Assembly (NCBI GenBank): GCA_004297945.1
Contig: SCRC01000060.1
Location: forward strand, 37,655 to 101,654
Length of the DNA stretch: 64,000 bases
Reading direction: 5' to 3'
Source of the DNA: Candidimonas sp.
Lineage (GTDB): Bacteria > Pseudomonadota > Gammaproteobacteria > Burkholderiales > Burkholderiaceae_B
A program made the position numbers and the translations under genes. Position 1 is the stretch's first letter, and each line of letters starts with the position of its first letter. Of the stretch, positions 1 through 64,000 are shown one piece after another. A model generated the notes under the pieces. The model saw nothing but the letters and a program-made list of their open reading frames with translations, made no database searches and had not been told where the DNA came from.

Positions 1-2
1 AC

Positions 3-407
3 GTCCCCGATCGCCACCTGTGTTACGCCGCCCAGGTCCTCACGCAGCAGATGTATCCCAAGATATTGAACAGTCTTCGTGAGCTTGCGGGTGGCGGGAT
101 GATCATGCTGCCGTCGTCCGCAGCGGATTTCGCCAATCCGGAAATCGCGGAGATGATCGACAAAACACAGCAATCGCCAGCGGCGAGCTCACGAGATCGA
201 GTGAAGTTCTATAAACTCGCATGGGACGCTGTCGGTTCAGAGTTCGGGTCGCGCCACCATCAATATGAAATGTTTTACGCCGGCGCCACGTTCGTGACCA
301 AGGGCCACTCATTCCGCACCTACGACTGGGGCAAATCGGAGGCCCTTGTCCAGGCCATGCTCGATTCTTACGAGCTTGAACCCGAAGCAGTCGCTGCGGT
401 AAATTAA
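3..407 (+). CDS. 4-hydroxyphenylacetate 3-hydroxylase (HpaB) family monooxygenase, C-terminal part; 5' end outside window
   Basis: Frame open from the window edge; translation ...YPKILNSLRELAGGGMIMLPSSAADFANPEI...KLAWDAVGSEFGSRHHQYEMFYAG resembles the HpaB-family C-terminal domain. Confidence 0.8.
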   Translation, partial: VPDRHLCYAAQVLTQQMYPKILNSLRELAGGGMIMLPSSAADFANPEIAEMIDKTQQSPAASSRDRVKFYKLAWDAVGSEFGSRHHQYEMFYAGATFVTKGHSFRTYDWGKSEALVQAMLDSYELEPEAVAAVN

Positions 408-425
408 ACTATCCGAGGAGTCATT

Positions 426-806
426 ATGCCAGTCAACAAAATTCACGACGAGTTCCACGCCATCGATTTATCCACTGGATGGGAGGTGCCCACCGGTTAC
501 CCGACCGGTATTGAGCAAAAAATTCTTTCTGGCGGTCTTGACGAGAAAGGGCGACGAGGCACGCGTACGCGGCTTTTGCGCTTCCAGCCAGGCGTTTTTA
601 CGACGGCACCGTTTTCGCATGATTATTGGGAGGAAGTCTACATGGTAAGCGGTGACCTTACCGTAGGCAATGACGCCAGCGGTAATGGCGGAGAGGCCTT
701 TGGCCCCAATACCTATGCGGTCCGTCCGCCCCACGCGAAGCATGGACCCTTCAAGTCCGAGAACGGTTGCATGCTTCTTGAGATTCACTACTTTGATCCA
801 GTCTAA
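426..806 (+). CDS. cupin-domain protein
   Basis: 126 aa ORF with cupin-like core (FSHDYWEEVYMVSGDLTVG...AVRPPHAKHGPF); 18 bp after preceding CDS. Confidence 0.75.
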   Translation: MPVNKIHDEFHAIDLSTGWEVPTGYPTGIEQKILSGGLDEKGRRGTRTRLLRFQPGVFTTAPFSHDYWEEVYMVSGDLTVGNDASGNGGEAFGPNTYAVRPPHAKHGPFKSENGCMLLEIHYFDPV

Positions 807-812
807 CCCATC

Positions 813-2165
813 ATGAAACGCACTCTTTCCCAACTGGCGGAAGATCTGTCATCTGGACGCACAACGTCCCGTACGTTGGTTGAGGAGTGTCTCAATAAAA
901 TAGACGCTCCTAATGGCGAGGGTTCAAGAGCCTTCGTGAAGGTCGATCGTGACGCGGCACTTGCGGCTGCCGTAGCGATGGACGAGCTTCGCGCAGTTAG
1001 ATTGGCTCCCTCGGCCTATGCTGGGATTCCAATTTCTGTCAAGGATCTGTTCGACCTGACTGGAGACCCGACGCCAGCCGGCTCGACCGTTCTGGCGCAC
1101 AGCGAGCCCGCTGTGCGCGACGCCTTGGCAATTGCCCGTTTGAGACGCGCAGGCTTTGTCGTTGTCGGACGAACCAACATGACGGAATTCGCTTTCTCTG
1201 GCGTTGGCCTGAATCCTCATTATGGGACTCCGGCTGCGCCGTTCGACCGTGCTACTCGTCGAATACCTGGAGGTTCATCTTCTGGTGCGGGAGTCTCGAT
1301 CTCAGATGGTATGGCCTATGGGGCCATCGGGTCGGATACCGGTGGCTCGTGTCGTATTCCGGCTGCATTATGCGGTGTGGTGGGCTATAAGCCAACGGCA
1401 GCGACTATCCCGTGTGAAGGGGCCTTTCCGCTGTCGCAGACCCTAGATTCGATTGGCTCGATTGCCAATAGCGTGGCCTGCTGTCGCGTACTCCACTATG
1501 TGATGAGTGGGCAACCGCTAACGGTCAGTGATTCGGCCATACTCTCGGGCTTGCGCATTGGTGTCCCTCAGGCTGTCGCGCTTGACGATATGGATACCCA
1601 TGTGGCGGCCTGCTTTGAGCAAGCGCTGAGCACATTGTCACGTGCAGGGGCGACACTACGTAAGATTCCTTTTCAGAGCCTCGTCAAGGTCGCACATATC
1701 AATCGAAAGGGTGGTTTTGCGGCTGCCGAAGCGTATGCCGTTCATCGAGCGTTGTTGGCATCGGCGGGAGACAAGTACGATCCTCGCGTGAAGCTTCGCA
1801 TTGAACGTGGCCGCAATCAGGATTGTGCCGACTACATTGACCTCGTTCGTGAACGTAAGGCCTTCGTCGCCGTGCTGCGCGAAGAGGTATCCGCGTTTGA
1901 TGTGATTGCGATGCCCACCGTTCCGATTATTGCGCCTCCCATCGAGAGTCTTGAAAAGGATGACGATGTCTTTACGCGCACGAATCTCTTGATGTTACGC
2001 AATCCCACGCTCATCAATATGATGGATGGCTGTGCGATTTCGCTTCCAATGCATGCGATCGGGCAGGCACCGGCAGGCCTGATGCTGGCCAAGGTTGGCG
2101 GCGAAGACGATCGCCTGTTTGCGATCGCCGCCGCGGTAGAGACTACGTTCGCCGAGACTCTTTGA
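813..2165 (+). CDS. amidase (amidase-signature family)
   Basis: 450 aa; GGSSSGAGVSISDGMAYGAIGSDTGGSCRIPAALCGVVGYKP signature. Confidence 0.92.
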   Translation: MKRTLSQLAEDLSSGRTTSRTLVEECLNKIDAPNGEGSRAFVKVDRDAALAAAVAMDELRAVRLAPSAYAGIPISVKDLFDLTGDPTPAGSTVLAHSEPAVRDALAIARLRRAGFVVVGRTNMTEFAFSGVGLNPHYGTPAAPFDRATRRIPGGSSSGAGVSISDGMAYGAIGSDTGGSCRIPAALCGVVGYKPTAATIPCEGAFPLSQTLDSIGSIANSVACCRVLHYVMSGQPLTVSDSAILSGLRIGVPQAVALDDMDTHVAACFEQALSTLSRAGATLRKIPFQSLVKVAHINRKGGFAAAEAYAVHRALLASAGDKYDPRVKLRIERGRNQDCADYIDLVRERKAFVAVLREEVSAFDVIAMPTVPIIAPPIESLEKDDDVFTRTNLLMLRNPTLINMMDGCAISLPMHAIGQAPAGLMLAKVGGEDDRLFAIAAAVETTFAETL

Positions 2166-2177
2166 TTGGCGATTGAT

Positions 2178-2861
2178 TCAGCCCTGGCGCGTGATATTGA
2201 CGGAAAACGATTCAATATGTGCGCGCATGGCCTGTTCTGCGAGATCAGCATCATGTTGCGCGATGGCGTCCACGATGGCGGTGTGCTCATCGCATATCCG
2301 TAGATGTTGTTCGTTTGTGCTCAGTGAAATAAACCACATCCGTGCAGAACGTTCGTGGAGGTTCTGTAGAAGATCGCCGAGGACAGCATTACGCGTGGCG
2401 CCTGCGATGAGAGAATGGAATTTCTGGTCAAGCTCAGAGAGGGTTCGTATGTCGTGGCTGTGAATAGCTACGAGCATGTCATCCAGAGAGTCTCTTAGCT
2501 TAGCGATGACATCCGGGCTTGCGCGTTCGGCTGCCCTGCGTACGGAGTAGATTTCGTTGACCAGCCGCACATCAATGATGTTGAATATTTCATCAAGGCT
2601 AACGGGTTTAACGATTGTGCCTTTACGCGGAATGACCTCTACGAGCCCGTCGCCCAGAAGACGATCCAGGGCCTGACGAATGGGTGTCCGGCCGACTGCA
2701 AGCTGGAGACTTAGTTCCGTCTCTGCCAGGACATCCCCTGGCCGTAAGGCGCAGGTGATGATCATTTTCTTGAGTGTGTCGTAGGCCTGGTCGCGCAGCG
2801 AGACGTGTTTCTTTGTGTCCGTTTGACGATAGCGGGATTTGGTTATGTGAGTGAGGGCCAT
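2178..2861 (-). CDS. GntR-family transcriptional regulator (FadR/FCD subfamily)
   Basis: N-terminal wHTH (LRDQAYDTLKKMIITCALRPGDVLAETELSLQLAVGRTPIRQALDRLLGDGLVEVIPRKGTIV) plus helical FCD-like C-terminus. Confidence 0.92.
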   Translation of the reverse strand: MALTHITKSRYRQTDTKKHVSLRDQAYDTLKKMIITCALRPGDVLAETELSLQLAVGRTPIRQALDRLLGDGLVEVIPRKGTIVKPVSLDEIFNIIDVRLVNEIYSVRRAAERASPDVIAKLRDSLDDMLVAIHSHDIRTLSELDQKFHSLIAGATRNAVLGDLLQNLHERSARMWFISLSTNEQHLRICDEHTAIVDAIAQHDADLAEQAMRAHIESFSVNITRQG

Positions 2862-2901
2862 CGGTGGAAAATTCGTGACAGAATTCCCCCATCGAGCGAA
2901 C

Positions 2902-3588
2902 TTAACCTTGAATGGGGAGCGCGGCTACATCATAACCGAAGTGAATACTGCGGCCCAATACCGGGTCTTCCAATTCAGCCTCAAAGCGACTGGCCGCTTT
3001 TATGCCGCCAATTGCTGGCATCGTTCCTCCAAACATTGCTGTGCCATCTGGCAAGATGCCGCTCGGATTCAGGCCCCGGATGAGTTCAAACGGAGCCAGA
3101 AGGGTACTGACAGGGCCTTCCTGGTAGAGGGTACGATGACCATCGATAGTGGCATGGCTGCGCAGAATCAGGGAGTCCCAGTGGGGCGCGACCTCGTCGA
3201 ACGGCCATACCGTTGATGCAATGGGTTTGTCACAGAGCTGTTTCGAGACGCTAATTCCATAGGTTTCAACTTGTCGATCCGTATGATCCGAGCCAACCCC
3301 CACATACGTTTTACCACCAAAAGTCAACAGTACTGTTTCAACCTCTCCACTGGAATTGGGCCCTTGATCTTCCACTGCGTGTTGAGTCGTCAATCGTGCC
3401 GCTGCTACGCGATAGTAGACTGGCGTCAACGCTGGGCGCTTCACCCCAAGTTTCTCCAATTCTGCCATGTGATGCTCCATGGCGGCTTTATCACGTCCCG
3501 TCCATCCTCCTATCACGAGCTGTTGAATCTCGACCCGTAGAGGATGTGTCCCATCGCGGCTTTCAACGGTTAGTTCCAGTTCTTTCAT
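2902..3588 (-). CDS. DUF2848 family protein
   Basis: 228 aa; VGVGSDHTDRQVETYGISVSKQLCDKPIASTVWP resembles the DUF2848 core motif. Confidence 0.75.
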   Translation of the reverse strand: MKELELTVESRDGTHPLRVEIQQLVIGGWTGRDKAAMEHHMAELEKLGVKRPALTPVYYRVAAARLTTQHAVEDQGPNSSGEVETVLLTFGGKTYVGVGSDHTDRQVETYGISVSKQLCDKPIASTVWPFDEVAPHWDSLILRSHATIDGHRTLYQEGPVSTLLAPFELIRGLNPSGILPDGTAMFGGTMPAIGGIKAASRFEAELEDPVLGRSIHFGYDVAALPIQG

Positions 3589-3664
3589 CGCTCCTGTCCT
3601 TCACAGATTTGGTCCACTCATGGATGGACGGCTTGTTGGTTGGTTGAAGTTAAATCAGCAGATC

Positions 3665-3710
3665 GTATCTTAACAATCCTTGTGAAATTTCACAAGGATT
3701 GTTAAGATAC
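3665..3710. promoter_or_regulatory. perfect 46-bp palindrome, candidate operator between divergent DUF2848 and ABC genes
   Basis: GTATCTTAACAATCCTTGTGAAA|TTTCACAAGGATTGTTAAGATAC, 23-bp arms, no spacer, in the centre of a 194-bp divergent intergenic region. Confidence 0.7.
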
Positions 3711-3782
3711 CGTTGGTGTGGAATTCGAGGCCACTTGTCGTCCGCTGCGAATACCCACCGACCCGAATCAAAATGTGAGGAG

Positions 3783-5078
3783 ATGATAATGAAGCTAAGT
3801 TGGACAGCCGCACTTGCGGCCTCTCTTGCTGTAATGGTCGCGCCCGCAGGCGCGCAGAACAAACCCGCCGCACTTGGGGTGGGGGTGTTCACTTTTGTTT
3901 CCGGCCCGGCCGCTGCATATGGCATTCCGGGTAAGAACGCCGCCGAGTTGATGATCGATGAGATCAATGCCAAGGGCGGAATTGCCGGAGTGCCCATTAA
4001 GGCTTCCTATGTCGATGAGGCTCAAGGCACTGAGGGCGTTATCACCGAGTACCGTCGCCTGACTGAGGATCCGTCTAATCAGGTCATGATTGCCGCACTT
4101 TCCAGTGGAAATTGCCTCGCGCTTAAACCCGTTGCGGAACAACTCAAGGTTCCTACCATCGCATGGAACTGTGACGCCCATCAACTTCTCGCAGACGGCA
4201 AAAGCCATTACTACTTTCGCCCCAACGGCAACACGATTCCAGAGTTTGTGGCCTATGCGGTATATCTGCTGCAGCGCAAGCCCGATGTGAAACGGATCGC
4301 TATCATCAACCCAGACTATGCATTCGGACATGATGGGGCACAGATTTTCAAGGCTGCCATGAAGGCGCTCAAGCCGGACGTGAAGATTGTCGCAGAGCTC
4401 TACCCAAAGATGGGAACGGCCAACTTTCAGACACAGATATCCAGGCTTCTGGCCGCTCACCCTGATGTGATTTTCTCGAATCTCTGGGGCGCAGATTTGG
4501 AAAATTTCGTCCGTCAGGCCTCTCCGCGTGGGCTGTTTTCCAGCAGCCAGGTAGTTCTCGCGCTTGGCGAGACGGTACTTCAGCGTGTGCCACTACCCGA
4601 TAATGTCATTGTGGGGGTGCTGGGCGACGGATGGTGGCTATCGCCCGACGCACAACGCGACCCTGCGACTAAGGCGTTTGTGGCGGCCTACAAGAAGCGA
4701 TATGGTCAGTATCCGGTATTTCCTTCAATGAAAATGGCCAATGCCATCGTATACATGAAGGCAGCCTACGAGGCCGCCATGAAGAAGAATGGCGAGAAGT
4801 GGCCCAGTCGCGATCAGTTGGCTGACGCAATGAGCGGGAGTAACGTCAGGACGCTGACAGGCGATACGGTTACTCGCAAGGACCACGAAGGCGTTGTCGA
4901 TCAGATTATCGGCATCACGACAAAATCACCGGATTACAAGTTCCCCATCATTAGCGAGATGGTGCGCTACAAGGGAGACTCACTGATTCCCCCGTCGGGT
5001 AAGGATGCTATGGGGTGGGTGGCATCGCTCAAGCCTAGCTTCCTTGATGCTCAACCCAAGCCCGGTAGTTACAAGTAA
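3783..5078 (+). CDS. branched-chain amino acid-type ABC transporter substrate-binding protein
   Basis: Signal peptide MIMKLSWTAALAASLAVMVAPAGAQ; periplasmic-binding-protein type-1 (LivJ-like) sequence; ORF-track start at 3699 lies inside the palindrome, so 3783/3789 is more plausible. Confidence 0.88.
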   Translation: MIMKLSWTAALAASLAVMVAPAGAQNKPAALGVGVFTFVSGPAAAYGIPGKNAAELMIDEINAKGGIAGVPIKASYVDEAQGTEGVITEYRRLTEDPSNQVMIAALSSGNCLALKPVAEQLKVPTIAWNCDAHQLLADGKSHYYFRPNGNTIPEFVAYAVYLLQRKPDVKRIAIINPDYAFGHDGAQIFKAAMKALKPDVKIVAELYPKMGTANFQTQISRLLAAHPDVIFSNLWGADLENFVRQASPRGLFSSSQVVLALGETVLQRVPLPDNVIVGVLGDGWWLSPDAQRDPATKAFVAAYKKRYGQYPVFPSMKMANAIVYMKAAYEAAMKKNGEKWPSRDQLADAMSGSNVRTLTGDTVTRKDHEGVVDQIIGITTKSPDYKFPIISEMVRYKGDSLIPPSGKDAMGWVASLKPSFLDAQPKPGSYK

Positions 5079-5145
5079 TACGGCTCACTTGCCGCTGGGA
5101 TGGCTTTGGTAGCCCCGGCGGCAAGTGGTTAAGCAGGAGCAATCA

Positions 5146-6045
5146 ATGCTTGATGCAATTCTTCCCATTATGGTGGATAGCCTAGCGAGTGCCGCACTGA
5201 TCTTCTTTGTCGCGGTTGGCTTGACGCTAGTGTTCAGCGTCTTACGCGTCCTAAACGTTGCTCATGGAAGCTTTTATTCGATTGGCGCGTATGTCGCCGC
5301 GTCGACCTGTCTGTGGCTCGTTTCCTCGGGGCTTAGTCCCTGGCTGACGTTTCCCATGCTTATCCTGAGTGCGGTGCTTGTCGCTGCATTGTTGGGGCCA
5401 CTCGTGGAAGCGACGCTGATACGCTGGACTTTCGGTAAGTCCGAAGCGGTCCAGATTCTGATCACCTTTGGCCTATTTTTGATTCTGGAAGATCTGCAGC
5501 GAATCGTGTTTGGTGTCAACTCCCTGGCCCAAGACACCCCTATGCAGCTTCTAGGCTCGACCACGATCGGTGGCGTTGCCTATCTCAATTATCAGCTTTT
5601 GCTGATCGCCCTCGCAATTGCCGTCGTGATCGGGCTGCGGTTGATGCTAGCCAAAACGCGCATTGGGCGATTGCTTACGGCGGTAGTCTTTGACCGGGAA
5701 ATGGCCTTGAGTGTGGGTATCAATACGAATCGCCTCTTCCTGCTGGCCTTTACTTTGGGTGTTTTCCTGGCTGCTTTGGGAGGGGCGCTTGCGGCACCCA
5801 CGTCGGGTGCCGCACCGGGCCTGGGTGCGGAGACAATAGTGCTTGCTTTTGCGGTCGCTGCGATCGGCGGACTTGGGCAGATCGAGGGTGCCGCGTTGGC
5901 TGCGGTTATTGTTGGCGTCGTGCGCGTGCTAGCCATTTATTTTGCGCCTTCTCTTGAAGCCGTTGCGCCCTACGTTGTGATGTTGGTTGTCCTGCTGGTG
6001 AGACCCTATGGGCTCTTCGGCACCACTCAGGCCAGAAGGATATGA
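5146..6045 (+). CDS. branched-chain amino acid-type ABC permease (LivH-like)
   Basis: Hydrophobic; GLTLVFSVLRVLNVAHGSFYSIGAY motif; AGGAGC upstream of ATG 5146. Confidence 0.9.
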   Translation: MLDAILPIMVDSLASAALIFFVAVGLTLVFSVLRVLNVAHGSFYSIGAYVAASTCLWLVSSGLSPWLTFPMLILSAVLVAALLGPLVEATLIRWTFGKSEAVQILITFGLFLILEDLQRIVFGVNSLAQDTPMQLLGSTTIGGVAYLNYQLLLIALAIAVVIGLRLMLAKTRIGRLLTAVVFDREMALSVGINTNRLFLLAFTLGVFLAALGGALAAPTSGAAPGLGAETIVLAFAVAAIGGLGQIEGAALAAVIVGVVRVLAIYFAPSLEAVAPYVVMLVVLLVRPYGLFGTTQARRI

Positions 6046-6986
6046 CTGCCATGCGTCAATCTCAAACTTGCTTGCTGCTTGCCGCCGTTCTGTGTGTCAT
6101 GGCATTTGTGCCTTTCGCCCCGGAATGGATACAGTTCGTTCTGACCTTGGCGATCGCTAAAGGCTTCGTCGCATTGGGTGTCGCAATTCTTCTGCGTGCG
6201 GGACTGATCTCCTTGGGCCATGCGATGTTTTACGCCATCGGTGCCTATGCCATTGCGTTCGTCGCTCAGATGGGGGTTACAGACTTCGTTGCACTCCTTG
6301 TCGTCGGCATTCTGGTATCCGCTCTGGTCGGGTTGGTCGTTGGCGCATTTTTAGTGCGCTACCGTGCAATCTTCTTCGCTATGCTGAATCTGGCGATCTC
6401 GATGGTGCTCTATGCTCTGGTTTCCAAGCTGTACAGTCTGACGGGAGGCTCCGATGGAATGCCATTGGCTACACCGACCTTTTTCGGCGTCGCTGTGGCA
6501 AAGCCTGATTTCGACACGGTACTTTATTACATCGCGCTGGTGTTGATGGTTGGCCTTGGATATCTGGTGCACCGATATTGGAAGAGCCCGCTTGGGCATG
6601 CGCTTTCTGCCATTCGAACCAATGAATTGAGGCTTGAATACCTGGGTGTATCAGCTCGTAACGTACTCTTGATCGCTTATGTGGCTTCAGCAGCGCTTGC
6701 CGGAGTCGGTGGCGTCATCACGGCCTGCGCAGTTGGGCACATTCTTCCGGACTTTGCCTATTGGACGGAATCGGCGCATTTTGTGTTGGTTGCGGTACTC
6801 GGTGGCATCGGTGGAGGAGCGGGTCCGTTTATAGGTTCCTTTTTCCTGGAATTGCTGCATTCTGCATCGATTAACATCACGGATGCGTGGAACCTGATCA
6901 CAGGGATTGCGCTCATCGTCGTCATTGTCTTCCTACCGAGCGGCCTATACGGTCTGATTCGACGTCGCGAGGAGAACAAGTTATGA
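6042..6986 (+). CDS. branched-chain amino acid-type ABC permease (LivM-like)
   Basis: Hydrophobic; RAGLISLGHAMFYAIGAYAIA, GGSDGMP; 4-bp overlap with LivH-like gene. Confidence 0.9.
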   Translation: MTAMRQSQTCLLLAAVLCVMAFVPFAPEWIQFVLTLAIAKGFVALGVAILLRAGLISLGHAMFYAIGAYAIAFVAQMGVTDFVALLVVGILVSALVGLVVGAFLVRYRAIFFAMLNLAISMVLYALVSKLYSLTGGSDGMPLATPTFFGVAVAKPDFDTVLYYIALVLMVGLGYLVHRYWKSPLGHALSAIRTNELRLEYLGVSARNVLLIAYVASAALAGVGGVITACAVGHILPDFAYWTESAHFVLVAVLGGIGGGAGPFIGSFFLELLHSASINITDAWNLITGIALIVVIVFLPSGLYGLIRRREENKL

Positions 6987-7726
6987 CCCCCCCCCTCCTA
7001 CAAGCGAAGGACTTGCATCTCTCCTTTTACGGTGTCACTGCGGCTGACGGCGTCAACCTTGAAGTTCGCGAGGGTGAGTTCGTTGCAATCATAGGCCCGA
7101 ATGGATCGGGTAAGACGACATTCCTCAATTTGTGCACTGGCTATCTCAGACCAACTTCTGGAGATGTCTACTTGGATGGCGCGCCAATTACTGCAATGGC
7201 ACCACGCACAATTGCGCATCGTGGGATCTCGCGGGCCTTTCAGATCCCGCAGTTGTTCCACGACCAGACTGTACTGGAGAACTTGATGATCGCAGTATCT
7301 GCGAAGCGAGGGATTTGGGGCTGGTTTAATCCGCTGGTTGCTTTCGGACGTCAGGAAGAGGCACGTGACCTGCTGGATCTCGTCGGCTTGGGCTGTGATG
7401 CAGACCGGCTCGCTGTGGCCCTTCCAGAAGGACGACGTAAGCTACTGGACATTGTCATCGCACTCGCCTTGAAACCGCGTCTCGTATTGTTGGACGAACC
7501 GACGAGCGGAGTCAGTACCATTGAGCGCTTCGCACTGATGGAGACGCTGATGACAGCCTTGCGTTGTGCCCAGACTACCGCACTTTTCGTGGAGCATGAC
7601 ATGGATATAGTCCGACGCTACGCTGATCGTGTTTTGGTCTGGGATTCAGGAAAAGTCATAGCCGAAGGGGCTCCCTCCGATGTTTTCAACAATCCGGAAG
7701 TTCTGCGAAAAGTAGTGGGGGCCTAG
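6983..7726 (+). CDS. ABC transporter ATP-binding protein (LivG-like)
   Basis: Walker A GPNGSGKTTF, Walker B LVLLDEPTSG; start ATG at 6983 overlaps LivM stop. Confidence 0.9.
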   Translation: MTPPLLQAKDLHLSFYGVTAADGVNLEVREGEFVAIIGPNGSGKTTFLNLCTGYLRPTSGDVYLDGAPITAMAPRTIAHRGISRAFQIPQLFHDQTVLENLMIAVSAKRGIWGWFNPLVAFGRQEEARDLLDLVGLGCDADRLAVALPEGRRKLLDIVIALALKPRLVLLDEPTSGVSTIERFALMETLMTALRCAQTTALFVEHDMDIVRRYADRVLVWDSGKVIAEGAPSDVFNNPEVLRKVVGA

Positions 7727-7728
7727 AC

Positions 7729-8436
7729 ATGCTGCATGTGAAAGATGTGAATGTTGCCATTGCCGGTATCCAAGTTCTTCGCGGTGTATCGTTACATGTA
7801 CTATCCGGGAAGACGACCATCCTGATTGGTCGGAATGGGGCTGGGAAAACGACAACATTACGCGCGATCATGGGTCTGCTGCCGGTGCAGGCTGGTACTA
7901 TCGTAATGAATAATGAGAATATTGGCTTGACGGCCGCTTATCGCCGTGCGAGCCAGGGTATTGGCTTCGCACCGGAGGACCGCCGTTTGGTGCCGGATTT
8001 TTCCGTCGAAGACAACATCACGCTGCCAGCACTGGCACTGGGCCTGCCGGCAGCGGAACGTTTATGTCGTCTAGAGGAAATCTATACGCTTATGCCTCTA
8101 CTTGGGGCCATGCGCAAACGCCCTGGCGGCGCTGTCTCTGGTGGGCAGGGGAAGATGGTGGCCCTCGGTCGTGCGCTTATGGTGGCGCGCAACGCCCTAC
8201 TGCTGGATGAACCCTTTCAGGGACTGGCACCAGCACTGGCTCTTGAGTATGTACATATTCTGGGTGTGTTGAGACACAACCGACCAGATCTCGCCATGCT
8301 GATCACGGAATCGACGCCTGCCCTCCTTGATGAGATAGCCGATGAAACTCTCCAGATCGAACGGGGTGAGATATGCCGGGAGGTTGCGGCGGATATTCCG
8401 AAGTCAGCCCAGGACAATGCAACCTCTCTGCGATGA
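7729..8436 (+). CDS. ABC transporter ATP-binding protein (LivF-like)
   Basis: Walker A GRNGAGKTTT, VSGGQGKMVALGRALM signature, LLLDEPFQGL. Confidence 0.9.
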   Translation: MLHVKDVNVAIAGIQVLRGVSLHVLSGKTTILIGRNGAGKTTTLRAIMGLLPVQAGTIVMNNENIGLTAAYRRASQGIGFAPEDRRLVPDFSVEDNITLPALALGLPAAERLCRLEEIYTLMPLLGAMRKRPGGAVSGGQGKMVALGRALMVARNALLLDEPFQGLAPALALEYVHILGVLRHNRPDLAMLITESTPALLDEIADETLQIERGEICREVAADIPKSAQDNATSLR

Positions 8437-8570
8437 CTCTGCAAGTGGCTCAACATTGGCACGGTTGGATTGGGGATACCACCCTGAATCATTTGAATCG
8501 ATGGCATCAAGGGATGATTGTAGCGATGGCGTCATCGAATGCGCCGCTTTGAGAGACGCGCAAACTAAAT

Positions 8571-8591
8571 TCCTCCAGATTTTCTGGAGGA
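8571..8591. other. short stem-loop downstream of LivF-like gene
   Basis: TCCTCCAGA-TTT-TCTGGAGGA, 9-bp arms; no U-tract. Confidence 0.4.
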
Positions 8592-8662
8592 TACTTACAC
8601 GACACAGTATGTAAAAATAATAACAAAAGGCGCTTGGATCGATCTCTTATGGAAGTACAAAT

Positions 8663-9592
8663 GTGATGATCAGCCCCGCGCGATGGGTAGCCGCTTCTGA
8701 TTACCCGGCCACGACAATTCCAGGGCTGGGAATGACCCGCTTTTCCGAAAGGCTGGCCGAGCTTTCTATAGGTAGACTCCAAGTAGATCTGCAATTCGAA
8801 GTTGGACGTGGCACCACGGAGATCTTGAATGATGTTAGCCTTGGTCGCACACAGATAGGAGATCTGTACTGTGCCCCTTTGGGAAGCGTGGAGCCGATCT
8901 TTAGTCTTGCGTCTCTGCCGTTTGTCACCACGTCTATTTTTCAGGCGCGGAGCCTGCTCGAAATTGCGCGCACGACGTATGAGCGACGGATTTCTCAGCT
9001 TGGGGGGCGCTTGTTATATGTATCACCGTGGCCTTCGACCGGTCTGTGGTCTGCGGTAGATATTCATTCTTTAGAAAAATTTTCTCGCCTACGTGTCCGT
9101 ACTTACGATGACATGTCGGCATTGGTAATAACTGCGGCTGGCGCGAATGCGGTTAGCATTCCCTTTGGCAAGATTTTTGAAGATCTTGAGGCAGGGCGAC
9201 TCCATGCGGTAATCTCATCTGGCGATGGTGAGGCAGGGCGTCGATTGCAGAAATACTTGCCTTATTTTTATAACATTCAATACGCGACACCGAACTCATT
9301 TTTGGTTGTAAACAGCGCGGCATATGCCTCACTATCCTCCGATTTAAAAGCTGCTGTGAATCAGGCCGCGCTCCATACGGAGCTTGAGCTTTGGGGGCAG
9401 ATTTCGTCCCGTAGCGAGAGAAATCGCAACGAGATGATAGCCAGTGGAGTTAGCATAAGAAGTGATCTTATTCCGGAGATCCGAGGCGTGCTGAACGCGA
9501 GTGCCAGGGACGCTATTAATGGCTGGAAGGCAGCTACTTATCCCTTAGGTGGTACCTTGCTGCAGATGTATTTGGATTCGGTTAATTCATGA
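8663..9592 (+). CDS. TRAP-type (DctP-like) substrate-binding protein lacking a signal peptide; possibly N-terminally truncated
   Basis: Translation matches DctP-like pattern (FSERLAELSIGRLQVDLQF...LPFVTTSIFQARSLLE...GRLLYVSPWPSTGLWSA...LRVRTYDDMSALVITAAGANAVSIPFGKIFEDLEAGRLHAVIS); begins within the mature domain; no TRAP permease nearby. Confidence 0.7.
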   Translation: MMISPARWVAASDYPATTIPGLGMTRFSERLAELSIGRLQVDLQFEVGRGTTEILNDVSLGRTQIGDLYCAPLGSVEPIFSLASLPFVTTSIFQARSLLEIARTTYERRISQLGGRLLYVSPWPSTGLWSAVDIHSLEKFSRLRVRTYDDMSALVITAAGANAVSIPFGKIFEDLEAGRLHAVISSGDGEAGRRLQKYLPYFYNIQYATPNSFLVVNSAAYASLSSDLKAAVNQAALHTELELWGQISSRSERNRNEMIASGVSIRSDLIPEIRGVLNASARDAINGWKAATYPLGGTLLQMYLDSVNS

Positions 9593-9593
9593 G

Positions 9594-9700
9594 TGTTAGT
9601 GCAGACCGAAAACTGACCCACTTATAGGGGTTGTGCCGATTCAAAATTGACCCAGGTGTTTTACTCGCCCTGCCTAATTTTCAGGCAGAGGCAAATGTGT
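9594..9700 (+). mobile_element. terminal-end remnant of an IS21-like element
   Basis: TGTTAGTGCAGACCGAAAACTGACCCAC...TTCAAAATTGACCCAGGTG...CTGCCTAATTTTCAGGCAGAGG; same organisation as 12985-13090; no transposase ORF follows. Confidence 0.55.
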
Positions 9701-9753
9701 AAAGAACGGATCATGCGAGGAAACGCGCCTCAAACATCAAGAAGGCTTGGCAT

Positions 9754-9960
9754 TCAAGGTTCCGACGCTCTGGCCCAGCCCAGCCGAAACGAATGCTCCA
9801 CCGTGGCCCGCACGCTCGCCTTCCAATGCTCAATGCGATTGATCGCTTTCTTGATCGCACCTTCAGACAACGCGCACCGCTGGCTCGGCGTCATGGCCAC
9901 GTGCCATTTTACCGTGGGGATCCTTGTTCTCGATGCGCTTCCCAGCGCCCACATTTCAAA
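9754..9960 (-). pseudogene. IS5-like transposase C-terminal remnant
   Basis: Minus-strand peptide VKWHVAMTPSQRCALSEGAIKKAINRIEHWKASVRATVEHSFR resembles the KA-VRAKVEHPFR C-terminal motif of IS5-group transposases. Confidence 0.6.
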
Positions 9961-9999
9961 CAGGATGAAGCACTGGCGGTCGAATGCGAGCCAATCACT

Positions 10000-10185
10000 G
10001 TGTGCTGTATTTGCGTGATGCTTAAAGGGCATCCTCTGGTGCACAAGAAAGTCGTGACGCCTAAGGATCTCGACGGCCTTCCTTTCATTTTCCTAAACCG
10101 GGATTATATGACGCACTTTCGCATCGGCAACGCGTTCGCTCCTCATGAAAGATTTTGCGCGGTTACTCAAATCGGAGCTCGATAA
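10000..10185 (+). pseudogene. LysR-family effector-domain fragment
   Basis: VCCICVMLKGHPLVHKKVVTPKDLDGLPFIFLNRDYMTHFRIGNAF resembles the LysR substrate-binding domain (GHPLA-K--VTP-DL-G-PFI); no HTH part in frame. Confidence 0.55.
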
Positions 10186-10385
10186 TTATGTCGCCTGATC
10201 CCATGGATGACACGGATTGTTGGCGGAGTAACGTCCCCTTGTTGAACAGCCCTGGAATTCGGCGAAGTATGAGGAAATTTATTTATACGGCTGTGATATT
10301 GTGTCGGACACTAAACAGGCTTTGAGCCGTTACTTCGGTTTTCATAATCGTCGATAACTGCATTTGACGCCCCCCAGACAAGCTC

Positions 10386-10763
10386 CTAGACAGGATCGAG
10401 CAGCGGACGGTTCTTGCGAAATGCTTGCTTGCGCACGATCTTGCCGTCGCGAAGCGTAAACAGATCCACGCCATCCGCATGAACACGCTTGCCGTCGGCC
10501 TGAGTCGCAACGAAGGTCGACTCCGAGACGATCCGGTCTCCCGCAACAAAGTGGTTCTCATTCAGCCATCGGACATCGGGCATCGATCCCCACGTTTTCT
10601 CAAACTGCTCTCTGACAGCTTGCTTCCCCTCGATGCGGGTACCATACGCCTCCGATCCGGAGACAGTGTCGAAAACAATACCGTCGTGAAAGTAAGTCAT
10701 GATCACGTCGATGTCGTGGCGGTTGAAAGCATCGAAAAGTTTCTGCATCTCGTTAACGGTCAT
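10386..10763 (-). CDS. SnoaL-like / nuclear transport factor 2 family protein
   Basis: 125 aa MTVNEMQKLFDAFNRHDIDVIMTYFHDGIVFDT...HADGVDLFTLRDGKIVRKQAFR. Confidence 0.8.
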   Translation of the reverse strand: MTVNEMQKLFDAFNRHDIDVIMTYFHDGIVFDTVSGSEAYGTRIEGKQAVREQFEKTWGSMPDVRWLNENHFVAGDRIVSESTFVATQADGKRVHADGVDLFTLRDGKIVRKQAFRKNRPLLDPV

Positions 10764-10959
10764 CTACTTGTTCCTTTAATTGTGGATGTTGGATTCATCT
10801 CGTCCGACGCCTCGCGCAATTCTCGGCTCTCCGGAGCGTGGCAGGGTACGGGATACATTTTTTACCGTCATAGCGCTATCAGCTAGTACCGCTCCGTTTA
10901 GTGCCCCATAACTGTATCGAGGCCGGCAAGTGCGATCCGTATCCGTGCTGCCATAGAGT

Positions 10960-11084
10960 CTATTCTTGACTGCGTCACAGAAACCCGCAAACGTTTTATT
11001 TGTCGATCACGCATTAGCATGACTTATCCATGGATTCGGCGGTTGTATAACCTATCTCTACCCTGCAAACTGATCGGTGCTAGC
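10960..11084. repeat. copy A of a diverged ~125-bp direct repeat flanking the FAD oxidoreductase gene
   Basis: CTATTCTTGAC...AGAAACCCGCAAACGTTTTATTTGTCG...ACGCATTAGCATGACTTATCCATGGATTCGGC...GATCGGTGCTAGC aligns to 12632-12756 in the same orientation. Confidence 0.75.
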
Positions 11085-11180
11085 CAGCGGCAGTGTCTGG
11101 ACACCGCCTCTTGAGGGAACAATACAAGCTCGGGCCTCAACCCGACACGGCGCTGCTTTCCGACTGAAGTCCGACCCGCA

Positions 11181-12557
11181 TCAGACGATTTTATCCAGCA
11201 ACGAAAAATAGGTGTAAAGCGCTCGCTGCCCCAGTCTGCGAATCGGCCTCAGCGGATGGCTAAGCAGCGGCGAGTTGAATATGGGCAGGTCGGAATCGGC
11301 CAGGCTTTTGCCCGCAATCAAGATCGCCAGTTGTTTCGAGGCATACGCTGAGAACGATACGCCGTTGCCGCTGTACCCTTGGGAATAGAACACCTGCTGG
11401 CTTCGGTCGGGCTGCACGATGCGCGGCATCATGTCGTGGGAGATATCCATCCAACCGTGCCAGAAAAAAGGCGTTTCGATACCTTTTAGGGCAGGAAACT
11501 TGCGGGCAATGGCCTCCTGTACGATCCGCAGATGCTTGGGGTTCTCTGAGTCCGCTCCGCTGATGGCACTGCGTGAGCCAATCTGTAGGCGTTTCTCGGG
11601 CAGGTATCGGTAATAGTAACGGAGCTTACGAGTATCGGTGACGAGTATGTTTGAGCGGAAACCGCAGACCTTTACCTCCTCATCAGTCAGCTCACGCGTC
11701 ACTGCCGAATTGGCCATGATGGGCATGTTTTTATAGGCGGTGAGCTTGTGCAGATTCGGACTGGTATAGCCGGCGGTACAAATGCCCACAGCACGCGCTC
11801 GGACGGTTCCCTCCGGTGTGTGCAGATGATGCACGCCGGCCTCGGTCGTCCAGGCCTGAACGGGGCTCCCTGTGTGTATTTTGGCACCCAATCGGCGTGC
11901 GATACGAGCGTAGCCGTAGGCCAATTTTAGGGGTTGCACGGCGATACCCACTGGCTCGAGCATGGCGCCGTGAGACTCCTGGTCACCGATGTATTCGTTG
12001 AGAACAGTATCACGGCCAAGAAGGCGAGTCTTATAGCTCAGCACTTCGTTACACAAGCGTGACTCCGCCTCCAGCCCTCTTAATGCTTTCTCGCTATGGG
12101 CGATGAGCAGATTGCCTTCGCCATGCGGCTCACAGTCGATTTCTGGGTCTTCCGTCATAGCCCTAAAGACTTCATAACCCTCCAAGCTGTTGGCGTGTAA
12201 TCGACGGGCAATATCGACGCCCCACTTTTTCACCCACTGGCTGCGGCTCAAGCGCCCCCAAGCTAGATGGCCCTGCCCACCGTTGCGACTGGTGCAGCCC
12301 CAGCCAATCTGGTTAGCCTCCAACACGACTGCCTTTATGCCGTGTTCACGGGCGAGGAATAGCGCGGTAGCCAGACCCGTGAAGCCGCCGCCGATCAGGA
12401 CTACGTCAACATCCATGTCAGCTCTTACAGGTCCATCATCCTCCGGTGGATCCCCCGCGTGATAACGCCAATAGGTCGGCGAGTAATCCACCGCCGTGCC
12501 AGGTGATGTGTCATAAAGTGGATCGTAATATGGATTATAAGGTTGTGGAGTAGGCAT
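11181..12557 (-). CDS. FAD-dependent oxidoreductase (DAO / gamma-glutamylputrescine oxidase-like)
   Basis: 458 aa; Rossmann VVLIGGGFTGLATALFLAREHGIKAVVLEANQIGWGCTSRNGGQGH; GYSGNGVSFS near C-terminus. Confidence 0.88.
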   Translation of the reverse strand: MPTPQPYNPYYDPLYDTSPGTAVDYSPTYWRYHAGDPPEDDGPVRADMDVDVVLIGGGFTGLATALFLAREHGIKAVVLEANQIGWGCTSRNGGQGHLAWGRLSRSQWVKKWGVDIARRLHANSLEGYEVFRAMTEDPEIDCEPHGEGNLLIAHSEKALRGLEAESRLCNEVLSYKTRLLGRDTVLNEYIGDQESHGAMLEPVGIAVQPLKLAYGYARIARRLGAKIHTGSPVQAWTTEAGVHHLHTPEGTVRARAVGICTAGYTSPNLHKLTAYKNMPIMANSAVTRELTDEEVKVCGFRSNILVTDTRKLRYYYRYLPEKRLQIGSRSAISGADSENPKHLRIVQEAIARKFPALKGIETPFFWHGWMDISHDMMPRIVQPDRSQQVFYSQGYSGNGVSFSAYASKQLAILIAGKSLADSDLPIFNSPLLSHPLRPIRRLGQRALYTYFSLLDKIV

Positions 12558-12631
12558 GCGGTTTATTCATCTTGGTCAATGCTAAAAGCGGTTATGACGC
12601 GCTTCCTGCGTTTTATTAACTAATGTGGAAT

Positions 12632-12756
12632 CCATTCTTGGCTAAATGATAGAAACCCACAAACGTTCTATTTCTCGCTTACGCATTAGCTAAGCTTATC
12701 CATAGATTCGGCCGTTGTAAGAACCCTCTCCATCCCGCAAACCGATCGGCGCTCGC
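12632..12756. repeat. copy B of the diverged ~125-bp direct repeat
   Basis: CCATTCTTGGC...AGAAACCCACAAACGTTCTATTTCTCG...ACGCATTAGCTAAGCTTATCCATAGATTCGGC...GATCGGCGCTCGC; aligns to 10960-11084. Confidence 0.75.
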
Positions 12757-12984
12757 TGTATCGGATGGGCACATTTTGTGATTTGCAGTGCGGCAGCAGT
12801 CACCGCATCCAACTTCGCCAGCTTGATGGATTTGTTGTTGTGCTCAGCAAAAACAAGGACTGTCATTCAGATCGCCTCGGACTCAAACTTGAGCGTCTGG
12901 ATCAGCGTTGCGACATTCGACACCGTCATGCATGCCAAACGCCGGGGTGACTCGTTCACATGGGGGCGTTCTGACACGCGATAT

Positions 12985-13090
12985 TGTTGATATCGGTCAA
13001 AAATTGACCATGTTTTGAGGTTTGTGTCGCTCCAAAATTGACCAAGGTATTCAATCGATCTGCTTATTTTTTAGGCAGAGAATAGAGATG
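12985..13090 (+). mobile_element. terminal-end remnant of an IS21-like element
   Basis: TGTTGATATCGGTCAAAAATTGACCATG...CTCCAAAATTGACCAAGGT...CTGCTTATTTTTTAGGCAGAG; homologous and same orientation as 9594-9700. Confidence 0.55.
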
Positions 13091-13433
13091 ATCCTCTGAT
13101 ACCAATGCCGCAGCCCTTTGACGCATTTGTGGACAAGCCCGTGGGGGTAAGCAGTATGTGCCTCGTATCGGTGGCCTCGAACCTTACCGGTTCCGCCGCA
13201 GTACGAAGCGGGCGCGGACAAAGATGAAAGTGCGTGAGGATGAATAACAGCGCGCAGCGAAGACAGAAACGGAAATCGAGGAGTCTGAACCGTTCTTAGG
13301 CAAAACCTTGAACTGACCCAAAAAGTTGGAACCGATCTAACCTTTTGGGGACCCCTCGCTAATCTGGGAGCGCGGAACAACTGATATTCAGCGGACTATC
13401 AGATCTTGAGAAATGAAAGAAGGCGCCGAAAAG

Positions 13434-14333
13434 TCATGACTTCCCTTTCCAGGGGATCAGCTTCATTTCCAGCTTGCGCATCAAGATGTCAGTGGCGTAT
13501 CCGATGATGCCTATGACGATAATTCCCATGAGTACGATATCGGTCTGGAGGAATTTGGAAGCTACCATGATCATCATGCCCACGCCCTTGTCGGCGGCCA
13601 CCATTTCTGCCGCCACGACAGTCCCCCAGCACACGCCCAGGGCCACGCGCATGCCGGTCATGATCTCGCCCAGCGCGTTGGGAATGATCACGTATCGCAG
13701 AATTTGCGGCTTGGACGCCCCCAGCGAATAGGCGGCGAGAACTTTGTTGAGGCTGACCCGAGATGCACCTGCCCTTGCGGCCAGTACCATGACCCACAAC
13801 GCGGCGAGGAACAGCAGAATGATCTTGGATTTTTCGCCAATGCCGTACCAGATAATGATCAGCGGAATCAGTGCAAGCGGCGGAATCGGACGGGCGAACT
13901 CCACAATAGGGTCGAGCCAGCCGCGTAGCGGACCAACCAAGCCCATCGCCAGTCCGAGTGGAATGCCAATCACGCAAGCGAAGAAGAAGCCCACGAAAAT
14001 ACGATACATTGACCAAAAGATGTGTTGCCAAAGTGTGTAGTTTCTGTACCCTACATTGGCTACTTGAATGAAGCTATCCCAGACGGCATGGGGACCTGGC
14101 AACCAGATCGGACTGACCCAACCTGTCGCAGTGATCAGTTGCCAAGTGGCAAGTAATACGACCACTGAAAAAAAGCTCCAAGCCCGGCTGGGTTTAAGGG
14201 CCGTGACGTCCCCAAACGTCACGATTTTTCGCTCAATCAGCCCGTTGCTGTAATTGCCGAAGAATATTTTTAGTTTTTGTCCGAAATGGTTGCCGGACTG
14301 ACGGACCAGTGTGGAATGTGACACTTTAGACAT
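13434..14333 (-). CDS. ABC transporter permease (TauC/SsuC-like)
   Basis: Hydrophobic; EFARPIPPLALIPLIIIWYGIGEKSKIILLFLAALWVMVLAARAG. Confidence 0.88.
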   Translation of the reverse strand: MSKVSHSTLVRQSGNHFGQKLKIFFGNYSNGLIERKIVTFGDVTALKPSRAWSFFSVVVLLATWQLITATGWVSPIWLPGPHAVWDSFIQVANVGYRNYTLWQHIFWSMYRIFVGFFFACVIGIPLGLAMGLVGPLRGWLDPIVEFARPIPPLALIPLIIIWYGIGEKSKIILLFLAALWVMVLAARAGASRVSLNKVLAAYSLGASKPQILRYVIIPNALGEIMTGMRVALGVCWGTVVAAEMVAADKGVGMMIMVASKFLQTDIVLMGIIVIGIIGYATDILMRKLEMKLIPWKGKS

Positions 14334-15147
14334 GTGAATCTCCCTTAGATGACCCTTGCAAACCCATGATTTCGTCTTCCATTCCCCAAATCATGGAAAG
14401 GATCTCTTCACGCTTCTCCACGAACTCCGGCTGGCTCCGAATCTCGCGTGGATTCATGCTCATGCTCTGTTCGGCGTAGGGCAGACGAAACTCTCGCACG
14501 ATGCGGCCCGGTCGCGGCGCCATGACTATCAGTCGCTCCCCCAGGAAAAGGGCTTCGTCTACGGAGTGCGTGATCAACACAATCGTCTTGCCGGTTTCCT
14601 TCCAGAGTTTAAGCACCAGCCCTTGCATTTTTTCGCGCGTAAGTGCATCCAGCGCACCCAATGGCTCATCCATCAAAATCACATCGGGGTCGTTGGCCAG
14701 GCACCGCGCCAGCGCGACACGTTGCTGCATTCCACCTGACAACTCGTACACTGATTTCCTAGAGAAATCTTGCAGGCCGACCTTCTTGAGCAGGTTCGCG
14801 ACGATACGATCCACCTCCATTGCCGGCGTACCCTTCATTTTGGGACCGAACCCGACGTTGTCCTTGACCGACATCCATTCAAACAACGCGCCTTGCTGAA
14901 ACACCATGCCGCGCTTGGGACTGGGACCGCGTATAGCCGCACCACCTAACGTCAGTAGGCCTGAACTATGGGCAAGAAAGCCGGCCATGATGTTGAGCAT
15001 GGTGGACTTGCCGCAGCCCGACGGTCCCAATACAGTGACCAGCTCGCCGCTTTGAATCGTAAGATCAACGTTTTGCAGTGCATGCACCGCGCTGCCGTCC
15101 GGTAATTTGAACGTCATGGAGATGCCACTCAATACGAACTGAGCCAT
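14326..15147 (-). CDS. ABC transporter ATP-binding protein (TauB/SsuB-like)
   Basis: Walker A GPSGCGKSTM, LSGGMQQRVALARCLA, VILMDEPLGALDALTREKMQ. Confidence 0.92.
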   Translation of the reverse strand: MAQFVLSGISMTFKLPDGSAVHALQNVDLTIQSGELVTVLGPSGCGKSTMLNIMAGFLAHSSGLLTLGGAAIRGPSPKRGMVFQQGALFEWMSVKDNVGFGPKMKGTPAMEVDRIVANLLKKVGLQDFSRKSVYELSGGMQQRVALARCLANDPDVILMDEPLGALDALTREKMQGLVLKLWKETGKTIVLITHSVDEALFLGERLIVMAPRPGRIVREFRLPYAEQSMSMNPREIRSQPEFVEKREEILSMIWGMEDEIMGLQGSSKGDSHV

Positions 15148-15251
15148 AAGTAAAACCTCTATATCAGCAAAAATTTTAAAAGTAAATGTTCACAGTGCAC
15201 TCCCCGAGACAGCAGCCGACTTGCTTCCACTCGGGAAATCGGTTGCACGGC

Positions 15252-16247
15252 TTATTTCACGTTCTTATAGAACTTGTCACTGAACACCGCAGAATAGCTT
15301 GACAAGGCAGACGGCATTTGCTTTTGCTGGACCAGAAAATCAGCTACTCCTTTGGTGTAGGCCTGCACGGTGCCGTCAAGGTAGTGCGACAGTTGTTTAT
15401 CCTTCGTGGGGAAAGTGAAGAGCTTGATCATGGCAGCACCTGCCTTAGCATTCATGCCGGCAGCCTTGGAAATCACGGGCATCGCCTGGTCGGGGTGGTC
15501 AGTCAGGTATTTGGCAGACCTGTCGGTTACGGCCAGAAACTTGGTGACCAGCTCAGGATTTTTCTTGGCGAAGTCATCGGTCACAGTGATTAGGTCGAAT
15601 ACGCGAATGCCAATAGCTTGTTGCTCGCGTGCGGTCATCAACACCGACCCGAATTTCTTCATGCGTACCAGAGCGCCCCCCCAGCCACAAGCCATCGCCA
15701 CGTCGCCGCGGGCGAGCGCTGCAGCGCCGTCCGCAGGCGCCATATCCACAATTTTCACTTTTAAGGGGTTAACGCCCAGATGCGACAATATGCGCAGCAG
15801 TTTGTAGTGCGATACTGAGCCAATGGGTACGGCGACCGTCTGCCCTTCCAGCTTCTTGGCGTTGTTTTTGGTAATGCCAGTTCCCTTGCGCACCACACAG
15901 TTATCGTTCTCGTCGTACGCCGCTGCAATGCCAACCGCCTCGATTGGCAAACCCTGACTGGTTGCAACAATGAAGGGGATCAGTCCCTGACTGTAGGATA
16001 TTTGAATGTCGCCAGAGGCCATAGCCGCAGACATGGCCGTTCCGGCGTCAAAGGCGCGCCAATTGACCTTAACTCCCAACTCCTTGTCATACCAGCCGTT
16101 GACTTGTGCGAACAGATTGGCAGTCGGCCATTCCAGGAAATAGCCTACGGTAATTTCTTTGGGCGTCTGTGCGTAGGCGCTTGAAAAGCTGGCAATCGCC
16201 AGAGCGACAGCACCCATTGCCTTGCAAAAAATTGTCTTCATCTTCAT
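15252..16247 (-). CDS. taurine/aliphatic-sulfonate-type ABC substrate-binding protein (TauA-like); substrate unproven
   Basis: Signal peptide MKMKTIFCKAMGAVALAIASFSSAYAQ; ITVGYFLEWPTANLFAQVNGWYDKELGVKVNWRAFDAGTAMSAAMASGDIQISYSQG. Confidence 0.85.
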   Translation of the reverse strand: MKMKTIFCKAMGAVALAIASFSSAYAQTPKEITVGYFLEWPTANLFAQVNGWYDKELGVKVNWRAFDAGTAMSAAMASGDIQISYSQGLIPFIVATSQGLPIEAVGIAAAYDENDNCVVRKGTGITKNNAKKLEGQTVAVPIGSVSHYKLLRILSHLGVNPLKVKIVDMAPADGAAALARGDVAMACGWGGALVRMKKFGSVLMTAREQQAIGIRVFDLITVTDDFAKKNPELVTKFLAVTDRSAKYLTDHPDQAMPVISKAAGMNAKAGAAMIKLFTFPTKDKQLSHYLDGTVQAYTKGVADFLVQQKQMPSALSSYSAVFSDKFYKNVK

Positions 16248-16328
16248 TGCCTTTCCTTTAAAACGTCAAACAGATTGAGAAATCAGTTTTTCATGTGGGC
16301 GCACTGCCTGCATCGCAGCTCAATAAAT

Positions 16329-16475
16329 CTAGCTGATGCTGAAGTGGGGCAGGTTGCCAGCAGCGTGCGAAGTGGAGCCTGACATCAGCCCTGGCGTTTC
16401 CACCAACCTCACATCGTTCCGATCCGCCCTGGCTAGACGGTAATGCGCGCTGACCTTTGCGATACCGTCTCCGAT
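16329..16475 (-). pseudogene. N-terminal remnant of a dimethylglycine/sarcosine dehydrogenase-like FAD oxidoreductase
   Basis: IGDGIAKVSAHYRLARADRNDVRLVETPGLMSGSTSHAAGNLPHFSIS then stop; resembles I-GGGI-GVS--Y-LA----DVVLVE---L-SGST-HAAG with decayed GxGxxG. Confidence 0.65.
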
Positions 16476-16590
16476 TTCATATATTGACCTCTCGGTTAGC
16501 AACAGCGTTTGGAACCCAGCCAGGCTTTGCTTCCTGCTTGGAGTCGATGCTAAGCTATAGCACTTAAGCGAGTAAGCTACAAAAACCACC

Positions 16591-16619
16591 CCCATGGATA
16601 AGGCATACTTATCCATGGG
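16591..16619. promoter_or_regulatory. inverted repeat, candidate LysR operator
   Basis: CCCATGGATAAG-gcata-CTTATCCATGGG, perfect 12-bp arms, between the TauA-like gene (-) and LysR gene (+). Confidence 0.55.
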
Positions 16620-16772
16620 CTAACATGTTGATTTGCATTGTTTCTTTACCTCGGCTCTGTGACGGGCGGCCAAGGCACCAAGGGAAAACACCAACCCAAC
16701 AGCAAGGACTCTTCTCTCGACAACACGCAGGTTGACCTCACATTAATTACTACAACCTCAACATGACGCAGC

Positions 16773-17681
16773 TTGGACATGACTCACTCAATGTTTATTG
16801 GCAATTTGCAATTGAATTGGTTGCGCACCTTTGAAGCCGCTGGACGACACTTGAGCTTTTCGCTGGCCGCAGCCGAACTCAACATGAGCCAATCAGCGGT
16901 GAGTCAGCAAGTCAAGCTACTTGAGCATAAACTCGGAAAGAGCCTATTCAAACGTCAGACCCGCTCGATTCAACTGACGATCGAGGGTCGTGCGTACTTG
17001 GACGTTGTGCAAGAGGGGCTCCAGCGGCTGAGCCTTGGCATGAAAAATATTTTCGGTTCCGTCGCGGAAGGAGTACTGGATCTCAGCGTCAACAATACCT
17101 TTGCGCAGCTGTGGCTGGTTCCGCGCCTCGGGCGATTCATGGAGTTGCACCCCAAGCTGTCGCTGCGCATGCTACAGACCAACTGGGATATTGACTACCC
17201 CACTTCTCGTGCCGAACTAGAGATCCGCTATGGCAGCGGCAATTGGCCAGGTTTTGAAGTGCGCAGCCTTCTGTCGCACCAGCTCCAACCTTATTGCTGC
17301 GTCCAATTCGTCAATACACTGCGTACGCCAAATGACTTGTTTGGCGCCCCACTGATCGATGTATTGGGCACACCCAGCGGGTGGCGGGACTGGCAACACC
17401 GGTACACTCTAGGGCAACATGAACCTATCCATCGCTTCAACGTGGACAGCTACGAAATTGCCGCCAGCATGGCCATTGAAGGCATGGGCATCTGCCTTCT
17501 GCCAGATGACTTGGTAAAGGGCTCCCGACTGGAGCCGCACCTAGTATGCCCACTGAATGCCCCCATTGACTCCTCCGCTGGATATTTTATGGCCAGACGG
17601 ACGGACCGACCGTTGTCGGGACCAGCGCTCGCTTTCAATAGCTGGCTGATCACAGAGTCAGGGGTGGTCCCGGACATCTGA
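16773..17681 (+). CDS. LysR-family transcriptional regulator (GcvA-like)
   Basis: N-terminal HTH LNWLRTFEAAGRHLSFSLAAAELNMSQSAVSQQVKLLEHKLGKSLFKRQTRSIQLTIEG; start could be downstream at ATG 16779 or 16791. Confidence 0.92.
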   Translation: MDMTHSMFIGNLQLNWLRTFEAAGRHLSFSLAAAELNMSQSAVSQQVKLLEHKLGKSLFKRQTRSIQLTIEGRAYLDVVQEGLQRLSLGMKNIFGSVAEGVLDLSVNNTFAQLWLVPRLGRFMELHPKLSLRMLQTNWDIDYPTSRAELEIRYGSGNWPGFEVRSLLSHQLQPYCCVQFVNTLRTPNDLFGAPLIDVLGTPSGWRDWQHRYTLGQHEPIHRFNVDSYEIAASMAIEGMGICLLPDDLVKGSRLEPHLVCPLNAPIDSSAGYFMARRTDRPLSGPALAFNSWLITESGVVPDI

Positions 17682-17950
17682 ACAGTCCAATCATAGGCCG
17701 GAAGTGCGTTCGGTTCGCTGGGCAGTGCAGATATTGAACATTTTTCGACCAAGAGCGGGCTTGGGGAAGCGGAAGTTTAACGTTCGTCGTGTTCGCCCAC
17801 TACCGTAGACGCCGACAAAGTAATGCGTCGATTCTCTAATTCGGGTAGCGCATTAACTTCATCCGCATATTTCGTGGTCCCGTTCATGCGTGGTGGACTG
17901 ACCAGTTGTACGTCTATTGCTTTGAGGTTGTTGGCGCGTTGTTCAATCAG

Positions 17951-17978
17951 GTTTTCTATGCATCGAGGCATAGAAAAC
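17951..17978. other. perfect stem-loop, function unknown
   Basis: GTTTTCTATGC-ATCGAG-GCATAGAAAAC, 11-bp arms. Confidence 0.5.
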
Positions 17979-18109
17979 ATTAATGTATCAGTCCAGTTTG
18001 CCTCTAAAGTCAATAAGTTTTACGAGGGAACGCGATCAATTTCATTTTAAGCAAGCTCATTACAGGGGTTTTAGGGAGGTATAAAGCAATTGGTGCCAGA
18101 AAGAATTGA

Positions 18110-18137
18110 GGGCTTACCTGAATAATCAGGTAAGCCC
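18110..18137 (-). terminator. stem-loop immediately 3' of tRNA-Pro, likely transcription terminator
   Basis: GGGCTTACCTGA-ATAA-TCAGGTAAGCCC, perfect 12-bp arms, 10 bp downstream of the tRNA on the minus strand; no strong U-tract. Confidence 0.6.
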
Positions 18138-18147
18138 TTGATATTAT

Positions 18148-18224
<77 letters not shown>

Positions 18225-18307
18225 ACGGCCTAGTATTCGCCTGTGGCGAAACTGGGCAGACCGAGATTCTAGCATGGATGGAAGGCAGGCTTGAATGGGG
18301 GGCGGCT

Positions 18308-18380
18308 ATGGCACCCACAAGGGGTGCCGCTACATGATTTATGCGCAGGTTTTTGTAGCGGCACCCCTTGTGGGTGCCAT
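18308..18380. repeat. REP/BIME-like repeat, head-to-head pair
   Basis: ATGGCACCCACAAGGGGTGCCGCTACA ... GTAGCGGCACCCCTTGTGGGTGCCAT. Confidence 0.9.
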
Positions 18381-18403
18381 TGCACCATGTACCACAACAG
18401 GCC

Positions 18404-20293
18404 TCACGACTTCGCCCGCAAATGCGGCAAGGTATAGCGCTGGTTTTGATACATCCAGGCGGGCCACAGCACATGAGCCAGGGCTTCGCGCGCGAGGGCA
18501 GGGTCGACCGCCATCGGCGTATAGGTTTCGGGCGCCGTATAACGGTACTGTGTGGGTTCCCGGTGCGGCTCCAGCACCAGCAGAGCGTCGCCCTTCAGGT
18601 AGCCGTAGTTGTCGCTGTATTGCATCATCGCCCGCCCACCTCCGGCTGCGGTCAGGTCGTGCCCGATCATGGGGTGCTCGGTATGCAAGCCCATAATCGA
18701 GAGCAGCGTGGGCGGCAGATCGATCTGGCTGACCAGGCGGTCGTCGCGCCGGGCGGGTATGTCGGCGCCCAGGATCAGAGCCGGAATATGAAAATGCCGC
18801 AGCGGCACGAGGTTGGCGCCGAATACTCGCGAATCGTGGTCAGCCACAATTAAAAAAACGGTGTTGTCCCAATATGCGGATTGCCTGGCTTTTTTAAAGA
18901 ACTGGCCTATCGCCCAGTCGGCATAGCGTACGCTGTTTTCAACGGTGGCCGGATCGCCGTCGGTTTGGATGCGACCGCTGGGATATTCCCAGGGCGAATG
19001 GTTGGTGACCGAAAACGCCAGCGTAAAAGTGGGCTGTTCGGGCGGGCTGGAGAGTAGTCGATCCAGTTGCGCGAACATGTCTTCGTCGCAGGCGCCCCAG
19101 GTGCCGGCAAAAGCCGGGTTCTTGAACGTGGGGCGGTCGTACAGGTCGTCAAAACCGTTGCCGAAAAAGAAACTTTTCATATTGTCGAAATGCGCTTCAC
19201 CGCCATAGATAAAGCGTGACCGGTAGCCTTGCTGTTTAAGCACCTGGGCCAGCGTGAAGAAATTGCTTTGGGCTCCCGACAAGCGCAAGGCGGCATCGGA
19301 CACGGTGGGCGGGAAGCCTGCAACGACGGCTTCAAGCCCGCGCACCGAGCGGGTTCCGGTGGCATAGGCCTGGGTGAAGTTCCAGGCATGCTCCGCCAGC
19401 TTGTCGAGTTCAGGGGTGAGGCCGGCACCGCCCAGATTGCGGATGTATTGCGCTCCCAGGCTTTCTTCCACGATTATCACGAGGTTGAGCGGCCGGTCGC
19501 GCGAGGCGCTGGGCGTTTGCATATGGAGCGATGGGATGTCGGGGTGGGCGGTGTCCAGCCCGGCGCAGGCATTGACGATGCGGTGCATATCGGCGGCCGG
19601 CATGTCGCCGTATACGTCGGACGCCGAGCGTTCGTTTTTCATGCTGTATACCGCGTAGGCTACGTTGTAGAGCGAATTGAGCGGCAGGGTATTGAGCATG
19701 CTGTCGCCGCAATAGGCGACGGTCGAAGGATTGATGGGACGGTGGCCCAGCGTGCCGCGTATGGCCAGAAACGTGACCGCGCCTGCGGCCAGTGTAAATA
19801 GAGGGCGCAGCCACCATGCCATGACTGCGTCGGGATGAGCGTAGCCGAACAGCCTGTGGCCGATCCATAAGAATAGCGCCAGAATCACCAGGCCGCCGAC
19901 GATTACGGCCTTGTAGCCTTTCCAGAGCATGCCGAATACTTCCTGGGGGTGTTTGAGGTACTCGACGTATAGACGGTTGGGCCGCGTATCGTATTCATAA
20001 ATGAATTGCGGTGTCGAGACTTCCAGCAGCACCAGCAAAAACCAGACGATCTGAAACCATGCGCCTGTGATCGCCACAGCCGCCGGCCAGTGGCCGATCC
20101 AGGGGCTAAGCCATGCCGGGATGCCCGCGAAAATGGCGATTTGATTGGCATCGATGCGCAAGCCCCCTTTTAATATGGGAAGCAGGCCGCCCGCCTGGCG
20201 CACCCGCGGCCATTGCCATGCCGCCAGCAGGCATCGGCTAAGCGTTAAGAGACAAAAGCTTGAAACAATGAAAATCCAGATCTGCGCGCGCAT
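18404..20293 (-). CDS. LTA-synthase-like sulfatase / phosphoglycerol transferase-family membrane protein
   Basis: 629 aa; N-terminal hydrophobic segments, then NLVIIVEESLGAQYIRNLGG...GTRSVRGLEAVVAGFPP...FIYGGEAHFDNMKSFF. Confidence 0.85.
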   Translation of the reverse strand: MRAQIWIFIVSSFCLLTLSRCLLAAWQWPRVRQAGGLLPILKGGLRIDANQIAIFAGIPAWLSPWIGHWPAAVAITGAWFQIVWFLLVLLEVSTPQFIYEYDTRPNRLYVEYLKHPQEVFGMLWKGYKAVIVGGLVILALFLWIGHRLFGYAHPDAVMAWWLRPLFTLAAGAVTFLAIRGTLGHRPINPSTVAYCGDSMLNTLPLNSLYNVAYAVYSMKNERSASDVYGDMPAADMHRIVNACAGLDTAHPDIPSLHMQTPSASRDRPLNLVIIVEESLGAQYIRNLGGAGLTPELDKLAEHAWNFTQAYATGTRSVRGLEAVVAGFPPTVSDAALRLSGAQSNFFTLAQVLKQQGYRSRFIYGGEAHFDNMKSFFFGNGFDDLYDRPTFKNPAFAGTWGACDEDMFAQLDRLLSSPPEQPTFTLAFSVTNHSPWEYPSGRIQTDGDPATVENSVRYADWAIGQFFKKARQSAYWDNTVFLIVADHDSRVFGANLVPLRHFHIPALILGADIPARRDDRLVSQIDLPPTLLSIMGLHTEHPMIGHDLTAAGGGRAMMQYSDNYGYLKGDALLVLEPHREPTQYRYTAPETYTPMAVDPALAREALAHVLWPAWMYQNQRYTLPHLRAKS

Positions 20294-20422
20294 GGTGTGG
20301 GCAAGAGGTGTCTAACTATGTCAGTGTATATGCATATATTTAGTCTATTGCGCTGTACTGGCTTATATTGCGTACAATTTATTCGCACTAGTCTACCCTT
20401 TGCTAAAAACAGGAAGCACATC

Positions 20423-21634
20423 ATGTACCGAACGGGATGTTACGCCAGATTGCTTGGCGTCTTTACCTTGAGCGTTGTAGCGTTTTCTTCGTCCGCCCAG
20501 GGGACGATCACCATTGGCGAGCTTAATAGCTATAAAACCCAGCCGGCGTTTTTGGGCCCGTACAAGCATGGCATGGAATTGGCGATCGAGCAGGTGAATG
20601 CGGCCGGCGGCGTTAACGGCAAAAAGCTTGCGCTGGTCACGCGCGACGATAACTCCAATCCGGGCGATGCCGTCCGCGCCGCAGAAGAGCTTCTTACTCG
20701 CGACAAAGCGGACGTGTTGTGCGGCACATTCCTGTCCAATATTGGTTTGGCGGTCACGGATTTTGCCAGACATAAAAAGGTTTTTTTCCTGGCCAGCGAG
20801 CCGCTTACCGACAAGATCGTTTGGGCTGACGGCAATCACTACACCTTTCGCCTCAGGGCTTCCACCTATATGCAGGTGGCCATGCTGATTCCGGCCGCAG
20901 TCAAAATGAACAAGAAGCGCTGGGCGGTGGTGTATCCCAATTACGAGTATGGGCAGTCGGCTGTTGCAACCTTCAAGAAGTTGCTCAAGGCCGCGCAGCC
21001 CGATGTCGAATTCGTCGCCGAACAGGCCACCCCGCTGGGCAAGATTGATGCGGGCAATGTTGTGCAGGCGCTGTCCGACGCCAAGCCCGAGGCGCTGTTC
21101 AATGTCTTGTTTGCGGGCGATCTGGCGAAATTCGTGCGTGCCGGCACTCAGCGTAATTTTTTCAAACATCTGTCCGTAGTCAGTCTGTTGACTGGCGAGC
21201 CGGAGTACCTGGATCCTCTGGGCAATGAGACTCCGGTGGGCTGGGTAGTCACCGGCTACCCCTGGTATGCCATCGACACGCCCGAACACAAAAAGTTTTT
21301 GGACGCGTATCGGGCCAGGTTTCACGACTACCCGCGCCTGGGCTCGGTCGTGGGCTACAACACAATTATGTCGCTCGCCACGGGCATCGGCCGCGCCGGC
21401 TCAACCGATACCGAGGCGCTGGTGAAGGCCTTTAAAAACCTGCCGGTCAATACCCCGTTTGGCCCCATTGTGTATCGTGGCATCGATCATCAGTCGACGA
21501 TGGGCGCTTATGTTGGAACCCTGGCGATCAAAAACGGCAAGGGGGTTATGGAAAACTTCAAGTATGTGGATGGCGCCCAGGTTCAGCCCAGCGACGCGCA
21601 AGTCAGGAAGTGGCGTCCGGCCAGCGCCGACTAA
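20423..21634 (+). CDS. branched-chain amino acid-type ABC substrate-binding protein
   Basis: Signal peptide MYRTGCYARLLGVFTLSVVAFSSSAQ; ITIGELNSYKTQPAFLGPYKHGMELAIEQVNAAGGVNGKKLALVTRDDNSNPGDAVRAAEEL. Confidence 0.9.
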   Translation: MYRTGCYARLLGVFTLSVVAFSSSAQGTITIGELNSYKTQPAFLGPYKHGMELAIEQVNAAGGVNGKKLALVTRDDNSNPGDAVRAAEELLTRDKADVLCGTFLSNIGLAVTDFARHKKVFFLASEPLTDKIVWADGNHYTFRLRASTYMQVAMLIPAAVKMNKKRWAVVYPNYEYGQSAVATFKKLLKAAQPDVEFVAEQATPLGKIDAGNVVQALSDAKPEALFNVLFAGDLAKFVRAGTQRNFFKHLSVVSLLTGEPEYLDPLGNETPVGWVVTGYPWYAIDTPEHKKFLDAYRARFHDYPRLGSVVGYNTIMSLATGIGRAGSTDTEALVKAFKNLPVNTPFGPIVYRGIDHQSTMGAYVGTLAIKNGKGVMENFKYVDGAQVQPSDAQVRKWRPASAD

Positions 21635-21658
21635 CTCCGAAAAGACGCGCTACCCGCA

Positions 21659-23599
21659 GTGGTAGCGCCCGACCTCATGCATTTTAGCGGCTTTATTGTT
21701 CAGTTTCTGAATGGCCTGGCAGAAGCGTCATCGCTCTTTCTCGTGGCGGCCGGGCTGTCGCTTATTTTTGGCGTCACGCGCATTGTCAACTTTGCGCATG
21801 GTTCGCTATACATGCTGGGCATATATATTGCGTACACGTTCACCCGACACTGGGGGCAGGGGCCCTTGGGTTTTTGGCTATGTCTGATTGCGGCGGCGCT
21901 ATGCGTGGGCGCGCTGGGCGCCGCGCTGGAAATCGGCTTGCTGCGGCGCATTTACCGAGCGCCCGAGATGTTCCAGTTGCTGGCGACTTTCGCGCTGGTA
22001 TTGGTTATTAACGACGCCACGCTCTGGTTGTGGGGCCCCGACGATTTGCTGGGGCCGCTAGCCCCTGGCCTGAGCGGCGCGATTCCTGTTTTTGATCGTT
22101 ATTTGCCCGTCTACGATCTTGCGCTGATTGTCCTGGGCCCGTTTGTGCTGGTGTGCGTTTGGCTGTTATTGACCCGCACGCGCTGGGGCGCACTGATACG
22201 GGCAGCTACCCAGGATCGTGAAATGCTGGGCGCGCTGGGCGTGAATCAGGCCTGGCTGTTCACGAGCGTGTTTGCCTTGGGGGCTTTTCTTGCGGCTTTT
22301 GGCGGGGCTGTGCAGATACCCAGGCAACCGGCGAATCTCAGTCTGGACATGAGTGTTATTGGCGATGCGTTTGTGGTGGTGGTGGTCGGAGGCATGGGGT
22401 CGATTCCAGGCGCCTATCTGGCCGCCCTGATTATTGCGCAGGTCAAGGCGCTTTGCATTGTGTTGGGTGTAGTGTCTTTCGGCGGCTTTGAATTTGCGTT
22501 TCCCAAGCTCACTTTGGTGGCGGAATTCATATTCATGGCGTTGGTGCTGGTGTTTCGTCCCTGGGGTTTGCTGGGCAAGCCCTTGGCGGCAATCCGCAAT
22601 ACCGACGCGCCTGAAGCGTCGTCAGGGCAATCACCAGGAGGCTGGTTCAAGATGGCCCTGCTGGCGCTGGTATTGGCCTTGATGGCGTTGCCGCTGCTGG
22701 CCCACACCTTTCCGTATGCACCGGTGTTGGCGCTGGATATCATCGTGGCCGTTTTGTTTGCGGCCAGTTTGCATTTCATGATGGGGCCGGGCGGCATGCC
22801 TTCCTTCGGGCATGCGGCGTATTTCGGTTTGGGCGCCTACGGAGCGGCCCTGCTTTTCAAAATGGCGGGCTGGCACATGGTTGCCGCTTTGGCCGGCGCC
22901 CTGATTGTGGCCGGCGCCGGAGCCGTGATTTTTGGCTGGTTCTGCGTGCGTCTCTCGGGCGTGTATCTGGCCATGCTGACGCTGGCGTTTGCACAAATCA
23001 TATGGTCGGTGGCGTATCAGTGGGATACCTTTACAGGAGGGTCCAACGGCATAATTGGCATTTGGCCGCCCGACTGGTTAGCGGGCGCAGGCTACTATTA
23101 TTTTGCGCTCGCCATGGTGGTACTTGCGTTGCTGGCCTTGCGGCGAGCCGTGTTTTCTCCTTTTGGCCTGGCCCTCAGGGCCAGCCGCGACTCAGCCCTG
23201 CGCGCCGATGCGCTGGGAGTCGACGTCAAAGGCGTGCAGTGGGCCGCCTTTGTCGTGGCCGGCGCATGGGCCGGGCTGGCGGGCGCCTTGTATGTGTTTT
23301 CCAAAGGCAGCGCCTCACCCGACGTCATTTCCATCCAAAAATCGGTGGATGGGCTGATCATGGTGATGCTCGGAGGCGTGCAGACATTGGCTGGGCCTAT
23401 AGTCGGTGCGGCCGCATTCAAAATGCTGCAAGATTATTTTTCGGGTATTACGCAATATTGGCACGCTTTGCTGGGTGGAGTAATACTGCTGCTGGTTCTG
23501 GCATTTCCAGAAGGGATTGCGGGCTCTTGTAAACGGCTGCTGGCCTCGCGCCAGGCACAATCATCCGGGTCAATTCAAGACGGGCGAGGTTCAGCATGA
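21659..23599 (+). CDS. fused branched-chain amino acid-type ABC permease (LivH-LivM in one polypeptide)
   Basis: 646 aa; N-half GLSLIFGVTRIVNFAHGSLYMLGIYIAY (LivH-like), C-half MMGPGGMPSFGHAAYFGLGAYGAAL and FTGGSNGIIGIWP (LivM-like); start may be 21677. Confidence 0.9.
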   Translation: MVAPDLMHFSGFIVQFLNGLAEASSLFLVAAGLSLIFGVTRIVNFAHGSLYMLGIYIAYTFTRHWGQGPLGFWLCLIAAALCVGALGAALEIGLLRRIYRAPEMFQLLATFALVLVINDATLWLWGPDDLLGPLAPGLSGAIPVFDRYLPVYDLALIVLGPFVLVCVWLLLTRTRWGALIRAATQDREMLGALGVNQAWLFTSVFALGAFLAAFGGAVQIPRQPANLSLDMSVIGDAFVVVVVGGMGSIPGAYLAALIIAQVKALCIVLGVVSFGGFEFAFPKLTLVAEFIFMALVLVFRPWGLLGKPLAAIRNTDAPEASSGQSPGGWFKMALLALVLALMALPLLAHTFPYAPVLALDIIVAVLFAASLHFMMGPGGMPSFGHAAYFGLGAYGAALLFKMAGWHMVAALAGALIVAGAGAVIFGWFCVRLSGVYLAMLTLAFAQIIWSVAYQWDTFTGGSNGIIGIWPPDWLAGAGYYYFALAMVVLALLALRRAVFSPFGLALRASRDSALRADALGVDVKGVQWAAFVVAGAWAGLAGALYVFSKGSASPDVISIQKSVDGLIMVMLGGVQTLAGPIVGAAAFKMLQDYFSGITQYWHALLGGVILLLVLAFPEGIAGSCKRLLASRQAQSSGSIQDGRGSA

Positions 23600-24372
23600 G
23601 CCTGCTCGCGGTCGCAGATTTGAAGAAAAGCTTTGGCGGCAACGTGGCGGTCGGGGGCGTCAGTTTCGAATTGGCGGCCGGGGAGTTGCTTGCGCTGATA
23701 GGCCCAAACGGCGCTGGAAAATCAACCATATTCAATATGATCGGCGGACAGTTGGCCGCTGATTCGGGATCGATCACCTTGGGCGGTACGTCGTTGCAGG
23801 GCTTGTCCTCGCGCAGGATCGCCCGTCTGGGTGTGGGGCGTACGTTTCAGATTGCGGCCACATTTTCGTCGATGACAGTGCTGGAAAATATCCAGATGGC
23901 CTTGGTGGCGCGCCACGGACGGGTCTATTCGTTCTGGCATCCCGCGCGCGATATCTACCGTCTGGACGCGCTGGCGCTGCTGGCCCAGGTGGGCATGGGG
24001 GAACACGCTTGCAAGCCTTGTCGCGAGCTGGCTTATGGCGACGTAAAGCGTGTCGAGCTGGCGATGGGGCTGGCCAATGACCCCAAGTTGTTGTTGATGG
24101 ATGAACCTACCGCTGGCATGGCTTCTCACGAGCGCCACGCTTTATTTTCCCTGATAAAAGGCCTGGCCGTAAAGCGCAGGATGGCGGTGCTGTTTACTGA
24201 ACACAGCATGGATGTGGTGTTTGCCTACGCCGACCGGATCATTGTCCTTGCGCGCGGCAGCCTGATCGCGCAAGGCAGTGCCCAGGACGTGCGCAATCAT
24301 CCGAAGGTTCAAGAGGTCTACTTTGGCTCGGGCAAAACCTTTGAAGCGCCCGCAGTGGGGGTGGCATCGTGA
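23596..24372 (+). CDS. ABC transporter ATP-binding protein (LivG-like)
   Basis: Walker A GPNGAGKSTIF, LLLMDEPTAGM; 4-bp overlap with the fused permease. Confidence 0.93.
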   Translation: MSLLAVADLKKSFGGNVAVGGVSFELAAGELLALIGPNGAGKSTIFNMIGGQLAADSGSITLGGTSLQGLSSRRIARLGVGRTFQIAATFSSMTVLENIQMALVARHGRVYSFWHPARDIYRLDALALLAQVGMGEHACKPCRELAYGDVKRVELAMGLANDPKLLLMDEPTAGMASHERHALFSLIKGLAVKRRMAVLFTEHSMDVVFAYADRIIVLARGSLIAQGSAQDVRNHPKVQEVYFGSGKTFEAPAVGVAS

Positions 24373-25106
24373 ATGCTGCGTCGGTCGCTCTGCTCTCGGT
24401 GCGAGGTCTGGACGCCTGGTATGGTGCGGCGCGCATCTTGTATGGAATTGATCTGGAAGTGCGGCGTGGCGAAGTGGTCGCTTTGATGGGGCGTAACGGA
24501 GCGGGCAAATCGACGACACTCAAGGCCATCATGAATCTGGGTCTGCGGCGCTTCGGGCAAATAAGCTTCATGGGACATTCCATCACGGCAAGCAAGCCTT
24601 TCCAGATTGCTCGTCTGGGTGTGGGCTATGTGCCTGAAGACCGTCGCCTTTTTACCGGCCTCAGCGTCCGTCAAAATCTGGATTTGGGGCGTCAGCCGGA
24701 ACGGCATTGGCCTGATGGCCGGGCGGTTTCGGCCTGGACCATTGAGGCGTTATTCGATTTGTTCCCGATTTTGCGACCTTTGGAAAGCCGGCAGGCGGGC
24801 ACATTGAGCGGTGGCGAGCAGCAGATGCTGACAGTGGCCAGAACCTTGATGGGCAACCCTTATGTCGTGCTGCTTGATGAGCCGTCCGAAGGTGTGGCTC
24901 CGATTGTCGTGGAACAAATGGTCGCCATGATCCTGACGTTGAAGCAACAAGGAACGAGCATTTTGCTGTCAGAGCAGAACATTCATTTTGCGCAACTCGT
25001 CGCCGATCGGGCGTATGTGCTGGAAAAAGGCCTTGTGCAATATAGCGGCACGATGCAAGAGATGCGCCAAAGCCCTGAAGTCATTCGCAGTTATCTGGCG
25101 ATATGA
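24369..25106 (+). CDS. ABC transporter ATP-binding protein (LivF-like)
   Basis: Walker A GRNGAGKSTT, LSGGEQQMLTVARTLM, VVLLDEPSEG. Confidence 0.93.
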   Translation: MNAASVALLSVRGLDAWYGAARILYGIDLEVRRGEVVALMGRNGAGKSTTLKAIMNLGLRRFGQISFMGHSITASKPFQIARLGVGYVPEDRRLFTGLSVRQNLDLGRQPERHWPDGRAVSAWTIEALFDLFPILRPLESRQAGTLSGGEQQMLTVARTLMGNPYVVLLDEPSEGVAPIVVEQMVAMILTLKQQGTSILLSEQNIHFAQLVADRAYVLEKGLVQYSGTMQEMRQSPEVIRSYLAI

Positions 25107-25120
25107 GGGCGGGTATGTTT

Positions 25121-25147
25121 TGTAGCGCCACCCCTTGTGGGTGGCAT
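25121..25147. repeat. REP/BIME-like repeat, single unit with swapped stem pair
   Basis: TGTAGCGCCACCCCTTGTGGGTGGCAT (GCCACCC/GGGTGGC instead of GGCACCC/GGGTGCC). Confidence 0.85.
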
Positions 25148-25152
25148 CTCAT

Positions 25153-28100
25153 CTACGCCACCCGGCTTAACTCCGTCGCGCCGCGATAACGCTGCAACAA
25201 CATCTCCCTGCGCTTTTGCGCCGCTACCAGATTCGCTTCTTTGATATGGCCAAAGCCCCGTATATCGTCGGGCAATTTGGCCAGATCGATGGCGAACTCT
25301 ATATTGTGCGCGTTGACGCTCTGCGCCAGTTCCTGCAGCAGAGCCAGGTAATCGTCCACCAATTGGCGTTCCTGCCGGCGCTCGGCGGTTTTGCCAAAGA
25401 CATCCAGAGCCGTACCGCGCAAGCCCTTGAATTTTGTCAGCAGCCTGAACGCATGCATCATCCACGGGCCATACTGCTTTTTAATCAAATGGCCTTTGTC
25501 GTCCTTTTTTGCCAGCAGCGGGGGCGCCAGATAAAACTTCAGTCGATAGTCTTTACCCGGCTCTCCTTCAAACTGCGCGCGCAGCTTATCGGTAAAAGCC
25601 GGATCAGCGTAAAGCCGCGCCACCTCGTACTCGTCCTTGTAGGCCATGAGTTTGGCCAGGTTCTGTGCGATAGCGCGTGTCAGTTCTTGCGCCTGGTCGC
25701 CGCTGATGGAATTTTGGCGTGTCTGAATGGATTTCACCGCGTCGACATAGCGTTTCGCGTAAGCGGCGTTCTGATATGCCGTAAGCATTTGAGCATTTCG
25801 TTCAATGAGCGCGGCCAGCGTTTCGGGCATGGCAATAACCTGCGCCGTGGTTTCCGGCATCTTGGAGGCTTCGGATTTTTGCAACCCTGGCGTAACCGCT
25901 GCTGACCCATTTTCGGCAATGGCACGGCCCCACTCGAAGGCGGCCAGGTTTTTTTCCACCATCACGTCGTTGAGCTCAATGGCGCGCACGAGGCTTTCGT
26001 GCGAAAGCGGCACCCAGCCTTTTTGCCAGACATAACCCAGCATTAACGGGTTCGTGTAGATGCCATCGCCCAATAGCTGGACAGCGAGCGCCCGGGCATC
26101 GATGAACTCGCAATCCTGGCCTATGGCTTCTTTGAGATTGTGTTCGGCCGGGCTTTCCGGAAACTGCCATTTCGGGTTTTTGATGAACTCGGCGGTAGGC
26201 GTATTGGCGCTATTGATGGCGGCCTGCGTTACGCCTTTTTGAACGCTTGCCAGTACTTCGGCCGAGGTCGACACGATAGAGTCGCAACCGATGATGAGTT
26301 CGGCTTCGCCCGTGGCGATTCGGGTTGCGTGAATGTCGTCGGGTGTAGCGGCTATCTGTACGTGGCTGAGTACCGCGCCGCCTTTTTGCGCCAGGCCAGT
26401 CATGTCGAGGATTGTCACCCCTTTGTTCTCAAGGTGTGCGGCCATGCCCAGCAGCCCGCCTATGGTGACGACGCCTGTGCCGCCTATGCCGGTCACCAGT
26501 ATGCCGTAGGTGCCGTGTATTGCAGGCAACGCGGGAACAGGCAAATCGACTGTAGCGGGGCTACCGGCCTGCAAAGTACGGGTTTTGGGCCTTTTGACCT
26601 GAGCGCCTTCGGCCATGACGAAGCTGGGGCAAAAGCCGTTGACACAGGAAAAATCCTTATTGCATGAAGACTGATTGATCTTGCGTTTGGTGCCTTGCGG
26701 TGTTTCCAGGGGCTCGACAGAAAGGCAATTGGATTTGACTGAGCAGTCGCCGCAACCTTCGCAGACCGCGTCGTTGATAAAGACGCGGCGGGCGGGATCG
26801 GGATAGGTGCCCCGTTTGCGGCGCCGGCGCTTCTCGGTGGCACAGGTCTGGTCGTAGACCAGAACCGTGGTGCCTTCGACCTCGCGCAATTCGCGTTGTA
26901 CCCGGTCGAGTTCGTCACGATGGTAGACAGGAGGGTTGCCCACCAGCGCGACGCCCCGGTATTTTTCTGGCTCGTCGGTGACGACGACAATTTTCCTGGC
27001 GCCTTCGGCCTGCACTTGCGCAATGACGTCGGTGACCTTCAGGGTGCCATCTACAGGTTGGCCGCCCGTCATGGCGACCGCGTCGTTATACAGAATCTTG
27101 TAGGTAATGTTGGCGTTGGCGGCAATCGCGGCGCGTATGGCCAGGATGCCCGAATGAAAATAGGTGCCGTCGCCCAGATTTGCGAAAATGTGCTTGGCCG
27201 TGGTGAACGATTTCTGGCCGATCCAGGCCGCTCCTTCGCCGCCCATCTGGCTAAAGGTGGATGTGTCGCGATCCATCCAGATGGTCATGTAGTGGCAACC
27301 TATGCCAGCCATGGCGCGCGAACCCTCGGGCACCCGGGTGGAGGTGTTGTGCGGACAGCCGGAGCAGAACCACGGCTTGCGTTCGGCGACGATAATGGGC
27401 TGCAATCGTTCTTGTTCTTTGGCGTCGATAATGGCTACGCGTGCGGTGATCCGGGCCCGTATGTCTGCGGGCAGAACGGCCTTTTCCAGGCGTTTGGCGA
27501 TGGCGCGGGCGACTTGGGCAGGCGATAATTCGCCTTGCGGGGGCAGCAGCCAGTCGCCTCGGGGTATCGACCACTCGCCCGCTGCGTTGTCTTTTTCGTT
27601 GAACTTTCCGTATACCTTGGGGCGCACATCGTCGCGCCAGTTGTATAGTTCTTCCTTCAGGGCGTATTCCAGAATTTGCCGCTTTTCTTCAACCACCAGG
27701 ATTTCTTCCAGGCCGGTAGCAAACTCGCGCGCATCCAGCGCATTCAAAGGCCACACGCAGCCAACCTTTAGCACGCGTATGCCGATTTGCGCGCAGCTGC
27801 GTTCATCCAGACCCAGATCGGCCAGCGCCTGACGGGTGTCCAGGTAGGCCTTGCCGGCCGCCATGATGCCTAATCGCGCTTGAGGGCTGTCGATAACAAT
27901 GCGGTTGAGCTTGTTGGCGCGCACGTACGCCAAAGCGGCGTACCATTTGTAGTTCATCAGCCGCGCTTCCTGCACGAGCGGCGGATCGGGCCAGCGTATG
28001 TTCAGGCCCTCCGGAGGCAAGGCGAAATCGGTCGGGATGACGATATTGGCGCGATCGGGATCGATATCGACCGAGGCGGTGGACTCAACCACATCAGTCA

Positions 28101-28734
28101 CGCATTTCATGGCCACCCACAATCCCGAATAGCGGCTCATGGCCCATCCGTGCAAACCGTAATCCAGATATTCCTGCACATTGGCCGGGTATAAGACGGG
28201 TAGCCCGGCGGCCTGAAAGACGTGTTCGGATTGATGCGCAAGCGTAGACGACTTGGCGGCGTGGTCGTCGCCCGCCAGCACCAGCACACCGCCGTATTGA
28301 GAGGTTCCGGCCGAGTTGGCGTGTTTGAATACATCTATGGATCGATCAACCCCGGGCCCTTTGCCGTACCACATGCCAAACACGCCGTCGCGCGTGGCGT
28401 CCGGGTAGAGGTTGACTTGCTGTGATCCCCAAACGGCGGTCGCTGCCAGGTCTTCGTTCACGCCGGGCTGAAAGACGATGTCGCGGTCGACCAGGTGCTG
28501 CTTGGCTTTCCACAATGATTGATCAAGCCCGCCTAGTGGCGAGCCGCGGTAGCCGGAAATAAACCCGGCCGTATTCAGGCCTGCGCGTTTGTCACCCAGT
28601 TTTTGCAACATGGGCAGGCGCACCAGCGCCTGCGTGCCGCTCATGTAGGCGCGGCCTTTTTCGAGCGTGTACTTGTCGTCAAGGCTTACCTTGGCGAGCC
28701 GGGAAAGCACCGCCTGATCAAGGGGGGCATTCAT
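25153..28734 (-). CDS. indolepyruvate ferredoxin oxidoreductase family protein (fused subunits)
   Basis: 1193 aa; GCPHNTSTRVPEGSRAMAGIGCHYM, TPP-type core, ferredoxin-like CEGCGDCSVKSNCLSV, C-terminal gamma-like domain GTYGILVTGIGGTGVVTIGGLLGMAA. Confidence 0.93.
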   Translation of the reverse strand: MNAPLDQAVLSRLAKVSLDDKYTLEKGRAYMSGTQALVRLPMLQKLGDKRAGLNTAGFISGYRGSPLGGLDQSLWKAKQHLVDRDIVFQPGVNEDLAATAVWGSQQVNLYPDATRDGVFGMWYGKGPGVDRSIDVFKHANSAGTSQYGGVLVLAGDDHAAKSSTLAHQSEHVFQAAGLPVLYPANVQEYLDYGLHGWAMSRYSGLWVAMKCVTDVVESTASVDIDPDRANIVIPTDFALPPEGLNIRWPDPPLVQEARLMNYKWYAALAYVRANKLNRIVIDSPQARLGIMAAGKAYLDTRQALADLGLDERSCAQIGIRVLKVGCVWPLNALDAREFATGLEEILVVEEKRQILEYALKEELYNWRDDVRPKVYGKFNEKDNAAGEWSIPRGDWLLPPQGELSPAQVARAIAKRLEKAVLPADIRARITARVAIIDAKEQERLQPIIVAERKPWFCSGCPHNTSTRVPEGSRAMAGIGCHYMTIWMDRDTSTFSQMGGEGAAWIGQKSFTTAKHIFANLGDGTYFHSGILAIRAAIAANANITYKILYNDAVAMTGGQPVDGTLKVTDVIAQVQAEGARKIVVVTDEPEKYRGVALVGNPPVYHRDELDRVQRELREVEGTTVLVYDQTCATEKRRRRKRGTYPDPARRVFINDAVCEGCGDCSVKSNCLSVEPLETPQGTKRKINQSSCNKDFSCVNGFCPSFVMAEGAQVKRPKTRTLQAGSPATVDLPVPALPAIHGTYGILVTGIGGTGVVTIGGLLGMAAHLENKGVTILDMTGLAQKGGAVLSHVQIAATPDDIHATRIATGEAELIIGCDSIVSTSAEVLASVQKGVTQAAINSANTPTAEFIKNPKWQFPESPAEHNLKEAIGQDCEFIDARALAVQLLGDGIYTNPLMLGYVWQKGWVPLSHESLVRAIELNDVMVEKNLAAFEWGRAIAENGSAAVTPGLQKSEASKMPETTAQVIAMPETLAALIERNAQMLTAYQNAAYAKRYVDAVKSIQTRQNSISGDQAQELTRAIAQNLAKLMAYKDEYEVARLYADPAFTDKLRAQFEGEPGKDYRLKFYLAPPLLAKKDDKGHLIKKQYGPWMMHAFRLLTKFKGLRGTALDVFGKTAERRQERQLVDDYLALLQELAQSVNAHNIEFAIDLAKLPDDIRGFGHIKEANLVAAQKRREMLLQRYRGATELSRVA

Positions 28735-28854
28735 CGCGCGTCTCCTGCTGGGGTAGATTGTTAGTATAGGTTTAAGGCTTGTTGCCTGCGTCGGGCCAAG
28801 ACCTGTCGCTAGTGTAGGTATTTATTATGGTATTGCAAAGTTTGGGTAACTCCA

Positions 28855-28994
28855 ATGGCAGCCACAAGGGCTGCCGCTACATGTTTCACCGGCACGTTTA
28901 TGTAGCGGCGCCCCTGTGGCTGCCACGTGGCATGTAGCGGCAGCCCTTGTGGCTGCCACGTGGTATGTAGCGGCAGCCCTTGTGGCTGCCACGT
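28855..28994. repeat. REP/BIME-like repeat cluster (four units, GGCAGCC/GGCTGCC type)
   Basis: ATGGCAGCCACAAGGGCTGCCGCTACA then three reverse-oriented TGTAGCGGC(A/G)(G/C)CC..TGTGGCTGCCACGTGG units in tandem. Confidence 0.9.
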
Positions 28995-29034
28995 GGCGCA
29001 ACGCTACCGCAGCAAAGACAGACCAACCCCCACG

Positions 29035-30339
29035 CTATGGCACCAAAGACAGGCCAACACGGATTTGCGAGTCGTATTTTTGGTTATAGCCCAGCAGCGT
29101 TTCGCCATAGCCGTTGAAATACTGCACATGCAGATAACCGTTCATGTTCAGGAAAGTGCGTCGCAGCGGCCACGCCGCTTCGATCTGGGTCGCATGGCCC
29201 TGGCTGCCTTGCCGATATAGCCCTGTAAGAACCAACCCGTTGTCTTGCGCCCAGCGCAGCTTCCAGTCCACATGCCCGGTGTAGCCTGCATAGTCCGGGT
29301 TTTGGCTGGTTCCAAAATAGGCCTTTATGCGTGGCGCAAAAGTAAGGGTGCTCCCGCCGTCAAGGCGGTAATTGAATTGCGGCTCGACAAAGCCATCGTT
29401 CAGCGAGCGCGAGTCCGTACCGCCTTTGCCATTGGACTTATGTTCAATGCCGGTGCTCAGGCCTAGAAGCCATTTTTTGTCCTCATTTTGCCAGAGAGCA
29501 TCTGCGTGCCAGAAGAGGCTGGGGTTGTACGTGGTATCAACGAAAGGGCTGGAATTGCCGGCCAGATCCCACAGGGACGTTTGCGTATAGCCCAAGTACA
29601 TGTGGTCTATGAATGCCGGGTTTTCCGGATCGGCGGGGGTAAACAGACGGTATTTGAAGCTGAGTTGAAAACGCGCGTTGGCGCCGCCTTTGGTGCCTAC
29701 GTCGAAATAAATAGGCTCGTACGGAGAGAGGGAGTTTCTGAAGGTATCGAACGCGGAGGGTGGGGCGCTCGTGGTTTGCTGTGCGACCGCAGGGCCTGAT
29801 CTTACCGACGCGCCGGTGGCCGCAACGACATTGTCGGGCAAGGCCGGGTCGCGCTGTTGACCGGTGCGAGCCGCACCGGCATCGACGACGGGGACATTGG
29901 CCGGTGTTCCCGCTACCGGGCTTTTCTCCAGAGGGCTCGTATCGAGCGCCAGCAGGGCGGGCTGGCCTTCGATATTGACCGCCTGCAAGCCCTCGACGCC
30001 CTTGGGTACCACAGCACGCCAGGCAGACTGAACAAAGTTGTTGACAGGCACATGGGCCTGGCTGGGCGCTGTGTCCAGATACGCCAGGCTGCGTATGGCC
30101 TGCCCGGTTTCGCTACGCCACTGCAATACCAGATTTTTAGGCGGTACCCAGTTCAGTTCGTTTTGCGTGTCGTTGAACAATATGGCGCGAACAACTATGG
30201 TCTCGCCAGCGCTGGCATGTGTTTGATCAAGCCGATAGACGACGCCTGCTTTCGCCGCAGGCAGGCAATACAGCGATCCGGCCAGGATGATGGCCACGGC
30301 ATAGAGTTCAAGCGTTAACGATCGGGTAGCAGAGGTCAT
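29035..30339 (-). CDS. pldA: outer membrane phospholipase A
   Basis: C-terminal beta-barrel with LSPYEPIYFDVGTKGGANARFQLSFKYRLF and GIEHKSNGKGGTDSRSLN active-site-like motif (HxSNG). Confidence 0.88.
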   Translation of the reverse strand: MTSATRSLTLELYAVAIILAGSLYCLPAAKAGVVYRLDQTHASAGETIVVRAILFNDTQNELNWVPPKNLVLQWRSETGQAIRSLAYLDTAPSQAHVPVNNFVQSAWRAVVPKGVEGLQAVNIEGQPALLALDTSPLEKSPVAGTPANVPVVDAGAARTGQQRDPALPDNVVAATGASVRSGPAVAQQTTSAPPSAFDTFRNSLSPYEPIYFDVGTKGGANARFQLSFKYRLFTPADPENPAFIDHMYLGYTQTSLWDLAGNSSPFVDTTYNPSLFWHADALWQNEDKKWLLGLSTGIEHKSNGKGGTDSRSLNDGFVEPQFNYRLDGGSTLTFAPRIKAYFGTSQNPDYAGYTGHVDWKLRWAQDNGLVLTGLYRQGSQGHATQIEAAWPLRRTFLNMNGYLHVQYFNGYGETLLGYNQKYDSQIRVGLSLVP

Positions 30340-30473
30340 GAGGCGTTAGCACCGATAGAGCAGAATTGCCTCGAACTTTAGCATTGTCGCCGCACAATTC
30401 TGCTACCTGATGTAATCCTGTCTCGTACTTTTCCGGATTTTCCGACAGCAGGGTAAAATGCCTTCCTTTCGAT

Positions 30474-30550
30474 GCGGCAGTAGCTCAGCTGGATAGAGCA
30501 CGGGCCTTCTAAGCCCGGGGTCGGGGGTTCGAGACCCTCCTGCCGCACCA
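30474..30550 (+). tRNA. tRNA-Arg (anticodon TCT), CCA encoded
   Basis: GCGGCAGTAGCTCAGCTGGATAGAGCACGGGCCTTCTAAGCCCGGGGTCGGGGGTTCGAGACCCTCCTGCCGCACCA. Confidence 0.97.
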
Positions 30551-30557
30551 TATGTCT

Positions 30558-31376
30558 TCACAACCATTCCCGCGAAATTGCACCTCTTGCCTGGCTAATG
30601 CCGGCGCGGATCGCTGTTTCGACCGCGGCGCGCCCACGAGTGGATTTTTGCGCCAGGTCATTGAAGCTGACAAATTCTTTGGGGCGTTCAGTCGTTTCGG
30701 TTCGGGTAAACGAAGGAAAGATCGCGGCGCCGGCGATGGTCTGAGCTGCCTTGACGGCGTGATAATGGCCCTCGTGAAGCTTGGCATTGAGCCTGGCGTG
30801 GCGTTCCATATGGCGGTCGTCGTTGCCGCATATCAATATGGGTTTATCGGGAAAGCGCCCGCGCAAGGCTTGTGCGACGGGAACGAGGTTGTTGCTGTCA
30901 AAGGCGACAACAGTGGGATGAGACACGGTTTCCGCTATGGTGGCGGCGGTGGCGTAGCCTTCGGTAAGAATAATGACCGCAGCCTCGGTTAATACGCCAA
31001 CGCCCTGACCGGGCGCCGCGTCCAGGACATGGAAGCACCCGGCTTTCAGCTTATCTGCCTGGTAGCACTTGTTGCCGTCGGTATAGATTTTTTGGGCAGC
31101 CCATACTTTGCCGTGTATGTCTTGCGCAGGAATGACGAGATTGCCATAGCAGTTTTTTTTCAAACCTTCGTGAGCGCTGATTCCTTTTCGGCGCAGATAG
31201 GCATGGGCATCTGTGGCGCGTGCAAAGGTAGGCAGTTTGGCCGCCAGCACGGCGGCTGTGTTCTCGTGTGTGGCGCCTGCTTCACGCGTGGCCTGTTTTT
31301 TAAGGGGCTGGCTTGCCCCGATGATCCCGGCCCAATCCATTTCCAGGACCGACGTCTCTGCTTTTGCCAATGTCAT
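30558..31376 (-). CDS. toprim-domain primase-like protein (TraC/plasmid-phage primase type), likely mobile-element remnant
   Basis: YLRRKGISAHEGLKKNCYGNLVIPAQDIHGKVWAAQKIYTDGNKCYQADKLKAGCFHVLD...ILTEGYATAATIAETVSHPTVVAFDSNNLVPVAQALRGRFPDKPILICGNDDRH resembles the toprim part of plasmid primases; stop is 7 bp from tRNA-Arg. Confidence 0.72.
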   Translation of the reverse strand: MTLAKAETSVLEMDWAGIIGASQPLKKQATREAGATHENTAAVLAAKLPTFARATDAHAYLRRKGISAHEGLKKNCYGNLVIPAQDIHGKVWAAQKIYTDGNKCYQADKLKAGCFHVLDAAPGQGVGVLTEAAVIILTEGYATAATIAETVSHPTVVAFDSNNLVPVAQALRGRFPDKPILICGNDDRHMERHARLNAKLHEGHYHAVKAAQTIAGAAIFPSFTRTETTERPKEFVSFNDLAQKSTRGRAAVETAIRAGISQARGAISREWL

Positions 31377-31649
31377 GCTGTCTCCATGGTATTGTGAATG
31401 CCCACTGTCGAGAGTGGTTGGTTCCATCTAGTTACGCAAGAACCGTGCCAGGAGCATGAAAAACACGCCATAGGCATCAAAGACAGGTGCCATGCGGCAT
31501 TCGAACTCATCTCTTCAGGATCTAATAAGGCTTGAAGTGTGTAGATTGACAGAATTAAGTGTTTCTCCTGTGTGATTTTCCGCCAGCTTCTGGTGTATAT
31601 TCATCCGCCGCTGACACGCAGGCTTGCACAAATATGACTGGACGATGAC

Positions 31650-33458
31650 ATGCGATTTCTTTTTGCCCGACGACGCTTGGGCATTTATGTGCTGTTTGCT
31701 GCTTGCGTCGGGATAGGCTATATCGCTGATGCCATTGTTTATACCCAGGAGAGCAGGGCCACATTTGCGCAGGCACATCAGCGCGCCGTGTTTTATTCCC
31801 TTAGCCTGGAATCGACCCTGCTGCGCTACGAATCGCTGCCCAAACTGATTTCGTTTGAAAAGAAAGTGAGCGGCTTGCTGGATAATCCAGGCGATGCAGC
31901 GGCTCAGCGAGCCGCCAATCAATACCTGCACGCTGTTCAAGTTGCAACCGGTTCGCGGGTCGCTTATCTCATCGATGCCGATGGCTTGACTCTGGCATCG
32001 AGCAACTGGGAGGCACCCGATACTTTTGTTGGCAAGAACTATGCCTTCCGCCCTTATTTTCGCGATGCACTGAAATTTGGCCTGGGGCGCTTTTATGGCA
32101 TTGGCACCACCAGTCATGAGCCTGGCTATTTTCTGGCGACTTCCATGCGTACGCAGGAGGGTGTGCGTGGCGTTGTCGTTGTCAAGATCAATCTCAATGA
32201 GTTTGAATCAGCGCTTTCGCAAAGCAGCGATACGGTCATGCTGCTTGATTCGGGCGGGATTATTTTCTTGTCCTCGGTGCCTGCTTGGCGATATCACGCC
32301 TTGCTTGCATTGAGTGCAAAGGAACGCGCCTCGATGAACCGGGATCGTCAGTATGGCAAGCAGCCGCTCAGTCCTTTGGACAATTCTGTTGGCGCTGCTC
32401 CGGGCAATACCTTGCCCCAAACTCTTGATGTAGCGCTTCCAGGCAAACCCAGGCGAATATTGCTGACCGAGTACGTACCAGTGGGGCCGCTTGGATGGAA
32501 GCTGGCCATCCTTGTCGATCCGCAGCGGGACCGCCAATTATCTTGGGTGGTGGGCATAGGCGTAGGGTTTGTTGCCGCTTTCCTGGCGGCGCTGTTTATG
32601 GTGCGTAACCAACAGCGCAAGCGCTACGAAGAGCGGCGCCGCGCAAAAAATGAACTGGATCGGGCGCATGCGGAGTTGGAAACGCGGATCGCCCTGCGTA
32701 CGACCGATCTTACCGAAAAAATTGGGGCACTGGATCGAGCGCAGCGTATCTTGCGGGAAACGCGTGACAGCGCGGTACAGGCTGGCAAACTGGCCGTACT
32801 GGGGCAAATGGCGGCCGGCATTACGCATGAGCTCAGCCAGCCCTTGGCTGCCCTGACCACACTTTCCGACAATACCGTGCATCTGGTCAAGCTCGGAGAA
32901 CTCGAGGAAGTCAGCAAGAATGTCTTCCTGATCAGCAAGCTTGCCGCCCGCATGGGCCACATCGTGTCCAGCATCAAGGCTTTTTCCCGCAAGGACGATG
33001 TCGGACGTGAGCCGGTCAACGTCAGCAATGCCATTCACCAGGCGCTGATGCTGGTTGAGCCTCGCCGCAAACAAGTCGCGGCCAAAGTTCAGTTGCTGCG
33101 TATCAGTTCGGAAGCGCGTGCCTGGGGCAACCCCATACGGCTTGAGCAAGTTCTGGTCAATCTATTGCGCAATGGCCTGGATGCTGCCGCCGATCAGCCA
33201 GGCAGCGTGCTGTCGGTAGCTGTTCAGGTGCAACAGAACCGTGTGCACATCATCGTACGCGATCAAGGCCCGGGCATTTCGGACGAAGTGCGCCAACATC
33301 TTTTTGAGCCATTTTTCACCACCAAGCCCACGGGCCAGGGCATCGGGCTGGGCTTGGCCATTTCTATGGCAATTATCGAAGAAATGGGCGGCCAGCTACA
33401 GATATACAATGCGCCTGGTCGTGGCGCAGAGGCCACCATCATCCTGGAACACGCATGA
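31650..33458 (+). CDS. sensor histidine kinase, DctB-like
   Basis: Periplasmic sensor region, then H-box MAAGITHELSQPLAALTTLSDNTV, N/G boxes NLLRNGLDAA and DQGPGIS...TGQGIGLGLAIS. Confidence 0.88.
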   Translation: MRFLFARRRLGIYVLFAACVGIGYIADAIVYTQESRATFAQAHQRAVFYSLSLESTLLRYESLPKLISFEKKVSGLLDNPGDAAAQRAANQYLHAVQVATGSRVAYLIDADGLTLASSNWEAPDTFVGKNYAFRPYFRDALKFGLGRFYGIGTTSHEPGYFLATSMRTQEGVRGVVVVKINLNEFESALSQSSDTVMLLDSGGIIFLSSVPAWRYHALLALSAKERASMNRDRQYGKQPLSPLDNSVGAAPGNTLPQTLDVALPGKPRRILLTEYVPVGPLGWKLAILVDPQRDRQLSWVVGIGVGFVAAFLAALFMVRNQQRKRYEERRRAKNELDRAHAELETRIALRTTDLTEKIGALDRAQRILRETRDSAVQAGKLAVLGQMAAGITHELSQPLAALTTLSDNTVHLVKLGELEEVSKNVFLISKLAARMGHIVSSIKAFSRKDDVGREPVNVSNAIHQALMLVEPRRKQVAAKVQLLRISSEARAWGNPIRLEQVLVNLLRNGLDAAADQPGSVLSVAVQVQQNRVHIIVRDQGPGISDEVRQHLFEPFFTTKPTGQGIGLGLAISMAIIEEMGGQLQIYNAPGRGAEATIILEHA

Positions 33459-34804
33459 ACACGGAAAATCCCATTTCCATCGCCGAGGGCGGCCTCGTGT
33501 ACTTGATCGAGGACGATGAAATCGTCATGCATGCCTGCGGGCAGGCGTTGCGTCTGGCGGGTATCCCGGTGCGCGGCTTCGGCGCTGCGGAAACCGCGCT
33601 GGCCAGCATTGCCCAGGAGCGGCCGGCGGCCGTGATCTGCGATGTGCAGCTTCCCGGCATGGACGGAATGTCGCTGCTGGTCGATTTGCTGCGCCTGGAC
33701 CCTAATTTGCCGGTGATCCTGATTACCGGACATGGCGATATTTCCCTGGCAGTGAAAGCCATGCGGGCCGGAGCCTACGATTTCATCGAGAAACCATTTC
33801 ATTCGGGGCGGCTTGTCGATGTGGCCCGCCGGGCCATGGAACGTCGCGCGCTGGCTACCGAAAATCAGCGCCTGAAAGATCAATTGCAGGAGTTGCAAAT
33901 AACTCCCCTGATTGGCCAGTCGCCCGCCATTCAGCATGTTCGCAAGCTGATCGCTGCGCTGGGGCCGACATCGGCCGATTTGCTGGTTTGCGGCGAGACA
34001 GGGTCAGGCAAAGAGGTGGTGGCAAAAGCCATCCACACCGCCAGCGGCAGGCGCGGCGCCTTTGTTGCGCTCAATTGTGCGGCAGTGCCTGAAAGTATTT
34101 TCGAGAGCGAAATATTTGGCCATGAGGCAGGTGCCTTTACGGGAGCCAGTCGTCGTCGCATCGGGAAAATCGAACATGCCCAGAACGGCACGTTGTTTCT
34201 GGATGAAATCGAGTCCATGCCGCTCAATCTGCAGGCGAAATTGCTGCGTGTGTTGCAGGAACGCTATGTTGAACGGCTAGGCAGCAATACGCCGATATCG
34301 GTCGATTGCCGGGTCATCGCCGCAACCAAGACCGACCTGAAACGGGCCTGCGATCAAGGCGAATTCCGGGCCGATCTGTATTACCGCCTGAATGTCGTAT
34401 CCATCGAGTTGCCGCCCTTGCGTAAACGGATCGATGACATCCCATTGCTCATGGCGTATTTCATTGCCGCGGCGGCCCGTCGCTATCAATGCGAGCCGCC
34501 GCAATGGTCCAGCGATGATCTGCTGCGCTGGCAACAGCATGACTGGCCGGGCAATGTGCGCGAATTAAGGAACACCGCAGAGCGATTCTGCCTGGGGGTC
34601 GAAGACGGGCTGGCGCAGCCCCCAGATAACGCCGACTCGTTGGCGTATCGCATGGAGCAAACGGAGCATGAGTTGATACAGGAGGCGCTGCGCAGTTGCG
34701 CAGGCAACGTGGTGCACGCGGCAAAGGTATTGAAGATTTCACGCAAGACCCTGTACGACAAACTGAACCGTCTGGCAATCGATCCCAGCGGATTTCGGCA
34801 GTAA
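33455..34804 (+). CDS. sigma-54-dependent response regulator, DctD-like
   Basis: Receiver ICDVQLPGMDGMSLL; AAA+ GETGSGKEVVAKAIH; GAFTGA; C-terminal Fis-type HTH; overlaps kinase stop. Confidence 0.93.
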   Translation: MNTENPISIAEGGLVYLIEDDEIVMHACGQALRLAGIPVRGFGAAETALASIAQERPAAVICDVQLPGMDGMSLLVDLLRLDPNLPVILITGHGDISLAVKAMRAGAYDFIEKPFHSGRLVDVARRAMERRALATENQRLKDQLQELQITPLIGQSPAIQHVRKLIAALGPTSADLLVCGETGSGKEVVAKAIHTASGRRGAFVALNCAAVPESIFESEIFGHEAGAFTGASRRRIGKIEHAQNGTLFLDEIESMPLNLQAKLLRVLQERYVERLGSNTPISVDCRVIAATKTDLKRACDQGEFRADLYYRLNVVSIELPPLRKRIDDIPLLMAYFIAAAARRYQCEPPQWSSDDLLRWQQHDWPGNVRELRNTAERFCLGVEDGLAQPPDNADSLAYRMEQTEHELIQEALRSCAGNVVHAAKVLKISRKTLYDKLNRLAIDPSGFRQ

Positions 34805-34817
34805 TCTTGCCTTTCGA

Positions 34818-35819
34818 TCAGTTTGCGTCCATGGCAATGACGATCTTCCCGACGATCTTGCCCGATTCAAGCGCTTCATGGGCGTCGACAATTCGATCAA
34901 GCGCAAACCGGGCTGCGATATTGTGTTTTAGCTCTTGCTTGGCCAGAGCGTCGGTGACAGCGGCAATGGCCTTGGCATGCGCTTCGCGGCTCATTGCGTA
35001 AACCAGAACGTACCTGACCGTGGCGTTGAGCCTTACCAATTGCCAGAAAGGCACGGCGGGAACCGGAGTCTGGTCTGACGCGTAGGACGCGATAACACCG
35101 TTTGTTTTCAGGACTTTCAGGCTCGTGTCCAGGTTCGCCCCGAACGCAACATCGATGATGCGATCTATACCGCGACCGTCCTCGACCCCGGTAATTCCGG
35201 CTATGCCGGCAACCATATCGTCTTTAAGGCGATAGAGGATGTGATGTGCGCCGGCGTTTTGCGCGATCCGTGCCTGTTCTTGCGTTCGGACCGTTGCTAT
35301 GACGGTTGCGCCCTCTCGTCTGGCGAACTGGATGGCGTAAAAGCCGACAGCCCCGGCGCCGCCTGTGACCAGGACAAATTTGCCGTCGAGCGGGCCATCG
35401 GCCGTTACGCAATAATGAGCCGTCAGGGCCGGGACGCCCAGACCGGCTCCTTCTTCGAAGCTTGTCGCGGCCGGAAGTGAAACGGCGTTAATGGCTGGAA
35501 CGGCTGTGTATTGGGCGGCACAGCCAAAAGGGCGGCCCAGTTGCGCTTCGTATATCCAGACACGTTCACCGATACGGTCGGCGTTCACGCCTTCGCCAAC
35601 GGCTTCGATGATGCCGGCGCCGTCTTGATGAGGAATGACCCGGGGAAATGTATTGGGGCGGGCTCCGGCGCCGCCGCGCGACTTGGTATCGGAAGGGTTT
35701 ATCCCGCTGGCATGAATCCGCACCAGCACTTCGCCGGCTTGGGCTGTGGGTTTGGGCAAGTCTCCGACTTGCAGTACATCGCGTGCGGGTCCTCTATCGT
35801 CATACCAGGCTGCTTTCAT
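34818..35819 (-). CDS. NADPH:quinone reductase / zinc-type alcohol dehydrogenase-like protein
   Basis: MKAAWYDDRGPARDVLQVGDLPKP; VLVTGGAGAVGFYAIQFARREGATVIATV. Confidence 0.9.
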   Translation of the reverse strand: MKAAWYDDRGPARDVLQVGDLPKPTAQAGEVLVRIHASGINPSDTKSRGGAGARPNTFPRVIPHQDGAGIIEAVGEGVNADRIGERVWIYEAQLGRPFGCAAQYTAVPAINAVSLPAATSFEEGAGLGVPALTAHYCVTADGPLDGKFVLVTGGAGAVGFYAIQFARREGATVIATVRTQEQARIAQNAGAHHILYRLKDDMVAGIAGITGVEDGRGIDRIIDVAFGANLDTSLKVLKTNGVIASYASDQTPVPAVPFWQLVRLNATVRYVLVYAMSREAHAKAIAAVTDALAKQELKHNIAARFALDRIVDAHEALESGKIVGKIVIAMDAN

Positions 35820-35868
35820 CAGGTGCTCCGTGAGTAGGTAGGAGGGGGTCAAGTGTACCGGCTCTATG

Positions 35869-37086
35869 TCAGGCTTGCTTTAACGCCACCAGCGCCTGCT
35901 CCAGATCGGCCTTCAGGTCGGCGATGTGCTCCACGCCCACCGACATGCGCACAAAATTGGCTTCGATGCCGGCCGATTCCATTTGCGCTTCGGTCATGGT
36001 GCCGGCCCACATGGCGGCGGTGTGCACGATCAGGGTTTCCACTCCGCCCAGGCTGACGGCGTGGGTGGCAAGTCGCAACGAGGCGACGAACTGGCTGGTC
36101 AGGTCGAACCCGCCTTTGATTGAAAAGGCAATGATGGCGCCGAAGCCTTTCATCTGACGCTGCGCCAGTTCGTATTGCGGATGGCTCTTTAGCCCTGGAT
36201 AAAACACGCGCTCGACTTGCGGCTGGGTTTCCAGCCACGCGGCCAGTTCCAGCGCGTTGGCATTGATGCGTTCCAGGCGCAGCGACAAGGTACGCAGCCC
36301 CCGTAGCAGTAGCCAGGCGTCCATGGGCGAGAGCACCGAGCCGATGGTGACGTGCATCTGCCAGATTTGTTCGGCCAGTTGGGTCGAGCAGCAAACCGCG
36401 CCGGCGGTAATGTCGTGGTGCCCGCCGAAATATTTGGTGGCGCTGTGCACCACAATGTCGATGCCCAACGCATGGGGTTTTTGATTCAGCGGCGAGGCGA
36501 AGGTGTTGTCCGCGATGGTGAGTATCCCACGGGGTCGGGCCAGCTCGGCCACTGCCGCCAGGTCGGTTAGCGACAGGGTGGGGTTGACCGGCGTTTCCAC
36601 CATAATGAGACGGGTTTCAGGCCGAACGGCGGCGGCGATGGCGGCCAGGTCGGTCTGGTCGACGAGGGTGACGTCAACGCCGAATCGCGGCAGTACTTCT
36701 TCAAACAGCTTGGAGGTGCTCATGTAGTGGCGTTTCTGCGCGATGACATGATCCCCCTTGGTGACCAGGCTTAGCACGGTTGTACTGATTGCCCCCATGC
36801 CCGAGGCCATCAGCAAGGCCGTCTCGGTGCCTTCGAGCGCGGCAAGAATCGCTTCGACTCGCTTGTGCACGGGATTTCCGTAACGGGTGTACAAGCCTGC
36901 CGGGCGAGACATATTGGCCATCGCCGCGAACTCGGCGGGCGAATTCGCCTTGAACGTGGCGCTGTAATGAATGGGCGCCACGACCGAGGGGTCGGTCGCG
37001 AGCGCCGCATCGCCGTGCAATACCATCGTTTCATCATGCCAATCGGCTTGTATGTCGTGGATTGTGGCGGGTGTAACGGCCTTCAT
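35869..37086 (-). CDS. Cys/Met-metabolism PLP-dependent enzyme (cystathionine gamma-synthase-like)
   Basis: YTRYGNPVHKRVEAILAALEGTETALLMASGMGAIST; VHSATKYFGGHHDITAG PLP-Lys region. Confidence 0.92.
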   Translation of the reverse strand: MKAVTPATIHDIQADWHDETMVLHGDAALATDPSVVAPIHYSATFKANSPAEFAAMANMSRPAGLYTRYGNPVHKRVEAILAALEGTETALLMASGMGAISTTVLSLVTKGDHVIAQKRHYMSTSKLFEEVLPRFGVDVTLVDQTDLAAIAAAVRPETRLIMVETPVNPTLSLTDLAAVAELARPRGILTIADNTFASPLNQKPHALGIDIVVHSATKYFGGHHDITAGAVCCSTQLAEQIWQMHVTIGSVLSPMDAWLLLRGLRTLSLRLERINANALELAAWLETQPQVERVFYPGLKSHPQYELAQRQMKGFGAIIAFSIKGGFDLTSQFVASLRLATHAVSLGGVETLIVHTAAMWAGTMTEAQMESAGIEANFVRMSVGVEHIADLKADLEQALVALKQA

Positions 37087-37146
37087 TTTGTGCTCCTGAA
37101 ACGGTGAGAATTGCGCGTGGTCGACCATAATGGACACGCGCGTTTT

Positions 37147-37173
37147 TGTGGCGGCACTCCTTGTGGGTGCCAT
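37147..37173. repeat. REP/BIME-like repeat, single unit
   Basis: TGTGGCGGCACTCCTTGTGGGTGCCAT. Confidence 0.85.
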
Positions 37174-37217
37174 TCACCCAATCTGATCACACGCGGCGTT
37201 GACATCGGCGCCGAAAT

Positions 37218-38672
37218 TTACAAATAAGGGCTGGCCAGCCAGATGATTTTATTACGCAGCCGTTTGCGGAACGGGATGGCGGCCAGGTTTTTCAACGTGA
37301 CGGGATCCGCGTGTTCGATTTCGCTATCGATCAGGCGTTCAATGTCTTGCGCGATATCTCGGCTGTATATTTCGATGTCGAGTTCGAAGTTCAGACGCAG
37401 GCTGCGCGGGTCGATATTGGATGAGCCGACATACGACCACGCCGCATCGATGGTGATGAGTTTCGAATGATTGAAGTTGCCGCTCGCGCGCCAGACGCGG
37501 CAGCCATTGCGTATGACCTGATCCAGTTGCGCCGTCATGGCGTAGTTGACCAGCCGCAGGTTATTGCTGCCAGGAATCACGATATCGACCTGGATGCCGC
37601 GCCGTGCAGCTGTGTTGATGGCGCCTATCAGTATCTGGTCGGGCAGGAAATACGGCGACTGGATGCGTATATGTTGTTGCGCCACGGCGAAGGCACCCAG
37701 CAACATATTGTGAGTACTGGCAATGAACTTATCAGGGCCCGAACGCACGCAACGCGCCGGCACCTCGGGCAACGGCACATGCCAGTCGTCGCTGCACCAG
37801 ACCGAATAGGGCAGCGTCTCTTTGGTGGTGAACTCCCAGTCGTGCGCAAAGGCCGACATGAGCTGCAAAACGATAGGGCCTTCAACCTGGAAGTGAGTGT
37901 CGCCAGCCACTTTCTGCTTGGCGATGGCCGAAACGAAGCCTTCACGTATGTTCATACCCCCAGTGAAGCCGTGGCGCCCATCGATGATCAGGATTTTGCG
38001 GTGGCTGCGCAGGTTGGCGTAGGGCATTTTCATGCCCAGCGGATTGGTCATGAACAGGGCTGCCGTAATGCCGTACTTGCGCAGCAAGCCAATAATGGGC
38101 GGGCGTGAATACTTGGATCCGATCGCATCGATCAACACCCGGATTTCCACGCCGCGCTTTTGCGCGTCGGCCAGCGCTTGCGCGAACTCGCGGCCGACCT
38201 GGTCGTCGTCGAAGATATAGGTTTGCAGCGCAATGGTTTTTTTGGCGTTATGAATGGCAGTGATCATGGCTGGATACGCCTGGTCGCCGCCCAGCAGTAT
38301 CTTCACGTGATTATTGCTGCGCAAGGGAAAGCCGGTAACCCGGTCGCCCAGCGTGCGCAGCGATACAAATTGAGGCGCCGAGTCGGCCGCCACATCGGCC
38401 ACCGTTACCGCGTCCTTGTTGGAGTAGTCTTTGATGGACCCGTCGCGCTGCTGCGAAATTCGCTCCCGACGCACCCGATTGATTCCCGCCACCAGGTAAA
38501 ACAGCGGACCGAAAATCGGCGACATCAGAATGACGCCTACCCATCCTATGGCCGCTCGCACGTCATTCTTGGTCATGGCTGCGTGCGTGGCGGCAGCGGC
38601 GCCTGAAATCAGGCTGACAAGAAAAAAGATATGAGGCCAGTACGCGAGGAGCAGGGCATGCAATGAATACAT
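37218..38672 (-). CDS. cardiolipin synthase / phospholipase D family protein
   Basis: Two HKD motifs (RSHRKILIIDG; NHSKLITIDAAWSYVGSSNID); N-terminal TM segments. Confidence 0.92.
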   Translation of the reverse strand: MYSLHALLLAYWPHIFFLVSLISGAAAATHAAMTKNDVRAAIGWVGVILMSPIFGPLFYLVAGINRVRRERISQQRDGSIKDYSNKDAVTVADVAADSAPQFVSLRTLGDRVTGFPLRSNNHVKILLGGDQAYPAMITAIHNAKKTIALQTYIFDDDQVGREFAQALADAQKRGVEIRVLIDAIGSKYSRPPIIGLLRKYGITAALFMTNPLGMKMPYANLRSHRKILIIDGRHGFTGGMNIREGFVSAIAKQKVAGDTHFQVEGPIVLQLMSAFAHDWEFTTKETLPYSVWCSDDWHVPLPEVPARCVRSGPDKFIASTHNMLLGAFAVAQQHIRIQSPYFLPDQILIGAINTAARRGIQVDIVIPGSNNLRLVNYAMTAQLDQVIRNGCRVWRASGNFNHSKLITIDAAWSYVGSSNIDPRSLRLNFELDIEIYSRDIAQDIERLIDSEIEHADPVTLKNLAAIPFRKRLRNKIIWLASPYL

Positions 38673-38820
38673 AGATGTCGAAGTCCGTGAGGCGTGTCGA
38701 TTGCTAAAGCTGTTTCTGGGGAGCGGATTGTGGTGACGATTTCCGGAAAATTATTGTTCGCTTGCGCATTGTCACCCATGTGGGCATCGCAAGTATATAG
38801 AATAGAACAGATGGGATTTG

Positions 38821-38993
38821 ATGGCACCCACAAGGGGTGCCGCTACATGGTTCACGGTACCGCTACGTGTTTCACGCTCCCGCTACGTGTTTCACGGTAT
38901 CGCTACGTGTTTCACGGTATCGCTACGTGTTTCATGGTGCCGCTACACGTTTCACGGATACGGTTGTGTAGCGGCACCCCTTGTGGGTGCCAC
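38821..38993. repeat. REP-like pair enclosing a 6 x 20-bp tandem array
   Basis: Outer units ATGGCACCCACAAGGGGTGCCGCTACA and TGTAGCGGCACCCCTTGTGGGTGCCA; inner 38837-38956 is six 20-bp units of the NNNNCGCTACGTGTTTCACG type. Confidence 0.92.
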
Positions 38994-39102
38994 CACCATA
39001 CCGAAACTCTCAAAATAGAACGGACCGACACCACCACCACCCCTGTAACTTCATGCTAGAATCACGTTCTCTTTCGAAGAGCCTCGTGCTTCATAGAGCA
39101 GT

Positions 39103-39179
39103 GGTGACCGTAGCTCAGTTGGTAGAGTCCTGGATTGTGATTCCAGTTGTCGTGGGTTCGAGCCCCATCGGTCACCCCA
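39103..39179 (+). tRNA. tRNA-His (anticodon GTG), G-1 and CCA encoded
   Basis: GGTGACCGTAGCTCAGTTGGTAGAGTCCTGGATTGTGATTCCAGTTGTCGTGGGTTCGAGCCCCATCGGTCACCCCA. Confidence 0.97.
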
Positions 39180-39312
39180 GCATTAATAAGAAAAATCGAA
39201 ACCATCAGTAACGCATCGTTTTGATATCATCCCTCGAAACAAGGGAAAACCCTAGGTTTCCGACTATTTCTTGCGTCGACGATGTAACAAACTGATGCGA
39301 ATCGCTCGTTAC

Positions 39313-39342
39313 AAGCCCATCGTAATTCGCTAGGATGGGCTT
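39313..39342 (+). terminator. stem-loop followed by T-rich tract
   Basis: AAGCCCATC...GATGGGCTT then CTATCAGTTTTT. Confidence 0.6.
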
Positions 39343-39371
39343 CTATCAGTTTTTAAAAGGTGTTGGCTATC

Positions 39372-39626
39372 ATGAAAAAACTTTACGCAACTCTTTTCGT
39401 GTCTGCTATGTTGGCAAGCCCTTTGGCAATGGCTGCGACCCAAAAAATGTCGCACGAAGCCTGGATTGCAGCTCAAAAAATTGATATTCCACCGACCATC
39501 AAAGTGACGGAAACCAAGATTCCTGCCGGCTCCATGTCATCGAGTGCGGCAGCGTCCGCCCAGATGCCTGCTGCCGGTCAAATGAAATCGTCAGCGACCA
39601 TGCACATGAAGATGCAGCACAAATAA
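39372..39626 (+). CDS. small exported protein of unknown function
   Basis: Signal peptide MKKLYATLFVSAMLASPLAMAA; short Ser/Ala/Met-rich C-terminus ending MHMKMQHK. Confidence 0.6.
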   Translation: MKKLYATLFVSAMLASPLAMAATQKMSHEAWIAAQKIDIPPTIKVTETKIPAGSMSSSAAASAQMPAAGQMKSSATMHMKMQHK

Positions 39627-39639
39627 AGCTTGGTGTATA

Positions 39640-39675
39640 GGCGCGGTCGCAGGCCGGTGGGCTTGCGACCGCGCC
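39640..39675 (+). terminator. GC-rich stem-loop, likely terminator
   Basis: GGCGCGGTCGCA ... TGCGACCGCGCC, 12-bp arms, 13 bp after preceding stop. Confidence 0.55.
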
Positions 39676-39748
39676 TTGTGTGCGGCAATGGGCCTGTGGG
39701 CCGCGGCGAGCCTGAACCTGGGACGTCAAGAATGTTAGGATACGTTCC

Positions 39749-40375
39749 ATGGCTCAATATTTTGTGGTTCATCCCGAAAATCCTCAGGTTCGTCTGTTGA
39801 AACAGGCGGGTCAGTTGCTTTCCGATGGCGGGTTGGTCGCTGTGCCCACCGACTCCAGTTATGCCGTTCTGGCGCGTCTGGATGATAAGGCGGCTGCCGA
39901 CGCATTGCGGCGGTTGCGAGGGCTCGACGAGCGTCATCACCTTACCTTGCTGTGTCGCGATCTGGCCGAAATCGGCCATTTTGCGCGGGTCGACAATAGC
40001 CAGTACCGTTTGCTGAAAATAGCCACACCGGGGCCGTGGACCTTCATACTCGAAGCGACGCGCGAGGTTCCCCGCAGGGTGTCCCATCCTTCGCGCAAGA
40101 CTATCGGCATTCGTGTTCCGAATCATCGAGTGACGCTTGGCCTGATCGAGTGCGCAGGTTCGCCGTTGATTTCCACTACACTGATCCCCGAAGGCGAAGA
40201 TGAACCTTTGAATGACGCTGAGCTGATCCGCGAGCGTTATGCCAACCAGTTGGCGGCCATCATCGATAGCGGCGCCTGCCCGCTTATGCCTACTACCGTG
40301 ATCGACCTGACCGGCCCGAGCCCGGAAATCATTCGGCGGGGGCAAGGGGATCTGGCCTCTTTGGGCTTGGCCTAG
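39749..40375 (+). CDS. Sua5/YciO/YrdC family protein (threonylcarbamoyl-AMP synthase-like)
   Basis: LLSDGGLVAVPTDSSYAVLARLDDKAAADALRRLRGLDERHHLTLLCRDL; RKTIGIRVPNH. Confidence 0.92.
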   Translation: MAQYFVVHPENPQVRLLKQAGQLLSDGGLVAVPTDSSYAVLARLDDKAAADALRRLRGLDERHHLTLLCRDLAEIGHFARVDNSQYRLLKIATPGPWTFILEATREVPRRVSHPSRKTIGIRVPNHRVTLGLIECAGSPLISTTLIPEGEDEPLNDAELIRERYANQLAAIIDSGACPLMPTTVIDLTGPSPEIIRRGQGDLASLGLA

Positions 40376-40466
40376 TGGCTGCTTCCATGCGCGGCGAATC
40401 GCTTGCGGACTTGATTTGTTTCAGTTGGACCAGGCGTGAGCGTGCGCCTTTATTTTCCGGGACTTT

Positions 40467-41117
40467 ATGGATTCGTTGATTCAAACCATTACGATTTATG
40501 CTTTACCCGTGCTGTTTGGAATTACCCTGCATGAGGCGGCGCACGGATACGTAGCCCGGATGTTCGGCGACCCCACCGCCTATCAGGCCGGTCGCGTCAG
40601 CCTGAACCCCATTCGCCATATCGATTTGATGGGCACGATCATCGTGCCGCTGGTTTTGCTGTTCAGTACCAAGCTCCTGGGTGGAGCTGGCCTGCTATTC
40701 GGTTGGGCCAAGCCCGTGCCGGTCGATTGGGGGCGCTTGCGCAATCCCAAGCGCGACATGCTGTGGGTTGCGCTGGCCGGCCCTGTGTCCAACCTGGTCA
40801 TGGCGGTTATCTGGGCGCTGGGTTTGCGGTTTCTGGCCGATTCTGGAGCCTCTCAGGGCGATTTCTGGGCGCAGATGACAGTTGCCGGGATTCAGATCAA
40901 TTTGGTGCTGATGGCTTTGAATCTGCTGCCGATCCCGCCGCTCGATGGTGGGCGGATTGTTTTCAGCCTGTTGCCTGGCCGCCTGGCATGGCAGTATTCC
41001 AAGATCGAACCCTACGGTTTGATGATTATTGTTGTACTGATGATAAGTGGTGTGTTGTGGACGTTTCTTCAGCCACTGCTGGCCTTGGGCCAAATAATTA
41101 TTAATTGGTTCTTATAA
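40467..41117 (+). CDS. site-2 protease family (M50) membrane protein
   Basis: HEAAHGYVARMFGDPTAYQAGRVSLNP; NLLPIPPLDGGRI. Confidence 0.93.
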   Translation: MDSLIQTITIYALPVLFGITLHEAAHGYVARMFGDPTAYQAGRVSLNPIRHIDLMGTIIVPLVLLFSTKLLGGAGLLFGWAKPVPVDWGRLRNPKRDMLWVALAGPVSNLVMAVIWALGLRFLADSGASQGDFWAQMTVAGIQINLVLMALNLLPIPPLDGGRIVFSLLPGRLAWQYSKIEPYGLMIIVVLMISGVLWTFLQPLLALGQIIINWFL

Positions 41118-41198
41118 AATCCGGCGCTTATCCGGTAAACTTGCATGTTAATTCAGCAAGATCGCCATTTGGGCGAATTCGAGGAGATGGTTTCCATC

Positions 41199-42101
41199 AT
41201 GGCTAGTACGGATTCTGCGATTCCCATTTTTCAGGGCAGCATGGTCGCCCTGATAACCCCTATGCATCCGGACGGCAGGCTGGACTTTGATTCGTACCGA
41301 AAACTGATCGATTGGCACGTGGCCGAGGGCACTGACGCATTGGTGGTGGTGGGAACCTCGGGTGAATCGCCCACCGTCAATATCGATGAGCACGCCGAAC
41401 TGATTCGCGTGGCGGTCGAGCACGCGGCCGGACGCGTGCCGGTGATTGCCGGAACCGGGGCTAATTCCACCTCCGAAGCAATTCATCTTGCGCGCCATTC
41501 GCAGGCTGTCGGCGCGCAAGCAGGCCTGTCGGTCGTACCTTATTACAACAAGCCATCGCAAGAGGGCATGTATCAGCATTTTCGTACGATTGCCGAAGCC
41601 ACCGGCCTGCCTTGCATACTGTATAACGTGCCGGGCCGCACGTCGGGCGACTTGTCCAATGACACCATTTTGCGGTTGGCGCAGGTGCCTGGCATTATTG
41701 GCCTCAAAGACGCTACAGGCAATATCGGGCGTGGCGCCTTATTGTTGCGCGATGCGCCGGCCGCCTTTCAGGTGTTTAGCGGCGACGATGCCACTGCGGC
41801 GGCGCTGATGTTGTTGGGCGCACGCGGCAATATTTCCGTCTCGGCCAACGTTGCGCCCAAATTGATGCATCAATTGTGCATGGCGGCGATTGCCGGCGAC
41901 GGCATGCGTACTCGGGAACTTAACAGACGCCTGGCTCATCTGAATAATGTGCTGTTCGTCGAATCCAACCCGATTCCTGTCAAGTGGGCGGTGGCGGAAA
42001 TGGGTTTGTCCAAACTGGGTTATCGCTTGCCGCTGACTCTACTCGACCCGCGCTATCACGACACGGTGCGCAGTTCGTTGAAAGATGTGGGATTGATTTA
42101 A
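41199..42101 (+). CDS. dapA: 4-hydroxy-tetrahydrodipicolinate synthase
   Basis: [68 protein letters not shown]. Confidence 0.95.
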
Positions 42102-42103
42102 AA

Positions 42104-43231
42104 ATGATAAGGATGCGTATGAACAAACGCTACGCTGGCTTAGCGGTAAGTGTAGGCCTGCTATTGCTGGCTGGTTGCACACAGCTGAAACAACTCACTG
42201 GGCGCGAAGAATCTGTCAACTATAAAAGCACAGTGGCGGGTGATCCGCTAAGCATTCCCCCTGATTTGACGCAAGCTAACCAAGACACCCATTACAAGGC
42301 GCCGGAGGGCACGGCCACTTTTAGCCAGTATGCGAAGAGTCAGGCGGCGAACAAAAGCGTGAGCCCGAGCGACGCCATACTGCCTGCCACCAGTGGCATA
42401 CAAGTGATGCGCGACGGCGATATACGCTGGCTGTCGGTCGACAAGCCGGCGCAGACGGTGTATCCGAAAATTGTCGATTTCTGGGGCGAGCAAGGGTTTA
42501 CCATTCATTCGCAAGATCCCAAGGCGGGTCTGATCCAGACTGATTGGGCCGAAAATCGGGCCAAGATACCCGAAGGCTGGATTCGCAGCGCGCTGGGCGG
42601 CATTCTGGATCAGGTTTTCGATAGTGGGGAACGCGACCGTTTTCGCACCCGAGTCGAACGGGTCAACGGAAAGACCGAAGTTTATGTCAGCCACGAGCAT
42701 ATGGTAGAGACGCCGACTGCCGATGGCACGACCTTTAAATGGATCTACGGCAAGGACGACCCGGGCCTGGATGCGGCGATGCTGGCGCGCATGATGGTTT
42801 TCCTGGGCACAGATGTCAAAAAGGCTCAGGAAATGGTGGCCCAGGCTGAAAAAGACCCAAGTCAGCCGCGAGTGGTTCAAGCGGCAGGCAATCAGGCTCA
42901 GGTCAGCCTGAGCGAGCCCTTTGACCGCGCCTGGAGGCGTGTAGGCGTGGCCATTGACGCGGCCGGTTTCTCGGTCTCTGACCGAGATCGTTCAAGCGGC
43001 GATTATTTTGTACGCTACCTTGATACCGATACGGGTCAGAAAATTGATCAAGGCAATTTCCTGACGCGGATGTTCGGTGGCAAGAATACGGCCGAGGCAA
43101 CGTCTTTCCGGATTCACGTGGCTCAGCAAGGGGCGGGGTCGGTAGTGACCGTGCTTGACAAGAATGGCCAGCAAGACACGAGCCCTACGGCGCAACGCAT
43201 CATTACGGTTCTGACGAGCCATATGAAATAA
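42104..43231 (+). CDS. bamC: outer membrane assembly lipoprotein BamC
   Basis: Lipobox LLLLAGC; BamC-type DRFRTRVERVNGKTEVYVSHEHM and a second BamC repeat; directly downstream of dapA. Confidence 0.85.
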   Translation: MIRMRMNKRYAGLAVSVGLLLLAGCTQLKQLTGREESVNYKSTVAGDPLSIPPDLTQANQDTHYKAPEGTATFSQYAKSQAANKSVSPSDAILPATSGIQVMRDGDIRWLSVDKPAQTVYPKIVDFWGEQGFTIHSQDPKAGLIQTDWAENRAKIPEGWIRSALGGILDQVFDSGERDRFRTRVERVNGKTEVYVSHEHMVETPTADGTTFKWIYGKDDPGLDAAMLARMMVFLGTDVKKAQEMVAQAEKDPSQPRVVQAAGNQAQVSLSEPFDRAWRRVGVAIDAAGFSVSDRDRSSGDYFVRYLDTDTGQKIDQGNFLTRMFGGKNTAEATSFRIHVAQQGAGSVVTVLDKNGQQDTSPTAQRIITVLTSHMK

Positions 43232-43252
43232 GGCGATTTCACAAGATTTGTA

Positions 43253-43421
43253 ATGGCACCCACAAGGGGTGCCGCTACAACGACAGATCCGTGAATCATG
43301 TAGCGGCAGCCCTTGTGGCTGCCATTTTTTTCGCAACGGTACCCCTTGTGGCTGCCATTTTTTTCGCAACGGCACCCTTTGTGGCTGCCATTTTTTGTAG
43401 CAACCCCCTTGTGGGTGCCAC
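43253..43421. repeat. REP-like repeat cluster with ~40-bp tandem units
   Basis: Forward unit 43253-43279, then reverse units separated by TTTTTTTCGCAAC spacers. Confidence 0.88.
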
Positions 43422-43426
43422 ATTCT

Positions 43427-44872
43427 TCACGCCGCCATGACCCACTCGGCCACGGCTGCATTGGCATGTGAATTCGTCCGTGCATTGATACGGGCGCCAA
43501 ACCAGTGCAGATTTTCAGCCAGCTTTACTGTGTCTCCGACCAATAGCAGTGAAGGGGCTTCAAAGCCGTACTTGTTGGCGAGCGCCGCCAGGTCTTTTAG
43601 CGGGCCGCCAAGCACCCGCTGATTGCTGCGCGTGCCGTTTTCGATCAAGGCAAAAGGCGTCTCGCCGGGGCATCCGTGCTCGATGAGTTGCCTCGACAGC
43701 CACGGCAGCTGGCTGCGCCCCATATAAAAGGCCAGGGTTTGCTTGCCTTGGGCGAACGAGCGCCAGTCGTGGGTGTCGTCATGATGGCTGCTGTGGGCCG
43801 TGATCAAGCGAACGGACTGGGCGTGCTCTCGGTGCGTCAGGGGAATGCCGGCATAGGCCGCGCAGGCCAGCGCCGCGGTAATCCCGGGTACGACTTCGTA
43901 TGCAATGTTGTGCTCGCTCAGGAATTCAAGTTCTTCGCCACCCCGGCCAAAGATAAAGGCGTCCCCGCCTTTGAGCCGCACAACGTATTTGCCCGATTTG
44001 GCATGGGTCAGCAATAGATCGTGAATGCGTTGCTGGGTGGCGTCGTGATCTTCACCGGGGCTTTTGCCTACGGCGATCTGCAAGGCATCGCGGCGGGCGA
44101 GCGCCAGTATCTCCTGGCTTACCAGGCGGTCGTACAGTATCACGTCGGCTTGATTCAATGCACGCAGGCCCTTGATAGTTAGCAGGCCCGGGTCGCCAGG
44201 GCCGGCGCCTACCAGAACCACCTTTCCTTTCGGTGCCGCTTCGGCCTGCTCAAGCACTTTTATTAGCTTATGCTCGGCCAACAAACCTTGCTGCTTGCGC
44301 ATGGCGGCAGCCACCGGACCGTCGAGCAGGGTGTCGTAAAGCTCACGTCGGCTGCGCAGATTAGGGCGCATGCGACGTATGGCGGGGCGGTATTTCTCGG
44401 CGAGGACGGCCAGGGGGCCGAGCGAGTGTTCGAGAAACGCTTCGAGACGTTCACGCACACGGCGCGCCAGCATTGGTGCCGTGCCCGACGAAGAGATGGC
44501 CACGATGAGCGGCGAGCGGTCAACAATCGAGGGCACATGAAAAGAGGATAACTGCGTATCGTCCACCACGTTGATGAAAATCTGCCGCTGTTGTGCATAG
44601 CGGGCAATATGCTGATTGGTCGCCGTGTCGTTGGTCGCTGCGACGATCAGCCAGGCGCCATCGAGCCAGGCGGGTTCGAAGCGGCCCGTAATGGTTTCGA
44701 TTGCGCCCTGACCTTTCAGACGCAGCAGATCTTCGGTAAAGGTGAGGGCGCCTACAATGATCTGGGCGCCTGCCGCGAGCAGGCTGTTAATTTTGCGTTC
44801 GGCCACGCTGCCCCCGCCCACCACCACAACGCGACGGTTTTTAATGTCGGCGAATAGCGGGAAAAGCGTCAT
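43427..44872 (-). CDS. cysG: siroheme synthase (uroporphyrinogen-III C-methyltransferase / precorrin-2 dehydrogenase / ferrochelatase)
   Basis: N-terminal NAD-binding [19 protein letters not shown]-terminal [34 protein letters not shown]. Confidence 0.95.
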
Positions 44873-46569
44873 GTCGTCGCGTCCAGAACGATGGGGATCA
44901 GGCGCTGCGAGGGTGCCTCGATGATTTCTGTACGGATCAGGAAATCACCAAATTTTTCGTTCTGCCCGCGCGTGCGGGCATAGGCGGAAAATAGTGTGTC
45001 CAGGATTTTGATGATTTCCGGTTCGGCAATATTCTCGCGATAAAGGATATTGAGTCGCTGGCCGGTAAAATCGGCGCCGAGGCGCAGATCGTAGCGACCA
45101 ATGGCGCGGCCTATCAGGGTGATTTCACCCAGATAGGGCCGCGAGCAGCCATTCGGGCATCCCGACAGGCGCAGCAAGATCGGTGCATCGAGCAAATTGT
45201 ATTGAGCTAAAAGCGTTTCCAGCTTAGGCAGCAGTTCTGGCAGATACCGTTCGCTTTCGGCCATGGCCAGCCCACAGGTGGGTAAAGCCACGCAGGCGAT
45301 GCTGTGCTGGCGTATGCCGCTATGCTTGTGATAGCCATCCAGGCCGTATTGGCGCACCAGTTCGTCTATCCGCGTGCGATCCGCGGCCGCAACGTTGGCG
45401 ATGACCAGGTTCTGATTGCAGGTGAGCCGGAATTCGCCTTGATGCACCTGGGCAAGTTCTCGCATTCCGGTCAGAAAGCGGTTTTCGTGAGTATCGGATA
45501 TACGCCCGGCTTCAATGTACAGCCCCAGGTGCCACTGTCCGTCCTCACCTTCGATCCAGCCGTAGCGGTCGCCATTATGGTTGAAATGATAGGGCCGAAT
45601 GGGCAGCAGGCTGTAGCCCAGGCGTTGTTCAAGTTCGGATTTGAACCACTCCAGCCCTCGATGGTCAATGGTGTATTTCAACCTGGCATGCTGGCGTTCG
45701 GCCCGGTTGCCGAAGTCACGCTGTATGGTGACGACCGTTTCCGCGACCTGGATTAATTGTTCCGGAGTGACGAACCCGATCAGGCTGCCCAAGCGCGCAT
45801 AGGTGGTGTCGTCGCCTTGAGTCGCGCCCATGCCGCCGCCCGCAGCCACGTTAAAACCTTGCAGCATACCGTTTTCGATAATCGCGATCAGGCCCAGATC
45901 CTGGGCGAAGACGTCGATATCGTTGGTGGGAGGAATGGCGATTCCAATCTTGAACTTGCGCGGCAGGTAGGTGTGGCCGTACAGCGGCTCGTCTTCGGGT
46001 TCGTTGCTGATTTTCTTGCCGTCGAGCCAGATCTCGGCGTAGGCTCGGGTATGTGGCAGGAAGTGCGCCGACAACTTCTCGGTCCACTCCTGCACGATCC
46101 GATGCTGGCTGGAAAGCAGCGGGTTGACCGAGCTTACAACTTGACGATTGACATCGCCACAGGCGGCCAGCGTGGTGCTCATGGCCTCGTGTATGGCTTG
46201 TATGGCGCGCTTCAGATTTTGCTTGGGTACTCCATGCAATTGAAAGGTCTGGCGCGTCGTGATCCGCAGGCCCCGCGTGGCCCAGTTTGTCGCAATATGA
46301 TCGAAGGCAAGCCACTGCCTGGGCGTGACAATGCCGCCGGCCAGGCGCGCACGTATCATGAATCCATAGGCCGGTTCAAGTTTTTGCTTGCGGCGCTCGT
46401 CACGCAGGTCGCGGTCATCTTGCTGATAGCTGCCATGAAATTTCAGCAGCTTGTTATCGTCCTCGCTAATGGCGCCGGTGACCGGGTCGCCAAGCCCGTC
46501 TTCGATGGTGCCGCGCAGGAAATTGCTGTCGGCCTTGATGTGTTCCAGATGGGAAAGGTTGTTGTCCAT
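44869..46569 (-). CDS. cysI: sulfite reductase hemoprotein beta subunit
   Basis: [19 protein letters not shown]-terminal Cys cluster [16 protein letters not shown]...[12 protein letters not shown]. Confidence 0.95.
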
Positions 46570-46573
46570 AATG

Positions 46574-48358
46574 TCAGTAAACGTCGCGGGCGTAGCGGCC
46601 TTGTGCGGCCAGGTTGTCCAGCCATTGTTTGGCTTGCTCCAGATCCAGACTTCCTTGGGTCTGGGCAATTTTCAACAGAGTTTGTTGTACGTCTTTAGCC
46701 ATGCGGTTTGCGTCGCCGCATACATAGACGTGGGCGCCTGCTTCGATCCAGTCATATACGTCGGCGGCCGATTCAAGCAACTTGTCCTGTACGTAGACCT
46801 TGTCGGCCTGATCGCGAGAAAAGGCGAGGTCGAGCCGATGCAGGTCGCCGTCTTTCAGGGCACGCTGCCATTCGGTTTGATAGAGAAAGTCGGACGAAAA
46901 GTGAGGGTTGCCGAAAAACAGCCAGTTACGGCCGTCGGCAGCCTGGGCGCTGCGCTCTTGAACAAAGGCACGGAACGGTGCAACACCGGTGCCAGGGCCT
47001 ATCATGATGACGTCGCGCGAGGAGTCAGCAGGCAAGCGAAAGCGTGTGTTTTCCTCAATGAAGATAGGCAGCTTGTCACCTTCGTTCAGATGACTCAAAA
47101 AATGCGAGGCGCAGCCCCAGCGTGATTCCTTTTCGTGTTCATACTCTACGTTGGCCAGAGTCAGATGCACTTCGGCATCCACCGCGCTTGGGCTTGACGC
47201 GATCGAGTACAGGCGGGGGGCCAGGGGGCGCAGCGCGTTGACCAGCGCTGTCGCACCCCATTGGGCAGGGTATTGTTTGAGAATATCAACAAGTTGGCGA
47301 GTATCGAGCAACTGCTTGAGCGATTCAATCGCGCTTATCTGCTTTTTCAATTCAGCGCTGTCGGCCAGTTGCGCGTGCGCAAGCAAAAATGGCTTGGTCA
47401 GCAAGGTGAGCTCGCGGTGGTGGCTGAGCCATTCTTTCAGTGTGCGGGATATGCCGTTGACTTCAACGGCTTCACTAGCGTTCAGGTTCAGTGAGTTGAT
47501 GACGGCATCAACCAGCGCAGGGGCCTGCGTGGGCCATACGCCCAGGGCGTCACCCGCCTGGTAATTCAGATGGCTGCCCTCAAGCGAGATTTCGATGTGG
47601 CGAATATCCTTGCCGCTGTCGCGCGCCGTAATGGCCTGATTGAGCACCAGTTCGGCCATGAAAGGCTGATCGCGTGAAACCTTTGCGGGTTTGGGATGCA
47701 GGGGCGTTACGCTGGCTACGGGCGCCTCATTTTGTTTCAATACCTTCTGCGCTTGAATGATCGCCTTATCCTGCCATGGCAGGGCAACTGTCTCGATGTC
47801 CAGGTCGGCGCAGCCTACCTCGTGCAAACGTTCGGCACCCAATTCAGCCAGGCGTGCGTCGATGTTTTGAGTGACGCCGCAAAACAGGGGGTAGCTCGAG
47901 TCGCCCAGGCCCAGCACGGCGTATTTAAGCTGGGGCAGCTTGGGTGCGCGGCGGCCGAGCAAAAACTCGACAAAACTGCGCGAGTCATCGGGGGGCTCGC
48001 CTTCCCCCTGTGTGCTCATGACGATGTACAGCAGTTGTTCATCTTTGAGTTCGCGCGTGACGTAGCTGTCGGCGCGCACCAGTCGGGTGGCGAGGCCCAG
48101 CGCTTCTGTGCGGTCGGACAATGATTCGGCGATGCGCTTGGCGTTGCCCGTCTGGCTGCCGTATACGATGGTCAGTCGCCTGGCAACGGACGCGTTGGAC
48201 ACGGCCGTGACAATGGCGGGCGGGCGTGGTGCCTGCTTGGCCTGACCCAAGCCGGCGAAGTATCCTGAAAGCCAGCTGAGCGCATTGGGTTCCAGGCCAT
48301 CGACCAGGTCGGTAATCAGGGAGTGTTTGGATTCGGATAGATAAGAAGGCGATAACAT
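46574..48358 (-). CDS. cysJ: sulfite reductase flavoprotein alpha subunit
   Basis: Flavodoxin domain VYGSQTGNAKRIAESL, FAD/NADPH domains RLYSIASSP, IGPGTGVAPFRAFVQER; C-terminal GRYARDVY. Confidence 0.95.
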   Translation of the reverse strand: MLSPSYLSESKHSLITDLVDGLEPNALSWLSGYFAGLGQAKQAPRPPAIVTAVSNASVARRLTIVYGSQTGNAKRIAESLSDRTEALGLATRLVRADSYVTRELKDEQLLYIVMSTQGEGEPPDDSRSFVEFLLGRRAPKLPQLKYAVLGLGDSSYPLFCGVTQNIDARLAELGAERLHEVGCADLDIETVALPWQDKAIIQAQKVLKQNEAPVASVTPLHPKPAKVSRDQPFMAELVLNQAITARDSGKDIRHIEISLEGSHLNYQAGDALGVWPTQAPALVDAVINSLNLNASEAVEVNGISRTLKEWLSHHRELTLLTKPFLLAHAQLADSAELKKQISAIESLKQLLDTRQLVDILKQYPAQWGATALVNALRPLAPRLYSIASSPSAVDAEVHLTLANVEYEHEKESRWGCASHFLSHLNEGDKLPIFIEENTRFRLPADSSRDVIMIGPGTGVAPFRAFVQERSAQAADGRNWLFFGNPHFSSDFLYQTEWQRALKDGDLHRLDLAFSRDQADKVYVQDKLLESAADVYDWIEAGAHVYVCGDANRMAKDVQQTLLKIAQTQGSLDLEQAKQWLDNLAAQGRYARDVY

Positions 48359-48502
48359 CGTGCGCTCGCAAAGAAAGGCAGACCTCATTCTAGAGAGCGG
48401 CACTTTATATGCGAAGGACTAGATTATTATTTTCTTATTCCTGTATATCTTTATATTAAAAAGCAGTAACTCTATTTCCAAATCGGCTGTGGACTTTTGC
48501 TG

Positions 48503-48757
48503 ATGGCACCCACGAGGGGTGCCGCTACGTTGTATTCATGACTGGGGTGCCGCTACGTCGTATTCATGACTGGGGTGCTGCTACGTTGTATTCATGGCCC
48601 ACAAGGGGTGCTGCTACGTTGTATTCCTGGCCCACAAGGGGTGCTGCTACGTTGTATTCCTGGCCCACAAGGGGTGCCGCTACGTTGTATTCATGACCCA
48701 CAAGGGGCGCCCGGATATCGGTCGGAATGTTATGTAGCGCCACCCCTTGTGGGTGGC
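48503..48757. repeat. REP-derived tandem array (six full units plus one partial) ending in an inverted unit
   Basis: Units 48503-48537, 48538-48565, 48566-48593, 48594-48626, 48627-48659, 48660-48692, partial 48693; closing inverted unit TGTAGCGCCACCCCTTGTGGGTGGCA. Confidence 0.92.
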
Positions 48758-48812
48758 AAATCATGGCCATCAGGGCGGCATTTTCCATAAATGACAAGCA
48801 CAAGGCCTGCCG

Positions 48813-50003
48813 CTACTGGCGATCTTCAATGTGGTGCAGCCAGCCTTCTTGCAGCCAGGCAGTCAGGACGGCTTTTTCGTCGTGGCTCAGACCACTTCGC
48901 CTGCGTGGGTCCAGTCGCAGCGAACGGGCATCCGCCAATTGACGCAAGGCCTTCGAGGCGGGCAGGGCAAGCGCCTCGCCATTGATGAACATCTGTCGCT
49001 TACGATACATCAGGCGTGTGCAGCGATCCAGTTGTAGGCGGCCAGGCGGCGTATTCGAACTTAAATCGATATGCGGGCTGCTGGGTTCAAAATAGGCTTG
49101 CGGCGAAAGTTCGGTAAGCCATTGGCCCAGGAATCGGGTCGCCAGCGCATCGTTGAAATGAATCTGCTGTGCGGCCTTGCACGCGGCGGTGATGAGCGCG
49201 TCGGGCAAATACGCCGGCGTTGCGGTGGCGGGCGCGCCGGCATCGCGAAAGGTTTTGCTCAGATCCGGTCCCGGCAAGACGGATTGGGCCTGTGCGCCGC
49301 CGCCGTCGCCCAGGCTAGCCATGATCCGGTCGCCAGCCGCATCGAGCATGCCCTGCGCCAGCGTAGCCAGGCTGGGAGCGCGAAAGCCGATGGAAATTGT
49401 CATGCAATCGCCAATGGCTACGCCATCGTGGGCAATATGCGGCGGGAGGTACAGCATGTCGCCAGGATCGAGTATGTATTCGTGTTCGGCCCGGAAATTT
49501 TCCAGGATTTTAAGGGGCAGGCCAGGGGCGAGCGCCAGATCCTTCTGGCTGCTGATGCGCCAGCGCCGCTGCCCATGGGCCTGTAATAAAAAAACGTCGT
49601 AGCTGTCGAAATGCGGACCCACGCCGCCGCCATCGGAAGCGATGCTGATCATTGTATCGTCCAGGCGCGCGTCCGAGATAAAGCGAAAGCGGTGCATCAG
49701 TTCTGCTGTCGCGTCGTCGTGCAGATCGACGCTTTGCGCAAGCAAGGTCCAGTTTTCCCCGCGCGCCGCGGGCAAACGGTTAAAAGGGCCGTTTTTCATC
49801 TTCCAGCTGTTGCCATCACGCCATATCAGCCGGGATTCGACCTCGTCACGCCTGGCCAATTGCTTGATCTCGGCAATGGACAGCGAAGGCTTGAAATCAG
49901 GTATGGCCCGGCGTATCACCAGTGGCTTGCGTTGCCAATAGCGTTGCATGAATGTTTGCGGCGTAAGGTTGCCGAGCAGAGCGAGCGGGGTGTTGATATT
50001 CAT
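48813..50003 (-). CDS. RoxA/YcfD-like cupin (JmjC-like) ribosomal-protein hydroxylase
   Basis: MNINTPLALLGNLTPQTFMQRYWQRKPLVIRRA; HFDSYDVFLLQAHGQRRWRIS; LYLPPHIAHDGVA. Confidence 0.88.
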   Translation of the reverse strand: MNINTPLALLGNLTPQTFMQRYWQRKPLVIRRAIPDFKPSLSIAEIKQLARRDEVESRLIWRDGNSWKMKNGPFNRLPAARGENWTLLAQSVDLHDDATAELMHRFRFISDARLDDTMISIASDGGGVGPHFDSYDVFLLQAHGQRRWRISSQKDLALAPGLPLKILENFRAEHEYILDPGDMLYLPPHIAHDGVAIGDCMTISIGFRAPSLATLAQGMLDAAGDRIMASLGDGGGAQAQSVLPGPDLSKTFRDAGAPATATPAYLPDALITAACKAAQQIHFNDALATRFLGQWLTELSPQAYFEPSSPHIDLSSNTPPGRLQLDRCTRLMYRKRQMFINGEALALPASKALRQLADARSLRLDPRRRSGLSHDEKAVLTAWLQEGWLHHIEDRQ

Positions 50004-50045
50004 GGATAGGCGGTTCGACTGTGTTTTGGATGCCGGATTGGTATT

Positions 50046-50072
50046 TGTGGCGGCACCTCTTGTGGGTGCCAT
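50046..50072. repeat. REP/BIME-like repeat, single unit
   Basis: TGTGGCGGCACCTCTTGTGGGTGCCAT. Confidence 0.85.
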
Positions 50073-50080
50073 ATCAGGCA

Positions 50081-52729
50081 TCATAAATACGTATTTTGCA
50101 ATCGGTATAAAAAATCCAACGCTTCGCGGGGAGTGAGCTGGTCGGGATCGATGGCGGCCAGTTCGGATTTCAATGCAGAATCAGTCGTGCCGCCTTGCGT
50201 GTCGCCACCGGCCCCGCCGCCTTGATCATCGTTGTCAACCTTATCGGGGCTTTCCGGATTATTGACCGATGCGGCAAACAAATCGAGCTGCGGCGTGGGC
50301 GCGCCCTGCACTTCAAGCCGCGCCAGCTCCTGGCTGGCGCGACGTATGACGGCCGCCGGGATACCGGCTCGCTGTGCGACCTGGATCCCGTAGCTGCGGC
50401 TTGCCGGACCGGCTTGCACTTGATGCAGAAATATGACGCCCGATGCCGATTCAGCTGCGGCAAGGTGTACATTGGCGGCGGTCGGCATTTCGTCGGGCAG
50501 CCGGGTGATTTCAAAATAGTGTGTGGCAAACAGGGTCAGCGCCTGGTTGTGCGTCAACAGCCTGTGAGCGATTGACCAGGCCAGAGCCAGCCCGTCGTAG
50601 GTCGAGGTGCCGCGCCCTATTTCATCCATCAGCACCAGGCTTTGTGTCGTGCTCCCAGCCAGTATGGCGGCCGCTTCCGTCATTTCCATCATGAAGGTCG
50701 AGCGCCCGCCTGCCAAATCGTCGGCGGCGCCGATGCGGGTAAAAATGCGGTCGATCTGCCCAATGCGGGCGCGTTCGGCCGGTACAAAGCTGCCGATTCG
50801 GGCCAAGAGAACGATCAATGCAATTTGCCGCATATAGGTCGATTTGCCGCCCATATTGGGCCCAGTAATCAGTAACATTCGCCGTTGCGCAGTGAGGTCG
50901 CAATCGTTGGGCGTAAAACGTTCGATGCTATGTTCGACCACTGGGTGGCGGCCAGCTTCAATCAGAATTTCGCTTGCATCGCACAGGTCGGGGGCCGTCC
51001 AGTTGTTTTCCTGCGCGTGTTCGGCCAGTGAGGCCAGAGCATCGATTTCGGCGAGTGCCGCAGCGCACGAAGACAGCGCTGGCGCGTGCGTTGCGAGCTC
51101 ATCGAGGATATTTTCGAATAGCCATTTTTCACGCGCGAGGCTGCGGTCCTTGGCCGAGAGCACCTTGTCTTCCCAGGCCTTCAGTTCCGGGGTGATATAG
51201 CGTTCCGCATTTTTCAGTGTTTGGCGGCGCCGGTAATCGGCGGGTACTTTTTCGGCCTGCCCGCGCGACACTTCAATATAAAAACCATGCACGCGATTGA
51301 ATTCCACTCGCAAGGTGGTGATTCCGGTTCGTTCGCGTTCGCGTGCTTCGAGTTCCAGCAAAAACTCGCCGCTGTCGGTAGCCAGGCGGCGTAGCTCATC
51401 GAGCTCGGCGTCATAACCGTGGGCGACGACCCCTCCGTCGCGTATCAGCAAGGCCGGCTCGAGGTCGATGGCGTTGTGCAACATGATCAGGAGGTCGGGC
51501 GAAACGTTTAGTTGCGTCCTGAGATGAACCAGTCTTGGCGCAGGAGAAAAGCACCGGGCAATATCCTCCGCCATGGCCGGTAAAATAGCCAGTGCGTCGC
51601 GCAGGCTTGCCAGCTCGCGCGGGCGCACCGAGCGCATCGCCACGCGTGTGGCGATGCGCTCTATATCGGGGTAGCGGTTCAGCGCCTGTTGCAATGTGAC
51701 GAGTGGCGCCGTGGCCTCCAGCATCGCGCTATTGGCCGGGTCGGCGGCCAGCAGCGCCGCAATTGTCTGCTGGCGTTCGAGCGCCGGCGCATTATCGCGT
51801 AAGGGATGATGCAGCCAGCGGTGCAGCAGTCGGCTGCCCATGGGCGTTTGGCAATGATCGACGGTGGAGAGCAGGGTGGGGCTTTCTTCCCCGCTTAAGG
51901 TTTCGCTGATTTCCAGATTTTTGCGTGTGACCGGGTCGAGCACGACATAGGAGCTGGCCTGATCGACCCGAATGGATTGAATGTGCGACAGCGCCTGAGA
52001 CTGGGTGCGGCTGACGTAACGCAGTAATGCACCCGCCGCGCACACGGCGGCTGGCATATCGGCCAGACCGAAGCTGGCGACCGAATCTACGGCAAAGTGT
52101 TGCTGCAGCACCTTGCGCGCGGCGTCCAGTTCGAAGTGCCAGTCTGGAATCGGGCTTAGGGCCATGCCCGCATCGGCATGAGGCCTATTGCTCTCTGTGC
52201 ATACCAGTTCGGCCGGCGCCACGCGATGCAGTTCGGAATCAAGCATTTCGGGCGTGCATTCTGTCGCTCGGAACTCGCCATTGGCCAGATTCATCCATGC
52301 CAGGCCGGCACGTTCAACCCTGTTGCGGCGCACGGTTATTGTGGCCGCTATCATGCGGTCGGCGCGGGCGGGCAGCAATGCATCGTCTGTGAGCGTGCCC
52401 GGCGTGACAATACGCACGATCTTGCGTTCTACCGGCCCCTTGCTGGCCGCGGGATCGCCAATCTGCTCGCAAATAGCGACCGACTCGCCCAGCGCCACCA
52501 ACCGAGCCAGATACTGTTCCATGGCATGCACGGGCACGCCTGCCATGGGGATAGGTGCTCCATTGGAAGCGCCGCGTTTGGTCAGGGTAAGATTTAGCAG
52601 GCGCGCGCCGCGCTCAGCGTCGCCGTAGAACATCTCGTAAAAATCTCCCATGCGATAAAGCAGCAGATGTGAACCCGCCTCGGCCTTCAGACGCAGATAT
52701 TGCTGCATCATGGGAGTATGGTTTTCCAT
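50081..52729 (-). CDS. mutS: DNA mismatch repair protein MutS
   Basis: [68 protein letters not shown]. Confidence 0.97.
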
Positions 52730-52970
52730 AGCTTTGTCGTTGCTATCTACCCCCTTTATCTTAGAAATTTTTACCACAATTCGAACCTCTTTCTTTCCAA
52801 TCCGGAGCATCACTCTTTGCAGCATATGGCGCGGCGCCGTAGGTGGCAATCCGTTAGCCCGCACAATCATAGCGTGTCTGACATCGACTGCCAGCCCGCT
52901 TGCTCCCACTACTTTTTGAAGTGGCTCGGTGCAGGAGCGGATAATAGTGCTATCTTGACACATTATCCTT

Positions 52971-53008
52971 GCTGTCGAGCTGTCGAGCTGTCGAGCTGTC
53001 GAGCTGTC
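52971..53008. repeat. 8-bp simple sequence repeat (GCTGTCGA)n
   Basis: gctgtcga x4 plus partial gctgtc(t), ~66 bp upstream of the likely start of the GGDEF/EAL gene. Confidence 0.9.
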
Positions 53009-53073
53009 TATGTATTGTGCGAAAAAGAAAGGATTCGGGCTTAGACCTGTGTGCGACTATGGGGAGGGTGGAA

Positions 53074-56000
53074 ATGCCGTTTAGGACTCGGTTTTTTCAA
53101 AGTATTTACGCGCGAATGTTTCTGGTGATTTGCGCCGTTGTCGTTCCTACCTTCGCCGGCCTGGGCTACTACGTTTATCGACAGCAAGACCGGTTGCAGG
53201 ATATTGGTCTGGAAAATGCCAAACGCTATGTCGATCTAGAAGCGCGTTACGAAAATTGGTTGTTACAAAGTTCGCGAGAGACGCTCGAAACCATTGCCTC
53301 ATCGCCGGTCATCGAGGATGGCAACTGGACGCGTTGCCAGCCCTATTTTTCGAAATTGCTGCAACAGCAGAAGCGATTCACCAATTTGGGCGTAGTGGGC
53401 CTTGACGGACGGGTCTTGTGCAGCGGCGTGTCCAAACCAGGTCAAGAAATGCCGTATCTGGGCGATCGTGCCTATTTCAAGCGTGCCCTGACCGAGCAAG
53501 GTTTTGTGCTTGGAAGTTTTGAACAAGGGCGCATTTCTGGGCAATCCACCATCGTGATCTCCACCTCCTTGCGCGATGGCGCGGGCGAGCCCAGGGCTGT
53601 TATCTTTGCCTCGCTGAAATTGTCTTCTTTGATCCGTTCCGGCGAAGTGACTTCTCCGGCGTCCGATGCCGGGCTGACGATTGTCGATCGAAATGGCATT
53701 GTACTTAACAGTACATCTGGGGGGGGCGCGCAGATTGGGCAGCGTTTTTGGGATGCCGGCATATTAAAGATCGCAAGTGCGAAGAGGAGCGGCGCGGGCG
53801 TCGTGCGGGCACCCGATGGAAAGCGGTGGCTAGTCAGTTATGCCCAGGTGGGCATAGGCGATGATCCGGGCGCACTGACGGTTTTGTATAAAAGCGCCGA
53901 GTCCTTGATGCTGGCGGGCATCAGTCATAACCTGTGGATAGGCATAATCGTCACCTTTATCCTCATGTTGATAGCGCTTGCTGCGGGCTGGGCCGGAACT
54001 CAGGTTTTTGTGGGCCGCAACATAGGGCAGCTGACACGGGCGGCCAAGCGATTGAAGAGGCGTCGATTCGATACCCGGATCGGCAGCCTGGTCAGGGGGT
54101 CGGAGTTTACGGAAATTGCGTCTTTGCTCGATGAAATGGCAGCCGAACTGGACGTACGCGAGAAGGATTGGCGGTTGTCTTTGCGGCGCCAGGAAGGCCA
54201 AAATGAGATTTTGCGGCGGATAGCCCAGGATGAAGACATGCGGGAAACGCTGACAGCGCTTCTCGCGTTCTCCGAAGAGCAGGTCGACGATATGGTAGCG
54301 TCTATCCAGCTTCTTGCTCCAGATAAGATAGTCGTGGAGTCTTGTATTGCGCCAAAAATGGCGGACACCTTTCGCAATGTGATAATTGGCGCCAAGATTG
54401 GTCCGCAGGCAGGGTCATGCGGCACCGCCATGCATGAAAAGCGGGTTGTGATTGTGGACGACATCGCCAGTGATCCGCTCTGGGTCGATTATCGAGACCT
54501 GGCGTTGAGTCATGGCCTGCGCGCCTGCTGGTCGCATCCGATTATTTCTTCCGGCGGTCGTGTCCTGGGATCGTTCGCCTTGTATTGCCGATATCCACGG
54601 TCGCCCAAGCCGCAAGAGTTGCACGTGGCACACATGATATCCGAACTGGCTGCGGTTGCCATTGAGCATAGCCGTATCGCCATGGCATTGACGCAGTCAG
54701 AAATCGAGTATCGGCTTCTGTTCGAACGCAATCCGAACCCGATGTGGGTGTGCGATGCGACGACGTCGCGGATCCTGGCTGTCAATGATCAGGCTATTAT
54801 TCACTATGGTTACGGGCGCGACGAGTTTTTGCTGATGGATACTGCGCGGATCGCGCTTGCGGAACCGAGCTCCGGCGAGAACCCGGACGCGGGAGGGCAG
54901 GATCTGTATTCGGCGAATCGGGTGGTGCGCAGGCACCGCCGAAAAGACGGCAGCATTATTTTTGTGGAGGTGTCGCATTTTCCTCTCAACTTCAAAGGCT
55001 GCAATGCCAGACTGACGCTTGTCCATGATGTCACCGAACGAAAAGTCCTGACACAAAACATCCGCGAGCGCGACGAGTTATTCACGCTTTTGATGGACTC
55101 AACGGCCGAGGCGATTTTCGGTCTGGACATGGCAGGCCGTTGCACATTCGTCAATCACGCTTGCGAAACGCTCTTGGGCTACGAACGCTCCGAGTTGATC
55201 GGCCAGTCGATGCATGACTTGATTCATGGCCGGCATGAAGACGGAATACCCTACCCTGTTGACGATTGTCCTATCCGCAAGGCGCTGGGCAATGAGGTTC
55301 AAACTCATGTCGACAATGAGGTGTTATGGCGCAAAGACGGGACGGCGCTACCCGTTGAATATTGGGCTTATCCGATGCGTCGCGATGGCAGGTTGGTAGG
55401 GTCGATTGTGACCTTCCTGGATATTACTGAGCGTCGCCGGCAAGGCGACGCATTGATTTATCAGGTGACGCACGATAAGCTGACGGGCCTGTTTAATCGT
55501 GCTTTTATATCGTCGCGGATCAATGATGCGGTCGAGGCAAGCAAGGCAACGGGCGGGCATTTTTATGTTCTGGTGCTCGACCTTGACGGCTTTAAAGAAG
55601 TGAACGATTCATTGGGTCATGAGGCCGGCGATGTGTTGTTAAGGCAGGTCGGCGATCGCATAAAACTTTTTTTCGACTCCTGGGCGCTTACCGCCCGCGT
55701 GGGCGGAGACAAGTTTGCGGTGTATGTCGACGATTCGGCTCGCACGCGGACGATCGAACAAATTGTGGTCGATCTGTTGGCAGAGGTGAAAAAGCCGTTT
55801 CTTTTAAACGGTATCGAAATCCAGATTAGCGGCAGCATTGGCATCGTTCGCTATCCCGAAAACGGAGTTGGTATCAATGAATTGATGCGCAACGCCGACT
55901 CCGCCATGGACGAAGCCAAGCGGCTAGGCGTGGGCCATATGTTTTACGATATGTCCACGGATAGGCAGACGCCGAGCAAGATGTTGCTGATGACGCACTT

Positions 56001-56763
56001 GCGGCATGCACTAGAGCAGCAGGAATTCGTATTGCATTATCAGCCGAAAATTTGTCTGCAGGATCACAGTGTAGTGGGCGTCGAGGCGCTTATCCGATGG
56101 CAAAACGATGAGCATGGACTGCTCCACCCGTCGGAATTCATGCCGGTTGTTGAAATCAGCGACCTGATACATCCCTTGACGCTATGGGTCATTGAGGCGG
56201 CGGTGCACCAATGCAGCACGTGGCGTGAACATGGGCATGCTATTGCGGTGGCGGTGAATGTGTCAGCGCGCAACCTGCTCGACGTGCGCCTGCCCAAGGC
56301 CATTCAGGAAATTCTAACGCGCTATCGGCTTGACGCAAAATTTCTCGAGATAGAAATCACTGAAAGCTCGATCATGCCCGACCCGGGTCGGGCACGGTAT
56401 GTATTGACTCGGATTCACGACATAGGCGTGCGCATTTCGATTGATGATTTTGGGACAGGCCATTCGTCGTTGGCCTACCTTCAGAAGCTGCCCGTCGACA
56501 GCCTCAAGATCGATCAGTCGTTTGTGACCGATATGGACAAACACAGCGAAGCGCGAGCCATCGTGGCCTCGATCATCGGCCTGGCGCACAACCTGGCGGT
56601 GTCTGTCATTGCGGAAGGGGTGCAAACCGACGAAGTTCTGCGACAACTGTCGGACTTGAAGTGTGATTGCGCACAGGGTTATTACATCGCCAGGCCCATG
56701 AGCGGCAGCGATATTGAGGCGTGGCTGCAAGATCGCCCGTCGTTGCGCCCTGCCACGGCTTAA
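53074..56763 (+). CDS. membrane-anchored sensor GGDEF/EAL protein (Cache-like, HAMP-like, GAF, PAS, GGDEF, EAL)
   Basis: Two TM segments flanking a periplasmic domain; PAS-like FERNPNPMWVCDATTSRILAVNDQAI; degenerate GGDEF site VGGDKF; EAL VEALIRW, EITESSI, IDDFGTGHSSLAYL, VIAEGVQT. Confidence 0.9.
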   Translation: MPFRTRFFQSIYARMFLVICAVVVPTFAGLGYYVYRQQDRLQDIGLENAKRYVDLEARYENWLLQSSRETLETIASSPVIEDGNWTRCQPYFSKLLQQQKRFTNLGVVGLDGRVLCSGVSKPGQEMPYLGDRAYFKRALTEQGFVLGSFEQGRISGQSTIVISTSLRDGAGEPRAVIFASLKLSSLIRSGEVTSPASDAGLTIVDRNGIVLNSTSGGGAQIGQRFWDAGILKIASAKRSGAGVVRAPDGKRWLVSYAQVGIGDDPGALTVLYKSAESLMLAGISHNLWIGIIVTFILMLIALAAGWAGTQVFVGRNIGQLTRAAKRLKRRRFDTRIGSLVRGSEFTEIASLLDEMAAELDVREKDWRLSLRRQEGQNEILRRIAQDEDMRETLTALLAFSEEQVDDMVASIQLLAPDKIVVESCIAPKMADTFRNVIIGAKIGPQAGSCGTAMHEKRVVIVDDIASDPLWVDYRDLALSHGLRACWSHPIISSGGRVLGSFALYCRYPRSPKPQELHVAHMISELAAVAIEHSRIAMALTQSEIEYRLLFERNPNPMWVCDATTSRILAVNDQAIIHYGYGRDEFLLMDTARIALAEPSSGENPDAGGQDLYSANRVVRRHRRKDGSIIFVEVSHFPLNFKGCNARLTLVHDVTERKVLTQNIRERDELFTLLMDSTAEAIFGLDMAGRCTFVNHACETLLGYERSELIGQSMHDLIHGRHEDGIPYPVDDCPIRKALGNEVQTHVDNEVLWRKDGTALPVEYWAYPMRRDGRLVGSIVTFLDITERRRQGDALIYQVTHDKLTGLFNRAFISSRINDAVEASKATGGHFYVLVLDLDGFKEVNDSLGHEAGDVLLRQVGDRIKLFFDSWALTARVGGDKFAVYVDDSARTRTIEQIVVDLLAEVKKPFLLNGIEIQISGSIGIVRYPENGVGINELMRNADSAMDEAKRLGVGHMFYDMSTDRQTPSKMLLMTHLRHALEQQEFVLHYQPKICLQDHSVVGVEALIRWQNDEHGLLHPSEFMPVVEISDLIHPLTLWVIEAAVHQCSTWREHGHAIAVAVNVSARNLLDVRLPKAIQEILTRYRLDAKFLEIEITESSIMPDPGRARYVLTRIHDIGVRISIDDFGTGHSSLAYLQKLPVDSLKIDQSFVTDMDKHSEARAIVASIIGLAHNLAVSVIAEGVQTDEVLRQLSDLKCDCAQGYYIARPMSGSDIEAWLQDRPSLRPATA

Positions 56764-56772
56764 CTGTTTTGA

Positions 56773-56799
56773 TGTGGCGGCAGCCCTTGTGGCTGCCAT
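56773..56799. repeat. REP/BIME-like repeat, single unit (GGCAGCC type)
   Basis: TGTGGCGGCAGCCCTTGTGGCTGCCAT. Confidence 0.85.
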
Positions 56800-56801
56800 C
56801 A

Positions 56802-57380
56802 TTAAAAATGCACCCAGGCCGCAAACCCAAGGGCCACGCCAGCCGCAGCTACGCCATATGACCCCCATTGCATCCACCTCTTTCGTGTCAGCAACGTGAT
56901 CGCGGCCAGCGCGATGGCGACCTGTAGTGCCATCATGGCCTGCGCCCATCGATGATGTTGATGCATGAGAACTTCGGATGCTTTATCCCATTTACGGGAC
57001 TGCGCTTCGAATTTTTCAGCCTCTTTTTTAATGGCTTCCTTTTCGGCGCGGTAACGGGCCGCATTGGCCTTGTATTTGTCGATGTTCAGGCCGGGTAAAT
57101 CCATGGCCAGTTCGGCAAGATTTTGCCTATTCGATTTGGCCTGATAATAATTCCATTGGTCGCCCGCCTCTGTTTTCGTGATGGCCGCGTTATTTTTATT
57201 CATGGCCGCTTCGTTTTGTGTGGAGCCTACCTGGTAGCTGAACAGGGCGCCTACCGTAGCGAAGATCGCTGTCATGACGGCGAGGCGGCTTCCGAACGTG
57301 TCGCCGTGTTCATGACTGTTTTCTCCGACTCGCTCGATGTGCTCGTCGTGGAGTCCTTTTACTTCGAATTCTTCCGCCAT
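56802..57380 (-). CDS. DUF4337-like protein with two C-terminal TM segments
   Basis: SRLAVMTAIFATVGALFSYQVGSTQNEAAMNKNNAAITKTEAGDQWNYYQAKSNRQNLAE. Confidence 0.78.
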   Translation of the reverse strand: MAEEFEVKGLHDEHIERVGENSHEHGDTFGSRLAVMTAIFATVGALFSYQVGSTQNEAAMNKNNAAITKTEAGDQWNYYQAKSNRQNLAELAMDLPGLNIDKYKANAARYRAEKEAIKKEAEKFEAQSRKWDKASEVLMHQHHRWAQAMMALQVAIALAAITLLTRKRWMQWGSYGVAAAGVALGFAAWVHF

Positions 57381-57529
57381 GATTGCACGCTATTGTTTAA
57401 ACTGGATTAAGAAAGAGGCCGGACGATGAATGGAATTCTACTCGTTAACGATAGGAGAGCTGATAGTTCGTCCGGGCAATACGTTTTTTTTGTTACTTGT
57501 TGTATTCTGGATCAACTGTGAACGCGAAA

Positions 57530-57552
57530 ATGGCAGCCCTTGAGGCTGCCAT
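57530..57552. repeat. short palindromic unit related to REP family
   Basis: ATGGCAGCCCTTGAGGCTGCCAT. Confidence 0.7.
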
Positions 57553-57600
57553 CGATATTAGAAATGGAATGAGAAATAAATTTCAGGGGGTGTGCTGGTA

Positions 57601-57816
57601 ATGAGAGTAAATAAATTAAAGCAGGTCATCAAAGATCGAAACTACGCGTCCAATGCCTGGCTGTCGATCCCTTCGTCGTGTGGCGCCGAGGTAGTGGCTC
57701 ATTGCGGCTTCGATGCGGTGCCGGGCAACGACGCGGCCATTTTAAAGAATGGCTGTTTGCCGCAACTGTCTCATCTTGCGGGTACGCCCGCCAGTAGTCA
57801 AAGCGGCGGCTATTGA
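57601..57816 (+). pseudogene. truncated HpcH/HpaI aldolase-family gene fragment
   Basis: MRVNKLKQVIKDRNYASNAWLSIPSSCGAEVVAHCGFDAV matches the HpaI-family N-terminus; homology stops and unrelated residues run to a stop. Confidence 0.65.
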
Positions 57817-57818
57817 AC

Positions 57819-59096
57819 ATGGCCATCCAACTGGGTTGTATAGCCGACGACTTCACCGGCGCAACTGATTTAGCCAATAATCTGGTGCGCGCCGGCATGA
57901 CCACGGTGCAAACGATAGGCGTGCCCGTCGATAGCATCGATACCGATGCGCAAGCGTTGGTCGTGTCCCTGAAGTCCCGGTCCATTCCCGCAAGCGACGC
58001 TGTCGCCCAATCCGTGGCGGCCGCCCGCTGGTTGCTGCAGCAAGGGGCAAGCCAGCTGTATTTTAAATATTGTTCTACCTTCGACAGCACTTCGGAGGGC
58101 AATATCGGCCCTGTCACCGACGCCTTGATGGATTTGACCGGTTGCGACTTTACCGTCGCGTGTCCGGCGTTTCCAGATAATGGACGCACGGTGTTCAAGG
58201 GATATTTGTTTGCCGGCGACGTGCTGCTTAACGAGTCGGGCATGCAGCATCACCCCATCACGCCCATGACAGACCCTAACCTGGTGCGTGTGTTGCAAGC
58301 TCAAACCCGGCGTAAAGTGGGTCTCATCGATTACTCCGTCGTGGTCAATGGGGTACGAGCCATTAATGAGCGCATAGACACGTTAAAGCGCGAGGGGGTC
58401 TCCATTGCAATTCTCGACGCAATATCCAATGACGATTTGCTGACATTGGGCCGCGCCTTGCATTCGCGGCCCTTGCTGACGGCCGGCTCGGGCCTGGCAA
58501 TAGGCTTGCCGTCGAATTGGGGGATTGGGCCGTCGGTGGAGGCCACCCGGCTGGAAGCGCCTTGGGGCCGGGCCGCCATTATTTGCGGCAGTTGCTCAAG
58601 CGCTACCCGTGCGCAGGTGGGTTATTTTCTGAAGCACGGCGGGCAGGCCCTGGCGCTCGACCCACAGCGCCTGCTCGATGGCGAGGATCTGGTTCAGGCC
58701 GCTTTGGAATGGGTCAAAAGCCAAAGCCCCGAACATTCCGTCTTAATCTACACCACGGCCACGCCTGAGGCGGTCAAACACATACGGGCGCGCGCCGCAG
58801 CGGTAAACCACGATATGGACATCAGCGGGCAATTGGAACAAATCCTGGCCCGCATTGCCCGTGAGCTGCTCGCAATGGGAGTAGGCCGTTTGCTGGTGGC
58901 CGGCGGAGAAACTTCGGGCGCGGTCGTCCAGGCTCTGGGCATTGCGCAACTGCGCATCGGCCCGCAGATCGATCCCGGGGTACCCTGGTGTACGGCCTGG
59001 GTTCCGGCCTTTTCCAAGCGGATTCACCTATCGCTCAAATCAGGCAATTTCGGTTCGGTGGATTTTTTCCACAAAGCCTTTGCTCTGATCGATTAG
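57819..59096 (+). CDS. otnK: four-carbon acid sugar kinase family protein (OtnK, former DUF1537)
   Basis: LGCIADDFTGATDLANNLVRAGM; FKYCSTFDSTSEGNIGPVTDALM; VAGGETSGAVVQALGI. Confidence 0.93.
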   Translation: MAIQLGCIADDFTGATDLANNLVRAGMTTVQTIGVPVDSIDTDAQALVVSLKSRSIPASDAVAQSVAAARWLLQQGASQLYFKYCSTFDSTSEGNIGPVTDALMDLTGCDFTVACPAFPDNGRTVFKGYLFAGDVLLNESGMQHHPITPMTDPNLVRVLQAQTRRKVGLIDYSVVVNGVRAINERIDTLKREGVSIAILDAISNDDLLTLGRALHSRPLLTAGSGLAIGLPSNWGIGPSVEATRLEAPWGRAAIICGSCSSATRAQVGYFLKHGGQALALDPQRLLDGEDLVQAALEWVKSQSPEHSVLIYTTATPEAVKHIRARAAAVNHDMDISGQLEQILARIARELLAMGVGRLLVAGGETSGAVVQALGIAQLRIGPQIDPGVPWCTAWVPAFSKRIHLSLKSGNFGSVDFFHKAFALID

Positions 59097-59123
59097 CCAA
59101 CCCATTTCACAAAGGCGCTTGCC

Positions 59124-59912
59124 ATGCTCCGCTTTGCCGCAAACCTTAGCACCATGTATAACGAGTTCGATTTTCTTGATCGTTTCGGCGCTGCCGCGCA
59201 TGACGCTTTCAAGGCGGTCGAATTTTTATTTCCCTATGCCTATGAAGCCGGCGAGATCAAAAAGCGCCTGGGTGATTACGGCCTTGATCTGGTGCTTTTC
59301 AATGCGGTGCCCGGGAATTGGGATGCGGGTGAACGCGGTTTGGCCTGCCTGCCTGGCCGGCAGCAAGAATGCCTGGACGGCGTGCAGCGGGCGCTTGACT
59401 ACGCGGGTGTGCTGGGCACGCGTCAAGTACATCTGATGGCGGGCCTGGCGCCTCAAGGCGTGGCGAGGCTTGCCCTGCAAGATCAGTATCTGGATACGGT
59501 GCGCCGTGCGGCCGAATTGGCCGCATCCGCGGGCGTTGATGTGCTGCTCGAACCCATCAATACCATCGGTATGCCAGGATATTTCCTGAACACCCAGAAG
59601 CAGGCTCATGACGCGGTGCTTGCGTTGGGCTTGCCCAACGTCAAGGTGCAGATGGATTTGTACCATTGCCAGATTGTCGAGGGCGACGTATCGCGCAAAC
59701 TGCGTACATACTGGCCTACCGGGCGGGTCGGGCATCTGCAGATCGCCGGCAACCCAGATCGCCACGAGCCTGACACGGGCGAGCTATCGTATGCTTACAT
59801 CTTTTCGGTGTTGGAAGAACTGGGCTATGACGGATGGATTGGTTGTGAATATTTTCCGGCATCCCTGACTCGTGATAATCTAGCCTGGATCAGGCCCTAT
59901 CTGACTGCCTGA
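59124..59912 (+). CDS. otnI: 2-oxo-tetronate isomerase / hydroxypyruvate-isomerase-like TIM barrel
   Basis: [67 protein letters not shown]. Confidence 0.93.
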
Positions 59913-59929
59913 GAACAGGTGCTGTGCTC

Positions 59930-60586
59930 ATGCATACTCTTCACCGGTTTGTTCGGACCCGGCCGCGCCTGGCAGGCTCTATCGCAACAGGAATTTGCGT
60001 AGGTGTGGCGCTCCCGGCGCACTGGGGGCTCATTATGCGGATGTTGCTGGGCTGGAACGTGACGATATGGCTCTACCTCATGTTGATCAGCTGGCTGATG
60101 TTGCGCGCAAGCCAGCAAAGAGTGCGTGAAATTGCCGAGCAGGAAGACGAGGGCGCGGTGGCCGTTTTGGTGGTGATGTCGCTTGCGGCGATTGCCAGCG
60201 TCGCGGCGATCATTCTTGAACTATCCACGGCGAAGGCCTTGATGCTTCATAGCCGGCTGGCCCATTATGCCCTGACGGGCTCGACCATATTTGGCTCGTG
60301 GTGCTTGCTGGCCACCATTTTTACCCTTCATTATGCGCGGGTTTTTTATAGTTCACGCCATGACTCGCCGGCTCTGTGTTTCCCCGATAAAGAAAAAAAT
60401 CCGAACTACTGGGACTTTCTCTATTTTTCGTTCACGATAGCGGTCGCTGCCCAGACTTCTGATGTGCTGGTGATGACGCGATCATTGCGCAAGACAGTGT
60501 TGGCTCAATCCGTGCTCAGTTTTTTGTTCAATGCGGCAATCCTGGGGTTGTCCATAAATATTGCTGCGAGTGTCGTGGGAGGGTAA
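59930..60586 (+). CDS. DUF1345-like membrane protein
   Basis: Multi-pass; [87 protein letters not shown]. Confidence 0.85.
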
Positions 60587-60689
60587 ACGCGAAAAGGCCA
60601 GACTTGCCGGAGAGCTCAGATCGCGTCGGGCAAGCTAAGGAATACAGTACCATGCGGGGGTGCCCCACCTTGGTGGCGCGGAGGAAGTT

Positions 60690-62696
60690 GTGGGATCGTA
60701 TTTGCAGGCGCTGATCGATTATTTTTCAATTCATCCGTATCTGGCCATGGCTGGTGTTTTTGCCGCCTCCTTACTTGAGGCGGTTGCGGTTATCGGCACC
60801 ATAGTCCCGGGCAGTTCAATCGTATTCGCAGGTGGCGTGCTCATAGGTCTTAACGCGCTTGACCTAGGGTGGACGATGGCTCTTGCCATTGGCGGCGCGA
60901 TTCTGGGCGACGGTTTGAGTTATTGGCTGGGCCACCATTATCGTACGTCGATATCGACAGTCTGGCCGATGAAGAATCATCCCGAATTGCTTGCGCGCGG
61001 CCAGGAGTATTTCACCAGAAACGGCGGCAAGAGCGTGTTTTTTGGCCGATTTCTGGGGCCCGTGCGCGCCATCGTGCCGGTGACGGCAGGTATAGCTGGC
61101 ATGTCTGTGCCCCATTTTTTTCTTATGAATGTGTTGTCAGCCGTGGCCTGGGCGGCCGCCCATATCATTCCGGGCGCACTGTTTGGAGCGTCGCTGCAAA
61201 TTGCGGGGGCGGTAAGTTCTCGTTTGCTTATCTTGCTGCTTCTTATTGCCGCATTTTTATGGGTGGTGGTCAAGTGTGCGAAATTTGCCCACACCTACGG
61301 CTGGGCTCGCGTTAAATCCTTGCGTGATCGCATGGTGCTGGACGCCCGCAGCAAAAAAGGTATCGTTTCGCGTACGATCCTGTCGCTGTTCGATCCCGCC
61401 AAAGCCGAGTCTCAGGCTTTGCTTTTTTCTGCTTTTCTTCTGGTGGGCGGCAGTTGGCTATTTTTGGGCACAGTGAAAGGCATTATTTCCAATAACGCTC
61501 TGATTCGGTTCGATCAAACAGTCTATATTTTCCTGCAAGAGCTGCGCACACGGTGGGGAGACAGCTTCATGGTGGCCGTCGCTGAAGTGGGCGGGCCTGC
61601 TGGAACAGCGTTGCTGGTGCTCGTGGTGTCTTTGCTTCTTGCGTTCAGACGTCGTTGGCGCACTCTGACATACTGGGTGGCTGCGGCCGGCTTTGGCGAG
61701 ATTCTTGTCTGGACGCTGAAATATACGTTGAATCGTGTCAGTCCAGATAATGTATATACCGGCGTTGATCAACTCTCCTTTCCAGGAGCACACGCCACGT
61801 TGAGCATTGTGGTGTATGGCTTTCTCGCATTTTTACTCGGACGTGGAAAATCCGACAAGGAAAAAATCGCGATTACTCTGGTGGCTGCGATACTGATTGC
61901 GCTGCTTGAATTTTCCGGGCTTTATTTGGGAGTGCGCTGGTTTTCGAATGTATTGGGGGGCCTGAGTCTGGGTTTGATCTGGTTGGCATTGCTCAGTATT
62001 GCCTATATTCATCACTTGCCCGTCGAGCGCTTGCGCACATGGCCGTTTTCGCTGGCGATTGTGCTGGTTCTGGGGCTGTCTGGCAGCTTCTATATTGGGC
62101 CGAGGCATGACGCCGATGTTAAACGCTATGCCTATCGGCCTCAGATCGCAACCATGTCGCAGGCGGCCTGGGTGGATGGTGGATGGCGCCTGTTGCCCTT
62201 CGCGCGTTCGGAGTTAAGCGGCGAATTCGAAGAGCCTTTGTCGGTTCAGTGGGCCGGGTCGGCGGAGCAAATCGGCCGTACGATGATGCAAGCTGGCTGG
62301 CAAACGCCTGAACCGTGGGGGTCGAAAGCCAGCTTGCTGTGGCTTTTGCCCAATACCTCCAGCACGGAGATCCCGGTATTGCCAAAATTCGACTACGGCC
62401 GTGAACAAAAAATCACCTTAACCAAAGCTATCGGTTCGCAGCAGCGGATCGTGCTTCGACTCTGGCGGTTTCGTTATCTGATAGAGACTGCGCAGAGAGG
62501 CGCGACGCAACCACTTTGGAGCGGCATGGTCACGATTGAACATTTACAGCATCCATTAGGCATGGTCACCATTGCAAAAACCCAGGACGATTTCACCCGG
62601 CCTCAGCAGATCTTGCGCAAGGATTTGCTGGGCCGGCATGTATCTGTTCTGGAGCGTGCCCGCCGGGGCATTACCATTTTGCTGGTTTGGCCATAG
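60690..62696 (+). CDS. DedA / PAP2-phosphatase / LssY-like multidomain membrane protein
   Basis: DedA-like GTIVPGSSIVFAGGVL...FFGRFLGPVRAIVPVTAGIAGM; PAP2 KYTLNRVSPDN...FPGAHATLS...LGVRWFSNVLGG; C-terminal LssY-like region; GTG 60690 preceded by GGAGG. Confidence 0.88.
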   Translation: MGSYLQALIDYFSIHPYLAMAGVFAASLLEAVAVIGTIVPGSSIVFAGGVLIGLNALDLGWTMALAIGGAILGDGLSYWLGHHYRTSISTVWPMKNHPELLARGQEYFTRNGGKSVFFGRFLGPVRAIVPVTAGIAGMSVPHFFLMNVLSAVAWAAAHIIPGALFGASLQIAGAVSSRLLILLLLIAAFLWVVVKCAKFAHTYGWARVKSLRDRMVLDARSKKGIVSRTILSLFDPAKAESQALLFSAFLLVGGSWLFLGTVKGIISNNALIRFDQTVYIFLQELRTRWGDSFMVAVAEVGGPAGTALLVLVVSLLLAFRRRWRTLTYWVAAAGFGEILVWTLKYTLNRVSPDNVYTGVDQLSFPGAHATLSIVVYGFLAFLLGRGKSDKEKIAITLVAAILIALLEFSGLYLGVRWFSNVLGGLSLGLIWLALLSIAYIHHLPVERLRTWPFSLAIVLVLGLSGSFYIGPRHDADVKRYAYRPQIATMSQAAWVDGGWRLLPFARSELSGEFEEPLSVQWAGSAEQIGRTMMQAGWQTPEPWGSKASLLWLLPNTSSTEIPVLPKFDYGREQKITLTKAIGSQQRIVLRLWRFRYLIETAQRGATQPLWSGMVTIEHLQHPLGMVTIAKTQDDFTRPQQILRKDLLGRHVSVLERARRGITILLVWP

Positions 62697-62756
62697 AAGG
62701 CTGGTGCAATACGACAAGTGGCAGGCTTGTAAGTAACTGGAAAAGGAGCTCGGGTA

Positions 62757-63680
62757 ATGGCGAGGACGCACAAGATCGTAAGTCTGATTGGCGCTCCGAC
62801 CGATGTGGGAGCCAGCCGTCGCGGATCCAGCATGGGCCCGGAGGCGCTGCGCGTGGCAGGTATCGCCAAGGCGCTCGACCGCCTTGGCCTGCCGGTGCGC
62901 GATTGCGGCAATATCAGCGGCCCGGCCAATCCCTGCCTGGCTCCGGTCAATGGCTTTCGTCATCTGACTGAAGTCGTGCAATGGAATCAACTGCTGCATG
63001 ACGCTGTTTATACAGAGTTGGTAGAGGGCCGTTTACCTTTGGTTCTAGGCGGCGATCATTGTCTGGGTATAGGCTCGATTAGTGCAGTGGCCCGCTACTG
63101 TCGCGAGCGGGGCCGGGCGTTGCGAGTGCTATGGCTGGATGCACATGTCGACTTCAATACGGCTGCCATCACACCCACCGGCAATATCCACGGGATGCCG
63201 GTGGCCTGTCTGTGCGGTTACGGCCCGGAAAGGCTCGTACAGATGGGTGGGCACGTTCCGATTCTGTCGTCCGAGCAGATTCGTCAGATCGGTATCCGTA
63301 GCGTTGACGAGGGCGAAAAGAGGCTGGTGCATGAGGCTGGCATCGAAGTGTTTGACATGCGCGCAGTAGACGAACTCGGCATGCGTCAGGTCATGCAGTC
63401 GGCGCTGCGTGATGTTGATGGTAACGTGCACCTGCATGTCAGCTTTGACGTGGACTTTCTCGATCCGGGCATTGCCCCAGGTGTGGCAACGACGGTACGT
63501 GGCGGGCCCACTTATCGCGAGGCTCAGTTGTGCATGGAAATGCTGGCCGATACCGCAGGCCTGTCGTCGCTGGATATTGTGGAGCTCAATCCGGCGTTTG
63601 ATGTACGCAACCAGACCGCCGAGCTTGCCGTCGATTTGATCGGAAGCCTGTTTGGTAAAAGCACGCTGATACATCGTTGA
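62757..63680 (+). CDS. rocF: arginase
   Basis: GGDHCLGIGS, LWLDAHVDFNT, HVSFDVDFLDPGIAPGVATTVRGG carry the Mn-ligand motifs of the arginase family. Confidence 0.93.
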   Translation: MARTHKIVSLIGAPTDVGASRRGSSMGPEALRVAGIAKALDRLGLPVRDCGNISGPANPCLAPVNGFRHLTEVVQWNQLLHDAVYTELVEGRLPLVLGGDHCLGIGSISAVARYCRERGRALRVLWLDAHVDFNTAAITPTGNIHGMPVACLCGYGPERLVQMGGHVPILSSEQIRQIGIRSVDEGEKRLVHEAGIEVFDMRAVDELGMRQVMQSALRDVDGNVHLHVSFDVDFLDPGIAPGVATTVRGGPTYREAQLCMEMLADTAGLSSLDIVELNPAFDVRNQTAELAVDLIGSLFGKSTLIHR

Positions 63681-63686
63681 TGGGGG

Positions 63687-63710
63687 ATGGCACCCACGCG
63701 GGGGGGGGCC
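63687..63710. repeat. degenerate REP-like half unit
   Basis: ATGGCACCCACGCGGGGGGGGGCC; G-run replaces the normal loop and arm. Confidence 0.5.
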
Positions 63711-63854
63711 AAACATCCTCGGTATTACACAGCCATCCTAGGGCATTTTCGGTTGAAGTGTTTACGGAACTGAACGTGTTTCGCGTCGCTATTTTTTTAG
63801 CCGTTAGGAGTGGGGGCAGCGGGTGGGGTCATCGTTTAGGGTTGGGGCATTCTA

Positions 63855-63894
63855 TCTATAAACACGCCGCAGGGTCTATAAACACGCCGCAGGG
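63855..63894. repeat. two tandem 20-bp units
   Basis: TCTATAAACACGCCGCAGGG x2, perfect. Confidence 0.9.
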
Positions 63895-64000
63895 CGAGGG
63901 GTGGGTACCGGTCCGGTCCGTCCAGCGGTCGTGGCGCGTCGCGCCCCGACTGCCCGGGTCTGCCTCGTCCAGGCGGGCGCCGGGCGAACTCACTACGCCT

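Follow-up and report, generated by a model that had tools for sequence, protein, structure and literature searches.

A perfect 46-bp palindrome between divergent operons of Candidimonas: a putative GntR/FCD operator with two predicted mirror-image promoters

A perfect palindrome of 46 bp separates two divergent operons in a Candidimonas genome; its centre is linked to the presence of a GntR/FCD regulator gene in related loci and its arms change in pairs between species. We consider it fairly probable that this element is a compact switch, with the operator of a GntR/FCD regulator in the centre, two mirror-image promoters directed outward and arms that were perhaps copied by template switching.

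RESULTS

The palindrome and its genomic context

In the window, i.e. the whole 64-kb stretch of DNA that was analysed, the palindrome GTATCTTAACAATCCTTGTGAAATTTCACAAGGATTGTTAAGATAC lies among the following features:

51–407, plus strand: HpaB-like flavin monooxygenase, 3′ end; the gene starts left of the window
426–806, plus strand: cupin, same catabolic cluster
813–2165, plus strand: amidase, same catabolic cluster
2178–2861, minus strand: GntR/FCD regulator, proposed to bind the core (Pfam; homologs aligned)
2902–3588, minus strand: DUF2848 protein, predicted fumarylacetoacetate-hydrolase-like fold (domain match, structure prediction and structure match)
3665–3710, no strand: perfect spacerless palindrome, 46 bp (sequence check and chance estimate)
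3789–5078, plus strand: periplasmic binding protein of a Liv-type ABC transporter, first gene of the rightward operon
5146–8436, plus strand: Liv-type permeases and ATPases, four genes

The two 23-nt arms show 100% complementarity with no spacer, exactly as an earlier note on this DNA had described them. That note had also placed the palindrome in the middle of the divergent intergenic region, and its centre (3687.5) is indeed only 1 bp off the midpoint between the start codons of DUF2848 and the transporter binding protein, which are 76 nt and 78 nt away, respectively. The next-longest perfect spacerless palindrome within the window spans 20 bp, the longest in 20 shuffles of the window 22 bp, and the chance expectation for palindromes of at least 46 bp in 64 kb is about 1e-9. 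The 2.99-Mb assembly contains a single copy, and the many genomic copies of a REP or mobile-element palindrome were therefore not found; plasmids and viral contigs yielded no match. An assembly artefact was ruled out as the source, since six other genomes carry near-perfect palindromes of 36–46 bp at the equivalent position.

The regulator combines a GntR HTH (PF00392, E 1.2e-17) with an FCD domain (PF07729, E 2.6e-29), and the FCD-typical D-x3-H, H, H pattern is conserved in its alignment. For the DUF2848 protein, a high-confidence structure prediction (pLDDT 94) gave matches to enzymes of the fumarylacetoacetate-hydrolase fold; a literature search found no paper naming DUF2848. The Liv-type ABC transporter is complete (3789–8436). 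The plus-strand operon ending at 2165 encodes a flavin reductase, the HpaB-like monooxygenase, the cupin and the amidase; it starts left of the window, with a MarR gene divergent from it. The cluster resembles a unit for the catabolism of an aromatic or heteroaromatic amide-type compound.

The same cluster order was found in Bosea, a genome labelled Methylobacterium sp., Shinella, Rhizobium, Ectorhizobium, Paracoccus, Roseovarius and others, the closest clusters being those of the Bosea clade (mostly 68–84% protein identity; MarR 55–57%). The sole congener compared (G186) lacks the DUF2848 cluster gene, and its synteny with the window starts only at about 18.1 kb, with none over positions 1–18100. 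The cluster therefore seems to be a block that is foreign to the Candidimonas lineage or variable within it, with its nearest relatives in Bosea. A misbinned contig was ruled out, as a part of the window some 26 kb away shows 82–84% identity to a congener. The window also carries copies of a palindromic, REP-like repeat, TGGCACCCACAAGGGGTGCCGCTACA or its GCAGCC variant, some of them arranged in 33-bp and 20-bp tandem arrays, at 18305–18385, 25112–25152, 28856–29024, 37116–37178, 38816–38998, 43252–43396, 48509–48764 and 50015–50077; the first 18 kb are free of it, and the first copies coincide with the start of synteny.

A conserved core linked to the GntR/FCD regulator

In order to compare relatives, 80 DUF2848 loci from one scan of species-representative genomes were used, plus further genomes. 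The aligned DUF2848 upstream regions have a 14-bp core in common, TGTGAWATWTCACA, which in the window is located at the centre of the palindrome:

3681–3694, no strand: operator core TGTGAAATTTCACA, proposed GntR/FCD dimer site (GntR co-occurrence and alignments)

With the core counted as present at up to two mismatches and the GntR homolog defined as the gene following DUF2848, the core preceded DUF2848 in 32 of the 33 distinct upstream sequences that have an adjacent GntR/FCD homolog versus 5 of 141 without one (Fisher p 1.5e-28, a value inflated by the relatedness of the loci). The association holds in alpha- and betaproteobacterial loci and in different gene arrangements. Among the five core-bearing loci without an adjacent homolog, three (L060, L105 and L109) have one further off in the locus; for the other two (L148 and L151), 1.5 kb was read on either side. 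On account of this co-occurrence, the core is very probably the operator of the adjacent GntR/FCD regulator. The earlier note had made its proposal depend on conservation upstream of orthologous clusters, and in the form of the core such conservation is seen.

A second core precedes the flavin reductase/HpaB/cupin/amidase operon in many clusters of rhizobial and rhodobacterial genomes, with examples in Shinella, Rhizobium, Paracoccus and Roseovarius. Such second copies in other lineages lie at L048 11740, L049 12580, L052 11558, L053 11753, L071 11724, L221 1844, L222 572, L223 16772 and L224 4100; upstream of this hpaBC-type operon the core is missing in the window and in the Bosea-clade clusters, in which the operon has a divergent MarR gene. 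Among the DUF2848-gntR loci that lack a divergent transporter, many have a core that overlaps the −10 element of a TTGACA-N16-TAYTGT promoter of DUF2848. This is the usual layout for a repressor and fits repression.

The half-sites of the core are spaced GT-N8-AC, and the GT-N2/3-AC spacing typical of the FadR subfamily was not found; NanR and BioR are known exceptions in spacing within this subfamily. TGTGA-N4-TCACA, unusual for FadR-type sites, resembles the half-sites of CRP/FNR, so the core might be read by another regulator, for example a protein of the CRP/FNR type or the MarR protein of the cluster. We regard this as highly improbable: the half-site spacing is 4, compared with 6 in CRP sites, presence of the core tracks the gntR gene, and several core-bearing loci (e.g. 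L080 and L081) have a GntR gene but no MarR match in the stretch scanned. Furthermore, whole-genome scans of 13 genomes gave only 1–5 near-matches to the core each, which argues for the site of a local regulator and not a global one.

The recognition helix reads GRTPIRQA in the regulators of the window and the Bosea clade; most regulators with other core flanks have GRTPVHQA, or F, I or L at that position. This difference may possibly reflect a change in specificity. An exact search for the half-site within the family gave, outside the window, no more matches than chance would produce, because other members of the family do not share the cluster. A literature search for the core sequence found no paper on this site as judged by titles and abstracts. 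As a separate observation, locus L079, whose DUF2848 gene has no adjacent GntR homolog, carries an unrelated near-perfect palindrome of 50 bp, TCTCCCCCTTTTTCGGGCAGTTGCTTGCAACTGCCCGAAAAAGGGGGAGA, about 100 nt upstream of DUF2848.

Predicted mirror-image promoters in the palindrome

Matrix scoring predicts one promoter on each strand of the palindrome:

3680–3685, plus strand: predicted −35 TTGTGA of the transporter promoter, inside the core (matrix scoring)
3703–3708, plus strand: predicted −10 TAAGAT of the transporter promoter, right outer arm, 17-nt spacer (matrix scoring)
3690–3695, minus strand: predicted −35 TTGTGA of the DUF2848-gntR promoter, inside the core (matrix scoring)
3667–3672, minus strand: predicted −10 TAAGAT of the DUF2848-gntR promoter, left outer arm, 17-nt spacer (matrix scoring)

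The top sigma-70-like promoter in both directions was TTGTGA-N17-TAnnnn in all seven long-arm sequences, one from the window and six from Bosea-clade clusters; its −35 lies within the core, its −10 within the outer arm. Since TTGTGA is fixed by the operator itself, the evidence for a promoter comes from the −10 element and its spacing. The −10 score at the 17-nt offset gave p values of 0.002–0.025 per sequence against other positions in the same intergenic region. The hexamers are TAAGAT in the window, TATAGA in L044, L047 and L202, TATGGT in L045 and TATGAT in L046, whereas L206 has two different but equally good ones, TATAGT on one side and TATGAT on the other. Positions 1–2 of the −10 (TA) are invariant in the seven sequences, and the letters that vary in pairs at positions 18–21 from the centre are −10 positions 3–6. 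The arms of L206 do not match, and it still has a good −10 in either arm, which suggests that the −10 elements, and not pairing as such, are under selection. Scoring relied on an approximate E. coli matrix, and −35/−10 pairs at 16–18 spacing over the operator, seen in both directions by matrix scoring, were not found by a stricter consensus scan, which returned no promoter. For these reasons the promoters remain predictions, and the palindrome may be described as one operator common to two mirror-image divergent promoters.

Transcription would start about 7 nt past each −10, so that neither mRNA would contain the palindrome. This bears on the strong hairpin that the earlier note had expected in the 5′ leader of the transporter mRNA. 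A transcribed palindrome would form a very stable 21-bp stem with an AAUU loop (−55.8 kcal/mol, z −7.6), and changes in the arms occur on both sides, as would be expected if an RNA hairpin, or an extruded DNA hairpin, was maintained by selection on its stem. However, the best promoters of all seven sequences put the starts just outside the palindrome in both directions, and the hairpin would then not form in the mRNA. Unpaired outer pairs are tolerated in L206, most orthologs have lost the stem, and relatives outside the clade have the core without the hairpin. The Rfam search gave no match to a known structured RNA, and the stem followed by a U-run that marks an intrinsic terminator or attenuator was not found in the transcript, a terminator-like U-run being absent in the window and in L044. 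We therefore think a role as hairpin very unlikely, and the proposed leader structure is not supported.

Distribution and paired changes of the long arms

The palindrome appears to consist of two layers: the core recurs in relatives, and the long arms were found only in this bacterium and the six clusters of the Bosea clade. Within these seven sequences the inner 24 bp are invariant, except for the central four letters:

3676–3699, no strand: clade-specific extended core ATCCTTGTGAAATTTCACAAGGAT (invariant in the window and the Bosea clade except for the central four letters)

When 338 genomes from the Bosea order and 200 from the order of the window were searched for the extended core as ATCCTTGTGA-N4-TCACAAGGAT, the only exact matches were the known ones; the remaining matches carry 2–3 mismatches. 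The outer arm letters differ among species, yet a change in one arm is accompanied by a change in the other: of the 23 pairs, 7 are changed on both sides (13 cells), 96.9% of cells are paired, and none of 500 shuffles was as good, in a set of seven related sequences that reflects few independent events. Complementarity of the arms ends sharply at letter 23 from the centre. The exception is L206, with unequal arms and unpaired outer pairs; a recombinant origin of this asymmetry was considered and found no clear support in gene-by-gene identities. In other clusters with a divergent transporter the arms show little symmetry, and only the transporter side has a conserved, T-rich stretch that resembles TTTTAT. 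In relatives with shorter arms the right, transporter-side flank resembles the long arm more than the left one does (p 0.024, computed after removal of near-duplicates), which suggests that the right arm was copied in inverted form to give the left one.

The symmetry could also be selected for protein contact, the whole 46 bp being a site for two regulator dimers, or a tetramer, side by side. FCD proteins can be tetramers (Atu1419, PMC7797058) and extra half-sites near GntR sites have been described (PMC4494728); moreover, the 24 bp are almost invariant in the clade, and the recognition helix carries R (GRTPIRQA) at a position that H occupies in most relatives. Against this, the outermost 5–6 letters and letter 14 from the centre are free to differ among species provided that the two arms still match, unlike what constraint by a sequence-reading protein would produce, and relatives outside the clade keep regulator and core without the long arms. 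The earlier note had suggested two overlapping dimer sites for the nearby GntR/FCD regulator. Its choice of regulator is upheld by the co-occurrence of core and gntR; the overlapping sites are not, as conservation covers a single 14-bp core and all six Bosea-clade orthologs have AAAA/TTTT in place of the outer ACAA/TTGT boxes seen in the window. We judge an extended protein site to be unlikely.

Replication errors offer another explanation of the paired changes. Template switching converts imperfect to perfect inverted repeats in E. coli (PMC7202029) and produces compensatory changes (PMC8794818), so a short operator might have been lengthened and kept perfect by quasipalindrome template-switch mutation, with arms that have no function. 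The mirrored changes at letter 14, in the promoter spacer, and at letters 22–23, beyond the −10, are in line with this, having no meaning for a promoter. Nevertheless, the invariant TA and the −10-like hexamer at 17-nt spacing on both sides of all seven sequences, the asymmetric L206 included, speak against it, and functionless arms seem rather improbable to us. Homogenisation of the arms by template switching is plausible in its own right, and it would explain the paired change of the spacer letter and of the letters beyond the −10.

DISCUSSION

The switch that we favour combines operator, promoters and template switching. Its 14–16-bp centre would be the operator for the GntR/FCD regulator encoded two genes away. 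Each strand would carry a sigma-70-type promoter with its −35 in the operator and its −10 in the opposite outer arm, 17 nt apart, and the mirror-image pair would fire outward, into DUF2848-gntR on one side and the Liv-type transporter operon on the other. Bound to the core, a dimer of the regulator would mask the two −35 elements and shut down the two operons, acting as a repressor rather than an activator, until a catabolic ligand probably releases it; ligand and sign of regulation are assumptions taken from the family. As gntR sits in the left operon, it would be autoregulated. The promoter arm on the transporter side was probably copied, inverted, to the other side by template switching, a process that would then keep the arms alike.

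A stronger version holds that the divergent promoter pair itself was made by inverted copying, in that template switching around the GntR operator duplicated a promoter arm and still keeps the −10 elements identical. We put this forward tentatively and with more doubt than confidence. If true, both operons would keep matched promoter strength while the sequence drifts, and replication errors would be a route to creating and maintaining bidirectional regulation. The natural series from short core to 46-bp palindrome allows template switching as a builder of divergent promoters to be tested. The comparison of relatives also separates the putative protein-read core from arms that are symmetric for another reason, and it yields a predicted binding site and regulon for the GntR/FCD regulator of a DUF2848/amidase/HpaBC-type catabolic cluster.

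A long palindromic operator is known from E. coli, where bioO lies between the divergent bioA and bioBFCD promoters. There, too, a long dyad extends over both promoters and one regulator shuts both; in bioO the outer parts are protein contacts, whereas the conserved part of the present palindrome is its centre, and the regulator comes from a different family. Closer in family are the FadR-type (FCD) GntR operators in divergons, usually TKGT-N2/3-ACMA (Suvorova 2015, PMC4494728). These likewise are single palindromic sites mid-divergon beside the regulator gene, with proposed control of both operons, but they are short, in contrast to the GT-N8-AC core and the 46-bp perfect symmetry described here. 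Atu1419 of Agrobacterium fabrum, a tetrameric FCD regulator that also controls a catabolic cluster from short palindromes at promoters, binds 10-bp ATGTATACAT sites 190 bp apart with looping and has no long palindrome (PMC7797058). Finally, DNA symmetry lets a short element drive transcription both ways in the bidirectional promoters of E. coli, which have one common −10 and starts most often 18, 10 or 23 bp apart (Warman and Grainger, PMC12825309). The two separate predicted −10 elements (3667–3672 and 3703–3708) ruled out this shared type for the palindrome, in which the −35 elements would lie together in the operator and the starts about 55 bp apart.
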